The notes under the pieces: model-generated
Databases searched by the model: none
What the model saw: only the letters and a program-made list of their open reading frames with translations
Told to the model about the DNA's origin: nothing
Translations under genes and position numbers: made by a program
Shown here: piece after piece, positions 1 to 64,000 of the stretch
How the letters are laid out: every line of letters starts with the position of its first letter
Position numbering within the stretch: position 1 is the first letter of the stretch
Assembly (NCBI GenBank): GCA_020055645.1
Contig: CM034548.1
Location: forward strand, 15,686,001 to 15,750,000
DNA length: 64,000 nucleotides
Source of the DNA: Tomocerus qinae
Lineage: Eukaryota > Arthropoda > Collembola > Entomobryomorpha > Tomoceridae
Direction of reading: 5' to 3'

Positions 1-141
1 GGCTTCAGCATCCCAGACGCTTAGAAGTTAGCATGGAAGTGCAGATTTCAAGTTGTATAAGCTTTGAAGACAAATTCATTCTTAAATCGGATATTAATGA
101 GAACCATTACATTACCATCAAAATCGTGGCTCAGGTTTTAG
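1..141 (+). CDS. penultimate coding exon of an unrecognised protein (partial gene, 5' end outside window)
   Basis: A frame starting at base 3 is open to the donor at 142 (GGTAATT). It reads as about 46 residues, including MEVQISSCISFEDKF and YITIKIVAQVLG. A possible acceptor (CTTCAG) ends at base 8, so the exon may begin at 9; otherwise it continues to the left of the window. The exon ends after the first base of a Gly codon, and the exon at 1128 supplies the other two bases. This phase match and the sense of the joined reading are the main support. The alternating hydrophobic, beta-rich look followed by a VLGKG-type turn is reminiscent of Ig/ASH-like beta domains, but I do not recognise the family and assign no function. 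The intron at 142-1127 (986 bp) holds no other coding signal. Confidence 0.6.
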
Positions 142-1127
142 GTAATTATTCAAATTATTTTTATACCTAAATAATTTTATGCCTTTCTCCATTTTTCTAT
201 AGCACTATTTTATATTAGGTTTAGTTAGTTCTATTTATTAGGTCAGTTTCGGTTAGTACGTCATTGATCTGCTTAAATAAGGTTGGTGACCTATCCAGCT
301 TTCCCGTCGTGAAACGTATTGATTGTTTTGTTGTGACTCGCCTACGCTAAGTAGTTTGTCTCGGTGTTACTGAGAAGTCATATGTGTAGAATTCATAAAT
401 AATTCTTCATTTTATTAATAATAACTCCGTCAGTTCTTTAGGCGATATGTCTTTTATTGCAAGACACCAAAAGTCACTTTTCTATATCATTAGTACTAAA
501 GCTACAAGAAAAAATAACATCAATCACTGTGCTGGCTGTGTTCATATTTCCTTTTCACAAGAAACCCTATAATTTCTATCGACGGACGCTTTTTAGTAGT
601 ATTGTACTTATTACATCAATATGTAATTGCTTTTAAGAGTCTATATCGTATTGAAATCTTCAGACGATTCAAATAATAAGCTTATAAAGCAATGTAATGA
701 AATTGAAGAAGACCTCGTATTTTTTATTACATTCCTTGTGGAGTAATTTGAAAAAATATATTTTCTAATCTAATACAGAAGATTTTCATTGAAAATGACT
801 TCCTGTATCTACCGAATACGTTTTTGCAGTGATTGTCAGATATAATGTAATATTACACCCAGAAACCTAGTAAGGCAAAATTATGCAAGACAGTCTGCTT
901 ATTTATTTAGTACTTGTACAGACACTGGGTGGTCGTTGAAAACCCTCAAGACGCATTGCTATAGACATATTAAGCCAATTTTCTGTTGTTACGTATAGTT
1001 ATTAAATTAGAAGTTGTTATAGGAACATCGATTCTAGCAGCCCTTTTTATTTAAAAACTTTTCGTGAAGGTTGACGCATTTTAGAAATCCAATTTTAAAA
1101 CAATGTCAATGAAATTTGTTTTTATAG

Positions 1128-1243
1128 GAAAAGGGATGGGCACACCTTCGTTGAAAGACGGAATACGCTGCGTCGCTGTTCCTCCGGATGACACAGCATC
1201 GGATATATCAACTGATGAACCACCTCAGGCAGAAGACCAATAG
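1128..1243 (+). CDS. last coding exon of the same unrecognised protein
   Basis: The acceptor is TTTTTATAG ending at 1127. The exon completes the split Gly codon, runs 38 codons and stops at TAG 1241-1243. It encodes KGMGTPSLKDGIRCVAVPP followed by an acidic tail ending in QAEDQ. The Asp/Glu-rich tail looks like a disordered C-terminus. Base composition is clearly richer in G+C than the flanks, as expected for a real exon. AATAAA-type signals lie downstream near 1727-1735, so the 3' UTR may end there or further on. The function is unknown; a homology search with the joined exons would settle it. Confidence 0.65.
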
Positions 1244-4200
1244 TTGCAACATTTCTTCGTCACCCATAAAAATTCTAACTTCCTACTTACCCTTAATGTT
1301 TTAGAGACAACCAGACAACTAGTTACATTTAAATAATTTAAAGCCCTTTCCAAATTACGCCAAATGGCAATGCATTAAAATTAGGGATGGTGAGTTTCTG
1401 TCTAGTAATAAAATAGTCTCAAGTTCCTGTTATGTCGAGGAAGTCGACAATAATGATATACTACAAAAAAATTTAATTCTTTTCGTCTCAAAGTGTAACT
1501 AAATATTCACCAGATATCCTCCTGTGAAAAGTACTGTAGACATTCCAAATTATTTAGTAATAGTATAAGGTATATAAATGTATCACTGCCAACGGATATA
1601 ATCGAGTTTGCAAACGAAAGACACAAAGTAGTAAATACTTATAAAGTTTTTTACAAGTTCGTATTAACAACTGAATTTACAATTAACCGATTGCCGATGG
1701 ACTTCCAAGTCTACCATTTGATAGCAATAAATAAACCTATACACATAGTCTAGTCGACCAAAGTATCGATTTATCATACGGATGTCATTTGTGAAAATAC
1801 ATGTAAATATTTATATAAAGTAGACCATTTTGTGTATATCTCTATTTGCATGCCTAATTATTTGCCATACTCTTGGTACATTTTATCTGAATTATATATT
1901 TATAAGATCCATGAAGAGAATGGAGAATTCTACTTCGAGGAAGTATTATTTATGCTGGCTTAATTGTCGTGGACAAAAACATGATGCTTTTGTGGATAAT
2001 GCACTGTTACAATTATTCCTTTTTAATGATGACGGAACTCACTCAGTAGTGATAATATACTTGTATGCATTTTCCGTCCTTCCTTTTATTTACCCGACGG
2101 ATGTATGCAATAGACCAAGTTTATGTCGGCACAAGTCCTTCCTATTTCCAGATGTCTTTTGATTATATTCGTCCGGATAGTGTAAGAAAAAAGAATTATA
2201 AATATTTTATGATAGTATTGAACACTTCCTAATTCCGTTGCAACGGTAGCACACTAATTTCCTTGTCTGTTGGAAGTATAAGCACACGTGCACCCATTTC
2301 AGTATGACCCTAATTTTTCAATGAATCCACCACGATGCACCACTACATATGCTATAATACTAAAATGATAGATTCTCGGAAGAGTTTTAATTGATTTTCT
2401 GCTATTTTGGTCTTCAACAGCTACAAACATTTTTACTATAACCTGTCATAGCGACATTAAGCTTTTAAACATAATCCCAAGTTAATAATTTAACCAAAAT
2501 CCTGTGAAGAGACAAATAAAAATATCAGTTAACATTATTGTTATAATAATTCTTGTCAATTTCAAACATCATTGTGACAAAACTGGAAAACATGAATATT
2601 TTATATTTGTAAGTTGGTGCCTGTTTTTTAATTCAAGGTGACCATGTACCATATTAATTGTATTTTCAATAACCGTATTTCAAACTCTTTTAGATCATTT
2701 ATTTATTTATAACACCTAGAAATTCCTCGTGTTAAGTGTCTAAATGAAGTATAGAAGTACCTGATTTCAATATAAATTGGTGCCTAGCTAAGCGCGTCAT
2801 TTCGTTGTGTAGGGAACTCTCAATATTCTATAGTAATGTTTTTCAACAAATTTTATACTTGCTTATTCATGATTTAGCTATTACATTCCATACATTCCAT
2901 ATGTATTATTATATGTCTGTTATAAATGCAATGCTGTAGCATGTAAAAAATGGCTTATTTTTCATAAATAGTAGTTTTGAAAGCGACGAGAATTTATTTG
3001 TTCATTGTAATGAATAGTCAAAGATGGCGATTGCCATGTAAAGTATGGGTAGTAGATAAAAAGTTCTAGAATAGGCTAATTATCTATTGCAGACTTCAAA
3101 TTGGTTGTACTAATTGAAATATAAAATGACAGCATTTCAGCCTGTGCCACATTGTGAATCACGTTGTGAATAAATGTTGTGTAAATAACTGTAAATGGAA
3201 ATTCTTATATGGAAAAAGATGCAATAATTGCTGACTGTTTTGGCATGTGATGTTCTTGTTGTTTGCAATTTATTAAGGAACGTATTCTGTTGTCTTATTA
3301 CCTATGTTAATTCTAAGTAAGAAAGTAATGAGGTAACCAATTATAAATCCTTATTATATATCCAGATCTATATGCGCAAATGTACTAAGGGCGAATTAGT
3401 ACGCAATTGTTTTATGTATAGCTTATTTAATGTAAGATCAAAATGTTTTGCTTTACAATGCATTATAATATATTATAGTATGTATTGAATACTATATATT
3501 GAATATACTATATATTGAATACTATATATAATTAAGTTAAATACTTTTGGCCCTGGAAATAAAGCACCCATTTCCTTCGAGAAACTTTAATATGTTTGTA
3601 CTTGAGGTGTACTGTTACGCTTATCTTCTATTTACGACCTTCAAGCCAATGTATTGGAAATTTGAAGTCCCTATAAAAGAGCTCTTTATATTTGTTTGAA
3701 TTTGAATAAATGAAGTAAGAAGGTTTTAATGCACAATGATGCATTTCTAGAGTGAGAACCTCGTGTTTCGTGTAATCCTGAAGATTACTCCAGCCTTGAC
3801 GGCGAATACAATTGAAGGATTTAAATCCGCTAGTTGGATAACCGGTCATCTAACCCAGTTGCAGAATCCATATCAAAAATTTAATTAAGTCTTCCCGAGA
3901 ACTCGACTTAATTTTTCAATGTGCATTAAAGAGAATATAAATCTGGTGAATTGGCTATGAAGGTCAGAAGGAAAGTCTAACTGTTAATGACGCAACTTTA
4001 CCAAGCTCCAATATGTAATTCAATGAACTTACATCGATTGTACGTAGCCTTCTATGTTTGTATGCAATATTGAGATGAATTGAAGTTTAATAATCTTGAC
4101 CAAATGATTCATCTACATACTTATGTCACTCCATGACTTGTAATTTACGCTTTATATATAAGTTAAACCTTTCCGATCCGTCCCATGTCAATTACAGAAC

Positions 4201-7031
4201 ACCATTTTAAAACATAACGATTGACCATTCCGGTAGACTATCAGTCTCTCAAAATAAATGTGGAAATACGTTCACAAGATCTCTGTTAAATTTAACGAAT
4301 AAATTATGTACAAACACTAATACTACAGAGTTACATGGATGATGTTACTCACAGCATCCTATTAAATGTAGTCAGATGTCTTGGACACTTTTGTACAAAT
4401 CACAGATGAAGCTTAATGCATCATGCTCCCAATAATTGTAGGGAGTAGGATGCTGATAGCAATTCGAAATCCAAAATTGAAGATATTGGGTCATTGTGAT
4501 TTTGTGTTTGTACATTAGGATACTTTTAGGATGGACTTTCACTGAGGAATGCCCATTGAACCTACGCAAATATATGTTGGCTTTAAACGTACATGATTAT
4601 TTAGTTGTGGTCGTGGTCAATCTTGATAGATGTATCAAGTTAGCATTAAAGATTTTTTATTGCCCTAATAATTTACCAATAAATGCACATCTTCCTTAAA
4701 CAAGTTAATCCAAACGTATTCAATGTTTGGCTGCAAGATAGTCTATCGGGATGATTCAACGAAAAAAAGCCTTTTGTAATTTTTCAAAATGTCTTAATTG
4801 TGTCCTTATTAATGGTTACACGGGAAGCTACACAAGTATTAATGGACTTTCGGAGTATATTAATAAAAAGTTATATTGTATCATGTGTATGTTATTAATA
4901 CATAGTTATAATTTCGATTACATTTAAAGTAGATACGACGTAGCTCCGTAGCTGAAAACCAATTGTACAAGTTAAGAAGCAATAATTGTTATGAAATAAC
5001 TGTAGTAAATGAAATAGGAAACAAAAGCTATGGATTTCGAGTGCGTTTTAAATTGCACTCCATTAATACAGACAGATATAATATGGTAATATTATCCTTA
5101 AGATTCAATAAACTGGACATACACTTTTTTGAACTTTATTTCATAATTCTTGTAATGCTCCATATGATTTCATACATATTCATGGCTACTTTGGCTTGGC
5201 TACTCTTCATTAAATAGAAGTATATAAAGGTAATTATTTATTACTTCTATGAGTTCCTTCATCATAATCTTGTACTACTCTACATTTTTACATCTGTGTA
5301 TAACATTAAACTATTTCAAAGATCTGTAAGTAGATTTCATTAACAGAATATATTCCATTTACAATTTTCATTCGTATCATGAACCATTACCAAAACTTAC
5401 AAAACATTTCATTTTTTATTCATATGAAACTTCTCTTATAGTTTAAAATTAGCATTAAACTTTCCCCGCAGTTAATAGTTGTTAGGATAAGATGGTATTA
5501 GCTAGCATTAAGAGTGTCACAAATGCTTCATGCTTTCACCCTAGCCTTAGGGTGCATTACAAATGTGGTGTAACAGTGTAACTAGTGCCAAGGTGATATT
5601 CGTGACATTGTGAGTGCACATATCATCCCTGCAGCAGTACATATTCATACACCAAGTTTCTCATTTTTAGAAATAGTTGGTTCTGACCAGTAGGTCTGAG
5701 AAATAGCTAAAATATTAAAGAAATAAAGAACAATATTTTAGATGCAGAATGGCATAAATGCCGTCGATTACATAACACATAAAATCATTAACGACCTATT
5801 TGAAATACATCTAATGCATTTTTTGATAGTATATTATATAAAATACACTATATCATATGATACCTAGGTGATAATATTATGTAATACCTACAATGAACTT
5901 TCTCATTTTAAAGGTATCTTTCACCCACATCAATCCAAATCTGGTATCTGGGACATAATTTACAGCAAATGGGTCATTTCGAAATTACACTTTTACGGTA
6001 ATTACAGATTTTCATAACGTTATAATATGATGTCTAATAACCACCCAAAGGTTCGGACGGATTAGTTACTATGAATAGTGAATATTATGCACTTGAGTCA
6101 AATAGTCAGTTAGAGATTTAGTATTCATGCATCCGTGTTAGTACATATTGTAGTACGCATTTCCTTGTCACAACGATTGATTTATTCAATATGCATTATT
6201 TAGAGCAGAATAATAGCCTTGTCATAACAAACCATGCTCTTCTGAAATTCGGTTCTGACTACAACTGTAGTAATAGCGTAGCTGGTTCAATGCATTAGAT
6301 ATTATTTTAGATGTCTGGCCGGGTAAAAGTGAAAGGAAGCTTTTCTCCTAGCAGTCTATCCTGCTAGAAAGTACACCGCTATGAGTCTCCCAACTCTACT
6401 TTCCATCCAAATCCTTGATTTGCGTTTGCGTTGATCTTCATCACTGCTAGTAATAGAATACTACTCCTCAACTCCTCATTCATGCACCAAGTTCTCCGTT
6501 ACGATAATAAAACCCGTACTCCCTCATCCAAACCTCCTCAACGGTCCGCATCAAATGCTTATAGGTTTTCCGAGTCCGTCCATACCCGAGCCCAGGCTGT
6601 AACAGCAATGTGAAAAATTCACACAAAGGAATCTAGCTTAAATCTAGATGGAGGTGCAATGATAATTGAAAAAGATAATTTTTGTTAAATAATAGCAGCT
6701 AAATAATAGCAGTCCATTTTGACTATCTTAAGTCCAACTTTCAATACCTGTGACTTGCAGACCGTATAATATCCACCACGTTTAACAAAAGACATTTGTT
6801 ACTCCTCTCCTTCATCAAAACGTTTTTATTTTCACTTCCTTTTTGACTTACAAAGTGATACCTCCTTCGAAAGTAAAATGCATGACCGTTTTAAAATCAA
6901 GGAAAGAAAGAGACTTCATTTCAAAGTAATCGCCAATATTTTATTTGAAAGATCGGAGAAAGTTTTACTAAGTAGAATTTATTCGAGGGTAATCAAATTT
7001 ATCCGGAGACTAGGCCATCAACACTCCTATC
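1244..7031. other. non-coding stretch downstream of the partial gene
   Basis: This AT-rich DNA holds the likely 3' UTR of the first gene near its left end. Open frames here (for example 1830-2162 and 4963-5217) have no recognisable domain, no splice support and AT-driven composition, so I treat them as chance. A short AT tandem repeat lies at 3475-3535. Nothing else is supported. Confidence 0.5.
3475..3535. repeat. short AT-rich tandem repeat
   Basis: A unit of about 14-15 bp related to TATTGAATACTATA is repeated about four times with small changes. It is a simple local duplication. Confidence 0.6.
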
Positions 7032-7349
7032 CAGACATGGCATTTATTTCATTTTTCAGGAAATATTTCTTGAAAAGTGAAATATTTGAAATATTTCGCG
7101 AAAAATGAAATAAATGAAATTTTTGAAATAAATGAAATAAATTAAACGCGCATGTGTATAGACATGCGCAGTTAATTTATTTCACTTGAAATAAATTGAA
7201 ATAAATTGAAATAAATGCCATGTACCCTATTTATTTCATTTATTTCAAATATTTCATTTTTCAAGGAAAGCACAAGTGAAATATTTCGCGAAATATTTCA
7301 AAAATTTCACCTATTTATTTCAAGCGAAATATTTCAAGTGCCATGTCTG
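7032..7349. mobile_element. non-autonomous hAT-like MITE, 318 bp
   Basis: The termini are inverted repeats CAGACATGGCA and TGCCATGTCTG. The element is flanked on both sides by the same 8 bp, CTCCTATC (7024-7031 and 7350-7357). An 8-bp duplication with CA..TG ends is the hAT hallmark. The inside is very low in complexity: many copies of GAAATA/TATTTC-type words in both orientations, such as GAAATATTTCGCGAAA. These could be subterminal transposase-binding motifs or simple sequence. There is no transposase. The ORFs reported across it are products of this repetition. Confidence 0.8.
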
Positions 7350-7357
7350 CTCCTATC

Positions 7358-8828
7358 CTATTGAATTTCAAAAGATTTGTGCGTCAACATTTAGTTTTAT
7401 TTCGAAACATATATCCCAGAGTGTAATTCATTGTTTTATGCATATGCATCGCATAAGCGCTTGCGAATTTTGAATTTTGGCTTTACCTATGTACAGGTAG
7501 AAGCATGGATTAAAAGTTTTTCCAAGTTTTTGGTTTATAGTAAACTAATATTGAGTAAAAGTTCATTTTGAAATTCATCTTTAATGAATGTCATAAAGCC
7601 TTGCTAATGTAATTACGCCAGTTACTAGTTAAACGAATAGTATTTATATTTGGTTGAGACATGTAATAATCATAAGCAACATGGCATAACAAAGTGACTT
7701 CTGACTATAGGATCATAATAAGCGACAATTTTCTTATTTGCGTATAAGATATATTAAGTTGCATAAAGTGTTCAAACCATTAAGTTGCATTACTGGAGAT
7801 GTCTTTTAATTTTTCAAATACAATTGGTTACTACTGAAATGACTTCCAGATTTATACACACGCCAAATGCGTTTTATACTTCATATGTGCAAGTAGCCCT
7901 TTAATTACAGTTATGTCCATAATTAGTCAAACATCTACCTATGACAATATGGGTTATACCAAAAATACCTAGGCTAAATACCTATATACTTTAAAGTCTT
8001 GACTTTCAACACAGTACGTAAGAAATAAGGAAAATACATCAAAATCCAAATTGTCGTTTATGATAAAATGGCCTGTCACTTATGATAAAATGGCCCCAAT
8101 TCATTTAAAAGAAGTGTCGCTTATGATATGGGCCGTCAACTTTCATACCCTAAAAGAATAAAGAAGTACACACACAATATTAGACACTTTCGACCCACAA
8201 CTACAATGACATCATTTCTTGCGACCCATGTTTCAAGCTGATTTTCTTTAAACTATAAATTACGAAATTTGATTTTATAGTCTAATATTATTTTATAAGG
8301 GCTCCGTTTATATCGATTATCTGTTGACTATGATGTGTAGCTTTGGACAAAAATCCGTACTGTGGTCCCATATGTGTAAGACTACGACTACACATTTCAA
8401 ATTGTAATTAGTTTCTGATAATGTATAACTGTTTGCCTTTGCCCGGTTGTATTGCTGCAAACGGGACGCAGTAGGCGGAAATTTTCTAACTGAATAATAT
8501 TCACTACTCATAGTATTGATTTATTAAACCGTATCCTTTGGGTGTTTATTAGAAATCATATAACATTTTGTTATAGAAATAAATGAAAATTTAATTGGTT
8601 AATAGCAAAAAATATCCACCATCCGGTAGTGATTCTGGTAATAATTTCAACTTCTAGGAACCGGAGATACTTTGATGTCTTGCTTGCATACCCGAGTGGT
8701 TGGCTAAGCATCTGTATTTTGACCGGTTATCATTAAACTATTCTAGGATGATTGCTTAAAAATTGAGATATTGAGAAACCACTTCCATTATACTAGTACG
8801 AATTACATATAGTAGTAACGCTTTTGTA
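7358..8828. other. non-coding stretch
   Basis: AT-rich sequence without supported genes. A short direct repeat (TTATGATAAAATGGCC and variants) occurs at about 8056-8125. A tRNA-like box-A fragment near 8690 was considered and rejected. Confidence 0.5.
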
Positions 8829-8830
8829 TA

Positions 8831-9466
8831 CAGGGTGTCAAACTAGGATTCAGGCCCTATGTATCTAAAGAACCGTAAGTAGCACGACAAAATCGTTGAT
8901 ACCAATCGAAAGCCCGCTCAAAGTTACATTGAAACACCGGTTTTCATCAACTTATTCCTCCGCATTCGCTTACACCAGCAGTTCTCCCAAAAAATGTTGA
9001 AAATATAAATAAATTACTATCTAATTCGTGACCAAATCTGTCGCGGGGGCTGAATTTAGGCAGCGGTACTGTGTTGCCACTGTTTCCGCTGTTGCAGCCG
9101 TTGCCGCTGGGAGCTATGGGGGTGAGCGGCAACAGCATAATAGCGGATATAGCATAATAGCATAATGCCGCTCACCCACATAGCTCCCAGCGGCAACGGC
9201 TGCAACAGCCGAAACAGTGGCAACACAGTACCGCTGCCTAAATTCAGCCCACGCGACAGATTTGGTCACGAATTAGATAGTAATTTATTTATATTTTCAA
9301 CATTTTTTGGGAGAACTGCTGGTGTAAGCGAATGCGGAGGAATAAGTTGATGAAAACCGGTGTTTCAATGTAACTTTGCACGGGCTTTCGATTGGTATCA
9401 ACGGTTTTGTCGTGCTACTTACGGTTCTTTAGATACATAGGGCCTGAATCCTAGTTTGACACCCTG
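8831..9466. mobile_element. foldback (hairpin) element, 636 bp, TA target duplication
   Basis: The two halves are reverse complements of each other over about 300 bp per arm (8831 to about 9133 and about 9164 to 9466), with a loop of about 30 bp. The ends are CAGGGTGTCAAACTAGG and its complement, flanked by TA (8829-8830 and 9467-9468). Only scattered mismatches separate the arms, for example near 9043 against 9250. The mirror-image ORFs at 8947-9138 (-) and 9165-9350 (+) have nearly the same translation because of this palindrome and are not genes. TA duplication suggests mobilisation by a Tc1/mariner-type transposase, but the superfamily is not certain. Confidence 0.85.
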
Positions 9467-9490
9467 TACATTTCTTAGGTAGGTATATAC

Positions 9491-10341
9491 CAGTGATGGG
9501 CAAATGAGAGAACTTTTGTGGGATTAGCAGATTTGGGAAGAATTGAGGCAAGTCCTGGACACGTCTTTCACGTTTAAAGAGATCTACTAGATGACTTATT
9601 ATCATCTATGGATTTTATAAACGGTCACGTGGTCTAGAGGCCTTCATTGTTTGTATGTCTGAGTATGGGAGGACTTCGAGAATAATAATCAATCAAGTGG
9701 ATGAGAGAATTTGCAGGCATCGAAAATTTCTTGCAACCTGTTTGTAATGAAAATCGGACCTCGCTCCGCCCACTTTTTGAAGCTCCGCCCTTGTAACCAC
9801 ATTGCTGTTGAAATCAGGACCCATAGACGTCAGAGGAAAAATTTTTCAGGTTTCCGAAAATGTTTTTCCATTGAGGCCAATATCTCGACATTCTTTCTGG
9901 ACAACATTTAGATATTTTTAAATGCTGGAAATGGTCAAAATTTGGAAAATTAGGCTCGGCCTGTTTCTCTGGAAATTGAAATATTTTCGATGCCTGACAT
10001 AGGAGGATTTTTAGCTGTTCTTACATTATGGAAGGACTTATCTCTCATATGTGTCTGAGTCTTGGAGAAATTTTGAGTTAGAGAGGATTTATTCCCATGT
10101 CGAGATCGGGAGAACTTTGGGAGGACTTTATTAACAGTCACGTGACTGGGGGACTTATGACAGGAATTTATTCCACCTGTGCCAATGTCAATGCCAACTT
10201 TTTAAAAGATCACTTGATTGAGAGAACTTATGGGAGGACTTTATTATGGATACAAAAAATGTTTCCTACCAGATAGTTCTGTTCCTTGAGTTCGGATGAT
10301 TATCTGAGGACTCATGATGAGCTAACGCCCATCATTGCATG
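9491..10341. mobile_element. non-autonomous hAT-like element, 851 bp
   Basis: The left end CAGTGATGGGC pairs with a right end reading GCCCATCATTGCATG, i.e. the same terminus with a 4-bp insertion (TGCA). Both sides are flanked by GTATATAC (9483-9490 and 10342-10349), an 8-bp duplication that is itself palindromic. CAGTGATGGGC is a typical hAT terminus. The interior has recurring GAGAGAATTT / GGGAGGACTTTATT words but no transposase. ORFs inside (9711-9911, 9950-10141) show no domain. Confidence 0.7.
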
Positions 10342-10349
10342 GTATATAC

Positions 10350-12080
10350 TTTCATCGAGTTTCATCTGTGCTATTAGTATCTCAGATGGGACTATACACA
10401 AGTTACAGGACATATATTTGTTGTTTCCACTCCCCTCAGTGCACTAAACCAAGTTGTTACTTAACCTAATTAAAACCCTGGGAGCAGTAGAAGGAAGTCA
10501 AGAAAAATAAACAAATGGGACTAAACCCATCTCACAAAGCCTTAGATGAGACGTGTAGTCTTGCCGTCTTGTCTCGTACCTATAAAAGAACGTGCATAGA
10601 GTTTGTGAATACTGGGTATTAGGTTTGATTTTTAAATTTCTGGGGACAGTTTGGAAACGACTAGGCAATGTTCACGAACATATCCAGGAATTTGTTCAAG
10701 TGGGGCGCACCCAAAAAATTGACAAAGACATGACAAGTTTTGCAATTTTCTGCCTTTTTTGAATAAAAATTCCATTTTTCTCAAATTCAGAGAGCCGTAG
10801 CGCCCTTCCCGCCCCTCTCTAGATTCGCGCCTGCAAGGCCATATTAATTCCCTTTCGTCGCTGCTAGATTGTTCATGTTCTTATGCTCATAATATAGGGA
10901 CAATAGAAGACACACAACTTTGGTTAGATAGCGGAAAAACTGATCCATGTCTATTGTCCAGTACTTTGCACACGTCACCGATCACAGGTTACGTCTGTCC
11001 GATACCGACATTTAGTTGTAATCGTTGGGACTGCTTTTAAAAGTAAATTCTCTAAGGAGTGTAGCGTCTTATGTCCGTGTAGCAATCCTTCCATGATAAA
11101 GATAGGAAGCTTTGGTGACTACTCGCCCTGGACCAACAACTTAATAAATTAGTTTGACCCAAATCATACAACATTAAAATGACCAACGGCATAGCACTTA
11201 AATGGCACAGATACCAAAAACCAACGGTGGTGGGCAATAAACAGTTTTCTGCACCCTATTCAGTGAACCTATTTTTACTTCCTCCATAACATAATTATAT
11301 GAGCTGACTTAAAATTGACTTATTGTTGAATTTATTTTGAAATGCATAAAAATTGAGCAAATTGTCTATATGTTGGTCTAAATGGGTGATAACTATTTAA
11401 CTAATTTTGGTCAGGATTAAATCCTGAAAGTATAGATAGATAGTCGAAAGATTTATATAAATTATATATCTTATAGCTTCAATAATTCTTTTTGCAAAAT
11501 TCTTTTCTGCTATATGAAAATACTCCATAGCTAGTTCTGAAATTTATTCCATTATTTCAAATAAGCAGAATGAGAAGAATATTTTACTCAATGCTGATAC
11601 TGTAATAAATAAGATTGTCTGCAAATACAGTATTTCATTGATAGTTGTTTGCACTGGAAAGATGTATTCTGCATATATATTTGTAGAGATTAAAGGTAAA
11701 TTAGATCTAGAAGTAAAATATTTCTGATCATTACAAATAAAAGAATTTTGTTCTGAACAACCATTTGCAAAATGTATTCTTGGCTTTTTTAAATATCTTT
11801 TACAGCGATTATTTTAATCAAAATTTTTTAAACAAGCATCTACTTACTTTCTTTTGTGCTCAAAATTTGTTTTAAAATACATTCAACTGGATAAAACTGA
11901 AGATGAATAGAATTTTTGTTACCACTGACATACTTATCTATATAAATGTAATAGGTATGAAGTTACTGAACGTATATAGTTCAAAGGAATAAAAACTGCG
12001 TAGTGCTCGTAGGTGGTGAGTCGGACAGTTGCTCAGTCTCAGAAAATCCGAGGAAGGTGTCTGCCAAGGAACAAGAGGAA
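10350..12080. other. non-coding stretch with decayed repeat
   Basis: No supported gene. The segment around 10690-10840 (G+C-richer, poly-T tracts) resembles, in inverted orientation, the segment at about 15085-15190 and is probably an old dispersed repeat. The small - strand ORF at 11052-11237 has no recognisable domain. Confidence 0.4.
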
Positions 12081-12312
12081 GACCAGCTTAGGCTTCTATA
12101 CGTCTCCCAAGTATATCTCTCATCAGAGCTCCCAGAGCTCCTTGCTGTGTGCTACAAGTTCGCAGCCATTTTGTTATTGGTCGGTCGCAGCCGCTCTCTC
12201 ATTGGCTCTCGTATGTACCTACGTGTATTCTAAGTGTGGACCATTTCTCTTATGGAAGCTGGTCTTCTATAGTGAAGCGCCAGCTTCACAGCCACCATCG
12301 GTATTCTATGGT
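12081..12312 (+). repeat. dispersed repeat, copy A
   Basis: About 230 bp that recurs in reverse orientation at 62370-62603. Shared blocks include GACCAGCTTAGGC / AACCAGCTTAGGC at one end, CATTGGCTCTCGTATGTACC in the middle and TATAGTGAAGCGCCAGCTTC near the other end, with diverged sequence between. The + strand open frame over it (12013-12348) is not conserved in copy B in an obvious way, so I read this as non-coding repeat (SINE- or MITE-like), not a gene. Confidence 0.65.
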
Positions 12313-13163
12313 GTCTGCGTAAGATTGTTACTAGCAGTTAGAGAATAAGCAGAGAAGTTTGCTAAAAACAAAAGGAGCAATGTGCCGTCGGGCGTCTGGG
12401 ATACCTTTGTTTGTCTAAAACCAACACAAGTGGTAATTTAGAGAAGGTCTAAGTGAAAGGAATGAAAACGGGAATGGATAGGTATCTCAACTTTGAAGTG
12501 TGATGTAGATGAAAAGTCATCTTAAATGGGTAATGATGGGAGGTGGTCTTGGTCGAATCGTGTTACAGAGTGATTAATGTGCCTTGTCCTCACGGTCGAC
12601 CTGCAACTCATAATTAAAAACGAGAATCAGACGCCGTTTCACTATGATTGATTAGAGGAGAAAGCAAATGGAAAGGTCTATTCTTTCTTCCCGGAATTGT
12701 TCTTCTGCTGTCTAAGCTCATCTATCCATAAATGCTCGGCACAAATAATGTTTATGACTGAAAGAACTCATGCGAGCGAAGAATTTCCCATAGATTTATT
12801 TACTCAACGCTAGTTTATTAATAGCAAAGCAAAACGTCTAAAAATGCTATTGACCCTGCAATTAAAGCAATTAAATGTAATCCGTTTTTTCTTATGAATG
12901 TTTCATTACAATACTACTTACATTCTTGGCCATCTGCATCCAATATTAAACTCCTTATTGCTGATAGTCTGGACTCACAGATGTTAAAACAAACCGGACT
13001 AGTCGTAAATGGAAATCCGCTCTGTGGAATTTATTTAATTTCATCCTCACGTTTAGAATACAATGGGATATTAGATTTTTCGCGAAACGTAAGTACACTA
13101 TGATAGGTACTATTTATGCTAAAATGCACGGCAGACGTCTAAAGGATCTATATGTACGACATA
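12313..13163. other. non-coding stretch
   Basis: No supported feature. The 69-codon + strand frame at 12894-13103 starts at an ATG but has no recognisable domain and no neighbouring splice evidence. Confidence 0.4.
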
Positions 13164-13600
13164 TTACCGAAATTTTCTCACCGAAAGGCAACTCATGGAA
13201 AACAGATCGCCGAATTCACAACCCACCCAAAAAGTAGCTCGCCGAATTCTCAACCCATAACAGTTTTCGGTATAATGCATTTTCGGTGTTGTATTTTCCG
13301 TGGTAGTTATTTTCGGTAAGTTGTATCTTTCGCGATATATATTTTCGGTGAGTTGTATTTCCATGGGATATATTTTCGGTAAGTTGTATTTTGCAAGTGA
13401 TATATTTTCGGTGAGTTGTATTTTGCAAGTGATATATTTTCGGTGAGTTGTATTTCCAAGTGATATATTTTCGGTGAGTTGTATTTTCCATGGGATGTAT
13501 TTTCGGTGAGTTGTATTTCCATGGGATGTATTTTCGGTGAGTTGTATTTTCTGTGATTAACTATCTTTGAGTTGATTTCGGTAAGTTGTTATTCGGTGAA
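13164..13600. repeat. minisatellite, unit about 31 bp, with inverted copies at its left end
   Basis: From about 13264 a unit of about 31 bp built on TTTTCGGTGAGTTGTATTT is repeated about ten times. The rest of each unit alternates between CCATGGGAT and GCAAGTGATATA variants. Left of it, 13164-13250 contains the same words in reverse complement (ACCGAAA, CTCACCGAAAGG), so the block is partly head-to-head. Because the unit lacks stops on the - strand, several repetitive ORFs (13164-13522) appear there; they are a consequence of the repeat. Confidence 0.85.
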
Positions 13601-16600
13601 TCGAAGTAATGCTAACTGCAGATTCTCATTTGAATAGAATAATATAATTTAGTGTTTAGCGTGCAGCAGACACGATCTTTGAAATTTCGTTTGGTCATTA
13701 CATTTTTCAGTATTGTTCTTGAGTATCTCTGTGTTTAGCTATCTGGGAATGACTTCTAGGTTCTTGCGACTTGGCTTTCTTGGCTGACCTGATATTTAGT
13801 ATGTATGAATACGGAAGCTATCTTAAACCTTCATTTATTCGTCTTTTGTAGTCTAGCTTTGTAATCTTTTGTGTGTTGGAAGCATAAGGTCTGTTCTACA
13901 GCCGATGGATTTCCTCTGGTGCTCATCTTCATCATTTAGAACGCAGTAGTTGTTCGGTTGGTAGGTATATTGTGAGTTTTAAAAAGTGCACATTTTTAAG
14001 CTTGATGTGGATAGGTGCCTACTGGTAGAAGTTGTCTATAGGTATTGTAGAAGAGAACATGTCCATTTCCCGTAACCTAATGTCACGGTTGCCTTTTTTT
14101 GCTTTTGCTTTGAAAGGGGAATAATATATAATACACGAAACTATCAAACATAATTTAAAACATCTGAAGATGAAAAGGAGTTAACAATAGAGCTACATTT
14201 TTTATCGCATTCAGAGTTGCGAGTTTTCTTATCCCTACATGCACTAGATATTATATTGTAATTGTGGATGTAGTAAATATGTAACTGTCTGCTCAGTTTC
14301 ATCTCTCTCCTTTCAGAGAACACGTTGATGTATTTCTTAGCTTCCCTCATCTTCAAACTTTCCATCTATTTTGTTAACTCAACGCCCAAACTATGAATTC
14401 CCAGCATGTGCCCATTTTTTATTTTCCCATGACTCTCCACTCCTAGAAAGTAGAAACGTATCAACGCCGCTCAAAATGAAAAGTTGTCAGTGTAATTGTC
14501 AGCCTACTACAAAAGGTCTATTGATCTACTGAATTCCATGAAAACCCATACCATACACAATCCTACTGAATTTGAATCTTCACTCTCTTATCTCCTGAAA
14601 TTCGATTCAGTTCAAGGAATAACTACTTTTTTCCTATTACTTACGACATTCTAACTTTCAGACGGTTTCCGGTTCTGTAACACAATGCCAAAGATCCTCC
14701 TCGCCCTGTCTAGTGCCGTGGTGTTTATAGTGTCCAGACCAGACACGTGAACACATCTCTGTCTGTACATGATGTCTCCGGACTCCTGAATGTCTATAGC
14801 ATTTGGACATCGGACTGTCTCACCTATCCCGAAAATGGGATTACTAAGCGTCAGATGTCATCCGATGGAAAAGTGGCAAATTGACCTTTAGAAAATAACA
14901 ATGGAACTAAATAAATTCTTAACCTACAAAACAATTCAAGTAATTCTATCCCTTCCCTACTGTAAACAACATTAATTGAACCATGGTGTATATAGGCCCC
15001 GACATGACGAAATAAATGAAAATCCCTTTTCTGAATTAAAATATGAGATAAAATTATTTGCAAAAATTATTGCATACCTTACCATCAAGGCCGCAGCGAG
15101 AAAGAAATTTTTGTCTAAAATTGCAAAAAAAATCGCGAAAATTAGCCAATTTTTTCTCGGTGCCCCTCCCGAATTTTTTTTCTGGCTGAGGCCCTGCTTA
15201 CCATTTATTTTTAAAATAACTATTTGTCTTCAAATTAACAATTAACTAAATAATTTCGTATTCCTATTTATTGTTTTTCTATAATGATGATAATATGACT
15301 AAGAAGCAACGGAGTGTATTACAAACTATACATTAGTATACACAGGATAAATACTAGGCGGAATGAAAATTAAATTAAAATTTTTTTAAAAATCAATCCA
15401 AATACGTTGATAAACATTAATATTCTGTAAGACAACTTTGATCAAATATGACTAATGGAAAATTACAGGAATTAATTTCGAGCATCAACAAATAATGGCA
15501 TTTCCCCACGGAGTACACTGTATGACTTTTTGACGTGTTTTGTTATAAACATGATTTAATCCATAAAAAAGGAATTATTTGACCTGCAACATATGTTACA
15601 CCTACATGTTATTATAAACATGATAAATAAAAATAACAACTATAGAAATCCAGAGAAGCATGGAATATAACGTGCTTTTAAGCAATGATTCTTTGCTGAG
15701 TTCCCAGATTGGAAAAATTAGATTCTGCATGCATGCAACATGTCATTCTTAACTAAATTCATTTTTTGTGAAATATCATTGAAGATTTACTTAATATTAT
15801 TATTGGGATTTAATTTGCTAGATAGTTGACTCATCTCCAACTTCTGGCTTTTCTCCTTTTGACGTTGCTTCAATGCTTCACAGGACAGAGTCGAGTTCAC
15901 CTTCGCATATAAATACCAGTTTAGATATTATTGGTTTATTATTTACAAATATTTGCACTTCTTTATATGTAGCAGCAGCATGATAAAGTTAATATTAACT
16001 TTGTTAACATTGAAAAGTAAACATTTGTCATGTCTTGATCAATTCCTTCGAGTCCTCTCTTTGTAGTTGCTATTTACATAACAATTGACAATAGTTCATC
16101 ATAACGTAAACAGAATTATCATAAGTATAAAGATATTTCGAAAGTAACCTTAACAGAGTTTCATATATAATTAATGACCGACTAAACAATAATAATTATT
16201 CATAAAAATATTTAGTTGAAATATTCAGTATAATTTATTCACCAAATTCCACTCTCTGTGTAGAATTTCACTAAATTAAGTAAGTTGGTCGGCATGCCAA
16301 AACTATTCGAAATTCATTCAGGGTGCTGCATTCATTATAAAATCTATTCCTACTGCAATATGCTTAATATATCAACGTATACATAATTGTGTCAATGTAA
16401 CTTCCTGTAGCTTGTGTCAAATGGTAGTAGTAAGTAAATATCAGAATTCTACAATTCAAGTATATGTCAATAGTTGGAACGGGGATGTATGTATATAGTT
16501 TATGGAAATGCATAAATTCTGCGGACAGATTCCAAAGAAGTGAGTGATAAAAGGTTACGGATAATTTTCTTTTGATTGTTCATTACAGAATGTTTGGAAA

Positions 16601-16939
16601 ATGCTTTGACGTAGACAGCATGCGGAAGAGTGAGAAGGTGTTGGAGGCATTGGAGAAAGTGAGTGTATTTCGTTGGAAAGCCGAGAGCATTCATTCGCCA
16701 TCCAATAAATCAATCAGCATGCATTAGGTGGGCTGGCCAAATGGGAAGCATGCTAAAGGAAACAGAAATTTAGTCACATTCATTGATCAAAACCTGACAT
16801 TACCTGCTGGTGTCACAAATCCATTTTCTAAGTTTTTCCTACAACACTTACTTAATGTATGTACGTCTAAGTCGACCGTGAGGAACTAGCTGGCTTATTC
16901 CAGATCCTACTGACTGACTCTCTAAGTAAGTAGTGACTA

Positions 16940-17082
16940 TCTACTACTACCATATATATGCCATTTGAATAGTCTATATTATATATACCTATCCATATTA
17001 TTATAAGTAAGCCAGGTGGCATAGAATTCATTCAGACTTACCTATAGTATATATAATATAGTAGAATGGCCGTAATAGTAGT
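16940..17082. repeat. AT-rich imperfect inverted repeat, about 140 bp
   Basis: The left half (CTACTACTACCATATATATG..CTATATTATATATAC) pairs with the right half (GTATATATAATATAG..GGCCGTAATAGTAGTA). It may be a small MITE. No clear target duplication was found. Confidence 0.45.
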
Positions 17083-19804
17083 ATAGGGAAAGGTAAATGT
17101 TAATCCTAGAGAGGTGCTCTTTCTTTTGGTGCAGTTGTTGTATAGAATGACCTGGATGGATGAATGGAACAACTATGGAACACCTGCTGCTACTTTCTCC
17201 TTCGTTTCACTTTTCCCTGATGAAGAAGATGACGGAGAGTAGGAATACGACTGACTACCTTTGACTCTGCTTCGTGTTCAAGTGAACGATGCTTCTTCCA
17301 GCTGAAAGCAGCCTGAAACATCCTTCCCTTTCTTAGAGGAAACGGAAATCCCATTAGTTCCTTACAAATGTATCCCACCCAGACATTTTAAATATTATTA
17401 CCTACCTGTCCCAATAGTCCTACTACTACATCGACATAATATCATTAAATTCATTCCTTATAATGTTATCACAATAGAAGATTGGCTTGTCTCAAATCCA
17501 TCATTGGCGCACTACGTATTTCAACATGCCCTTTGAGATTATGTGTTTGGGGCTACTATTGTGTTTTGCGAAAATAAAATATTATATTGGGCTGAATAAC
17601 CTTTTTGGAAATTGATAAATACACAAAGTTAATCTCCTCAAGTCCCTACTTATACTAATCGTTTCAAAAATGTCAACATATTTATTTCCAAACAATTTGT
17701 CAACCAATGAAGGGTCCAATTTTGAGAAAACAATTGTTGTAGTCATAACGTTTGATAATTAATATAGAAAAAGCAGTACATTTGTATTGATTTATAAGTT
17801 TCAGGATTCTTGACTATCTTACTTCCCTAATTTCACGTTTTTGTATACACTTAAGCAAAATTTAAGGGTAGGTGTAGAAATATAATGAATAGTAGTCAGT
17901 AAGTACTCTGTCTCAACTAAAGGCATTAGGTTGTCTTTGTTCGACTAGAAGCTATTTAGACTATTTTGTGTACGACATTAAGATGGTAGTTGACAATGTA
18001 GAGTGACCATGCTCTATGTATCGATTTCTTATAATTTCTTACTTCGAATTTCTTATAATTAACTTATATGGTTTTCTTGTATAGGAAAAAGAGTCTCGAT
18101 TTTCATTTCCAGAGAAAATAAGATTTACTTGTAAGCTGCATTGATCCTGGTTCATGGTTGCGATTGTGAACCTTTGTTTTTCTTATTAGACTCTACTCAG
18201 AAAAGGAAATCGGAAACTCTCTTTGATTTTGCCTAACAACGTCTTAACTGGAGTGCTTGAATGTAACAGCGATGAGTGTCTAATAAAGTTTACTATTACA
18301 GAGGAGCAATTGTTATCTGATTATAGTGGACTTTAATGGATTCTACTTAAAGTGTCAGCAAAGATTCATGAAGGAACAAATTAGTAAATTTTATTATCTG
18401 AGAAGCATTTGCTGTCACATTACATTATTTACACATAGACTTTCACTAACTCTTGCTACAAAAGGAAGTCCGCCATTCAAGTTCATTATTTTATGAGTTT
18501 CACGAAATGTTCTGTAAAAGTTAGAGAAACTGATATTCTCTCACCTGAATATTCCTTATCGATGGGACTGTCTCGCCTTATGGAAAGAAATAATATGGAG
18601 AAAGTTAATGAAATCTTTGTACATTATTGGCGTAGGTTTTGCCTCTCAATGTCAATTCCACCCACGTTTATTTCGTATAGAATGTTAGCAAACCACATCA
18701 ACATGCTAAACTGTAGTTTAAATACTAAGTTGGATTTTATCATCAGAATTTAATAATGTGACTACTAGAATTGTAATTACCTGTTGTAATTAAGATTGGC
18801 TTAAATTTGTCAATATTAACTTTTATATCCCTAGTACAAACAAATTACTATGAATTTCGACGTGAGTTGAGATTGTGGGTACTTAAATGAGTACATTAAT
18901 CCTGTTTTATGTACTCCATAGGTATTTACCTGGTTCCCAACCAATCCTCTTTAATGAGCTTTGTGAACAAAGATGAGAAGAGACATCTAAATCTAAGTCA
19001 TCATTTTACTTCATAAAATCAAAGAGAACAATACAGACAAATCTTCCTCTAAACAAAGAAAAGGATCATGTTCTTGCTCTTGGTCTCATTTTCCACATAT
19101 AATTCTGTAAACACAATCGCTCGTATTACAAAGTAGCTCAATAATGGTCTATATATTTTGAGATGTGCCTGATTATGTTCACTAAAAATGGTGCCTCAAT
19201 TATTTACTATGCCTAAATAAATTTTATACTTCGTAAAGCAGTCCAGCTTTCGGTTGTCTTCTTCCTACTATTTTAGGTTTCTTTTACCATAATAGTACTG
19301 TCTTTGATGTTGGTGATAAAAGAAAACAAGTAGACAACAAGGTTTAGTTTAGACAAGTTACCATTCCCTTGATATTACCTAAATCTAGTTTGCAAACATT
19401 CTACACCCAAATAAAAATCAAAGCATTTGCACCAAACAAAGTTTTATTGTTCAAACAGTATTTGATTTCGACTGAATTTCGACGATTTCTAGTACTCTTT
19501 CATTGTCCTATATTTGACTCCCATACCATTACTGTAGTTGTACTATTGATTTGCATATGTCAATCGAAAATTTTAATTTCCAGACCTTATGATCTGACAA
19601 ACCTAAGAACTGTCTTCCATAATGAGTACATTTTTTCATTGATGCTTAATTATAACTAGCGCGCTAAATGAGTTAATGAAATCCCTTTTCTGCTATCTAA
19701 TAGTAATATAGTAATATCTCATAAAATGGTCATTTTAGAAGATTTAATTTAATTGTAAAAAACACCCGCACAACTCAAAATATACTCTGTAAGTAATATA
19801 GTGT

Positions 19805-19810
19805 TTTATT
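19805..19810 (-). promoter_or_regulatory. possible poly(A) signal of the helicase gene
   Basis: AATAAA on the - strand, 236 bp past the stop codon of the eIF4A3-like gene. Position is plausible, but the motif is common in AT-rich DNA. Confidence 0.3.
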
Positions 19811-20045
19811 TCTCAATTAATTCATCGAAATGATGGTCTACATCTACATAACTATTGATCTAAGTTATAAAACTACCAGTTTCACCAAAAATCCCAAATT
19901 ATTAATCTTAATAGCATTTTTCAAACAACGTTAATTAGCACGTTATAATCATGTGTTCGGTTATTCCAAATGGAGTGGACAATCAAATACAGCCAAAAAT
20001 CAAGTTCATTAAAGAAAATCATAGAAATTTTAAGAGCAAGTAATT

Positions 20046-21375
20046 TTAGATAAGATCCGCGAGGTTCATAGGCATTTCATCAATCTGGGTAGAATAGAAC
20101 TGCTCAATATCTCTTAATATTCGGACATCATCTGGTTTAGCAAAAACGATGGCTACACCTTTCCTTCCAAAACGGCCAGAGCGTCCAATGCGATGGATAT
20201 ATTGCTCCCGATTATTGGGCAGATCGTAGTTGATTACCAGGGAGACTTGCTGGCAATCGATGCCACGGCCCCAAATGTCAGTAGTGATGAGCACTCGGGT
20301 CTTCAATCCACGGAAATCCTTCATGATGTTGTCTCTCTCTGTCTGTGTCATATCTCCATGCATCTTGGAGACGGTGAAGTTGTTATTCAGCATTTTTTCA
20401 GTTAACCAGTCTACCTTGATTCTTGTATTGCAAAATATTACAGCTTGAGATACTGTAATTGAGTCATACAAGTCACAAAGTGTTTCAAATTTCCATTCTT
20501 CCTTTTCCACAGCCACGAAGAATTGTCTAATTCCATCCAAAGTCAATTCATCGCGTTTCACTAAAATTCTAATGGGATTTGACATAAATTTGTTACTCAT
20601 TTCCAAAATTTCATGAGGCAGCGTTGCTGATACCAAAACCACCTGAAAGTATTCCAGTTTTGTTAGATTTTAGTAACTTTAACTAATTTTCAAAAAATGA
20701 ACCAAATAAAAATGATAATTTGTGGTTGTAAAACAATGATAATTTTACTTGGGTGGATGGAGGAAGATAGCGATAGACATCGTAGATCTGTTTTTTAAAT
20801 CCCCTGTTCAGCATTTCATCAGCCTCATCCAGGATCAGCATCTTGATAGGTCGGGTCCTTAGGCACCTTCGACGAATCATGTCGTATACCCTTCCAGGAG
20901 TTCCGGAGACTACGTGCTGACCAAGTTCCAGTTTTCGCATGTCTTCTCCTAAACTGGTTCCTCCGATGCAGGCATGACATTTAACATTCATGTAATCCCC
21001 AAGAGCAAGGACAACCTTTTGGATTTGGACAGCCAACTCCCTCGTTGGTGACAGAATTAAGCACTGAGTGTCACGAATAGCTGTGTTAATCGACTGGAGA
21101 ACTGCAATTGAAAAGGCGGCGGTTTTCCCAGTCCCAGATTGGGCTTGAGCGATGACATCACGCCCGTTTACAATCGGCTTTATTGCTCTCTTTTGAATTG
21201 CCGAAGGGTTAGCAAATCCATAAGCATAAACCCCTCGCATTAAATCTTCCTTGAGACCAATTGAATCAAATGATTCCAAAACTTTGATATCCTCACTCGT
21301 TTCAAATATCACATTTTGTAAATTGTCCGAGTCTAAATCAACTTCACAAACCACCCGATAGGAACTGGAAGTCAT
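20046..21375 (-). CDS. eIF4A3: eIF4A-III-type DEAD-box RNA helicase (exons 21375-20749 and 20642-20046)
   Basis: The ATP-dependent RNA helicase of the exon junction complex (nuclear, also mRNA decay). The gene is two exons joined at phase 0 across a 106-bp intron (donor CAA|GTAAAA, acceptor TACTTTCAG|GTG), giving 407 aa, close to the family's ~411. Motifs: Q motif around GFANPSAIQ (53-61), Walker A AQSGTGKT (78-85), PTREL (110-114), TPGR (159-162), DEAD (183-186), SAT (214-216), HRIGRSGR (359-366). The stretches [14 protein letters not shown] and [15 protein letters not shown] at the C-terminus favour eIF4A3 over eIF4A1/2. Odd points: the usual ARGLD of motif V reads GRGID (334-338), and the first 25 residues are unlike the family consensus as I know it. 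It could therefore be a diverged paralogue rather than the only eIF4A3 gene. Confidence 0.93.
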
Positions 21376-24300
21376 TATGCTAATTGTTTTATTAAAGTCA
21401 AGCTACTACATGTAATAATTCACTTTCACAGTTTTATTCCACTGTGCCCTCTTTACGTCTTTTGTACCATTCAAATCACTTAAATAAACCTCGGGGATCT
21501 TATTTTTAAGTTTTGGCATTTCTAAGTTCAAAATGGAAAACGCCCGGTTGTATTTTTAACAATTTTGTAACTACAAAAATCCAAAACAAAAATATGAACC
21601 CCGAGGATATTGACTTGATAAAGGCGGAGAGTGTAAAGCGAACTGAGGCTACTGTTATCAGTAACAATCAATAATTTGTATTTGTAGCTGTAGAGTACGA
21701 TTTTTCATATTATACTGCAGAAAGAGATCTACAGAGTGAACTTATATGACCATGCTACTAATTATCCACATATTCTAATCTAGCTACATTTATACAAATT
21801 TGCTTCTTGTGTCTCATGATGCTATAGTTATTTACTGTGTATGCTTTTTAGTACCATATTTGATGCATCATTTATGAAAGTAACAAAGATAAATGAAAAA
21901 GCTGGACTGGCGTCTGCTCTACGGCAAATACATTTCTATCTTCCGTTTATCTTTTGCATCCAGCCAGATATGAAATCAGGACAATGTACCTAAGAAGGTA
22001 GAAAACCAAGTTTTGTCAAACGAACGTTCTACATGAGCATGCATACATTTTAGATTTAGTGTGTAGGTGGAAAAGAAATGTCTAATAATAAAGGTAGTTC
22101 TCTTATATTGCCCATATGGAGTAGATTGTAAAGATAAGAATATCCTAATTACCATATCTGTGAGAGCTTGATGCAAAGGAAACGAAGGAATTCCGATCCA
22201 ATGTTCCATGCTACCTATCTTTTCAATTCGTTATCATTGGCATAGGTACCAATCTATACGCATCATATCATTCATATCGACTAGTTTATTAAAGATCGTA
22301 TAATGATATGGTCTATACGAACAAAAAATTGTAATTACTCACCCGCATATGAGAATAAAAGAATACTGATGGAGAAAAATGCTTTTTTTTATTCATATTT
22401 TTCATCAATAGTGAAGTAGTTTTGATTTGTATGCCACGCGCTGAATAGTGTACCTAAGTTTTTATTGATGAATGATAAGAAATAGAGCAAAGTGCTCAAA
22501 ATTGTAAGATTTTTTAGCCTAATTCTACAAGTATCTAATATTATCTATTTTCTGTGACCCAGATTATCAGGTTCTTTGTATGTAATTGTCTGTCCTTTGA
22601 ATTTCTTGTTGGTTTGTGGGTTATTTATTAGAAACGAACATTTTGGGGTTTGCAACATCCAAGACTAGATTTTCAATTAGATTTGTTTTGGAAAATGTTG
22701 ATGATTATCTCTCTGTTTCTTTAACTTTCGCCTCTTTTTAGTTTCTGCAAAGATAAGCTGAGTTGATGTTTGTGCACAAAAGTGTAAATATCGAAGTATA
22801 CTTGGAGGTCACGACGACATTACATATCGCTAAAAGGAAAGATAAAAGCAAATCTCGAATTTCTTGAGTGATTTCACAAAAAGCTGCTGTTTTTTTCTGC
22901 GTTGCATTTTTCAGGATGCTTCCACGTGTAGCATAGTACTCATTGTATGTCACATTTCCTTGGGAAAGTATTTTTCCAGAGAAAACGGACAGACACGTGG
23001 AAGATGACCTAAGTGATCTTATTTTTAGTATGCAATTAAAAAAATCGAGGCTAAATATGCTTGAAATTTGCTGAGTAATACTGTAGACTTTATTCCGCCG
23101 TTATAATTCCCTTTATTCATATTACTTATACAGAAATAGGTACATCAGTAGATAGTAGGAAGGATTTATCTGGGTAGGGAAGAGCAACAGAAAATGATAT
23201 ATTATATTATTGAGTTGACTACAATCTGACACTCAAGACATATATAGATATTATATTTATTTGATATTACACGATTCTGCTCTATATATTTATTAGGTAT
23301 AGCGTCACATAAAACATTTATTTTTATTCCAGTAGACGACAAGACATTTATTAATTTGTAAAAGTATGTTCCTTTTGGGGTAAATAAATACACTGCAACC
23401 GGACACATTTATTTATATAATTTGTAGACTAGCTCGTATATAGAGATAACATTTCTTTGATCTAGTCTATATAATAAGTCTATATAAATTCCGCATATAA
23501 GATCACTGTAAATATATAAACTCCATCACTTTCCCATGCGATATCCAGTATTATAACAATATCTCCTTCTCCCAAATGTAATTCCATGAAAATAAAAAAA
23601 TAACAGATCAATAAATAGAAACCTTTTATGTAAAATAATAGAAACATTTCTGCAGCAAAAGTTGAACAGCAATTTCTAAGTACAGAGAATACACTCTAAG
23701 CATGCAGGAAGATGAATATAACATTGAGTTGGAACATTTACTTGTAAGTTATGACATCATTACATTATTATAGGGGAATACATGTACCTTGGCTACTCCT
23801 TTATAATTTACAAAGTTACAGTTGTTTACAATAATAACATTGTTCAGGTAGATCAATAGTCATGGGGTTCCAGGTGCATTTCTCTTGGCTTCTTTCCAGC
23901 GTATTCCTCAACCCTGACTTTGTTCCTCGGAGAATAGCCTTAGCTATTGGAATAGAGCCCTTACACATAAATCATTTCAATAAATTTGAAATAGTAGCAT
24001 TGTACAATAAGCTACTAATGCGATGATGATTGAAATAGTTTCAATACATAATATGCCATTCAATCTCCAAGTTAATCTCACAATCTCATGCACCATCCGA
24101 CTACAATACGCATTTGGCCATTTATATAGCTAGAATGCTAATAGCACATTTATTTATAGTATATACTATGTAATATGGTATGAGTTACACATTTTACAGA
24201 CTCTTTTGAATATTATATTATTACAACACATATAAGTTTAGTTTCCCATTAGAAACATTTAAACAATAGCTAGTCTACATCTAATCTACCACGTATTGAT

Positions 24301-25423
24301 TTATCTTCTATTGACACTACTACTGCAGAGTAAAAGTAACCCACAGCCCCAACCAGGTACTGATGTTACTACATGAATACACGTTTTTTCACCGTGAATA
24401 GTTTATAGAACGTATTCTATATGCACGGTAAAAGCGGATTTCTGCAAATCTGTTGTTATATATGGAGTATTTATGGTAATTACTCAAATAGCTCCCTTTG
24501 TACATATAATTACTTAGATCTAGTAATTCACCTTATCATTTATCATTTAAACATTTTAGTATGGGATAGTGCAGATGTGATAGTGTAATACATACACATA
24601 CAACATGTTTTGGTTTCATAAAATATTTGACGAGTGTGCAGGAAAGTAGTGCTGAGACTGTTTTCATGCATTTGAGTGAAATTGATTGAATATTATAATA
24701 GCTCACCGGCTGAAATGAAATCACTTTATGTGTTTGTGTTGACGATAGCGAGCCACTTTATGTAAGTAGGTATGAAATGTAGCGCAACTACATTGAATAC
24801 TTGCAAATGTGCCGATAAGCCTTTCAAATGCACACATCTCATGAGTGTGTATCCCAAGCTGACCTTATTTTACTGGTTAATGTATTATTCAACATGGATT
24901 TAAAGAGACTCACACTATAGCATGCATCCAAATTCTACCTACATCATTTCCTATCTCTCTGGTGTCAGTTTAACAGGATCTTCCTTAAGGGAATTTCTTT
25001 TCAGTGACTTCTGCAGTCCATGCAATATACATCTGCCCAGAGAGAGTTTGTGTCGAATAGATAAAGCAGTATTAATAGCAGTGCTATATAATGCATCTTT
25101 ACACCTGTTTTACTAAAGTGTGTATAGTAGATAATACTGTAGTTTGAAGACCTTGTTTTGGTTTATTGGCCACCGTACACGGGTTTAAGTTTCACGTTCA
25201 AGTTCTGATTGTTGGGAGAAAGTTAGGTTTTCTTTGATAGCATCTTTAAGACAGCAGTCGTCGCAGAAGACAGAGTGAGGGAATTTTGTAGATTGACAAA
25301 GAGCTGTTTTGTGAGAATGCTGGATGACATGGAATGAGTTGCTCTTGAGACGACTTGGCTTTGCACTTCTTAGCGCTTATTTAGTGCAAGGAGGAAGAGA
25401 GAGCGCCGTGATTGATGAAAATC
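21376..25423. other. intergenic stretch between the helicase gene and the receptor's 3' end
   Basis: The left ~200 bp is the upstream region of the helicase gene (transcribed to the left); I see no clear TATA box at a fixed distance. The rest is AT-rich without supported genes. The right end holds the 3' UTR of the receptor gene; an AATAAA on the - strand at 25162-25167 is a possible poly(A) signal. Confidence 0.45.
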
Positions 25424-25617
25424 TCAACTCCAATGATTGATTGGATGCATGGGCATTGAGTTCCCGTTGCAGTTACGGTCGACGTAGCGGTTTTGCATGT
25501 TCGCACGATAAATGGCTCTTGAGAGATGAGGACGTTGAGGAATGCGTCGACAAAGGATCCGACGGAAAGCTCGTTGAAATTCTCGTGAAGTGCATGAATA
25601 AATGATTGGATTCAAAC
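25424..25617 (-). CDS. octopamine/adrenergic alpha1-like receptor, last coding exon (TM7 end, C-tail)
   Basis: The acceptor TGAATTGCAG ends at 25618. The first two bases complete a Cys codon split after TM7 residues FNS, then LNPIIYS gives the NPxxY motif. Helix 8 (REFQRAFRRIL) has a Cys (LCRR) suitable for palmitoylation, and a short basic then Asn-rich tail ends at TGA 25426-25424. The phase (2 bases borrowed) matches the exon at 25867-25793. It also matches the long exon directly, so skipping the small exon would stay in frame but lose half of TM7. Confidence 0.9.
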
Positions 25618-25792
25618 CTGCAATTCACAGAGATTGCTATTTAATACACACCATTTCCATTACAAACATATCACTATCAGAATCAAAGTAAACAATTTTA
25701 TTTCATCTCCTATCAAAACTCGCAAAATATCTCATTCCAATGCACTTCACTTTTAAAATCCTAGACTACAAATAATTCCATGGAATGCTTAC

Positions 25793-25867
25793 AACTGTTG
25801 AAGTATCCCAGCCAAAAGAACAGATCAAATATTTTGTCAGGAACTTTACACTGACTGCAAACTGCAC
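25793..25867 (-). CDS. octopamine/adrenergic alpha1-like receptor, 75-bp exon (ECL3 and first half of TM7)
   Basis: A 75-bp exon found by looking for the missing TM7. The acceptor GATTCACAG ends at 25868 and the donor after 25793 is GTAAGC. In frame it reads extracellular loop 3 with two Cys (AVCSQC) and then DLFFWLGYFNS, the aminergic TM7 signature. It starts in phase 1 and ends in phase 1, exactly filling the gap between the exons at 37118 and 25617. The intron to the last exon is 175 bp. Confidence 0.9.
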
Positions 25868-28800
25868 CTGTGAATCAAAAACAACATCATAACATCCTCA
25901 TAATAATTTCAATGTTGACCTAACAAACAAAATTCATAACATTCATTTCATGTCTCATTTACATGTTGAAAACATTTTCATCTTGCTTATTTCTACTTTA
26001 TAAATAATAACTCAAAATCCTACGAAATACTATGTTAAGTCAGTTATGTTCAGTTCATTATTATCGTAAATGTAAATAATAATTACGACAAACTAAAATG
26101 ATGAAGAAATTCCTAGCATGGTTTAAATAATTCTTCGTTGGCTTTCTTACATTTATTTTGGTACTTTACTAAATAAATATTTGAAATGGCACATGCTTTT
26201 AGAATTAAAACGTGATGCATTCAAAAACGTGATTTGTACAGTTTTTCTTGTTACTGAGAAAAAGCACTTTGAACCTTAAAGAAATGAACTTCGTGATGAA
26301 AGTTTGTTAGATTTCTTCATCTTTTCTAACAAAACCCTAGAAGATTAAGATATAGATAAGAGATATAACTAGAAATTTATGTAAAAAACAATCTTTTCTC
26401 AGGAATAAGGTTCCAGTTGTGCAATTAAAAGGAATATGCAGAGAGAAGTTGAATGCAATGCAAAGGCGCATGATGAAATCCAGCTTTGATAATTATATTT
26501 CATCTGCCACAACCCAGACCATGCATTCCTCTTGACTTTATAATCTAAATACCTACTGCAGTCGCAAAAAGTTATTTCGGTTAGTAGCATGTTACAGATA
26601 AATGCTAAGAATTCCTTTCATCCATCAAGTATCATTTTCTTTGCACAACATATATCAAATCTAGTCTGACGCGGAAATGTAAACGGGAACCTCCTCCGGC
26701 ACTCGCATAAACCTCACTACAGATCCATTTGGAAATTAAATGGAAATTCATTATCTAGAGTAAAATTACATGCACTCTTCTACCTTCCTTCATTGTATTT
26801 CTACAATTCTCTTTGAACTCCCTTAGTTTACTATCGAAATCGATCGAGCCACTAGATTATTAGGTATATGTCATAAATATTACACCATTCCATTCATAAG
26901 GGAATGATTTATTTACATTTGTTTGCATTCTGCATAATTAAAAAGATTGCAAGCAGACTACATTTACAGATCATAATATTTAAATTACAATGATTACTTA
27001 TATAGAAATCCTAGAGCATTAAATAAATATTAAACATCATAGAATACTATTTATCCCAAGGCGTTATCCAACATGCATTACTAATAACTTTGGCAAACAC
27101 CTAATTCCTTTTAGTCTTTGATACCATGGAAATAAATTCAGACGCCCACTATTCGAAAACTAGCTGAATTTTTCCGTTCCTATTGCTACTTAGTTTATTT
27201 AATGGAAGCGGAAACTAAAGAAGCATTAAATATCTGCCTATATTTAATTTTTCAACTAAGAGAATAATAACTTAATAGCAAAAAACATTTTGTGTTATTT
27301 TTCGTGGTAGTCAATTTTTTTGATATAACATTGATCTGTTCAATGGTTTCTGCATTTTTATCAAATGTCTTACAAACAAATGGTAGAAAAGGTTGAAAGG
27401 CCAAATAGTATCAATAGTAAAAGACTGCAACATTGGCCATTGTTAATTGGACGCTAATAAGATAAATAACCTTTTAGCTTGAGATACAAAAATACACACA
27501 CAAAAACATTTCGTATGAAATATCAAGTTGAAAAGGAAGCTTCAAAGGTGAAAGAATAAATAGGAAAACTGTGTAGGAGAGAGGTGTAAATGAAATTGGA
27601 AACTTATTGTTAGATTATTTCTGTAGAAGGGAAGTATGGTGAATGATATCTACGGAGAAATACTAATCAGTTGAACAATCACATCATTGTGAAAGTGGTT
27701 GGAGTGCCCAAGAGAGGAAAACATGACTAGCAGTACTTAACAAGAATTCTTTGGAAAGTGTGAGTGAGGTGTTCATATTTTTGTCCAACATAATATCCGT
27801 TTCTCTTTGTCTTTCCCATGAATTCCGTCTACAAAGGGATTATAGAAAAAAATTCTAGCACTTTCTCCTTGAATACCCTTTGTGATTACAGTTTCCTTAA
27901 GGACTACTTCCCACTTTATAACATAGATGGGTATATACTCTATAGCTAAATTTGTATTCATTCTCTTGTATTTATTTAATCTCCCTAAGTTGCGATAAGG
28001 ATTTTGGATAGGAGTACAGATGTGCGACGCAACTTATTCGAAATCCATTAGAAAGTACTAGGGGCCTTAGAAATCCTTTTTCCAATTGAAAATTAGAAAT
28101 TGGAAAAAAGCGCCATAATATTTCGCAGGTCGATGTAAATTCCTACTTAATTTTTTTATTTTCAAAAATGATTTTGGGCACTTAAAATAATTTTTTTCAA
28201 AGATTTGCTCTTCATGTGTCCTAGGCAGAAACATTGACTTTCTGAATACAATTGTCTCACAGCTGTAAGTTGACTGTTCTCATCGCAAGTCACCCTTCCC
28301 GCATAAAACAAATGCTAACCTTTTGAGACCCAGTTTTCCTTCTTATAAAAACAAAAACATTTATTGGAATTTTTGATTGACATTGAATCTAGAAATTATA
28401 AACTAGGAAACGAGAAAGTGAGAAAGAACTGAGATTTAATAAAGTTTTGACCGTGACTTTCTCGCCTTGGGTTTTGTTCCTGCACACCTTGGAGAAAGTT
28501 AAGAGAAAGCAATTACTTCGATAAATGGATTTACTGTGCACTGACACTGTGAGTCCTTGTGTGCAAAGAAAGTCTTTAAGAAACCATATCTATCACGACT
28601 TTGAAATCAAATGTAATACTCAGAGCTAGGCATGACGTAAATAACTGAATTGAGTAAAAGTGAAGATTTACAAATGCTTCACTTTCACTCAAAAGGGACA
28701 AATAACAGAACGAAACACTTAAATAGCTCAGGAATCTGTCCATATGAGTATATATAAGTATGTTGTTGACATTTACTGCACCTCCATCCAGGTTTTTTTT

Positions 28801-31800
28801 GGACGGAAGGAAGTTAAGTGACTTGGAATTAACTTGTCATCGTTTCGAGATTTAGACTGGGAGCAGTAACAACATCTTTGACATTTCCAAGACTCATAGC
28901 TTGGTTTTATCTTTTATTCCGTCTACACTTGAACTATTTTCACTTCCGGGATTTTTAATTCAATAGGGAAATTCTGGGAATATTATTTTTATGGGTGCAT
29001 TAGTTGTATAGCAAAACTGTTGAATAGTGAACTATTTTAGACACAAGCAGAGCAACGTTGAAACTTGTTATGAACGCTGGATATTATAAGAATTTCCTAT
29101 GTATCATGTACATTTATGTACCTACGGGGCTTCTATTCAAACTAAATTGGTGCTAGTCTCAATACAGCACTTAAACTCTATTTAACCCTGCACGAGTCAC
29201 TCTACCTAGATGAAGTCATGTCCCCATAAAAGAATAATTTGTGAGGTGATATCCCCTTGAAAAATTAGCGACGACCTTCACATGCCATGAAAAGTAAAAT
29301 CTCCCAGACAAGCTACAGGCAGAGACTTAATTTCAGCTCATCTGTGTATATTTTTTAGTATTGTATGTAACCGCATTAAAACAGAAGGATAGAAACTCTA
29401 CAAACATGATTTGCATTAATGTTGGTCTCCAAAATCCTATGATCCCTTGTATCCTATATAAATTACATTGTACACTCACCGTGTTCTTCTAGAAATAAGT
29501 AACTAGATTAATTAAGCCACGTGCCCCTCCTTTTAGAAGGTCGAATATGAAAGGCAAATACCTTCTTAAACAGACGTCTGCTTCATCAGCAAAATTATTT
29601 TTGGTAACTCAATCAACTGCCTGAAGGCTGACTAAAATGCATACACACCGTCTCTTTGAAATCATTCAGATGCTGTGTAGTTTCATCAAACAAATTTAGT
29701 TAACCAAACTTTTTTTGTCGTGCTTTAGTATTCGGAGAATGTGACTGATATTCCGGGTCTTTGTAAAAAGTTAATAATGTCAAAGTGGGAAAGAAGGCAA
29801 TATGCATTTTTTTTTATCTTATTAACGCTTAGTGGAGACTAATAGCTTTATGTAGGTGTGGACATTTATAATCAATAAAATAAAACTATTATTAGCATAA
29901 TTCGACCTTGCTTCTATCAAAGAACCTTTCATTGTGATTGTGTAAATCTGCAAGTTTAGTATTTGCAGCTGTACAAATGTACCTGAATATTCTAATCAAC
30001 TACCTAAAATCCTAGCATTCTCAATTGGAAAAGAAATAAAATGGATTCTTGTAATTTTATTTTCATTCTTTAATTGGGAAACTTGAGTTTAACTTATGGT
30101 TAGTAATTTTGTGCATACTTGCATTGTCGTTTAAGTAATAGTAGAAAACGTTGGGGTTATTTTGATATTTGTAAGGTTAATGGCAGTGATAAATTGACGA
30201 CTATTATATATTAAGTATGTACCTGACAAGACAACATTTGAAAATGGATTAGTTGGGGCGGGTGGAACAGACAGGTGTTTTAATATAAAAAATTGATTCT
30301 GCCAAAGGATTTCTTCCAAGGGATGGTTCAGCAAAATGACTTCAACTTCTTATCTACAGAACTCTATGCATTACTACTCTTATTAGGCAATTACTTTAAT
30401 CTAGCATTTCAAGTAAACACAAGTAGATTTGTGCAAGGGCTAGTAAATATTAAAAAGTATGTATTTTTAGATTCATTTATTCTACTAAATGCACTAAGCA
30501 AATGCATTGTACTATTTTGACATTTAATTTCAACGGTTATTGCTTGGCATAAATATGCAGCTAGATATTTTTATACTTGTTTTATTGCTATTTTAGGTTG
30601 TAAATGCTAGAGTTACTACTATAGTGGTAGATATAATATTTGGATCAAAAATACTATCTATCTAATTAGAAAAATTTTGCCTTTTTAGGAGCTTGAAACA
30701 TTTCTAAGGCTGGTTCTATCTATTTATTATAGGATTATGGTATTCTATGCTTAGGTATATCAGTCAAAAGCAATATAAGATACAGAAGAGAGTGTAGGAA
30801 GTCTGTAAAATACTATTTATTTGCTTTTTAAGATGGACTCTTCCTATTTACGTTCTCAAAGATCTCTCGACCTATGTTTTTGAATATTATTCCCATTGTG
30901 ATTATTTTAGTACTTGTTGCTAGTATGAAAATAGAACCAGAGAGTCTCCTGAAACTGAATTGGAAAATCTAAGTCAACAGAGCTTCATGGTTCTCACATT
31001 TCTATCTTATCATTCCTCAAATAAAAATATAAACTTTGTTCAATCTAAATCTTTGAAATCATGTAATCTACTAGCGGAGGTTATAATATACCATTGCCAA
31101 GAATAAAGTTACTTCCTTTGATCTACAAGAAACGGTTGAATTTTGTAGTGGATGTCGTTTTCTGTGTGTAATGTAAATATACATTAGTACCTACCGATGC
31201 GTGTATTCAGTCTCATAATGCTCCCTACTTGCTTTACAGACTTACAATTCTCAACTTTATCAAAGTTATTCTTTGTAGAATTCATAGACATTTTCCTGAA
31301 ATAAATTCTTTCTCCATTACTTCGTATCAAGATACAGACAGGATTCATAATAAAGTGTCCCAAATACATTCTAGACTTTTGAAGTGGTAGCAGACTACAT
31401 TATAGCTATTAACTAAGTCGTCGTCAATTTACTACAGTGCTTTGTGTTTCCACTGAAACTATTTAGTTTGTCCTCAAATATCATTGCAAAGTTCAGTGAC
31501 ATTTAATGTAAGAATCATTTAATGTGGGCGGACTTGTGCAGTGGAAAAGATGCATAATTTGAACTAAAAGATGTAATCTTAAATCTGGCGTAACACATAT
31601 ACAACATGCCATGACAGTTAAATTAACCTCAATAAGCGGTTGATGATAATCAGAGTTTATTAATGGCCTAGCGTCGCATTTTTATCTTTCAGAAAACGAA
31701 AAAGTGACCTTGTACATATCATTGAGAAAATACAAATAATATTGCAACTACCATTAATTTTTAATTATTAAGAGAATTTTACATATCCAGCCATTATCAT

Positions 31801-34800
31801 ACCTACGCAATTCTTTTGTAGTTTTGATGTCCTTTATGTATTCATAACTTTTTGTTAGGTATTGTTAGGTGGAAAATTATAGTACTGTACCGTATATGTA
31901 TGGCAATTAGTGACAAGGAGTAAAAACTGTATTATTTTTTATGTCAATGAGATACTAATTTAGAATTGAAGTCAAGTTAAATAAATGGAAACTAACAATG
32001 TTATGATTTGTAACATTATGTAACTGCAATTATGTTAAAACTGCAATTATGTTAAAAGTTAAAGGACGAATTTATGTTCTATTAATAAGCATTAAAATAA
32101 TACTATAATTTGACTTGGGGATGTTAAGCCGTAAATATTGACATCTTTCTACAAAACAAGCAAACGTCAAATGAGAAGGCATATTATTTATTTATATTTG
32201 ACTATTCTATATGGACTAGTAAGATTAAAATGATAACCTAGATCTGTGTATATACTGTCCCAATTAACGATAATTATAGCATTCTGAGTAATTATCGCGT
32301 AATAATTACACATCCTATGGAAGAGAAAGCATTGTAGGCGGAAGGTGTGATTGTCTGTTCTATATGTCTAATAAAATATACGCATATAGATATATAGAGA
32401 GTTATTCTCATCGAAGAATAGAAGAGTCATAAAAATTTAAATGGTGTCTAGTTAGATAGTTTGTTAAGCCATTTATTCCTTTGGAAGCCACCCGGAATGA
32501 GTTTTACAAGGCTATCGAAGTCAAGTTCACACTTGACTACTTCCTTTCTATTTCTCCAGCAAATTATGTAGTTGGGATGCTCTGTTTTAGCCGAAAGGAA
32601 TATAATATCTGTTTGAAAGGAGGAGGCAACGGAATTGCCACAATGGAATGAGAGACAGAAGCTGTAGACGATTTCTCTTTATCCATTAGGTACGGCAGAA
32701 CATAAAATACGTCATCAAGCCAGGAATAAAAGTCCACATAGTCCAGACGGTCCAGACTATTCTGTATGTAGTTATATGCATGGCATTTGGTACCCTGTCC
32801 TATTACAATAATTGCAGTTGTTCAAAGGAGGAGGGGGAAGAGAGAAATTACACAGTCCCGATTATCCTGCATGCACTTTCGGTAATAATAGTCCTTCGTT
32901 TGTCATAATGACAAGCTCATCACAACTTGGGAAACTCTTATGAATAAATTCCCTGTCATCTTCATATCAAAGTAATGACCATATCAAATTATATAACTGA
33001 AAATTGCCATGAATCAAAAAGCTCTATAGCAATCTGTTTAATTATAGGTACTAGTATTCACTTTCTTGAAGCTCCTGATAAAGTAGCACCTCAACGAATC
33101 CTTAGAAAATAATCTGGACAGCAAGAATGATTGTTCTACTCTTCATTTCCCATATTTCTTGGGAGATTAATCCATTTACGAACAGTGCCACATCTTTAGA
33201 ATATTGTTTCAGTCTTTGAGCATTCACTACTTAATAGCCTAAACTTAGGTTTGCTACATTTAAAATCGCCTAAGGGATAGTTGTAACACGAGGAGAGTAT
33301 TCCATTAGGAGAACATCATCATTGACACTGTCACAGAGAGCCTCGAGTTCAAGGTTCCTTTGGTCTTGTTCAAGTTCAGTGTGAAACGACAAGAGATTGA
33401 TCTGACAGTCAAGCACGAACAATACCAAGAGATTTAAACTTGTCATCGGCATATATACGGACTTATACCTTTCAATACTATATATAGTTGTTTATGCTTT
33501 TGCATGCTGCACCAATTCGATTATTCCAAAAGAGTTAACAGTAAGCAAATACCAGCCTACACATTTGTACCAATAGTTCTTTGAAAAAGTTATAACTGGA
33601 TATTGACAAGTGCATTGGATAAGGTAACTAGAGTGAGGGAATTGAAAAAGAACTCCTCGTTTCCACAGAGGATTAGAATACTGAAAGAAGATTACCTATA
33701 TGAATAATGTATTTAATGAGGATACTATATATATCTGCATGTAAGTCTACCATTGACTATCACAAATTCAAAGATGGATTTAGTTTGACTGTGACCACGT
33801 TTGACTATGTCTTTCTTCAAAAAGGGTTTTTGCTTGAAATGCTTTACTACCTAGGAAGCATAATTTTTAGTGATGCTATAGGCTGAAAATCTTTGATTTT
33901 GCAGATATATTATATGAAATTCCTTTGAAGAGTAGAATAAAGTTGACAAGACCTAAAAATTGAATTTTCACAAGATATTCCATTATTTCTTTTGTTATTT
34001 GAGCTTCATACTTTCTGCTATGCCAAAAAGCGTAGCAAAACGGGTTGTAATGGCAATATTCAAGAAGCATAGTTGACAAGTTAAGCTTTAAAGGATTACG
34101 ATGCTATCTAGAATATTACTAGAGGAGAATCTGGTTCTGGCAGAGTGCAACTGCCAACAATAAGTCCTACACTCATTCGAAATTTCACCAAATTCGTTCT
34201 TCCTTTCAAACAAACTCTAAAGCTAATTAATTACACATGTCGCCATTATTATTTAAACATTCCAAAGTCACAAATGCAATCAGAGGGATTGAAAGGAGAC
34301 ATATCTGTGTCCATGTAGGTCGTCAACAGGGCATTGTGCACGAGTTGCCAATATTGATCTTTCTCTTTGATACAGAGGAGTCAAATGTGCTTAGCCATGT
34401 TTAATCTTCATCAACTACATTCACACGTGTAAGCACACTAAATCACATTATAAAAATTAATTTCGACTACGAATTGCACATTTTTCTCGTTTGCCGCAAG
34501 CCAACATTGACTTTCTTCATTTCCTCTTCCTTGAGAGTGACTTTAAAAAAAAGGATTTGCTCCAGAAAAGCTTCAATCCTGCATTTCCTTGATATTTCAT
34601 TTATTTTTGTTTGAAGAGCATTATACAAAGTGTAATTTGTTCACACTCTCTGCACACCTCTTGAACTTTATTGCCTATCATCTAATTACTTTTCGTGCCC
34701 CCCATTAGCTAATGATATTAAAAATACTTGGAGAGATTCCTTTTAAATGGAGAGAAAAAATTCTTACTAGCTATTTCATTCAACTCGTACGTTCTAATTC

Positions 34801-37117
34801 CCTCAAAGCTCTTCCTAGAAAATCATATTGAAAAGGTTACTTAGACGGCCTTCAAAAAACGTCGTCGTTTCTAAATTTGTAGTGCCATTTATCCTCTCCT
34901 AGATACACCCACGTGTACAAGTCACTTTCACAAGGTGAATACTACCTACCTGTGGAATCTCATTTCATCCGTCCCACATGTCCATACAACAAAAATGTAA
35001 TATCATCTAAAATGTACTTTCAACGTATGGAAAATGGAATTTTTTAAATCCTATTTTGATAATAATAATTCTTATTCTCCCAAAAGAAGCATTTACATCT
35101 GCTTATAATGTAAATACGTCCAAGTTAAGCTTCTGTAGATTATTATAAGGATATTATCTTTTCCCGTTGACAATATATTATAGATGTATTAAATATCTAA
35201 TAAATTGTGCGGCATATAACGGAATTAAATTGTGACTAGAGAAGAATCCCTTCTATACATGAATGGTTTGCAGATAAGCGGAAACGCTATGGTTAAGCTA
35301 CGCTATGGTAGCTAACAATAAGAACATTAGTGCATACAAGTGACGAAAGTATATCAGCAAATAGATAGCTATCTCTACATGAAATAACATTGTGAAGACG
35401 ATCAATCAAAATCAGAATAAAGAGAAAGTGACGGCCTAACTTCTGATAGAACTGCCGAGATGGTAAGTAGTTCGTCTCTTATAAAAGACACTTTGCCACT
35501 AATTTGATATTGATTCCTCGTTATATAACCTATACTTACAATTCCTGGTAGGCGACATACATTGACAAACTGTGTTAACTGCTCTACATTCATTCTGTAC
35601 ATATATATGAACCTTGTACCAACAGTCGACATATCTTCGTTAGGGATTCTACCTTATCCCTGTATCTGTTTTTCTATTACTATTACTTTAGCTAAATATA
35701 TTTTAACTTACTATACCTACCTATAAAACAAATAATATATTATACTAGTGAAAGTATTACTAAGAATATTTCTGTGTAACTTAATAATTTTGTATATTGA
35801 GCTTCCTGGATAGCCTAACGGAGTAATAGTGGACAATACTTCGATTTAGCAGTTCTATCTTTTGTCAACTGTCACATAGCAATTAGAGTTTACATAAATG
35901 TCCGACCTAACGGTCACTACAGAAGCCAAAGTATATCGTACAATTCTCTCCCTTTAACGACAGGAATCCAGTAAATAAACTCACATACTATATCCTTATT
36001 GCCCAAGTTCATTGATTTGCTGATTAAGTTAAATAAAGGAAGTATATAGTATGAATTATAAATAGCATGTTGATGGTGCTTATACTAGAGTGAAGAACAT
36101 TGTACAAAATTAACATTAATTTCACCAAAGCAATAAATAGGACATGAAAACAGATAATAAATACTCTAATGTGTTTGTAGTTCTCGTTGTAAATAAATAA
36201 TGAGCCTGTGCAGAGGTGATTGGATATCTAAAGCAATTCAATGTCGGTTTCGGAAAACTAAATATTTCCATTAGCAAATTGTTAGTTCCTTTTATTGCAT
36301 TGGTGGAGAGGACTTTCATACTCTATTTTCTATCTATGACTGTGCGCATCAGTTTATATTTAGCTTAAAGGGAACAAGCTTTTCCAATCTAATAAGACCA
36401 TTCAAAACCCAAAACCACAACAACTCCAAAACCATAAGGAATGAATTAGTTAACCTTGCCACATCCTATTTTACTAGTACAATGTCTACGCACTAAGAAA
36501 GATTATTAACTCGATTCTTGAACGATGGGTTTCTACCAAAATAATACGGTAAATCTCCCTCTGGCGAATCACTACAATAATCTACCTGTTACTAATAATT
36601 AGAAACTGGATTTCATACCACATTCACGTTTATTTTTAGAAATTCATATTTTCTACTCTGTATTAGCTTTTGGTGACGCCGACATCAGACCATTCATGGT
36701 CACTATCTAAATCCACACAACATCCATTTGGGCTCTAGGCATACATTCACTAAAGCTTTTGACAATGTCCTGATAAAATGTAACATGACTTCGGCACTAC
36801 TTATAACGTATCATGCTCATAAGCTGTCGTAAAATTCAAAGAATATCAAAGGCTTGAAATTGAAATGAGATTTAAAACCACTCTGCTAAGATGAAAACTT
36901 GAGATGAGGAAGAGAAAAGCCATAATAATAATTAGCTTAAAATCAGCCCATGTATGGACAAACTTTCCTCTTGTAAATGAAATGACTCTTTACTCCTACA
37001 CATTCCATTTGGAGTCTCATGTTAAGAGACTGGCGAGAAAAAATTTATATTTTGAGGTTGAAGTTGTAAATATGATGTACGTGAAGCATTAACAAAATGA
37101 AATAGAATTTTTTTTAC
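25868..37117 (-). other. 11.2-kb intron of the receptor gene
   Basis: The donor is at 37117 (GTAAAA) and the acceptor at 25869-25868. The intron interrupts the Gly codon after TM6 (LPLG), a position where vertebrate alpha1-adrenergic genes also carry an intron. The interior is AT-rich; ORFs within it (26399, 30131, 33270, 35402 and others) show no domain. A direct duplication of GCAATTATGTTAAAA occurs at about 32028-32057. I see no nested gene. Confidence 0.6.
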
Positions 37118-38094
37118 CCAATGGCAGAATGAAGAAAAATGGTAGCCAGCAAAAGAGAAAAACGCCCACGACAATAGCAAGAGTTTTGGCAGCTTTCTTC
37201 TGTCGTCGAAATTTAGCAATTTTTCCGAATCCAGGGTTGATTTTCCGTTCAGGTGAAGATGATGGTGGTGAAGGAGTGAGAGAATTGGGCTGTTCGGCTG
37301 GTTGGGGGCCACCGTTGAATGCATTGTTCTGGTTTTGCTGTTGGTGTTGGTGTTGGTGTTGGTGTTGGTGTGGTCGACATCGAGATTGTCTTTGATTTCT
37401 AGCCGCAAGACAAGTCCAGTTAGCATCTCCGTTATGTGCATTTCTTTTAGATCCTCCACGATGAACACGGAGAACAACTCCCGGGTCGTTTTGATATTCT
37501 TCATTGTGAGATGACGAAGAAGATATTTCCGGTGGGGCGAGGGGTGCCAAGTTTTTCTGAGGAGTGATGCAATGTGCCGGGCATTCATTTTTCGGTGCAG
37601 GTCCCCTAACGATTGCCAAGCCAAGATCAGGAGTCGAATTTGCACGCCCGTTTGCACCGCCGAGATGAATCCGCAAAGTCACGTCCTGCTTTGTGGTTTT
37701 AGTTCCACACTCCAGAAACTTGGTCTGTCTAATCGCTGCCTTGTAGATTTTCCAGTAGACAATCAGAATGATCAGCATGGGAAGGTAGAATGATCCGGTC
37801 ACCGAAAACAGAACGTAGCCCAGTTGTTTGTTAATCGTGCAGTCGTATGGATTTTCACTTGGAGGCTCCTTCCACCCTAGAAGGGGTCCAATACTGATCG
37901 CTACCGAAGATGCCCAGATCAAAACGATTAGAATCGATGTCCGTCTTCCCACCATAATCGATGAGTATGCCAATGGTCGAGTCACCCCAATGTACCGGTC
38001 CAGAGATATAACGCACAGAGATAGAATACTCGATGTGCAGCACAGAACGTCCACAGATGCCCAAATCGAACAAAATGTCTGACCGAAGTACCAT
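37118..38094 (-). CDS. octopamine/adrenergic alpha1-like receptor, main exon (TM2 end to TM6)
   Basis: Class A aminergic GPCR acting at the plasma membrane. The four exons total 1536 nt (511 aa). This exon starts at an acceptor (AATCGTAG ends 38095) and completes a Lys codon. It carries the ECL1 WYFG motif, TM3 with the amine-binding Asp (WASVDVLCC) and DRY (SLDRYIGVTRPL), TM4 with IGPLLGWKEP, TM5 GSFYLPM, a long third loop with two R-[IV]-H-x-G-G motifs and a His-Gln repeat, a basic KFRRQKKAAKTL segment and TM6 FCWLPFFF. IGPLLGWKEP, VDVLCC and LPLG are alpha1-adrenergic-like. In protostomes that branch includes octopamine receptors signalling mainly through Gq/calcium, so ligand octopamine or a related amine is inferred. 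The His-Gln run (about 37340-37372) is coded by a hexanucleotide microsatellite and may vary in length. Confidence 0.92.
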
Positions 38095-41000
38095 CTACGA
38101 TTATACAACAAATAAAAACAAACGTTATTATTGTCATGATGACTTAAAAAGTACTAAGACTACAATTTATTCTATATTGATGTAAATATTGGAATGGCAA
38201 AACCTAAAGATTATATTATAAAGATGATTAAATTGGATGCTCTTATAGTTTAAAGACTTCAGAATATTATTTGTTGGCTTTGCAATAAAAATTATAAAGA
38301 CACAACTTGTAATACAAGAACTTTGGGGCAACTAGCGCTAAACCATGTTGGAAGATTTTTATGCACAAGCAATATTTTGTAGTAGCAACTGACAAGTGGC
38401 ATTAAAACATGCCTTGGAAAGTCTAGCGATGGAATTATACTTGAAAAAGATGGAATCAATTGTAAAATATTATTAAAAGATAATTATTCCCAATGCAATA
38501 ACTTCAAAGCCACTTCTTTCCTCACTTGACTAATTAAGAACAAGCCCTCTCAATTTTTAATTTGATTTAAATTACGCAATTAACCTAATGATGTAAATTA
38601 TACAAGTATCCAAGTTATTTGAATTTATAAATTAGAATGTTCGGAGTGGTTTGTTATCAAGTGGTTTCAGGAAATGAGTAACTCAGGAATTTCCGGTTAG
38701 GCCCTCGGCATGTAAATCTTTGTGGTGAGCTATTACGGAGAATTGTAACATTCCTAACTAACTGTCTAATCACTGAAAACTTTTCCTTGATGAGTGAAAG
38801 TAATACTTAAACTTTATTTTGTTAATTGGCAATTGAAGATAATTACATTTGCTAAGTAATTTACGTTATTAATTCTCCAAAGCCAATGAATTTTGTTTTC
38901 CTGTTCCTACGTTCTTAGTTTTTAGTCTACTTACAATTATGATGTTAAAATCTAGTACACTTTTAGCTATCTAGCTAATGACGTCTCTGAGAATCTAAAG
39001 TTCAGCCTTATCATTGTTATGAGTTCATCTCCGACGTTTTTGGTTGCTCTTCCTCAATAATATTTATCCGAAACCACACATAGGAAATTTCTAGTAATTC
39101 ATTCTTTTATACTTACTTTCTCTGATTTCCCCTTTGACGATCTAGAGGAGTGAACATTAGATACCTAAATGCCATTTCTGTGTTCAAAGAAAGAAAAAAC
39201 TTTCTTCTGACTTTCTCTTCTCGATTTCATTCTTTTACCTTTCAAAATAATAGGTACTCTATTATGTGGGTTGGCAATTTGGCAGCCAATAACTAAAGAA
39301 ACCTAACAAATCCAGCCGTGTCTCTCTAACGATTACAATCTGTATTTCATTTTGTTTTTCCTTCGGCACGTGAAAGAAATCTGTTGGCAGCCAACATTAT
39401 GTTTTCACATTACACAATGCCATAAAATCTTTATTGTTATGCTGAGATAGTGTATACAATGGTTTACATTAAACTTGGTACAACAGTAAATGGAATTGAT
39501 AATGGACTGTGACCATGATCACAATAGTAAAATGTCATATTATACATGATTCTTCTTAATTTGGCAAGACTTTCTCATTGAGGCTTTAGTGTGGGAGTTA
39601 AAACAAGAAACGACCTGCTATTACGTCAATGTAAACAAATGCTCAGGGAAAAACAAAAGTACATTATGAAATTATAATGAAAATTTAACAAGAAAACAGA
39701 CAATACTATCAAACATAATATTCTTGTTACACGTCAACTCAATATTCAACGAAACTCCGTCAACAGCGTAATATTTCCTTTTTCAATGCAGATGAAGTCC
39801 AAAGTTTCATTTGCCCCTGTCGTATATTTTATTATTGTAATACAGTTCTAAACGTCAGTTAATTAATTGCTACACAAATTACAACTAAAAGGGTACTACA
39901 TTCATCATAGACTAAACGTATGGAAAATATCCATATAAGATGTACAGAACAATGTAATAACAAGGTAGCCAAACTTTTGCCCGTTATCTGAATTGATTGG
40001 CTTCCGCGGCGCCCCGTATCACATGTCATTGGATGAAGGGAGGAGCTTAGGCCTTCGCCGCATGTTTACGAAACCACAACCCACTGGATCCCTTTTAGTA
40101 TATGGTTTCTGTACATCTTAAGTAAGAAAAAACATTGTTTTTTCTTGCTTGTGAGTTTAATCTATGTACATTCATAACTCCTAAACAAATTTGAAAAAAG
40201 TTTACTTGGCTAAATATGCTATAAAACAACGAAAAACAATTTGAGGTGATTATTTATTTTGTTTTATACCTATTTATTATTTATATAGTATGTCACAATA
40301 TTTATAAAAATAACGGAAGACAAGTTGTTGACTATGTTATTCTAGGAAATCCTGTGAAATCATAAATATTTTGCCTGAGAATTTCTAAAAACTCATTTAA
40401 TTCCTTTGCTAAAATGATATAAATTATTTTGAAGAACTGTCCCATTGAAATAATATACATGAACTCTTTTATCATTAAAACGGAGTACTAGATACATTAT
40501 TAGTCTCCTGTCTTAAATAATTAATAACATACAGTATCATAACGAAATTACAGAAAACAAGCCATATGCTTTCAAATCTAGGCTCTGTACTATACACATA
40601 CTTTTTGTCTCCGTTGCTAGGAAAGGTAACAAGTAATATTCATGTTCAATTTCCACTGAATATATTCACTTCCTGCACAAAATATGATAAATAACCAACT
40701 ACTAAGAGTGGAGTGACATATATTAATTTCATTTATGCCTTGTCTTTTGTGTTCACAGGTTTCCTTGCAGTGAAAATGAGAACCCATCTATGTACAAACA
40801 TGTTGAGTGCACTTACCTATATGCAATTCTCGTGCATAATAATTCAAACGCGTTCTATGCTGGTATAGCAAAATTTATGCAAATACGAATTTTGTGCAAA
40901 GGAAAATGTAGCATTTTGGGAGATCGTGTTTACACGTTCTAGTGATTAGTTTTGTTAACTCTTTTGAGCGTATTCAAAACTAGGAGGTTACATATGCAAA

Positions 41001-43513
41001 CGTACAAACTATTTACAATCAAAAACACCAGGTCGTAATACATTACAATACGTAATAAAATGCATTATGATCCAACTTTGTATCATTAACTCTTTGTATG
41101 TAAAATTATCTGATGTCGACAAATAGTAATTTCGAGATAAAAGCAACGACGGAGATCAACTTTGTCATGCATTAACACATTTGCAGAAGTATGAATTTTC
41201 ACAACAAAGTCATAAACACCATTCTGCTCGATTTCACATGCTATTCATGACTTTTCAGTTCAAACAACTTCCAGGGTCATCCGACCAGTTACTAGTTATT
41301 CTTAAATTGTGCAATACCGCATCGCCCCACTAAATACCAGAACATGGTCACCAACGGATTATTCAAATAGCATAAAAGGTCCACAATAAACTACCCACAC
41401 TGATTCATTTGATCTTTATTCTCAATATGGTAGACATACGGTCAATAACTTAATAATTTTGCAGTTTGATCTACCTTTGCTCGTTGAAGGGGAAGCGAAC
41501 TGCCTATATATTCATTTCAAATTTAGGAAAATCTAACCGACTGAACTTTGGTTCGTAATGCTATCAACAATTGACAAAATGTGATGTGTGAGAATTTGAT
41601 TTGATCAAAGCTAGTTTGATACTTAAGTTCTATCAGTTAGTCTGGCCCTGGTCTAGCCTTGACATTGATATCCATAATGCATAAATACATCAACATCACA
41701 TAACAATTTTCACGAATAGGAGTTATTCTGCCTCAGTCAGTTACATTACATTCCCCAGAAGTATATAGAGACTGTGAAATGTAGTGTGAACACAACTGAA
41801 TTCAATTTACATGCTAAGGCATGAATAATTCAGAATTGGTAATATTTAATTACATAACATGTAATGCGTTTTCCAAGTAATTTTGATCTTGGAAATGGCA
41901 CAATATATTTACATGTGGCTGTGTCTTTTGAAATATATAAACGTGATATAAGCATAAAATAGACTATAGACTTTCCCATCTGTGTGTGGGCAGTATGTAA
42001 TAGAATAGTCTAGTGTAAGTACGTACACCTAATTTTTCACTTTAAGCGAGCAAGCCTAAATGTAACGGAAAGGGGAAATTTTTCCTTTTATTTTTGTCTG
42101 GTGTTTTTACATGGACACTTTCCCTCTTGAAATCAAATTAGTGTGAATTTAAGAATTCAATTTCAGACGAACAGACTTACAAATTCTACTGAATTTTCTA
42201 GAGGAAGCGAGCCTATTTGCATAAGTAATAATATTACACCTTGCATGGCGTAAGAAATGAGGGGCTGGCATCACAACAGGAATCTAAGACAACGGCATCC
42301 TCTTTCTTCCTAAATAAAAGTCTCTAGAATTTTGAATCAATAGGATGTCTATAGTTAAGGCTAGGTTTGCAGATTTATTTTGTGGCTATGGCTTGCAAAA
42401 TAATGAGACCTATGCTGAAAACTGTGCAATATTATATAATTTTACATAAGAAGGTACCACGTTACATAATGAGGCTTCAATGTTTAATAATAATGTACTA
42501 ACAATGTTTAATCAATGTTTATCCTGTAAGAATGTTTTCTTACAAGTTAACAAGAAGTTTAAAATACTGTTTAATGCAATTTAAAAAAATTAAAATAACC
42601 CTTGCTCAATTTCAAAAAATAATCAAATGTGCCTTGAATAAGACCATACTGAGAATAGAAAAGTTAAATCTAAACGTGAGGATATTTTGAAGTGGGATGG
42701 GTTTTGTGGCCGTCAACCCAGCATTAAACTTGCATTTAGTCTGTACCTTGAAGTAAGATTACAGGAGAATTAGTGATATGAATGAAAATCCAACAGGTCA
42801 CGGTCGCTTATATATTATTCAAAGTCAAACAATTCCGTCGCAGAAAACATATTTAAAATTCAATTTATGCCAATCTACATAATTGAGAGCCACGGCATGT
42901 TGGATTTTTGAAAATGTTGTAGGTACCTGCCTGTTATGAGATAGAAAGTTTGGGAAATATTAACATGGGTATATTTACCAAATATTATATCAAAATATTT
43001 AGGTGCACTATAGAATTATCAATTTATATTCCTATATGTACTCGTCCAAGAACTGGGAACAATTATAATTTCCTCGGGGATGAAATTAATATGAGTCCAA
43101 CAAATTACGTCTAATGATAATTCTATACAGATAATGTATGTATGTAGGTCATTGCGCTGGGAGCATAAAGGAAAACTTATTAAAGCTATAATTACCATTT
43201 AGCACCATGTAACCACATCATATTAGTTTGAAATGAAAATGGAAAGCAGAGTAAGCTTAGGAAAGTTAACGTAGTAGGTACATGACTACTACATACCACA
43301 GACTATCTCAAGGTAAGGCTTAGTTATTAAATGCAGATAGGTTACTCTACATTGGACTTAGTTACAAGTGAATATTCATCTTCATCTAGTTAAGAAATCC
43401 TTCGAAAATTTATTGTCTGGCGTATAAAAGTAAACGCTGAAGGGAGGAAGTGAAAGTTTGGCATTTTAAGAGTGAACTTCATATGAGGAGCAAGTAGAAA
43501 TAAATTATCTTAC
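38095..43513 (-). other. 5.4-kb intron of the receptor gene
   Basis: Donor GGAAA|GTAAGA at 43513, acceptor CGTAG at 38096-38095. The interior is AT-rich and holds a small TA-flanked element at 39938-40118 with a G+C-rich core. No coding sequence is supported. Confidence 0.6.
39938..40118. mobile_element. possible small MITE, 181 bp, TA-flanked
   Basis: Terminal inverted repeats AGATGTACAGAA and TTCTGTACATCT of 12 bp, flanked by TA on both sides. The core is clearly richer in G+C than the intron around it (GCTTCCGCGGCGCCCCG). The duplication of only TA gives limited support. Confidence 0.5.
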
Positions 43514-43803
43514 TTTCCAGTAATTTCAAAGGCGGCCGAGAAGGGGAGGACCGTTGTTCCGAGAAGGAGATCTGCAACCGCAAGATTGACAATGAGGTAA
43601 TGAGTAGAGCTTCTCAGATTAGGACTCAGAGCCACGGCCATCAAAACCAAAATATTCCCACTGATAGTAAGCAGAATAATCACTCCGAGAGCTAGTGACT
43701 TTAGCAATGTCACGGTAAGTTTCAGCGGATCGTCGTTGCAGTCAGATAGCCACGAGTTCTCTATCGAACATGTCACGTTCTCCTGAAAGTACAACCAGAA
43801 CAT
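43514..43803 (-). CDS. octopamine/adrenergic alpha1-like receptor, first recognised coding exon (N-terminus, TM1, TM2)
   Basis: It encodes an N-terminus with a glycosylation site (NVT), TM1 with GN (LLTISGNILVLMAV), TM2 with NLAVADLLLG (Asp 2.50) and ends EITG plus two bases of Lys before GTAAGA. The ATG at 43803 follows an in-frame stop, so it could be the start. However, a good acceptor (TTGTACTTTCAG, ending 43783) lies inside, in phase 0. An upstream exon could therefore join at 43782 and supply another N-terminus, possibly from beyond the retroelement that begins 711 bp further upstream. Confidence 0.85.
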
Positions 43804-44508
43804 TCTTTACATACGATTTCAAGTTTATTATTGCATTTCATCCCATATTAGTATCATCATGGTGTATAGAACTTTGTCATTATGCTCAGGTGATTTTATG
43901 TTACAATAGGATTGTCATTATTGCAAAGTACCTACTCGTGGCAATTCCGCGACAATAGACACACCTACCCACTGTGCACCATAAAAGGCTTCCTCAGAAA
44001 ATTAAAATGTATGTATGCTACTATAGGATGCTACTGATTTCAATTTGAGATGGTCTATATCTCCCTTTATTCGATGAAAAACAAGAAATCGCAAGAAACG
44101 TGAGATTGAGTTTACCACAAGTCGATAACTATTGAAGACCTTGGGTTACTAAAAAAATCTCTGAAAGTTTGAACACAAAGTTTAAAACGCTGAAAACTTT
44201 TAACAAGTCCATTACACAGACATTTATTAATTCTTCTGAGAAATATTTATGTACAGATGAACACACTGTACACTTAAAACACATTAACAGAGTTCACTTT
44301 TTCCGTTACAAATGATCTTTAATTACATTTTACAGTTTTCACTGTAATTGGCCGCCTACAAAAAGTTTGTACCGCACTATTACATTGTTTGCACTTGAAA
44401 AAAGTTCATTAAAAGCACTACTGTCAACACAAGTTCACAACTGCGACAAACTTGTCCTATTCCTGTCAGTAATATTTGGGAATGACACAAATACAAACAA
44501 CATAATAG
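43804..44508. other. short stretch between receptor exon and retroelement
   Basis: AT-rich; probably promoter region or 5' intron of the receptor gene. ORFs at 43770 and 44367 (+) have no domain; the latter runs into the LTR. Confidence 0.4.
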
Positions 44509-44513
44509 AAACA
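44509..44513. repeat. target-site duplication of the BEL/Pao element, left copy (AAACA)
   Basis: AAACA directly precedes the 5' LTR and recurs at 60421-60425 directly after the 3' LTR. Five bp is the usual length for this group. One base of play exists because both LTR copies are preceded by A. Confidence 0.85.
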
Positions 44514-45098
44514 TATTATAATATGTACGTAGTCTTAAAGTATTATATTAATAAGACGTAGTCTGTAAATAGGTATCTAAAAATATATTTATTGCTGACT
44601 CTCAACCGCACATATGCATGTAGTAAATAAAGTTTTGTTTTCCTTATAGCTATACAACAGAATCAGTGCACTATGTATAATGTATTTACGCTATTGTTAA
44701 GTATAAAGTATAAACTGATTTTCCTGGACTAATTTAGGTTAAATTATTTTCCTTAAACAGCCCTAAATCAATGAACTCCTTTTTATGCTTTATTTAGACT
44801 TTTAAGTTTTAGATATTAGATGATAAATAGGTTAGTCACTAACCACTAGTTAAAACTTATTTTATGTAACACTTTTATCCATTTTACTGGAACACACATC
44901 CTGTAACTATAGTATATAAGCCTGTACTTTAATCGAAATAAATATTCTAAGTTTCACTCTTAGTTTCACCCTTCTCTACGAAGTTTTATTTTCATATACA
45001 TACGTGTAAACTAGCACATTATTACTTGCTCATTTAATGGTCAGAATCTTCGGGACATTTTCATTATTCGTATATTGCAAGATTCTGCATACCTATTT
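44514..45098 (+). repeat. 5' LTR of the BEL/Pao element (585 bp)
   Basis: It matches 59285-60420 base for base by eye once the insertion there is removed. The ends are TATTATAATATG and ATACCTATTT, not the usual TG..CA. The boundaries are fixed by the 5-bp duplication, by the primer site 3 bp beyond the right end and by the polypurine tract before the other copy. Confidence 0.93.
44913..44942 (+). promoter_or_regulatory. LTR core promoter and poly(A) signal
   Basis: TATATAAG at 44913-44920 is the best TATA box in the LTR, and AATAAA follows at 44937-44942 (repeated in the 3' LTR at 60235-60242 and 60259-60264). With a TATA-driven start about 25-30 bp downstream, R would begin just after AATAAA, which then serves 3' end formation from the 3' LTR. 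Confidence 0.55.
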
Positions 45099-45101
45099 AT
45101 T

Positions 45102-45119
45102 TGGCTCCCCGTGCTAACC
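45102..45119 (+). other. primer binding site, tRNA-Asp type
   Basis: TGGCTCCCCGT starts 3 bp after the LTR. Its complement ACGGGGAGCCA is the 3' end expected of animal tRNA-Asp with CCA. The match, as I recall the tRNA, covers about 11 bases; beyond that it weakens. Confidence 0.75.
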
Positions 45120-45867
45120 TTTGAACTCCGATTTTGTGAACCTTAAGGCCCACCATTTCCTCAGGCCCTTACAGGACTCTCCGTGACATATCCGTGCATG
45201 AACTTCTCTACGTTCTCCGGATACCGTGAGCGAGACATGTGTTATATACTTATTTTTCAGCCGGCTTCCATATAAGTATTTCTCTCGTGTGTGTGAATGA
45301 CTATTCTGCTAAAATAGTCATTTCGTCTCGCATTTTCCCAGCTGAGCCTAGTAGTGCTCACTCGATACACGACTTTTTTCAGACTGTGTTTCATAGTGGT
45401 GTGTGGCTCGCATAGCCAACTCTATTACATCGTGTCAGGCTTCTGTTCGGTTTACAAACCTCACCGTTGCGGTCAGTGCAGTTGTTTATCTGCCACTCGC
45501 TCATTTTACTACTCGATTGTGTTTACTACTGCTATTATTGTGTCGCCTGACTCGATCCGTGCTCGATTTACATTCCGTCGATTTTCTTACGTTTTGTGCA
45601 GTCCATGTGTTCATTCATCGGACTTTTGTTTCCAACCAGCGACGGTCTCACCTCTACTCACCATCTCTCTCATCGTGGATTTATTCGCACTTGGCTTCCG
45701 AATTACTTTCCGATCCAGTGCCAACAAAAGGTCAGATTTTTTTTCTTCTATGCCCCCACTGTCCCTTTATTTTTTCGGTGGCCAGGGCTTGTCATTTTGA
45801 CAATCATAGCACTTACATCCATATATGTTCTCGTGGCAGTCATAGCACTAGCTATGGTACCTAGCCA
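45120..45867 (+). other. untranslated leader of the retroelement
   Basis: A pyrimidine-rich leader. Overlapping open frames in it (45354-45800, 45403-45864, 45596-45871) lack a domain. At least the longest begins with GTG rather than ATG, so I do not call them genes. Several short upstream ATGs exist. The tract CCCTTTATTTTTTCGGTGGCCAG (about 45763-45785) resembles a 3' splice site shortly before the gag ATG. Confidence 0.5.
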
Positions 45868-48800
45868 ATGAGTGACCCTCAGGATGAACAATCCCCCACA
45901 TCTAGTAGAGCATACACTAGACAGCAAGGGCAGGCCCAACTCCCTGCACACTTTGACCTTACAAAAAGCCCATATACAGAAGCAAGAAATAGAAATCAAC
46001 AAATTGCAAGTAGTACAGCCAGTACTAAAACAAACCTCGACGAAGAATTCATCTCTGACGACGAATTTCTGGCAAAGCTCAGGCGCATCCAACAATCCAT
46101 CCCTGATCCAAAAAGGGAACTCAGCAACCAGCTCGCAAATATCTCAAGTCGACGAGGTACTACCCCCCACGCTAGATCCCAAAGCGTTCGTGGTACCACC
46201 CCCGAAGTATCAACTAGCCAGTCTCATTCGTTATCACCGCACAGAGCGGTGCCCGCATTGCAAGGTCAAGATACACCGACCCTGCCAAGGGATACGCGCC
46301 AATCACTCTTCTCACGTGTTATCAAACCACTTTTTGGCAACAACCAAGAAAATCCAGAAGGAAGACAAACCGGTGACCGAACCCCAAACCGGTCTCCAAA
46401 CCGAAACCCCGTAGGCAATCGTCAAGGACCTTACACTCCTCCACCAAGAATGGATGGCCAGGTTCCTCCAAACGGACAACAAAATCTACCCCCAGGGGAT
46501 CAGAACGGAGGAGGTGACGATGGAGACCAAAATGGAAATAACAGAAGACGTCACAATGATAGATCTAGGGAAAGTACCCCCCAGTCCCGAGACGACGATG
46601 AAGGCCAAAGAGCCCGTAGACGGATAATATTCGCTAACATGGAAGATCATCTAGATAATCACGCGGCCATAGCTGCCGCTTTAGACAAAATAGACCAGGC
46701 TATTGAAGATCATGAAGAAAACCGAAGACAATTGATCGAAATAGACATAGAAATTTATCTAGAGGAACTAAAACAATTGAAAACAGATCTGGACAAACAA
46801 CAGAAAAATTGTTTTAAAATATATGATAACGAACTTCACGAAGGAGAAGAAACTACTCCCCAAGAAAGAGCAGTGGCATATTACAATTCATTAGAATCCA
46901 ATTATCATAGAATATTACGAAAGTTAATGGCATTAGAAAAGGTTATCTGTCCTAGTAAAACCGTTGCCAACTCGAGTTCAGTGAACAAACTGAAAATTCC
47001 TAAATTTAGTCTGCCAAGGTTTTCAGGCAAACCAGAGCATTGGTCAGCATTCAAGGATAACTTTGAGACAGTAGTTATCAAAGAACCAGCATATTCCCCA
47101 GCCCAAAAACTTAGGCTACTTAACGATGCATTAAAGGACGGTAGTAGAAAACACATTAACAGCGATTTAAAAGTTAATGACCAAAATTGGGAGACTGCAT
47201 GGAAGAGGCTAACCTCACGTTATGACACACCAAGAGAAATGGCTCATGCAGCCCTGAAACCCATTCTAGATCTACCTACACTCATGATTCAAACGGAAGA
47301 TGGCATTAATAGACTCGTTGACATTGCACGAGCATCAGAGGCCCATCTTAAGGAGATTAATACGCAAGTTCCATTATATCATGTATTCTACATACATTTT
47401 ATATTGGGAAGATTGGACAGTAAAACCGCAAAAGCATTCAATGATTCCATTAAAAATGACGATATTCCCACGTTTGAACAATGCTTAGAATTCTTGTCCA
47501 AAAAAGCGAAGGCCATAGGCCTCAACACCCAGATACGTAATACCTGTAAACAATCAGGGGATAAACCGAAGGAATTACGTTTTCATCATAAGTCCAGAAA
47601 AGGACCACGGATTATGGTAGCGACTCAGGATACTGAAGGAGAAACTACCGATAACTACTCTGATAGCGAAACCTCAGGCACCAGCGCTACTAGCATATGT
47701 AGTGTTGCCAGCGGCACTAAGAAAAAGAGACAATCAAGACGGAAGAGTGAAAGAAAAAAATCCGTCAACTTCGCTGGAAAACCTCCGCCACGATTCCATA
47801 AGAAGGGTCAGAACAGAAGTCCCTCGCCAGGGCATAGTAAATTTGGACCTTCCAGATTTAAAAATGATAATCAAAGCCAATTTCCTTGCAAGGACAGTCA
47901 CGATAACAGCTGTTCCTTATGTCATAAGAAAGACCACAGGGTCACAGCCTGTCCCAAGTATCAAGCCATGTCTGTGAAGGAAAGAATCAATTGGATCAAG
48001 ACCAATCGCAAATGCTTTAACTGTGTAGGAAATCATCGGGTTAGCAATTGCACTAGCAAGTTTTCATGTATGACTTGTAGAAAACGGCATCATACGTCGA
48101 CACATCTAGAACCCGAGTCACCCAGATCGAGTAGCCCACATAGAAAAGGGCAACAGATGCCAGTCCTTAATCACTCAAGGATCCTTCTTGATGAACAAGA
48201 AGAAGAAATAGGATTGCTACCCACAGCAATTGTTAATCTCCAAAATAACGGCAAAACTCGCCGAGTCCGCTGTCTCCTCGATTGTGGAGCACAGAATTCC
48301 TTTATAACAGAAAAAATGGCAAAACAACTTCAACTAGAAGGATTTGGTGAAACCAAAAGATTTACAGTCGCCGGAGGGAAAACGATTCCCTCACTCGGAA
48401 AAACGATGTTTTGGATTCAATCTATAGTCCATCCAACCAATTCATACCGAGTTATCGCTTATATTTTGCCAGATATCACTTCACCCTTGCCCAATCAATC
48501 ATTCGACAAGAAAGAATTACTTCATTTAGAAGGCTTACCACTGGCTGACCCTACTTTTAACGAAACTCGACCAATAGAAGTCTTGCTTGGATCAGCAATC
48601 TATGATAAAGTCATGGAAGCTAAGAAAATCACTGGATTGAGCGGGACACCTAGTGCTTACCGAACTACGCTTGGATACGTAGTTCTAGGGGAAACAAAAG
48701 ATGAAACCACTAAACTTTGTTGCACCGCAATAAAAAGGAAGGATATAGTTCCCATTCCGATGGCTCCATTCAACATGGAAACGTTTTGGCAAATTGAGCA

Positions 48801-51800
48801 ATTACCCACAAAACTTCCTATGACTGAAACAGAAAAGTTTTGCGAAGAGCATTATGTCAAAAATACGGTTCGGCTACCTAATGGCTCATACCAGATAAGA
48901 TGGCCATTTATTGAAAGTACCGAAAAATTAGGAAATTCCGAGGCAGCAGCCATACGAAGATGGCTGAGCACAGAATCCAGATTGAAAAAATTTCCAAATT
49001 TACAACAAGAATACAATGATCAACTTGAAGAATACCTAAAGGCAGGTCAAATGGAACCAGTTCATTTGGCAGACGAGAATCCATTTGGAAGACCTCACCA
49101 TTACTACATCCCGCACCATGCAGTCTTCAAACCGGATTCTACTACGACCAAGGTTCGTATTGTATTCGATGCATCTGCAAAAACGTCATCTGGAGTTTCT
49201 TTGAACGACATATTAGCCCCTGGACCTACTATCCAACCGGATTTATTTGACCAACTTCTTTACTTCCGGTTAAGACCAATTGCTGTCGTGGCTGACATAG
49301 CAAAAATGTACCGACAAATAAGAGTACATCCGGAAGAACAAGATTTCGCCAGGATAATTTGGCGAAAACATCCAAGCGAACAATTACAACACTTCAAAAT
49401 GAACACAATACCCTTTGGATTTTCACCTGCACCATTTTTAGCCTGCAGAACATTACGACAGCTCGCCGAAGATGAAGGCTCCAAGTTTCCGTTAGCTGCA
49501 CAAGCAGTAAGAGCGCACTTTTATGTTGATGATTTTATGAGTTCTTATTGTGATTTGGCCACCGCCAATCAAGCCAAGGACGAATTGATACAAATGATGG
49601 CCACTGCAAACTTCGAGCTACGCAAATGGAGCAGTAATTCGAAACAACTTCTCAAGACATTACCACTCCACTTAAGAGAATCGTCTGAAAACCCAATGAA
49701 AATTGATAACACAGCCACCGTGAAAACATTAGGTTTAAAATGGCTGCCCTCGACCGATCGATTTATGTTTACGGTTAATTTTGATCCATCCAAGGCCCAC
49801 ACCAAGAGAACGATACTCTCTGATATTTCTAAGGTTTTCGACCCTCTAGGCCTGTTAGCTCCTGTCATAACCAAGGCGAAGGTTTTGATGCAAACCATTT
49901 GGACTCAGAATATTGAATGGGACCAAGCTATCCCAGAACCAATCCTAACAAATTGGCTACATTACGCCAAAAATCTACAACAATTAGAAAAGATTCGTAT
50001 TCCCAGATGTTTACAGTATGACAAATCTTTCATCTGGGAACTCCACGGATTCTGCGATGCCAGCCAATTGGCATATGGAGCTGTTATCTATTTACGAGGA
50101 CGAAAGGGCGATAAGGTGGACATAAATCTAGTTGCAGCCAAAACCAGAGTTGCTCCTATTAAAACAGTGACGATTCCACGATTAGAATTACAAGGAGCTG
50201 TTCTACTAGCAAATTTGGCTGATCATATCAAAAAACTATGGAACATACAATATGCCGCAATCCATTTATGGTGTGACAGTACGATTGTACTTAATTGGAT
50301 CCATTCAGAACCTACACGATGGAAAATTTACGTTGCTAACCGCATCACCCAAATCCATGAACTAACGACTAAGGATCAATGGCACCATATATCATCAGAA
50401 GATAATCCAAGTGACTGCGCGTCCAGAGGACTGGATCCCGAAGAGCTGCGAAACCACCCGCTATGGTGGCATGGACCCAAATGGCTTTCAGAACCAAAAT
50501 ATCCAGTACCTACATTCAATCCAACAACTTGTAGCAACGAATTTGATAAGATTGAAGAAAAGAAAAATCTAATATGTGCCATATCGCCTCGAGATGAAAA
50601 TATTGTACTACAAGGTCTATCCAAATTCTCATCATGGAAAAAGGCCATTCGAGTCATGGCCTACATTCTCCGCTTTACACATTGTACATATGTTGGAAAA
50701 TCAGTGATTATCGGGCCTTTAGAATTGGATTCAGCTGAAAGGAACATAGCTGGACTAATCCAAGCAAGCATATACCCTGACCTAGGTATCAAGGTTCATA
50801 ATCAGAAACATCACCCATTCAAAAATTTGGACCTGTTTAAAGATGAAGAAGGCATTTTTCGAATAGGGGGAAGGCTAGAAAATGCCCCCTCCCGTTTGCA
50901 ACAAAAACACCCGATATTACTACCAGGAAACCATCCATTGGCAAGAGCAATGATTCTTCACACTCACGTCATTCTAGCTCATGCAGGAAAACAAACAATA
51001 AACGGACATATTCGTCAACGTTACTGGATCCCGAATGCAACAAAAACTATCAAGAGTGTCATTAACAAATGTTTAACATGTTTCCGATACAAGGCCAGAC
51101 CAGAAACCCAATTAATGGGACAGCTTCCTCCTGCCAGATTCAGTGATATTCGCCCATTTCTACACTGTGGTGTGGATTTGGCCGGACCATTCCTACTTCG
51201 GAACCTCACAGGCCGTGGAGGCCCCTTCAAGGTGTGGCTAACTCTCTTTATCTGTATGAGCTCGAGGGCCATACATTTGGAAATCGTATCTTCAATGTCA
51301 ATTGATGGGTTTCTATTGGCATTTCGACGTTTCATTTCTCGAAGAGGACGGCCCTCTCATATGTATTCAGATAACGGTACCAACTTTGTTGGAGCAAGTA
51401 ATCGAATGGACGACTTTCACGAACAAATGAAAACAGCCATACAAACAAGGAACAAGATACTACCAGATATTGAATTCGAGAAAATTATATGGCAATTCAA
51501 TCCACCAGCAGCACCCCATAAAGGCGGGTCCTGGGAGGCTGCAGTAAAATTGGTCAAAAATCATCTGAAAAAATTGATCGATAATGACATTTACAAATAC
51601 ACCTGGGAAGAATTTGAGACTATAACCACATTTGTTGAAGCAGTAGTCAATTCTCGCCCATTAACAGCAATATCTGAAGATCCAAGGGATTTAGACGTAT
51701 TGACACCAGGACATTTTCTTATTGGCCACACTCTCACCATGAACCCAGAACATGACGTCACTCATTTAAAGGAGAATCGTTTGGATAAATATCAACGAAT

Positions 51801-54291
51801 TATGCGTCGACATCAAGAAATCTGGAAAAGATGGGAAAAGGAATACATATTATCCTTACAGAAAAGGCAGAAATGGATGTCAAAACAAGTAAATTTAAAA
51901 ACGGGAGATTTGGTCTTAGTAATGGAAGACAACCAACCGCCACTTCAGTGGCGCACTGGCAGAATAAAAGCAGTACATCCTGCAAAGGACGGTCTTATTC
52001 GAGTTACTACGGTAGAAACTCAAAGCACGTATGACGAAAAAAGAGGTAAATTTCAGAAAACGGTGAAGGAATTTCTAAGACCAATTTCCAAATTAGCAAA
52101 ACTGCCGGATTCAGACGAAGATGATTTCGATTGTCCAATACTACCACATGAATTGGAAAACAAACCAACAGCCACAGGCTCAAGGATTACACATATAGCC
52201 CATGAAAAAGGATACTACGAAATGCCAAAACTATATCTAAATCAATGCCTGAAATCATCAGCATGGCCATGGATTTATACCGCTGTGGTCATGGTCTTAG
52301 CAAACATTCAACAAACGTCGGCCACAGAAATTGACCAGAATAAGAAGATCAGATCATGGTGGACTACCACCATGGTATTCTATTGTGTGATTATATTCGC
52401 CATTCTCGGATTTATTGGCAATACGATAACCTTAATAGCAATCAGCCGAACTCCACAACTAAAAAAGAACAAATTCAATTGGCTAATAATGAGTCTATGC
52501 TGCTCAGACTTGCTATTTAGCAGTGTGACACTTCCAATGACAGCAGTACGATACTACTACGATGCATGGATGTTAGGACCCTTCATGTGCCAAGTTTATG
52601 CATGGTTTCTATACGGAAACTTGTGTTGCTCACTGGCCAATATCCTCACAATATCATTCAATAGATATGTGTGTATAGTTCACCACTGGGACTATCCTAA
52701 TTTATTCTCCAAATATCGTATGTGGTTCATGATCATCGTTACCTGGGTTTTAAGTTTTTTAATGGTCACGCCTCCAGCAATAGGAATTTGGGGGAAATTA
52801 GGCCCCAAGCCAAACAACCCAGCTTCATGCTCTATAATTCCAGATAAATACGGTCAATCCCCTAAGAAGATGATTTGGATAGTAGGAATTTGCTTTCCTA
52901 CTGCAATCATTATATATTATTACGCACGAATTTTCTTCTACACACGGAAAATAAGAAGACAAGTCGGCACTTTAACTCAAAGATCCATTACTGGATACGA
53001 AGAAAGAAACAAGGAGGAAAAACAACTATTTCGAATGATTTGTTTCGTATTCCTTGGATTTTTATTCAACTTTCAGCCTGTCATCATCCTAAAATTGTAC
53101 GACCCGAAGAGAGAAAAAGTATCTAAATTAGTACATATCGGAAGTGCACTACTTGCATGGTCCTCCTCATGGACAAATGTACTGATCTATGCGATTTCAA
53201 ACCCGCAGTACCGCAGTGCATATAAGAAATTACTATTACCAAGACGCCGTCTCACTGCAACCCACTCCTCAACAACAATTATAACTACAACTATAATATT
53301 ACTACTGATTGGATCAGGAATGGCAACGTTTCATCAAACTCAGCCAAACCTCTCGAAACTAGCCTCTCCATGTGAATATGAGTGGCCACCACATCATGAA
53401 ATTCCAGAATGTACAAGCACTATCTCTTGGCTGCATACAAAAATAAACGGAACTCTTTGCTTTCGAAATATCACATGCGATCCCGGAAAAATGATTGCAC
53501 CTGAGGGCACTTCATGCTTGAATGTATCCAACGACACACAATGCAAGGAATTTAAGGAGACTACATTAGATGACTTGGAATGCCAGTCACATTTTACAGC
53601 TCCAGATCCGGCGATATTCTATCAAGACGATGTCAGATCACCACTATGTGCCGTCGGTGACAATGTGCTAAAACATTGTCAACATTTTACCGAGCAGTAT
53701 GAAAATGTTCCCGTGATCATTCAAGACGGGCAATTACATCCGCTTTTAAAATTAAATCTACAACAAGACGCCCGAAAGGAATCTTTTGAGTCATACACTT
53801 GCAAGGGTTCGTGTACGAAAGAAAAATGTACCTCCAAACAATGCAAGGGTGACAGATTATTCTGCGAACAGTTCGGCTGCACTAACGAAATTCGAGCTAA
53901 TTGCGAATGTCGTTACAATTCTTCAACGCTGCTTCACCGCATGATATCCCCCTTGGGCGATTTTTACCCCCAATGTTGGGGTACAATGAGGCTGTTTACC
54001 CGAAAGGAAGATTTAAGTCATTCTCAAACAGTATATCCATGCGCAACGTGTAGCATTGAGTGTACTAAAACCGGTCTTAAAATTTCAACCCCCGGAATAG
54101 TAGCCAAATACATAAAAGCTCAGAAAAACCCTAATTTTGTGTCCGTAGTCCCAACCTCATTTGAGACAGCCTTACAGCTAACCAAAAGTATGTCAAGCTC
54201 CCCAGGTAAATTACAAATAGAAATTTGGGTACTTGATTACGATTCCCCGACAATTAGATCAATAACATGCCCTCGAATTCCCTTTTTGTGA
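45868..54291 (+). CDS. Gag-Pol-GPCR-envelope polyprotein of BEL/Pao element (2807 aa)
   Basis: One uninterrupted frame. Gag: Arg/Gln/Pro-rich start, DUF1759-type domain from about residue 374 (KLKIPKFSLPRFSGKPEHW) and zinc knuckles at 682 (CX2CX4HX4C) and 716 (CX2CX3HX4C). Protease: DCGAQNSF with catalytic Asp 805. Reverse transcriptase: VRIVFDASAK, then YVDD at 1219-1222. RNase H: FCDASQLAYGA, Asp 1397. Integrase: HX4H (1700, 1705) and CX2C (1735, 1738), then Asp 1770, Asp 1835, Glu 1890 (PHKGGSWEAA). A DUF5641-type domain follows at about 1980-2075. This order is that of Bel/Pao. The frame then goes on through a hydrophobic signal-like stretch (about 2135-2151), a class A GPCR (about 2164-2460), another hydrophobic stretch (about 2468-2490) and a Cys-rich envelope subunit, ending at TGA 54289-54291 after a T5 run. 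All catalytic residues are present. Confidence 0.95.
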   Translation: MSDPQDEQSPTSSRAYTRQQGQAQLPAHFDLTKSPYTEARNRNQQIASSTASTKTNLDEEFISDDEFLAKLRRIQQSIPDPKRELSNQLANISSRRGTTPHARSQSVRGTTPEVSTSQSHSLSPHRAVPALQGQDTPTLPRDTRQSLFSRVIKPLFGNNQENPEGRQTGDRTPNRSPNRNPVGNRQGPYTPPPRMDGQVPPNGQQNLPPGDQNGGGDDGDQNGNNRRRHNDRSRESTPQSRDDDEGQRARRRIIFANMEDHLDNHAAIAAALDKIDQAIEDHEENRRQLIEIDIEIYLEELKQLKTDLDKQQKNCFKIYDNELHEGEETTPQERAVAYYNSLESNYHRILRKLMALEKVICPSKTVANSSSVNKLKIPKFSLPRFSGKPEHWSAFKDNFETVVIKEPAYSPAQKLRLLNDALKDGSRKHINSDLKVNDQNWETAWKRLTSRYDTPREMAHAALKPILDLPTLMIQTEDGINRLVDIARASEAHLKEINTQVPLYHVFYIHFILGRLDSKTAKAFNDSIKNDDIPTFEQCLEFLSKKAKAIGLNTQIRNTCKQSGDKPKELRFHHKSRKGPRIMVATQDTEGETTDNYSDSETSGTSATSICSVASGTKKKRQSRRKSERKKSVNFAGKPPPRFHKKGQNRSPSPGHSKFGPSRFKNDNQSQFPCKDSHDNSCSLCHKKDHRVTACPKYQAMSVKERINWIKTNRKCFNCVGNHRVSNCTSKFSCMTCRKRHHTSTHLEPESPRSSSPHRKGQQMPVLNHSRILLDEQEEEIGLLPTAIVNLQNNGKTRRVRCLLDCGAQNSFITEKMAKQLQLEGFGETKRFTVAGGKTIPSLGKTMFWIQSIVHPTNSYRVIAYILPDITSPLPNQSFDKKELLHLEGLPLADPTFNETRPIEVLLGSAIYDKVMEAKKITGLSGTPSAYRTTLGYVVLGETKDETTKLCCTAIKRKDIVPIPMAPFNMETFWQIEQLPTKLPMTETEKFCEEHYVKNTVRLPNGSYQIRWPFIESTEKLGNSEAAAIRRWLSTESRLKKFPNLQQEYNDQLEEYLKAGQMEPVHLADENPFGRPHHYYIPHHAVFKPDSTTTKVRIVFDASAKTSSGVSLNDILAPGPTIQPDLFDQLLYFRLRPIAVVADIAKMYRQIRVHPEEQDFARIIWRKHPSEQLQHFKMNTIPFGFSPAPFLACRTLRQLAEDEGSKFPLAAQAVRAHFYVDDFMSSYCDLATANQAKDELIQMMATANFELRKWSSNSKQLLKTLPLHLRESSENPMKIDNTATVKTLGLKWLPSTDRFMFTVNFDPSKAHTKRTILSDISKVFDPLGLLAPVITKAKVLMQTIWTQNIEWDQAIPEPILTNWLHYAKNLQQLEKIRIPRCLQYDKSFIWELHGFCDASQLAYGAVIYLRGRKGDKVDINLVAAKTRVAPIKTVTIPRLELQGAVLLANLADHIKKLWNIQYAAIHLWCDSTIVLNWIHSEPTRWKIYVANRITQIHELTTKDQWHHISSEDNPSDCASRGLDPEELRNHPLWWHGPKWLSEPKYPVPTFNPTTCSNEFDKIEEKKNLICAISPRDENIVLQGLSKFSSWKKAIRVMAYILRFTHCTYVGKSVIIGPLELDSAERNIAGLIQASIYPDLGIKVHNQKHHPFKNLDLFKDEEGIFRIGGRLENAPSRLQQKHPILLPGNHPLARAMILHTHVILAHAGKQTINGHIRQRYWIPNATKTIKSVINKCLTCFRYKARPETQLMGQLPPARFSDIRPFLHCGVDLAGPFLLRNLTGRGGPFKVWLTLFICMSSRAIHLEIVSSMSIDGFLLAFRRFISRRGRPSHMYSDNGTNFVGASNRMDDFHEQMKTAIQTRNKILPDIEFEKIIWQFNPPAAPHKGGSWEAAVKLVKNHLKKLIDNDIYKYTWEEFETITTFVEAVVNSRPLTAISEDPRDLDVLTPGHFLIGHTLTMNPEHDVTHLKENRLDKYQRIMRRHQEIWKRWEKEYILSLQKRQKWMSKQVNLKTGDLVLVMEDNQPPLQWRTGRIKAVHPAKDGLIRVTTVETQSTYDEKRGKFQKTVKEFLRPISKLAKLPDSDEDDFDCPILPHELENKPTATGSRITHIAHEKGYYEMPKLYLNQCLKSSAWPWIYTAVVMVLANIQQTSATEIDQNKKIRSWWTTTMVFYCVIIFAILGFIGNTITLIAISRTPQLKKNKFNWLIMSLCCSDLLFSSVTLPMTAVRYYYDAWMLGPFMCQVYAWFLYGNLCCSLANILTISFNRYVCIVHHWDYPNLFSKYRMWFMIIVTWVLSFLMVTPPAIGIWGKLGPKPNNPASCSIIPDKYGQSPKKMIWIVGICFPTAIIIYYYARIFFYTRKIRRQVGTLTQRSITGYEERNKEEKQLFRMICFVFLGFLFNFQPVIILKLYDPKREKVSKLVHIGSALLAWSSSWTNVLIYAISNPQYRSAYKKLLLPRRRLTATHSSTTIITTTIILLLIGSGMATFHQTQPNLSKLASPCEYEWPPHHEIPECTSTISWLHTKINGTLCFRNITCDPGKMIAPEGTSCLNVSNDTQCKEFKETTLDDLECQSHFTAPDPAIFYQDDVRSPLCAVGDNVLKHCQHFTEQYENVPVIIQDGQLHPLLKLNLQQDARKESFESYTCKGSCTKEKCTSKQCKGDRLFCEQFGCTNEIRANCECRYNSSTLLHRMISPLGDFYPQCWGTMRLFTRKEDLSHSQTVYPCATCSIECTKTGLKISTPGIVAKYIKAQKNPNFVSVVPTSFETALQLTKSMSSSPGKLQIEIWVLDYDSPTIRSITCPRIPFL
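52270..53250 (+). other. embedded seven-helix receptor domain, Tre1/Moody-like (residues ~2135-2460 of the polyprotein)
   Basis: A full class A GPCR without introns. TM1 has GN (Asn 2185) and TM2 SLCCSDLLFSSVTLPMTA with Asp 2.50. TM3 begins with the disulfide Cys (MCQVYAWFLYGN) and ends with NRY (2265-2267) in place of DRY. TM4 has Trp and PPAIGIWG, ECL2 the partner Cys (ASCSI), TM5 follows SPKKM with Pro and Tyr, and TM6 has NFQP instead of CWLP. TM7 reads LLAWSSSWTNVLIYAISN, then helix 8. Words such as LPMTAVRYYYDAW, NRYVCI, SPKK and ALLAW match the insect Tre1/Moody receptors, relatives of melatonin-type receptors, in which NRY is normal. It has no amine-binding Asp in TM3, so it was not copied from the neighbouring aminergic gene. 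A signal-like segment (AWPWIYTAVVMVLANIQQTSA) precedes it and may be processed off after integrase. Confidence 0.9.
53251..54291 (+). other. envelope N-terminal (Gn-like) subunit, first part
   Basis: After the receptor's helix 8 a hydrophobic segment (TTTIILLLIGSGMATF) probably acts as signal or anchor. A Cys-rich ectodomain with several N-glycosylation sites (NGT, NIT, NVS, NDT, NSS) follows to the stop at 54291. The matching membrane anchor is missing in this frame but present just downstream in the next frame. Position and layout correspond to the first glycoprotein of a phlebovirus-type precursor; sequence similarity is too low for me to prove this half. Confidence 0.65.
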
Positions 54292-56275
54292 ATTAATTGA
54301 TTGTCATTTTTGCGCAGACCGATGGAGAAATTTCTCCTGCTACACTTACATCCAATACGTGATTATAGCAATAGCCACACTAACTCTTTCCTCAATTATT
54401 TTTACGGTAATATATATCTCGAAAATTATTTGCACCCTGTTACGGTGTATTTCGTGGCCTTTACGAATTGTTATACAATTCATGAGGGCGAGGAAAACCC
54501 GCCCGAAACCAATTACTAGAGAATCAGATGAAGATATTGGGACCCCGCTTATAGAAGTAGCCCCACATATATCCACACCTATAGTCGAAGCACGAAACGA
54601 AACTCGTAGCGCACGTCGAAACTCAACTCGGGTACGCCGACGAGACTATTTGCCCACAAGACTTTTGACTATATTTTCCCTATGGGTATCCATTTTCTTA
54701 TGTTATGGGTGCTCAGATTTTGCATCCATTTCCGCCCAATCCAAAGAATGTCACTATGCCTCAGATACTACAACAACATGCACCGTACGCATTAATACTA
54801 GATTATCTCTTGCGGCACTTGATCAAAAAACATGCTTTCGTATTCAAGATGCCAAAAATCACGTTTTAGGTTCAATCGTTATTGAAACTAAATCGGTTGC
54901 ATTAACGTGCATGAAGGAATTACTCTATTATATTCCCAAGGCAGTACCACATTGCACTAGTGCGATTAAATGTTACAATATATTTGGTTCTGCATTATGT
55001 CATGGAACCCATTGCGAAAATTTCGGCATTAATGACACAATCAAAGAATTTCGGTCTACAGAAACCAACTTGGGTTGGAATTATTGCCGTAATTTCCGTC
55101 ACAATTGGTGTTTCCTCCCAATTCCATCAGATTGCAATTTTTATCGTGTGGCATTAGTAAATCCCACCAACCAAGCATATAAGGTTTGGAAATGCAATGA
55201 ATGGAGGAATTCGGTAAAACTAAGCATTACACACCACTTAGGAAATGAAACAACTACTAATTTAACCACTATTCATGCAGGAATTCCAGTAAAAATAGGA
55301 AAAATGGAATTCACCCTTATATCAATCACTGAACCATACACCCCAGTTCTAAATCAATGCCTATTGTCTAGAAATAATCAATACAGCTTGTCTGCTTGTT
55401 TAAATCGCGGACAAACTGAAATAGGTAGTATAGGCGAGATTGCATGCCCACAAGAGCAAGACGCTAAAACTGTGAGCCACAACTGCTTTGCTAATCTTGG
55501 TCTGGTACGAACCATACCTACCCAGGACGGGGTCCGCTGTGTAGCAGACCTTGTAGACCCCGAAAAGGTTTTAGCTGAAAATCGACTACCATTAAAATTG
55601 GAGAATGGTATGTTAATAGCTGACTCAGTCAATATCAGTTTTCTCTCAGCCTCGACTTCAGCTCTAGAAATTCAAATGACTACCAACGATCTCCAAATAA
55701 CTAAAGAAATCCAAGATATCTCTTGCTCTGTGGAGATAATATCCTTATCAGGTTGCTTTAATTGTTTGGAATCAGCTGAGCTAATTTTGGTTGGTAAGGT
55801 TGACATCGGATCTGAAACCGGTACGCTAGAATGTCCAGACGCTGGATTTTTTAGCCCCGTACCATTGACGGATCAATTTACAAAACACCAAATTATAATG
55901 AAATTATCTCAACCAAATGTGCATATGAATTGTACGTTCAAATGCGCAAAACATGTTATTCCATTGACCATCACAGGTCATTTACATTATTCAGAAGATG
56001 TGGATGTCAGAGATGAAATGACAGACACATCGTTCACATTATTCCAAGATACCAATAAAACAGAGTCAACAACCTCTGGTTTTAGTTGGGATAATTTAGG
56101 ATTAAACTGGGCCAATATTAAGTCAGTTCTCCAACTGCCATTTAGTATTGGTTCCTTTTTATCCTCGATATTTTCCTCATGGATTTTAAAAATAATAGTA
56201 TTCATCCTTATTATTGCCTGTTTAGCTGGGATATTGTACCTATGCTCTCAACGGCTCATAAAAAAGATGATATAA
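54290..56275 (+). CDS. envelope second part: TM, cytoplasmic segment, signal and class II fusion (Gc-like) subunit; frame-broken from the polyprotein
   Basis: Open in the +1 frame relative to the polyprotein from before the stop at 54289, 662 codons to TAA 56273-56275; no ATG before 54482. It holds a TM segment (about 54359-54430), a basic and acidic cytoplasmic part, and a second hydrophobic segment (LLTIFSLWVSIFLCYGC, about 54661-54720) like the internal signal of a two-subunit precursor. Next comes a Cys-rich ectodomain with the spacing of phlebovirus Gc, including a Trp/Cys-rich candidate fusion loop at about 55072-55120, and a C-terminal anchor at about 56170-56248. This is the class II fusogen reported for BEL/Pao envelopes. 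The frame change coincides with a T5 run, so a one-base indel in this copy, an assembly error or a programmed +1 shift are all possible. As read here the envelope is broken. Confidence 0.8.
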   Translation, partial: ELIDCHFCADRWRNFSCYTYIQYVIIAIATLTLSSIIFTVIYISKIICTLLRCISWPLRIVIQFMRARKTRPKPITRESDEDIGTPLIEVAPHISTPIVEARNETRSARRNSTRVRRRDYLPTRLLTIFSLWVSIFLCYGCSDFASISAQSKECHYASDTTTTCTVRINTRLSLAALDQKTCFRIQDAKNHVLGSIVIETKSVALTCMKELLYYIPKAVPHCTSAIKCYNIFGSALCHGTHCENFGINDTIKEFRSTETNLGWNYCRNFRHNWCFLPIPSDCNFYRVALVNPTNQAYKVWKCNEWRNSVKLSITHHLGNETTTNLTTIHAGIPVKIGKMEFTLISITEPYTPVLNQCLLSRNNQYSLSACLNRGQTEIGSIGEIACPQEQDAKTVSHNCFANLGLVRTIPTQDGVRCVADLVDPEKVLAENRLPLKLENGMLIADSVNISFLSASTSALEIQMTTNDLQITKEIQDISCSVEIISLSGCFNCLESAELILVGKVDIGSETGTLECPDAGFFSPVPLTDQFTKHQIIMKLSQPNVHMNCTFKCAKHVIPLTITGHLHYSEDVDVRDEMTDTSFTLFQDTNKTESTTSGFSWDNLGLNWANIKSVLQLPFSIGSFLSSIFSSWILKIIVFILIIACLAGILYLCSQRLIKKMI

Positions 56276-56490
56276 CGCAATTAAATATTACTTAGTTCTT
56301 AAAATTAACAATAGAATAAGATGTCCATTTTTACACAATTGTCTCAAATAAATGTAAAATCTTCGTTCCATAGAAATAAGCTATAGAAACATGGACCATA
56401 TGTTATCCAAATAGTACATAAGAATCTGAATTTTGTCTTAGAATTAAGTCCGTAATAAATTAATAAGTAGTTCCATCCGGTCTTTGCAGT
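56276..56490 (+). other. spacer with a 3' splice site before ORF3
   Basis: 215 bp, AT-rich, no ORF. It ends in TCCGGTCTTTGCAG (AG at 56488-56489), a good acceptor only one base before the ORF3 ATG. This suggests ORF3 is made from a spliced subgenomic mRNA. Confidence 0.55.
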
Positions 56491-57507
56491 ATGGATACCT
56501 CTCAACACTTTTTCAACGGAACTATGGAAGAACTCGAATTTATTTTAAACACTCCCATGGTACCTTCACCTGATATCGCTCCTTTACCATGGTCCCCATT
56601 TTCTTTACCCCCTTTAACAGTAAATAACGAAATTGAAAACACAACTTCTACTCTTGAAGCAGAAAAACCATTGGATTTAAGTCACCAGACCCCTACAGTT
56701 CCAGAATCAAGTAAAGTGCTAGTTGTGAACGCATCCACAAGTGAAATCAGCAACCCCCCAACAACCACGATAGTTCCTACCGGTCCTACAAAAGAAATCA
56801 TAAATCTTCTTACTACTCCTCCATTGATAGACATAAGCTCGATAATTGACGAATTTATAACCTCCGAGTCCACCCAACAACTAAATTCACAGTCCTTCAA
56901 CGAAGCGATACTCCAAGATGCAGAACTCAACCAAATAGATGATTACAACATCGTGATTAATTCTAAAGTGCAAGAAAATTTGGAATTACGGCGCAAAATC
57001 ATTAATCTGGAAAATACGATTTCTTCTAATTCTCAATTCGCAAGCATGCGAGCTACCCGTATACGATTTCTAGAACGCTATGTATTAGAAATACATAATG
57101 AGAAAACCAGAATCCAACAAATACTAAATACATTACTGCACCCTGGACCTTCCGCATCGCATCCATTGACAAACACTAGCTGCCCATTATCTGGCAGAGA
57201 ACGTATGATTCACGAAGACATGAAATATTGGTTTACTGTAGCTCAAACACTGAAATTAGATGTGGAAAAGGCGATAGAAGAAAAGGAAAAAGCTGAATGG
57301 GACTGGAGTAGAGAAAACCAACATCACATAGAAGCATTGGCGACTATACAGTCCTTGCAAAAACAGATAAAGAGCATGCGGTTACGTATTTTTCCAGCTC
57401 ATAAGAAAATAAACTCTAAAACGAGTAAAACTGTTCCTACTAAGCGGACAGGAGTCCCTACAAAGGGAACCACAAGAAAACAAACAATATCCTCAACCGC
57501 AAACTGA
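56491..57507 (+). CDS. accessory ORF3: 338-aa coiled-coil protein with PLDLS motif, function unknown
   Basis: I recognise no family. The first half (1-150) is acidic and rich in Pro, Ser and Thr. It carries PLDLS at residues 60-64 (EKPLDLSHQ), the consensus by which cellular and viral regulators bind the corepressor CtBP. Residues about 155-210 and 245-300 are rich in Glu, Lys, Gln and Leu with heptad-like spacing and probably form coiled coils. The last 30 residues are basic (PTKRTGVPTKGTTRKQ) and may be a nuclear signal or bind nucleic acid. A splice acceptor sits just before the ATG. Together this suggests a nuclear regulatory protein, for instance of LTR transcription, but that is inference. 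The frame is intact and lies between envelope and polypurine tract, where complex retroviruses keep accessory genes. Confidence 0.8.
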   Translation: MDTSQHFFNGTMEELEFILNTPMVPSPDIAPLPWSPFSLPPLTVNNEIENTTSTLEAEKPLDLSHQTPTVPESSKVLVVNASTSEISNPPTTTIVPTGPTKEIINLLTTPPLIDISSIIDEFITSESTQQLNSQSFNEAILQDAELNQIDDYNIVINSKVQENLELRRKIINLENTISSNSQFASMRATRIRFLERYVLEIHNEKTRIQQILNTLLHPGPSASHPLTNTSCPLSGRERMIHEDMKYWFTVAQTLKLDVEKAIEEKEKAEWDWSRENQHHIEALATIQSLQKQIKSMRLRIFPAHKKINSKTSKTVPTKRTGVPTKGTTRKQTISSTAN

Positions 57508-57733
57508 TAGTTCCTATATATATAATTACTTCCTGTTAAACACATCCACCACTAAATGAACTGCTTATATTGCACTAAGGAAATATTCTGTCACAAGGCT
57601 GTATTCATACTAATAATTCTTAATTTACCTTTTATTTTATAACCAGTGAAGAAATTCCTCAATAGTTCATTAACATCACGTTGGTTATCCAGACTTGTTC
57701 TTCTTACCGATTTGCTCTCTCTTCAATCTTAAA
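57508..57733 (+). other. spacer before ORF4 with candidate splice acceptors
   Basis: 226 bp, no ORF. TTGGTTATCCAG (AG 57691-57692) followed by a pyrimidine-rich tract lies about 40 bp before the ORF4 ATG and may be a 3' splice site. Confidence 0.4.
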
Positions 57734-59116
57734 ATGGATCTAATTTTTTCGAGCTACGATAGTGACAGTGATAGCAATAGTTCCCTGTCTGCTGAAATTG
57801 GAAACTGTATACCTACAAATGCTGACAATTCCAACAAAAAATTCGTTGAATTGCTTCAAAAATATAACTATGTGAAACAGTGGAATAAACAGTGTCGAGC
57901 CAGTTATATTGAAGTAAGTGGAAAATACAATGTTGCATTAAAGATACAAAGTGAAGTGGAACCAATAGTGACACAATTATGTGATTTGGTTGAATCTACC
58001 AACCAGCGGTTGGAAAGCACAAATGAAAAATTAGTGTTAACAACCGCCGAACTCATGAAAGTTACTTGTGCCCATGAAAACAATAAGGCAACAATAAAAC
58101 TGTGGCAAGGCCGATACAGTAACGAGCAACAAAGACTTCAGGAGAAAACAACTGAATATCTCATCCTAGAACAAAACCATGACGTATGGATTAATGAACT
58201 GAAGGATCTCCAGGAAAAACATCAAACACTCAAAGGTGTGAACGAGATTCTCCAAGCAGATATCGTATACAAGGATGAAAGATATGCCACCTTGCAACGT
58301 GCCATTACCGATCTTAACAGCCGTTATGATGAGGTCAATGATAACCATCATGATCTTAATCTACAGTTAGAAGAAGCAGTGGCTCAGAACGCAGTACTCC
58401 AATCTGAAATTGACAAAATGAATAAAGAAAAACTCCAAAATCAAATTGAAATTCAATCATCACGAAACAACCGAAAAAAGTTGTGTGCTAAGTTTAAAAA
58501 AGTTAAAAATGACTATTCAAACCTACAGAAACTATCAAAAGGATATGAACAGGCCGGTGCTCTCTTCAGAGCTGAGAATAAACAACTCCAACAACAGCTA
58601 CGGGACAATAAACCTGAGGGCCAATTTCTTCTTCGGGAACAATTAGAAGCCAAAGATGAAGAAATTGCTCATCTCTCCCAATCTCTCAGGAAAAAGCAGA
58701 CTGAGATTTGGGAACATCAAGATGACTTCGCTCGTCAAGTTTTAGACAAAAAGAAGGTCCTACAAGCGAAGGCTATTGTGCAAGCCAAATTAGATGATAC
58801 AAAAATGGTCCTGGAACATACACAGGAAGGATTGGCAATACAAAATGAAGCCATCTGTAATCTCCAAACCGAGGTAACACTCACGCGGCAAAGATGTGTG
58901 CGACAATACATCCGCCGTGCGAAAATGCTGACCACCATCAGAAGTGACAATCTTCAAACCCGTGCACTTCACGCCGCAAGAATCACATTGCGGAACGCCC
59001 AACGAGCCCGAAGATATATTGGCATTCATAAGGAATATCGTCACGGTATGTCAGTTTTCATACAAAATTTAAATCAACGTCGTCTTCTACGCTCTCGACG
59101 AGACTTTGTTAATTAG
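57734..59116 (+). CDS. accessory ORF4: 460-aa coiled-coil protein, function unknown
   Basis: The first ATG of the frame is at 57734; the frame is open 13 codons further upstream without an ATG. The N-terminus is a short hydrophobic start followed by an acidic Ser/Asp run (SSYDSDSDSNSSLS), a good casein kinase 2-type target. From about residue 60 to 400 the protein is almost all Glu, Gln, Lys, Asn and Leu with heptad spacing, a long coiled coil. The last 60 residues are strongly basic (IRRAKM, NQRRLLRSRRDF), suggesting nucleic-acid or membrane-surface binding. No signal peptide, no TM. Coiled-coil composition would make weak hits to tropomyosin- or SMC-like proteins meaningless. The frame is intact, so it is probably under selection in the element. 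Role could be structural or regulatory; not known. Confidence 0.75.
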   Translation: MDLIFSSYDSDSDSNSSLSAEIGNCIPTNADNSNKKFVELLQKYNYVKQWNKQCRASYIEVSGKYNVALKIQSEVEPIVTQLCDLVESTNQRLESTNEKLVLTTAELMKVTCAHENNKATIKLWQGRYSNEQQRLQEKTTEYLILEQNHDVWINELKDLQEKHQTLKGVNEILQADIVYKDERYATLQRAITDLNSRYDEVNDNHHDLNLQLEEAVAQNAVLQSEIDKMNKEKLQNQIEIQSSRNNRKKLCAKFKKVKNDYSNLQKLSKGYEQAGALFRAENKQLQQQLRDNKPEGQFLLREQLEAKDEEIAHLSQSLRKKQTEIWEHQDDFARQVLDKKKVLQAKAIVQAKLDDTKMVLEHTQEGLAIQNEAICNLQTEVTLTRQRCVRQYIRRAKMLTTIRSDNLQTRALHAARITLRNAQRARRYIGIHKEYRHGMSVFIQNLNQRRLLRSRRDFVN

Positions 59117-59270
59117 CATTTATTATCATTGTGGCTTTCCTTTCTTCCGTTTCTTCAGTATTTTATCACATATCTACTTATTCTTAGACTCAAACTAATA
59201 TCGTTCTTTAAGTATCATTGCTTATCATATCTTGTATTTATCAATTTTTTGTCTTCCCTTACGGTAACCC
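59117..59270 (+). other. 3' non-coding segment before polypurine tract
   Basis: A T-rich stretch between the ORF4 stop and the polypurine tract; nothing recognisable. Confidence 0.4.
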
Positions 59271-59284
59271 AAAGGCCGGGAGAA
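59271..59284 (+). other. polypurine tract (plus-strand primer)
   Basis: AAAGGCCGGGAGAA directly before the 3' LTR; purine-rich apart from two C. Position and composition fit the priming site of plus-strand synthesis. Confidence 0.75.
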
Positions 59285-60420
59285 TATTATAATATGTACG
59301 TAGTCTTAAAGTATTATATTAATAAGACGTAGTCTGTAAATAGGTATCTAAAAATATATTTATTGCTGACTCTCAACCGCACATATGCATGTAGTAAATA
59401 AAGTTTTGTTTTCCTTATAGCTATACAACAGAATCAGTGCACTATGTATAATGTATTTACGCTATTGTTAAGTATAAAGTATAAACTGATTTTCCTGGAC
59501 TAATTTAGGTTAAATTATTTTCCTTAAACAGCCCTAAATCAATGAACTCCTTTTTATGCTTTATTTAGACTTTTAAGTTTTAGATATTAGATGATAAATA
59601 GGCAGTGTACCAAATACCATTTACCACTTACCAGTGGTAAGTGGTTTTTAATGGTATTAAACGTTAAATACCACTACCTAGAAAGTAGTGGTAAGTGGTA
59701 TAAATGGTAAAAATGGTAAAAAATAGTTTCATTTAAATTTCGTGTTTGAATTTTGAATAAAATTCGGTGCCAAAGTATGAAATAGCTTAGCAGATGGTCA
59801 TTGTTGTCACAAATTGATAAGTGTTAATCAATCAGAGTAGGATTCAACCAAAGTTGCTGTAGTTGAGTATCAGGTTTGTTCTTCAGGATGTTTTTTCTTC
59901 AGGATGTTTGAAAAATGAAAAACTTTTTTCATTTGTGGATCTAAATTGGACGATTTAGATCCACAGCCAATAGAAAATAAAGTTTTAAAAACTTATATTT
60001 TAGGAAGTCTAGTGTATCTGTACTCAGCTGTCTAATCAATCGCTAAAATTTACCATTTTTACCATTAAATGCATTTTTACCATTAAGTGCATTTCTACCA
60101 CTGTGATGGTAAAAAAGACTAAAAAGTGGTAAATTTTGTACACTGTAAATAGGTTAGTCACTAACCACTAGTTAAAACTTATTTTATGTAACACTTTTAT
60201 CCATTTTACTGGAACACACATCCTGTAACTATAGTATATAAGCCTGTACTTTAATCGAAATAAATATTCTAAGTTTCACTCTTAGTTTCACCCTTCTCTA
60301 CGAAGTTTTATTTTCATATACATACGTGTAAACTAGCACATTATTACTTGCTCATTTAATGGTCAGAATCTTCGGGACATTTTCATTATTCGTATATTGC
60401 AAGATTCTGCATACCTATTT
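59285..60420 (+). repeat. 3' LTR of the BEL/Pao element, split by a nested hAT element
   Basis: 585 bp of LTR in two parts, 59285-59602 and 60154-60420, separated by the insertion 59603-60145 and one copy of its 8-bp duplication. No mismatch to the 5' LTR was seen by eye. Confidence 0.93.
59603..60145. mobile_element. nested non-autonomous hAT-like element, 543 bp
   Basis: Termini CAGTGTAC and GTACACTG; flanking 8-bp duplication TAAATAGG (59595-59602, 60146-60153) that occurs once in the intact 5' LTR, which proves the insertion. Both subterminal regions are crowded with GGTAA/TTACC and ACCACT/AGTGGT words in both orientations (e.g. TTACCACTTACCAGTGGTAA), likely transposase-binding repeats. 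No ORF. Confidence 0.92.
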
Positions 60421-60425
60421 AAACA
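60421..60425. repeat. target-site duplication of the BEL/Pao element, right copy (AAACA)
   Basis: Identical to 44509-44513. Confidence 0.85.
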
Positions 60426-60436
60426 CGTGATTCTTA

Positions 60437-60547
60437 TATTACAATTAATGTTTTCAATAACGTAACCCTACGCATACCTTCATGTGCTAAATTTAGTACA
60501 TGGAGGTATGTGTTGAGGTATATTATTGAAAACATTAATTGTCATAA
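60437..60547. repeat. inverted repeat next to the retroelement
   Basis: CAATTAATGTTTTCAATAA near 60442 pairs with TTATTGAAAACATTAATTG ending near 60541, and the inner part (GCATACCTTCATGT / ACATGGAGGTATG) also pairs. An imperfect hairpin of about 110 bp, possibly a small MITE; the retroelement inserted about 15 bp away. Confidence 0.6.
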
Positions 60548-61350
60548 CACGATGTAACGGTTTATTATTACTGTGTGTGGGCTGCAACAACGAATTAGGG
60601 CTGCCTCTATTGGTACACGTTTCCAATTTTTAAGATCATTTCAAAGTAATAGACAGATTCTCCGTCCTAGATTACTGATTTGTGTACCGAGGGCTCGAAA
60701 CGTCAAAATTTCCAAAATGAATCTCTATACTCCCCACCAAATTCTTACTCTGTTTTTTTGCGACCAATTTTGACTTCCTACGTTCTACTGACGATGAGAA
60801 ATTTAGGTCTTAGAAATTCTCCCAGTCAGTCACGAAAAGAGTGGAGTCAATAAGGTAAAATCTAAAACGCCTTGATAAAATAGACAGTGTTAAAAAATTA
60901 TATGCATGTGTATATATTCCACTCCAGTACTAGAAACTATAGCATCTCGTGTATCGTGGTGTAACAGAAAATTGGTAGCAGAGATAGCCTTAAATGTTCA
61001 GAACTGACTAAATTTCTGATGTGGAATAGCTTATAGCATAGCTGCTTATAGCTAGTAGCAATTGAAACATGAATTTATATTCGATTTTAATTCATGACTA
61101 GAATTCATGGTTATCATCAGCAAAGTAATACTCAACACTTGTCAAGATTTAATACTCAAGAATTTCTTCACATTAACTGATATAGGGTCTTATCAAGAAA
61201 GAAAACCTAAAATTGTTGTTAGAACAGGGCTACTATTATGAATCACATTACATGAGTAAAGGCTTTAATTGTTTAACATATTTAGGAAATTTTAACATTA
61301 CTACTGAAGTGATTTATTAGTATAACAAAATTAAAATAAATTAGGGATGA
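60548..61350. other. non-coding stretch
   Basis: No supported gene; the 66-codon frame at 60573-60773 shows no domain. Confidence 0.4.
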
Positions 61351-61650
61351 AATTGTAATTGTAGTAATTATAATGCATTTATTGCGGGACACTATTGTAG
61401 ATTAAAAGTCACAGAAAACTGGTTTCTACTAGATGAAACTATAGTAAAGTGTTGTAAGGAAAAATATTGTGAGATGTTGAACGAATCTGATATTGTCACT
61501 ACCTACGACTATGACTCTCTTGTGAAAGCCTTTTTGCACATGAATCAGGCTTTGATCTTCGACTTTGTAGAGCAACTGCCGAAAAAGTGGAAGACAATGA
61601 CGAAATTTTTATCAAATCGTCACAAAAATTCGAGGACAAATATTATTTGA
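61351..61650 (+). pseudogene. possible coding fragment, weakly ubiquitin-hydrolase (USP)-like
   Basis: An open frame of 99 codons without an early ATG, ending at TGA 61648-61650, in DNA where such length is unusual. Its start reads IAGHYCR, then ENWFLLDETIVK, which recalls the catalytic His region of USP deubiquitinases (GHY, then a Trp-containing strand and an Asp). The remainder (LVKAFLHMNQALIFDFVEQLPKKWK) does not help. No clear acceptor (only a weak TTGTAG at 61359-61364) or partner exon was found, so it may be a relic of a gene or transposon. Low certainty. Confidence 0.25.
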
Positions 61651-61697
61651 CATCACTCCACTTTCGACAAATTCTATCAAAAGAAACGCATGATTGT

Positions 61698-61790
61698 GAC
61701 CAAACTGAACTAGACTGAATTGGACTGAAATGGACCGAATTGGATCGAAATTGACTGTAATCAACTGAATTGGTCCGAATTAGACTGAAT
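61698..61790. repeat. degenerate ~10-11-bp tandem repeat
   Basis: The word GACTGAATTGG and variants (GGACCGAATTGG, GGATCGAAATTG, CAACTGAATTGG) are repeated about eight times. Confidence 0.65.
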
Positions 61791-62369
61791 ATCATTTGCA
61801 TCACTAAAACAAGTTCCTCGACATCTCTGAAGTTTGGAATTGGGAGTGTATGAGTATGAAGTTTAAAATATTATATAACATCGAAGTAAGTATGAGTGTA
61901 ATATACTTAGTCAGTGCATAGCTAATTTTATTTTCCGGGTTTATTGTGGCATAGACTAGAAATGAAATGTTATATGGCTTATTAAATTAATGCTACGGTT
62001 ATTATTACTACTAATTAAAATAAACTTTACCCGGATGAAATCTAAGGCGATTATGAAGGATACCTTCCAAAAGTAAAACTGTAGTGAAGAATGCAAAAAT
62101 ATAAGATTGACTCATTAGAATAATTTTATGTCTACCAAATGAGTTTCAACTGATACTGATTGTGTACAAATCACAAAATTCTAAATCTTATCCGCACTGA
62201 AATTGTTTCAGAAAGAAATCGTAAATGTTTTATTTTATGGAAATCTGAAAATGAAATGCAGATCTAAAAAATAATGAAGTTGTCATTGACAATGTGGCTT
62301 ACTTCCAATTTTTGTCTGCGTATTGCAGCTACTTCATTCAGTTTAGCAGCAATATTGAAAGTAAACACT
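61791..62369. other. non-coding stretch
   Basis: AT-rich, no supported feature. Confidence 0.4.
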
Positions 62370-62603
62370 CCCATAGAATATCCATAGGTAGCGGTGAAGC
62401 TGGCGCTTCACTATAGAAAGCTAACTTGCATAAGACAAATGGTCCACGCATAGAATACACATAGGTACATACGAGAGCCAATGAGTGAGCGGCTGCGTAC
62501 GTCTAATAACAAAACGGCTGCGGATTTCTGTGGACTTGTAGTACATAGCAAGGAACTCTTGAGATAGATCTCCTTGGAATATGTATGTATGCCTAAGCTG
62601 GTT
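62370..62603 (-). repeat. dispersed repeat, copy B (reverse of 12081-12312)
   Basis: The reverse complement aligns with copy A from AACCAGCTTAGGC through CATTGGCTCTCGTATGTACC and GAAGCGCCAGCTTCAC to TATTCTATGG, with moderate divergence and small indels. Confidence 0.65.
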
Positions 62604-62624
62604 TTCGTTATTCCTTGGAATTAA

Positions 62625-63076
62625 GGGGGCGCACCCCTCCGTCGAGGTATCTAGCGGAATTTGGCATGAACTCGATGTATTTACATTGAGTTGAGTACAA
62701 AAACATTCAAATTTTACTTTTTTAGGAAATCAAAGAAAACTCAAAAGTGCTTCGGTTTTCAATCGTGATTTTTTTTACATAATATTCGTACAGGGTCCTG
62801 GAGGGTCACAAGTTTCCGTTTTGTTCAAAAAGTCTTTTAGTTATTTTAAAAAAAATTATAAACCTATCCCGCCAAAAAAAATAAAACTTTTTGGTAGAAT
62901 GGCCACTGTGACCTTTGTAGGTCAAAATCATAACATATCTCAAACTAGTGACCCTCCTGGGTCTTCAGTGTAAATTTTGAGACTAACTATCCCCATATTG
63001 AATGAAAATTAGGTGACTTATCCATGATTTCCTTGAGTAGGAAAATACATGGAAAGCCTACCACTACCGCGCCCCC
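62625..63076. mobile_element. piggyBac-like MITE candidate, 452 bp, TTAA duplication
   Basis: Flanked by TTAA on both sides (62621-62624 and 63077-63080). The ends GGGGGCGC and GCGCCCCC are inverted repeats. TTAA plus a G/C run at the tips fits piggyBac-type mobilisation. The inside has no ORF of note. The terminal repeat is short (8 bp), so the call is moderate. Confidence 0.6.
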
Positions 63077-63080
63077 TTAA

Positions 63081-64000
63081 TACTGTGGAGAAGAAATTGA
63101 AGCACCATTCGATATTATAATATTTGTTAGCCTGAATGAATGAAAAATTAGAAAAAGTGTTCCTTCCTAGATAATTTCAGTACAGATTGGAAAAGTAAGA
63201 AATTATAAACCTAATTTTTCTAGGAACAAGTATGAAAAGAACTGCACTTACCTGTAGACTATCTAAGTTATTGACGTTGTCCTAGTGCTTATAGAAACCA
63301 TAATAATAGTATATTAAATATGTGCACTCTTGCAAACTAATTTTGATGGAGAATTGAACCTAGTAATTACACGGTTGAGTTTTTTGCTCGTGAAGAGGAT
63401 GTTAAGGTAGCCAGGATCTACTTTACAGAGCTATTGGTGCAGTAAAAACGAATAGTTTCATTAGTGCGTACGGAGAACTACATACATACAACTACGAAAT
63501 TATAAGTTAAATTATTGTGCCAGTTATTTAAGGTAGATATACATAGTATAGGTGCCTATTTTGGTTGATATGTTTCATCTGCAAAAATATGATTCCAAGT
63601 TCATAGGATAGGATTTGACATTTAAAGAGTGGTTGTAGCCACATAATATGCACTACATTAAGATATAATTGTATTGTAAATAGAAAGAGTGAGTCAGTAG
63701 GCGACAGAACTATGTACATAGACTTCTAGTCAGGGAAATAATTTCAGATGCTTTCATGGTCGTTATTATATTATCACTACCACTATATTATTGGGAACGA
63801 TCTTCTCCGAGCATTCATTGGCATTTTCTTTTAGGGGGGTTCTCTTAGCAAGCTATGTAATTAGGTCTTCCTGACTATGCAAAAGGTACTAGGGTACATT
63901 CATTTGTATTAGGTTGGTATTAGACTCTATGTGTTAGTTTACCGATTCAATTAGTTTTGCACAAAAGTATATATACCCAATTACCCATTATCCGTACAGC
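63081..64000. other. non-coding stretch to the window end
   Basis: AT-rich; no supported gene, and the small - strand frame at 63528-63719 has no domain. Confidence 0.4.

What the first reader, a model, noticed from the sequence alone, without database searches (positions are those of the whole stretch)
52270..53250. A complete GPCR fused into the polyprotein of a BEL/Pao retroelement
Seen: the gag-pol frame runs without a stop from integrase into a seven-helix class A receptor with the conserved Asn of TM1, Asp of TM2, paired loop cysteines, Trp of TM4 and Pro of TM5/TM6, then into an envelope. The receptor words match the Tre1/Moody family of arthropods. Known: large DNA viruses such as herpes- and poxviruses carry captured GPCRs; I know of no LTR retroelement that does. 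Inference: the element captured a host receptor through reverse transcription of a spliced mRNA, as it has no introns. Retained key residues suggest the receptor is used.
Basis: partly seen in the sequence, partly recalled or inferred. Interest (0 to 1): 0.97.

Follow-up and report, generated by a model that had tools for sequence, protein, structure and literature searches.

The report
Retrovirus-like element carries cell-guidance receptor
An arthropod genome holds a retrovirus-like element that carries, inside its own protein chain and just ahead of its envelope, a cell-surface receptor related to ones that guide migrating cells, and selection has preserved that receptor in three branches of the element.

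Summary
Confirmed and extended. Window 44513-60420 is a BEL/Pao-type element with identical LTRs. Its frame 45868-54291 runs gag-protease-RT-integrase-class A GPCR-Gn; Gc (phlebovirus G2-like) lies in another frame in this copy. The GPCR is no one-off: in this 334-Mb arthropod genome 23 of 45 Gc loci have it just upstream, in three lineages (about 97-98%, 70-78% and 42% identity). Two sister lineages lack it. It is under purifying selection (17 usable pairwise fits, omega 0.007-0.24), keeps N1.50, D2.50, NRY, W4.50 and the loop cysteines in 7 of 7 aligned copies, but has NV(L/M)IY for NPxxY. Signal-peptidase-like sites stand on both sides in each lineage, implying that the ER cuts it free. Element receptors form one clade inside a Tre1/Moody/GPR84 group that also holds two intron-bearing host genes. 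Best reading: one old capture of a Tre1/Moody-type receptor, kept as a working envelope-module protein; its role (steering infected cells or particles across epithelia to the germ line) is inferred. The papers and collections searched showed no retroelement GPCR; most arthropod genomes and non-open literature were out of reach.

The parts
44509..44512 (.). target-site duplication AAAC, left copy (right copy 60421-60424)
   Evidence: AAAC on both sides if the LTR ends at 45098/60420
44513..45098 (+). 5' LTR, 586 bp
   Evidence: identical to the 3' LTR except for a nested insert there
45102..45116 (+). TGG-starting primer-binding-site-like stretch (tRNA not identified)
   Evidence: sequence; by eye
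45868..54291 (+). open frame gag-pol-GPCR-Gn, 2807 codons
47020..47457 (+). DUF1759 (gag side)
   Evidence: 4e-21
48241..48399 (+). retroviral-type aspartyl protease match
   Evidence: 5e-7
49522..49533 (+). RT active-site box YVDD
49801..50280 (+). Pao retrotransposon peptidase A17 family region
   Evidence: 9.1e-56
50944..51099 (+). integrase zinc-binding domain H2C2
   Evidence: 1.7e-10; HHCC at 50959
51787..52101 (+). DUF5641, end of the integrase part
   Evidence: 2.1e-28
52261..52323 (+). signal-peptide-like segment before the receptor, (-3,-1)-type site before TEID
   Evidence: judged by eye
52270..53250 (+). class A GPCR, Tre1/Moody/GPR84-type clade (7tm_1 match 52417-53190)
53272..53325 (+). 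signal-peptide-like segment before Gn, (-3,-1)-type site before TFH
   Evidence: judged by eye
53410..54114 (+). Gn, Phlebovirus_G1 match
   Evidence: 1.5e-15
54359..56275 (+). Gc, Phlebovirus_G2 fusion protein (match 54710-55678), in another frame than Gn in this copy
   Evidence: 6.6e-64
56491..57507 (+). ORF3, 338 aa, no confident family; relatives in lineage B
57695..59116 (+). ORF4, 473 aa, coiled-coil-like by eye, no confident family
59284..60420 (+). 3' LTR, with a 543-bp insert at 59603-60145

Best explanation
An envelope-bearing BEL/Pao element captured, probably once and long ago, a cellular class A receptor of the Tre1/Moody/GPR84 group and has kept it between integrase and the phlebovirus-type Gn-Gc envelope. 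SHOWN: in-frame position, recurrence in three lineages, one clade of element receptors, strong purifying selection. READ BY EYE: signal-peptidase-like sites on both sides in each lineage. INFERRED: the segment before the receptor sends the chain into the ER; signal peptidase cuts before the receptor and before Gn, freeing a seven-span receptor with its tail in the cytoplasm, made together with Gn and Gc. MORE WEAKLY INFERRED (about 0.35): it signals in infected cells as Tre1 does in fly germ cells and blood cells, helping infected cells or particles cross epithelia and reach the germ line. Loss of the Pro of NPxxY with NRY kept suggests altered coupling. The confidence given is for capture plus retained function, not for that role.
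For: Pfam and PDB matches. Order integrase-GPCR-Gn in 16 of the 20 regions, over lineages A, B and C; 23 of 45 Gc loci with the receptor upstream. Selection on 8 of the copies with open receptors: 17 of 28 pairs give usable fits, omega 0.007-0.241, LRT against omega = 1 from 15.6 to 329.7; e.g. 0.087 (W-L002), 0.033 (L010-L011), 0.019 (W-L012). W against L012: receptor dN 0.201, integrase C-part 0.225, RT region 0.212, Gn 0.347, Gc 0.328. Border segments 'W.WI...' to SA/NA and ...MA/SA. One receptor clade, 99/97 and 96/95. A-rich third positions as in the element (receptor 0.349; other parts 0.34-0.397; host L021 0.222). Model folds as a class A receptor (Foldseek 8.6e-10). Tre1 roles: PMC3848830 and PMC6122984, passages.
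Against: No expression, protein or signalling data. NPxxY is lost in 15 of 15 aligned copies. Many copies are broken: L015 and L016 lose the frame just after the receptor, L013 is open but has a scrambled stretch in it, others carry stops. Sister lineages exist without the receptor, so it is dispensable for the kind. Integrase, Gn and Gc trees do not show the receptor-bearing lineages as one clade, nor reject it (AU p 0.118, 0.416, 0.231), so loss or exchange is open. W against L010 the receptor (dN 0.194) is less conserved than integrase (0.117) and RT (0.135); close pairs give W-L004 0.42 and L014-L015 1.13 on 12 changes each. Receptor GC3 (0.416) lies between other element parts (0.326-0.372) and host L021 (0.492). 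Cleavage sites were judged by eye.
Confidence: 0.82

Rival explanations
1. The receptor works as a structural or targeting part of the particle or envelope complex (an analogue in position of the NSm region of phlebovirus precursors), and its signalling is irrelevant.
For: It sits where phlebovirus precursors carry NSm (recalled) and is bounded by signal-peptidase-like sites; NPxxY is lost; lineage D carries a short one-span membrane peptide in the same slot.
Against: Asn of TM1, Asp of TM2, NRY, Trp of TM4 and both loop cysteines are invariant in 7 of 7 aligned copies, more than a membrane filler needs; human melatonin receptors show NAxxY in the alignment, so the motif change does not show loss of signalling.
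Confidence: 0.25
2. The receptor is a decoy or sink that binds a host ligand and blunts the host Tre1/Moody-type pathway, without signalling itself.
For: The stretch between TM4 and TM5 (WG.LG..SC.I...G.SPKK-like) is shared with host L021 and the beetle receptor; intracellular NPxxY is altered in every copy aligned.
Against: The intracellular NRY and the QYR.A of the tail are also invariant; no ligand is established in the passages I read.
Confidence: 0.2
3. Passive passenger: the receptor was carried along by a lucky in-frame capture and is neutral.
For: Captured host domains are reported in LTR elements, e.g. orchid Ty3/Gypsy (PMC9289625, listing only); two close pairs give omega 0.42 and 1.13.
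Against: omega = 1 is rejected in all 28 pairs fitted (p 8e-5 or smaller); three lineages with saturated synonymous sites; fixed position.
Confidence: 0.03
4. Assembly artefact, or a chance insertion next to a host receptor gene.
For: A host octopamine/alpha-1 adrenergic-like receptor exon lies at 37089-38111, 14 kb before the element's receptor.
Against: That exon is of another receptor group; the junction recurs at separate loci on C1, C2, C3, C4, C7 and C21.
Confidence: 0.01

Closest known systems
Atlas virus and other nematode belpaoviruses with phlebovirus-like Env (PMC9094657, passages seen)
   Same: BEL/Pao pol, one gag-pol-env chain, Gn-Gc envelope related to phleboviruses, 100% identical LTRs
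   Different: No receptor in the passages; 'GPCR' occurs 0 times in the main text. Atlas is 9204 nt with a 2828-residue chain and the nematode RT box YVDN; here 15.9 kb, YVDD, a GPCR between integrase and Gn and two further ORFs
GPCRs of large DNA viruses (US28/US27, ORF74, poxvirus and giant-virus GPCRs)
   Same: Captured class A receptors; best fold matches among predicted viral structures
   Different: Matches are 8-20% identical by Foldseek. 17 of the 20 with E at most 1e-3 bear a virus name, each a herpes-, pox- or giant virus (groups recalled); 3 are unnamed. Here the receptor is one part of a reverse-transcribing element's polyprotein
Drosophila Tre1 and Moody, human GPR84 (cellular)
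   Same: NRY motif (Tre1: PMC3848830, passages); tree clade with GPR84 and host L021, L030; Dendroctonus P0009 38% over 292 positions
   Different: Host L021 has introns and NPFIY, P0009 has NPFIY; element receptors have NV(L/M)IY and NFQP/TFQP in TM6. No Tre1 or Moody sequence was compared directly
Errantiviruses / insect endogenous retroviruses (gypsy type)
   Same: Env-bearing LTR elements of insects
   Different: Another family (Metaviridae, with Belpaoviridae as outgroup); PMC12992720, searched by terms, has 'GPCR' 0 times
LTR elements with captured host domains (orchid Ty3/Gypsy with an RNA demethylase, PMC9289625, listing only)
   Same: A host-type domain added to an LTR element
   Different: An enzyme in a plant element; not a receptor (listing)

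Membership tests
BEL/Pao (Belpaoviridae) | Pao-type pol with peptidase A17 region and DUF5641 integrase end | tested here: met
   9.1e-56 and 2.1e-28
BEL/Pao (Belpaoviridae) | LTRs with short target duplication | tested here: met
   586 bp identical, AAAC duplication; termini are not TG..CA
BEL/Pao (Belpaoviridae) | RT tree placement with known BEL/Pao members | not tested
   no reference RT set was at hand
Belpaoviruses with phlebovirus-like Env | Gn and Gc homologues after integrase | tested here: met
   Phlebovirus_G1 1.5e-15, G2 6.6e-64
Belpaoviruses with phlebovirus-like Env | YVDN RT box of the nematode members | tested here: not met
   YVDD; a trait of nematode members per PMC9094657 passage
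Class A (rhodopsin-like) GPCR | whole 7tm_1 profile, seven helices | tested here: met
   (1-260/260); fold search with a model of mean pLDDT 68.9
Class A (rhodopsin-like) GPCR | Asn TM1, Asp TM2, (D/E/N)RY, Trp TM4, loop cysteines, Pro TM5 and TM6 | tested here: met
   invariant N51, D80, N131-R132-Y133, W159, C107, C187, P210, P270 in 7 of 7 copies; motif names recalled
Class A (rhodopsin-like) GPCR | NPxxY in TM7 | tested here: not met
   NVLIY/NVMIY in 15 of 15 aligned copies; human melatonin receptors also vary it
Tre1/Moody receptors | grouping with Tre1/Moody genes in a tree | tested here: inconclusive
   clade with L021, L030, P0009 and GPR84 95/94; branching inside open. L021 and L030 are called Tre1/Moody-like by recall
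Tre1/Moody receptors | signalling in cell migration | not testable with these tools
   needs bench work

The most novel reading that the evidence does not exclude
First reverse-transcribing element known to encode a GPCR: a Tre1-type guidance receptor used as a tropism module, letting infected cells (blood cells, follicle or gut cells) or particles cross epithelia and home to the germ line, where a heritable retroelement must arrive.
Probability: 0.3. Interest if true: 0.97.

Novelty: new variant of a known kind. Interest (0 to 1): 0.92.

Why it matters
Receptor capture is known from large DNA viruses (recalled; fold matches). A retrovirus-like element that holds a host-type GPCR inside its polyprotein and keeps it under selection across old lineages would widen what such elements can carry. 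It also makes an old question testable: how env-bearing elements reach the germ line. In one genome, sister lineages with and without the receptor can be compared in tissue expression and insertion history.

Tried and rejected
Spliced-RNA origin of copies lacking RT-integrase (L003, L004, L005, L007): all four share one in-frame junction (window 48698|52056) and private substitutions, without GT-AG borders, so it is one deletion-derived subfamily, not a copied env mRNA.

Receptor remnant in lineage D: the short membrane peptide in its slot does not match the receptor's N-terminal part beyond chance (31 of 492 scored shuffles reach its score).

First structure model (6 sequences, pLDDT 48.9) was not used. 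Protein searches: the window receptor gave 5 hits, 23-24% identity; the same part scored within a longer query gave none; IMG/VR gave none; an alignment of 7 copies gave 12 hits, best a beetle cellular receptor.

Host: arthropod by 114 chitin_bind_4 matches, 0 of 14 controls; one weak insect odorant-receptor match; species not identified.

Literature, rows listed of papers found: 4 of 4; 20 of 36; 20 of 950; 6 of 6; 10 of 64; 12 of 567; 8 of 162; 0 found. None of the listed titles or abstract starts tells of a retroelement GPCR; unlisted rows were not seen. Searches were malformed and did not run. The library is open-licence PMC only.
Full report
WHAT IS THERE. Window 44513-60420 is one BEL/Pao-type element. 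Its LTRs are identical over the 586 shared bases, the 3' one holding a 543-bp insert, and AAAC flanks both sides. The open frame 45868-54291, searched in pieces, carries DUF1759, aspartyl protease, Pao peptidase A17, integrase H2C2, DUF5641, then 7tm_1 (1.2e-38, whole profile) and Phlebovirus_G1; Phlebovirus_G2 (6.6e-64) follows in the next open frame. YVDD, HHCC and CCHC motifs are present; Pfam's RVT_1 is only weak (0.035). Two further ORFs before the 3' LTR have no confident family. In this copy the frame is split between Gn and Gc; two lineage B copies have open frames of over 3400 codons.

NOT A ONE-OFF. The receptor finds 71 matches in the 334-Mb genome. Putting aside cellular-looking receptors and second pieces of one locus by eye, I listed 28 element-like loci. 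Three groups stand out: about 97-98% identical (lineage A), 70-78% (B) and 40-43% (C); a few decayed copies lie between (e.g. L027, 51%). Of the 20 regions, 16 show integrase before and Gn after the receptor; L020 shows Gn after it only, L023 is a doubtful remnant, L021 and L022 are cellular-looking. The 8 loci (one is the window's own) have integrase sequence before and Gn after it too. Gc (PF07245) gives 55 matches, merged by eye to 45 loci; 23 of 45 have the receptor within 4 kb upstream on the same strand, 22 do not; 5 of the 28 receptor loci have no listed Gc match. Both lists are lower bounds: L008 has Gc by direct comparison yet is not in the Gc list. Of the 22 without, 8 were looked at and none matched the receptor by tblastn at 1e-3: L036, L039 and L043 run from integrase straight into a signal-peptide-like segment and Gn (lineage E); L037, L040, L041 and L042 have a signal-peptide-like segment and a short one-span peptide in the slot (lineage D; L042 lacks integrase in the stretch fetched); L038 is rearranged. 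The other 14, many of them fragments, were not examined.

SELECTION. Codon fits used 8 copies with open receptors (W, L002, L006, L008, L010, L011, L012, L014; L003-L005, L007, L013, L015 and L016 were left out). Of 28 pairs, 17 give usable omega, 0.007 to 0.241, e.g. 0.087 (W-L002), 0.154 (W-L006), 0.197 (W-L008), 0.033 (L010-L011), 0.019 (W-L012); 11 run to meaningless branch lengths (omega printed 0.000) because synonymous sites are saturated. omega = 1 is rejected in all 28 (LRT 15.6 or more, p 8e-5 or less). Counting gives dN 0.201 for the receptor between W and L012, against 0.225 (integrase C-part), 0.212 (RT region), 0.347 (Gn) and 0.328 (Gc); between W and L010 0.194 against 0.117, 0.135, 0.241 and 0.189. 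Against this, the close pairs W-L004 and L014-L015 give 0.42 and 1.13 on 12 changes each, as could be expected of young, partly dead copies.

RECEPTOR ANATOMY. In 7 of 7 aligned copies the TM1 Asn, TM2 Asp, NRY, TM4 Trp, both cysteines and the Pro of TM5 and TM6 are invariant. In 15 of 15 aligned copies TM7 reads TNV.IY instead of NPxxY; TM6 reads NFQP or TFQP in the 10 of 11 displayed rows where the frame is clean there, L013 being scrambled. Host L021 and beetle P0009 have NPFIY and CFLP. Human melatonin receptors show NAxxY, so such a change is compatible with a working receptor. In Drosophila Tre1 the NRY arginine is needed for germ-cell migration (PMC3848830, passages), while NPIIY serves Rho1-dependent repolarisation and NRY acts with Wunen (LeBlanc and Lehmann 2017 as cited in PMC6122984, passage). 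Tre1 is also used by blood cells leaving vessels, and GPR84 is named there as its mammalian orthologue (same passages).

HOW IT IS PROBABLY MADE. Before the receptor stands a hydrophobic segment (W: WPWIYTAVVMVLANIQQTSA|TE; others end NA|SQ, SA|QE, NA|EP) and before Gn another (LLLIGSGMA|TF; GTGMA|NV; GSAMA|DY; VASA|RY). In each lineage the residues at -3 and -1 are A, G, S or T; in lineage C the second segment is seen in L014 only, since L015 and L016 have lost the frame there. I read these by eye as signal-peptidase sites; no predictor was at hand. They imply that receptor, Gn and Gc enter the ER as one module and are cut apart, the gag-pol part staying in the cytoplasm. No splice evidence was found: the four copies without RT-integrase stem from one deletion.

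ORIGIN. In a tree of 21 rows the element receptors form one clade (99/97), in an unresolved group (94/91) with host L021 and L030 and human GPR84, melatonin receptor outside. With beetle P0009 added and fewer rows (14) the element clade has 96/95 and the wider clade 95/94, branching inside unresolved. L021 is 35.7% identical to W over 266 positions and has an intron just after INR of NRY; P0009's gene model lacks the NR there. The names Tre1/Moody for L021 and L030 are recalled. Element receptors have no introns. Their third positions are A-rich like the rest of the element, while GC3 is between element and host gene (window copy only). One capture, before the split of lineages A/B and C, is the simplest reading; whether lineage D lost the receptor or never had it is open (integrase, Gn and Gc trees: AU p 0.118, 0.416, 0.231 for the receptor-bearing rows as one clade).

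FOLD. A model from 11 sequences (mean pLDDT 68.9, pTM 0.65) matches class A receptors in the PDB (best 8.6e-10; GPR84 at rank 22, melatonin receptor at 32). Of 20 predicted viral structures with E at most 1e-3, 17 are named, from herpes-, pox- and giant viruses, 3 are unnamed.

FUNCTION. Shown: a real receptor, a fixed place, selection. Inferred: made with the envelope and released by signal peptidase. Guessed: it lends Tre1-like behaviour to infected cells or particles. Rivals are a particle-structural role and a ligand sink; neutrality and artefact are nearly excluded.

NOVELTY. The kind (belpaovirus with phlebovirus-like Env) is known from nematodes (PMC9094657, passages; the word GPCR does not occur). 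The rows listed by the literature searches show no retroelement GPCR; long lists were seen only in part, and subscription papers, Repbase and most arthropod genomes were not covered. I therefore file it as a new variant of a known kind, and would call it the first retroelement GPCR only with that reservation.

Noticed in passing
L003, L004, L005, L007 (junction = window 48698|52056): Four copies share an in-frame loss of RT and most of integrase but keep protease, receptor and Gn; a non-autonomous subfamily that kept the receptor-envelope module.
   Followed up: partly
L037, L040, L041, L042: Lineage D has a short signal-peptide plus one-span membrane peptide where the receptor sits in A-C; origin unknown.
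   Followed up: partly
window 59603-60145: 543-bp insert inside the 3' LTR flanked by an 8-bp duplication, looks like a nested DNA transposon.
   Followed up: no
window 56491-59116: Two extra ORFs after Gc without known family; ORF3 has relatives in lineage B (28-60% over matched pieces); none was hit in lineage C regions, where little sequence after Gc was fetched.
   Followed up: partly
G000:C3:9167500-9193000 and C1:10308406: Two near-identical copies about 15 kb apart, one sharing its receptor break pattern with a copy on C1; suggests tandem or segmental duplication.
   Followed up: no
window 37089-38111 (-): Host octopamine/alpha-1 adrenergic-like receptor exon about 6.4 kb before the element; a different receptor group from the element's GPCR.
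   Followed up: yes
window 20046-21375 (-): DEAD-box helicase gene in two open pieces.
   Followed up: no
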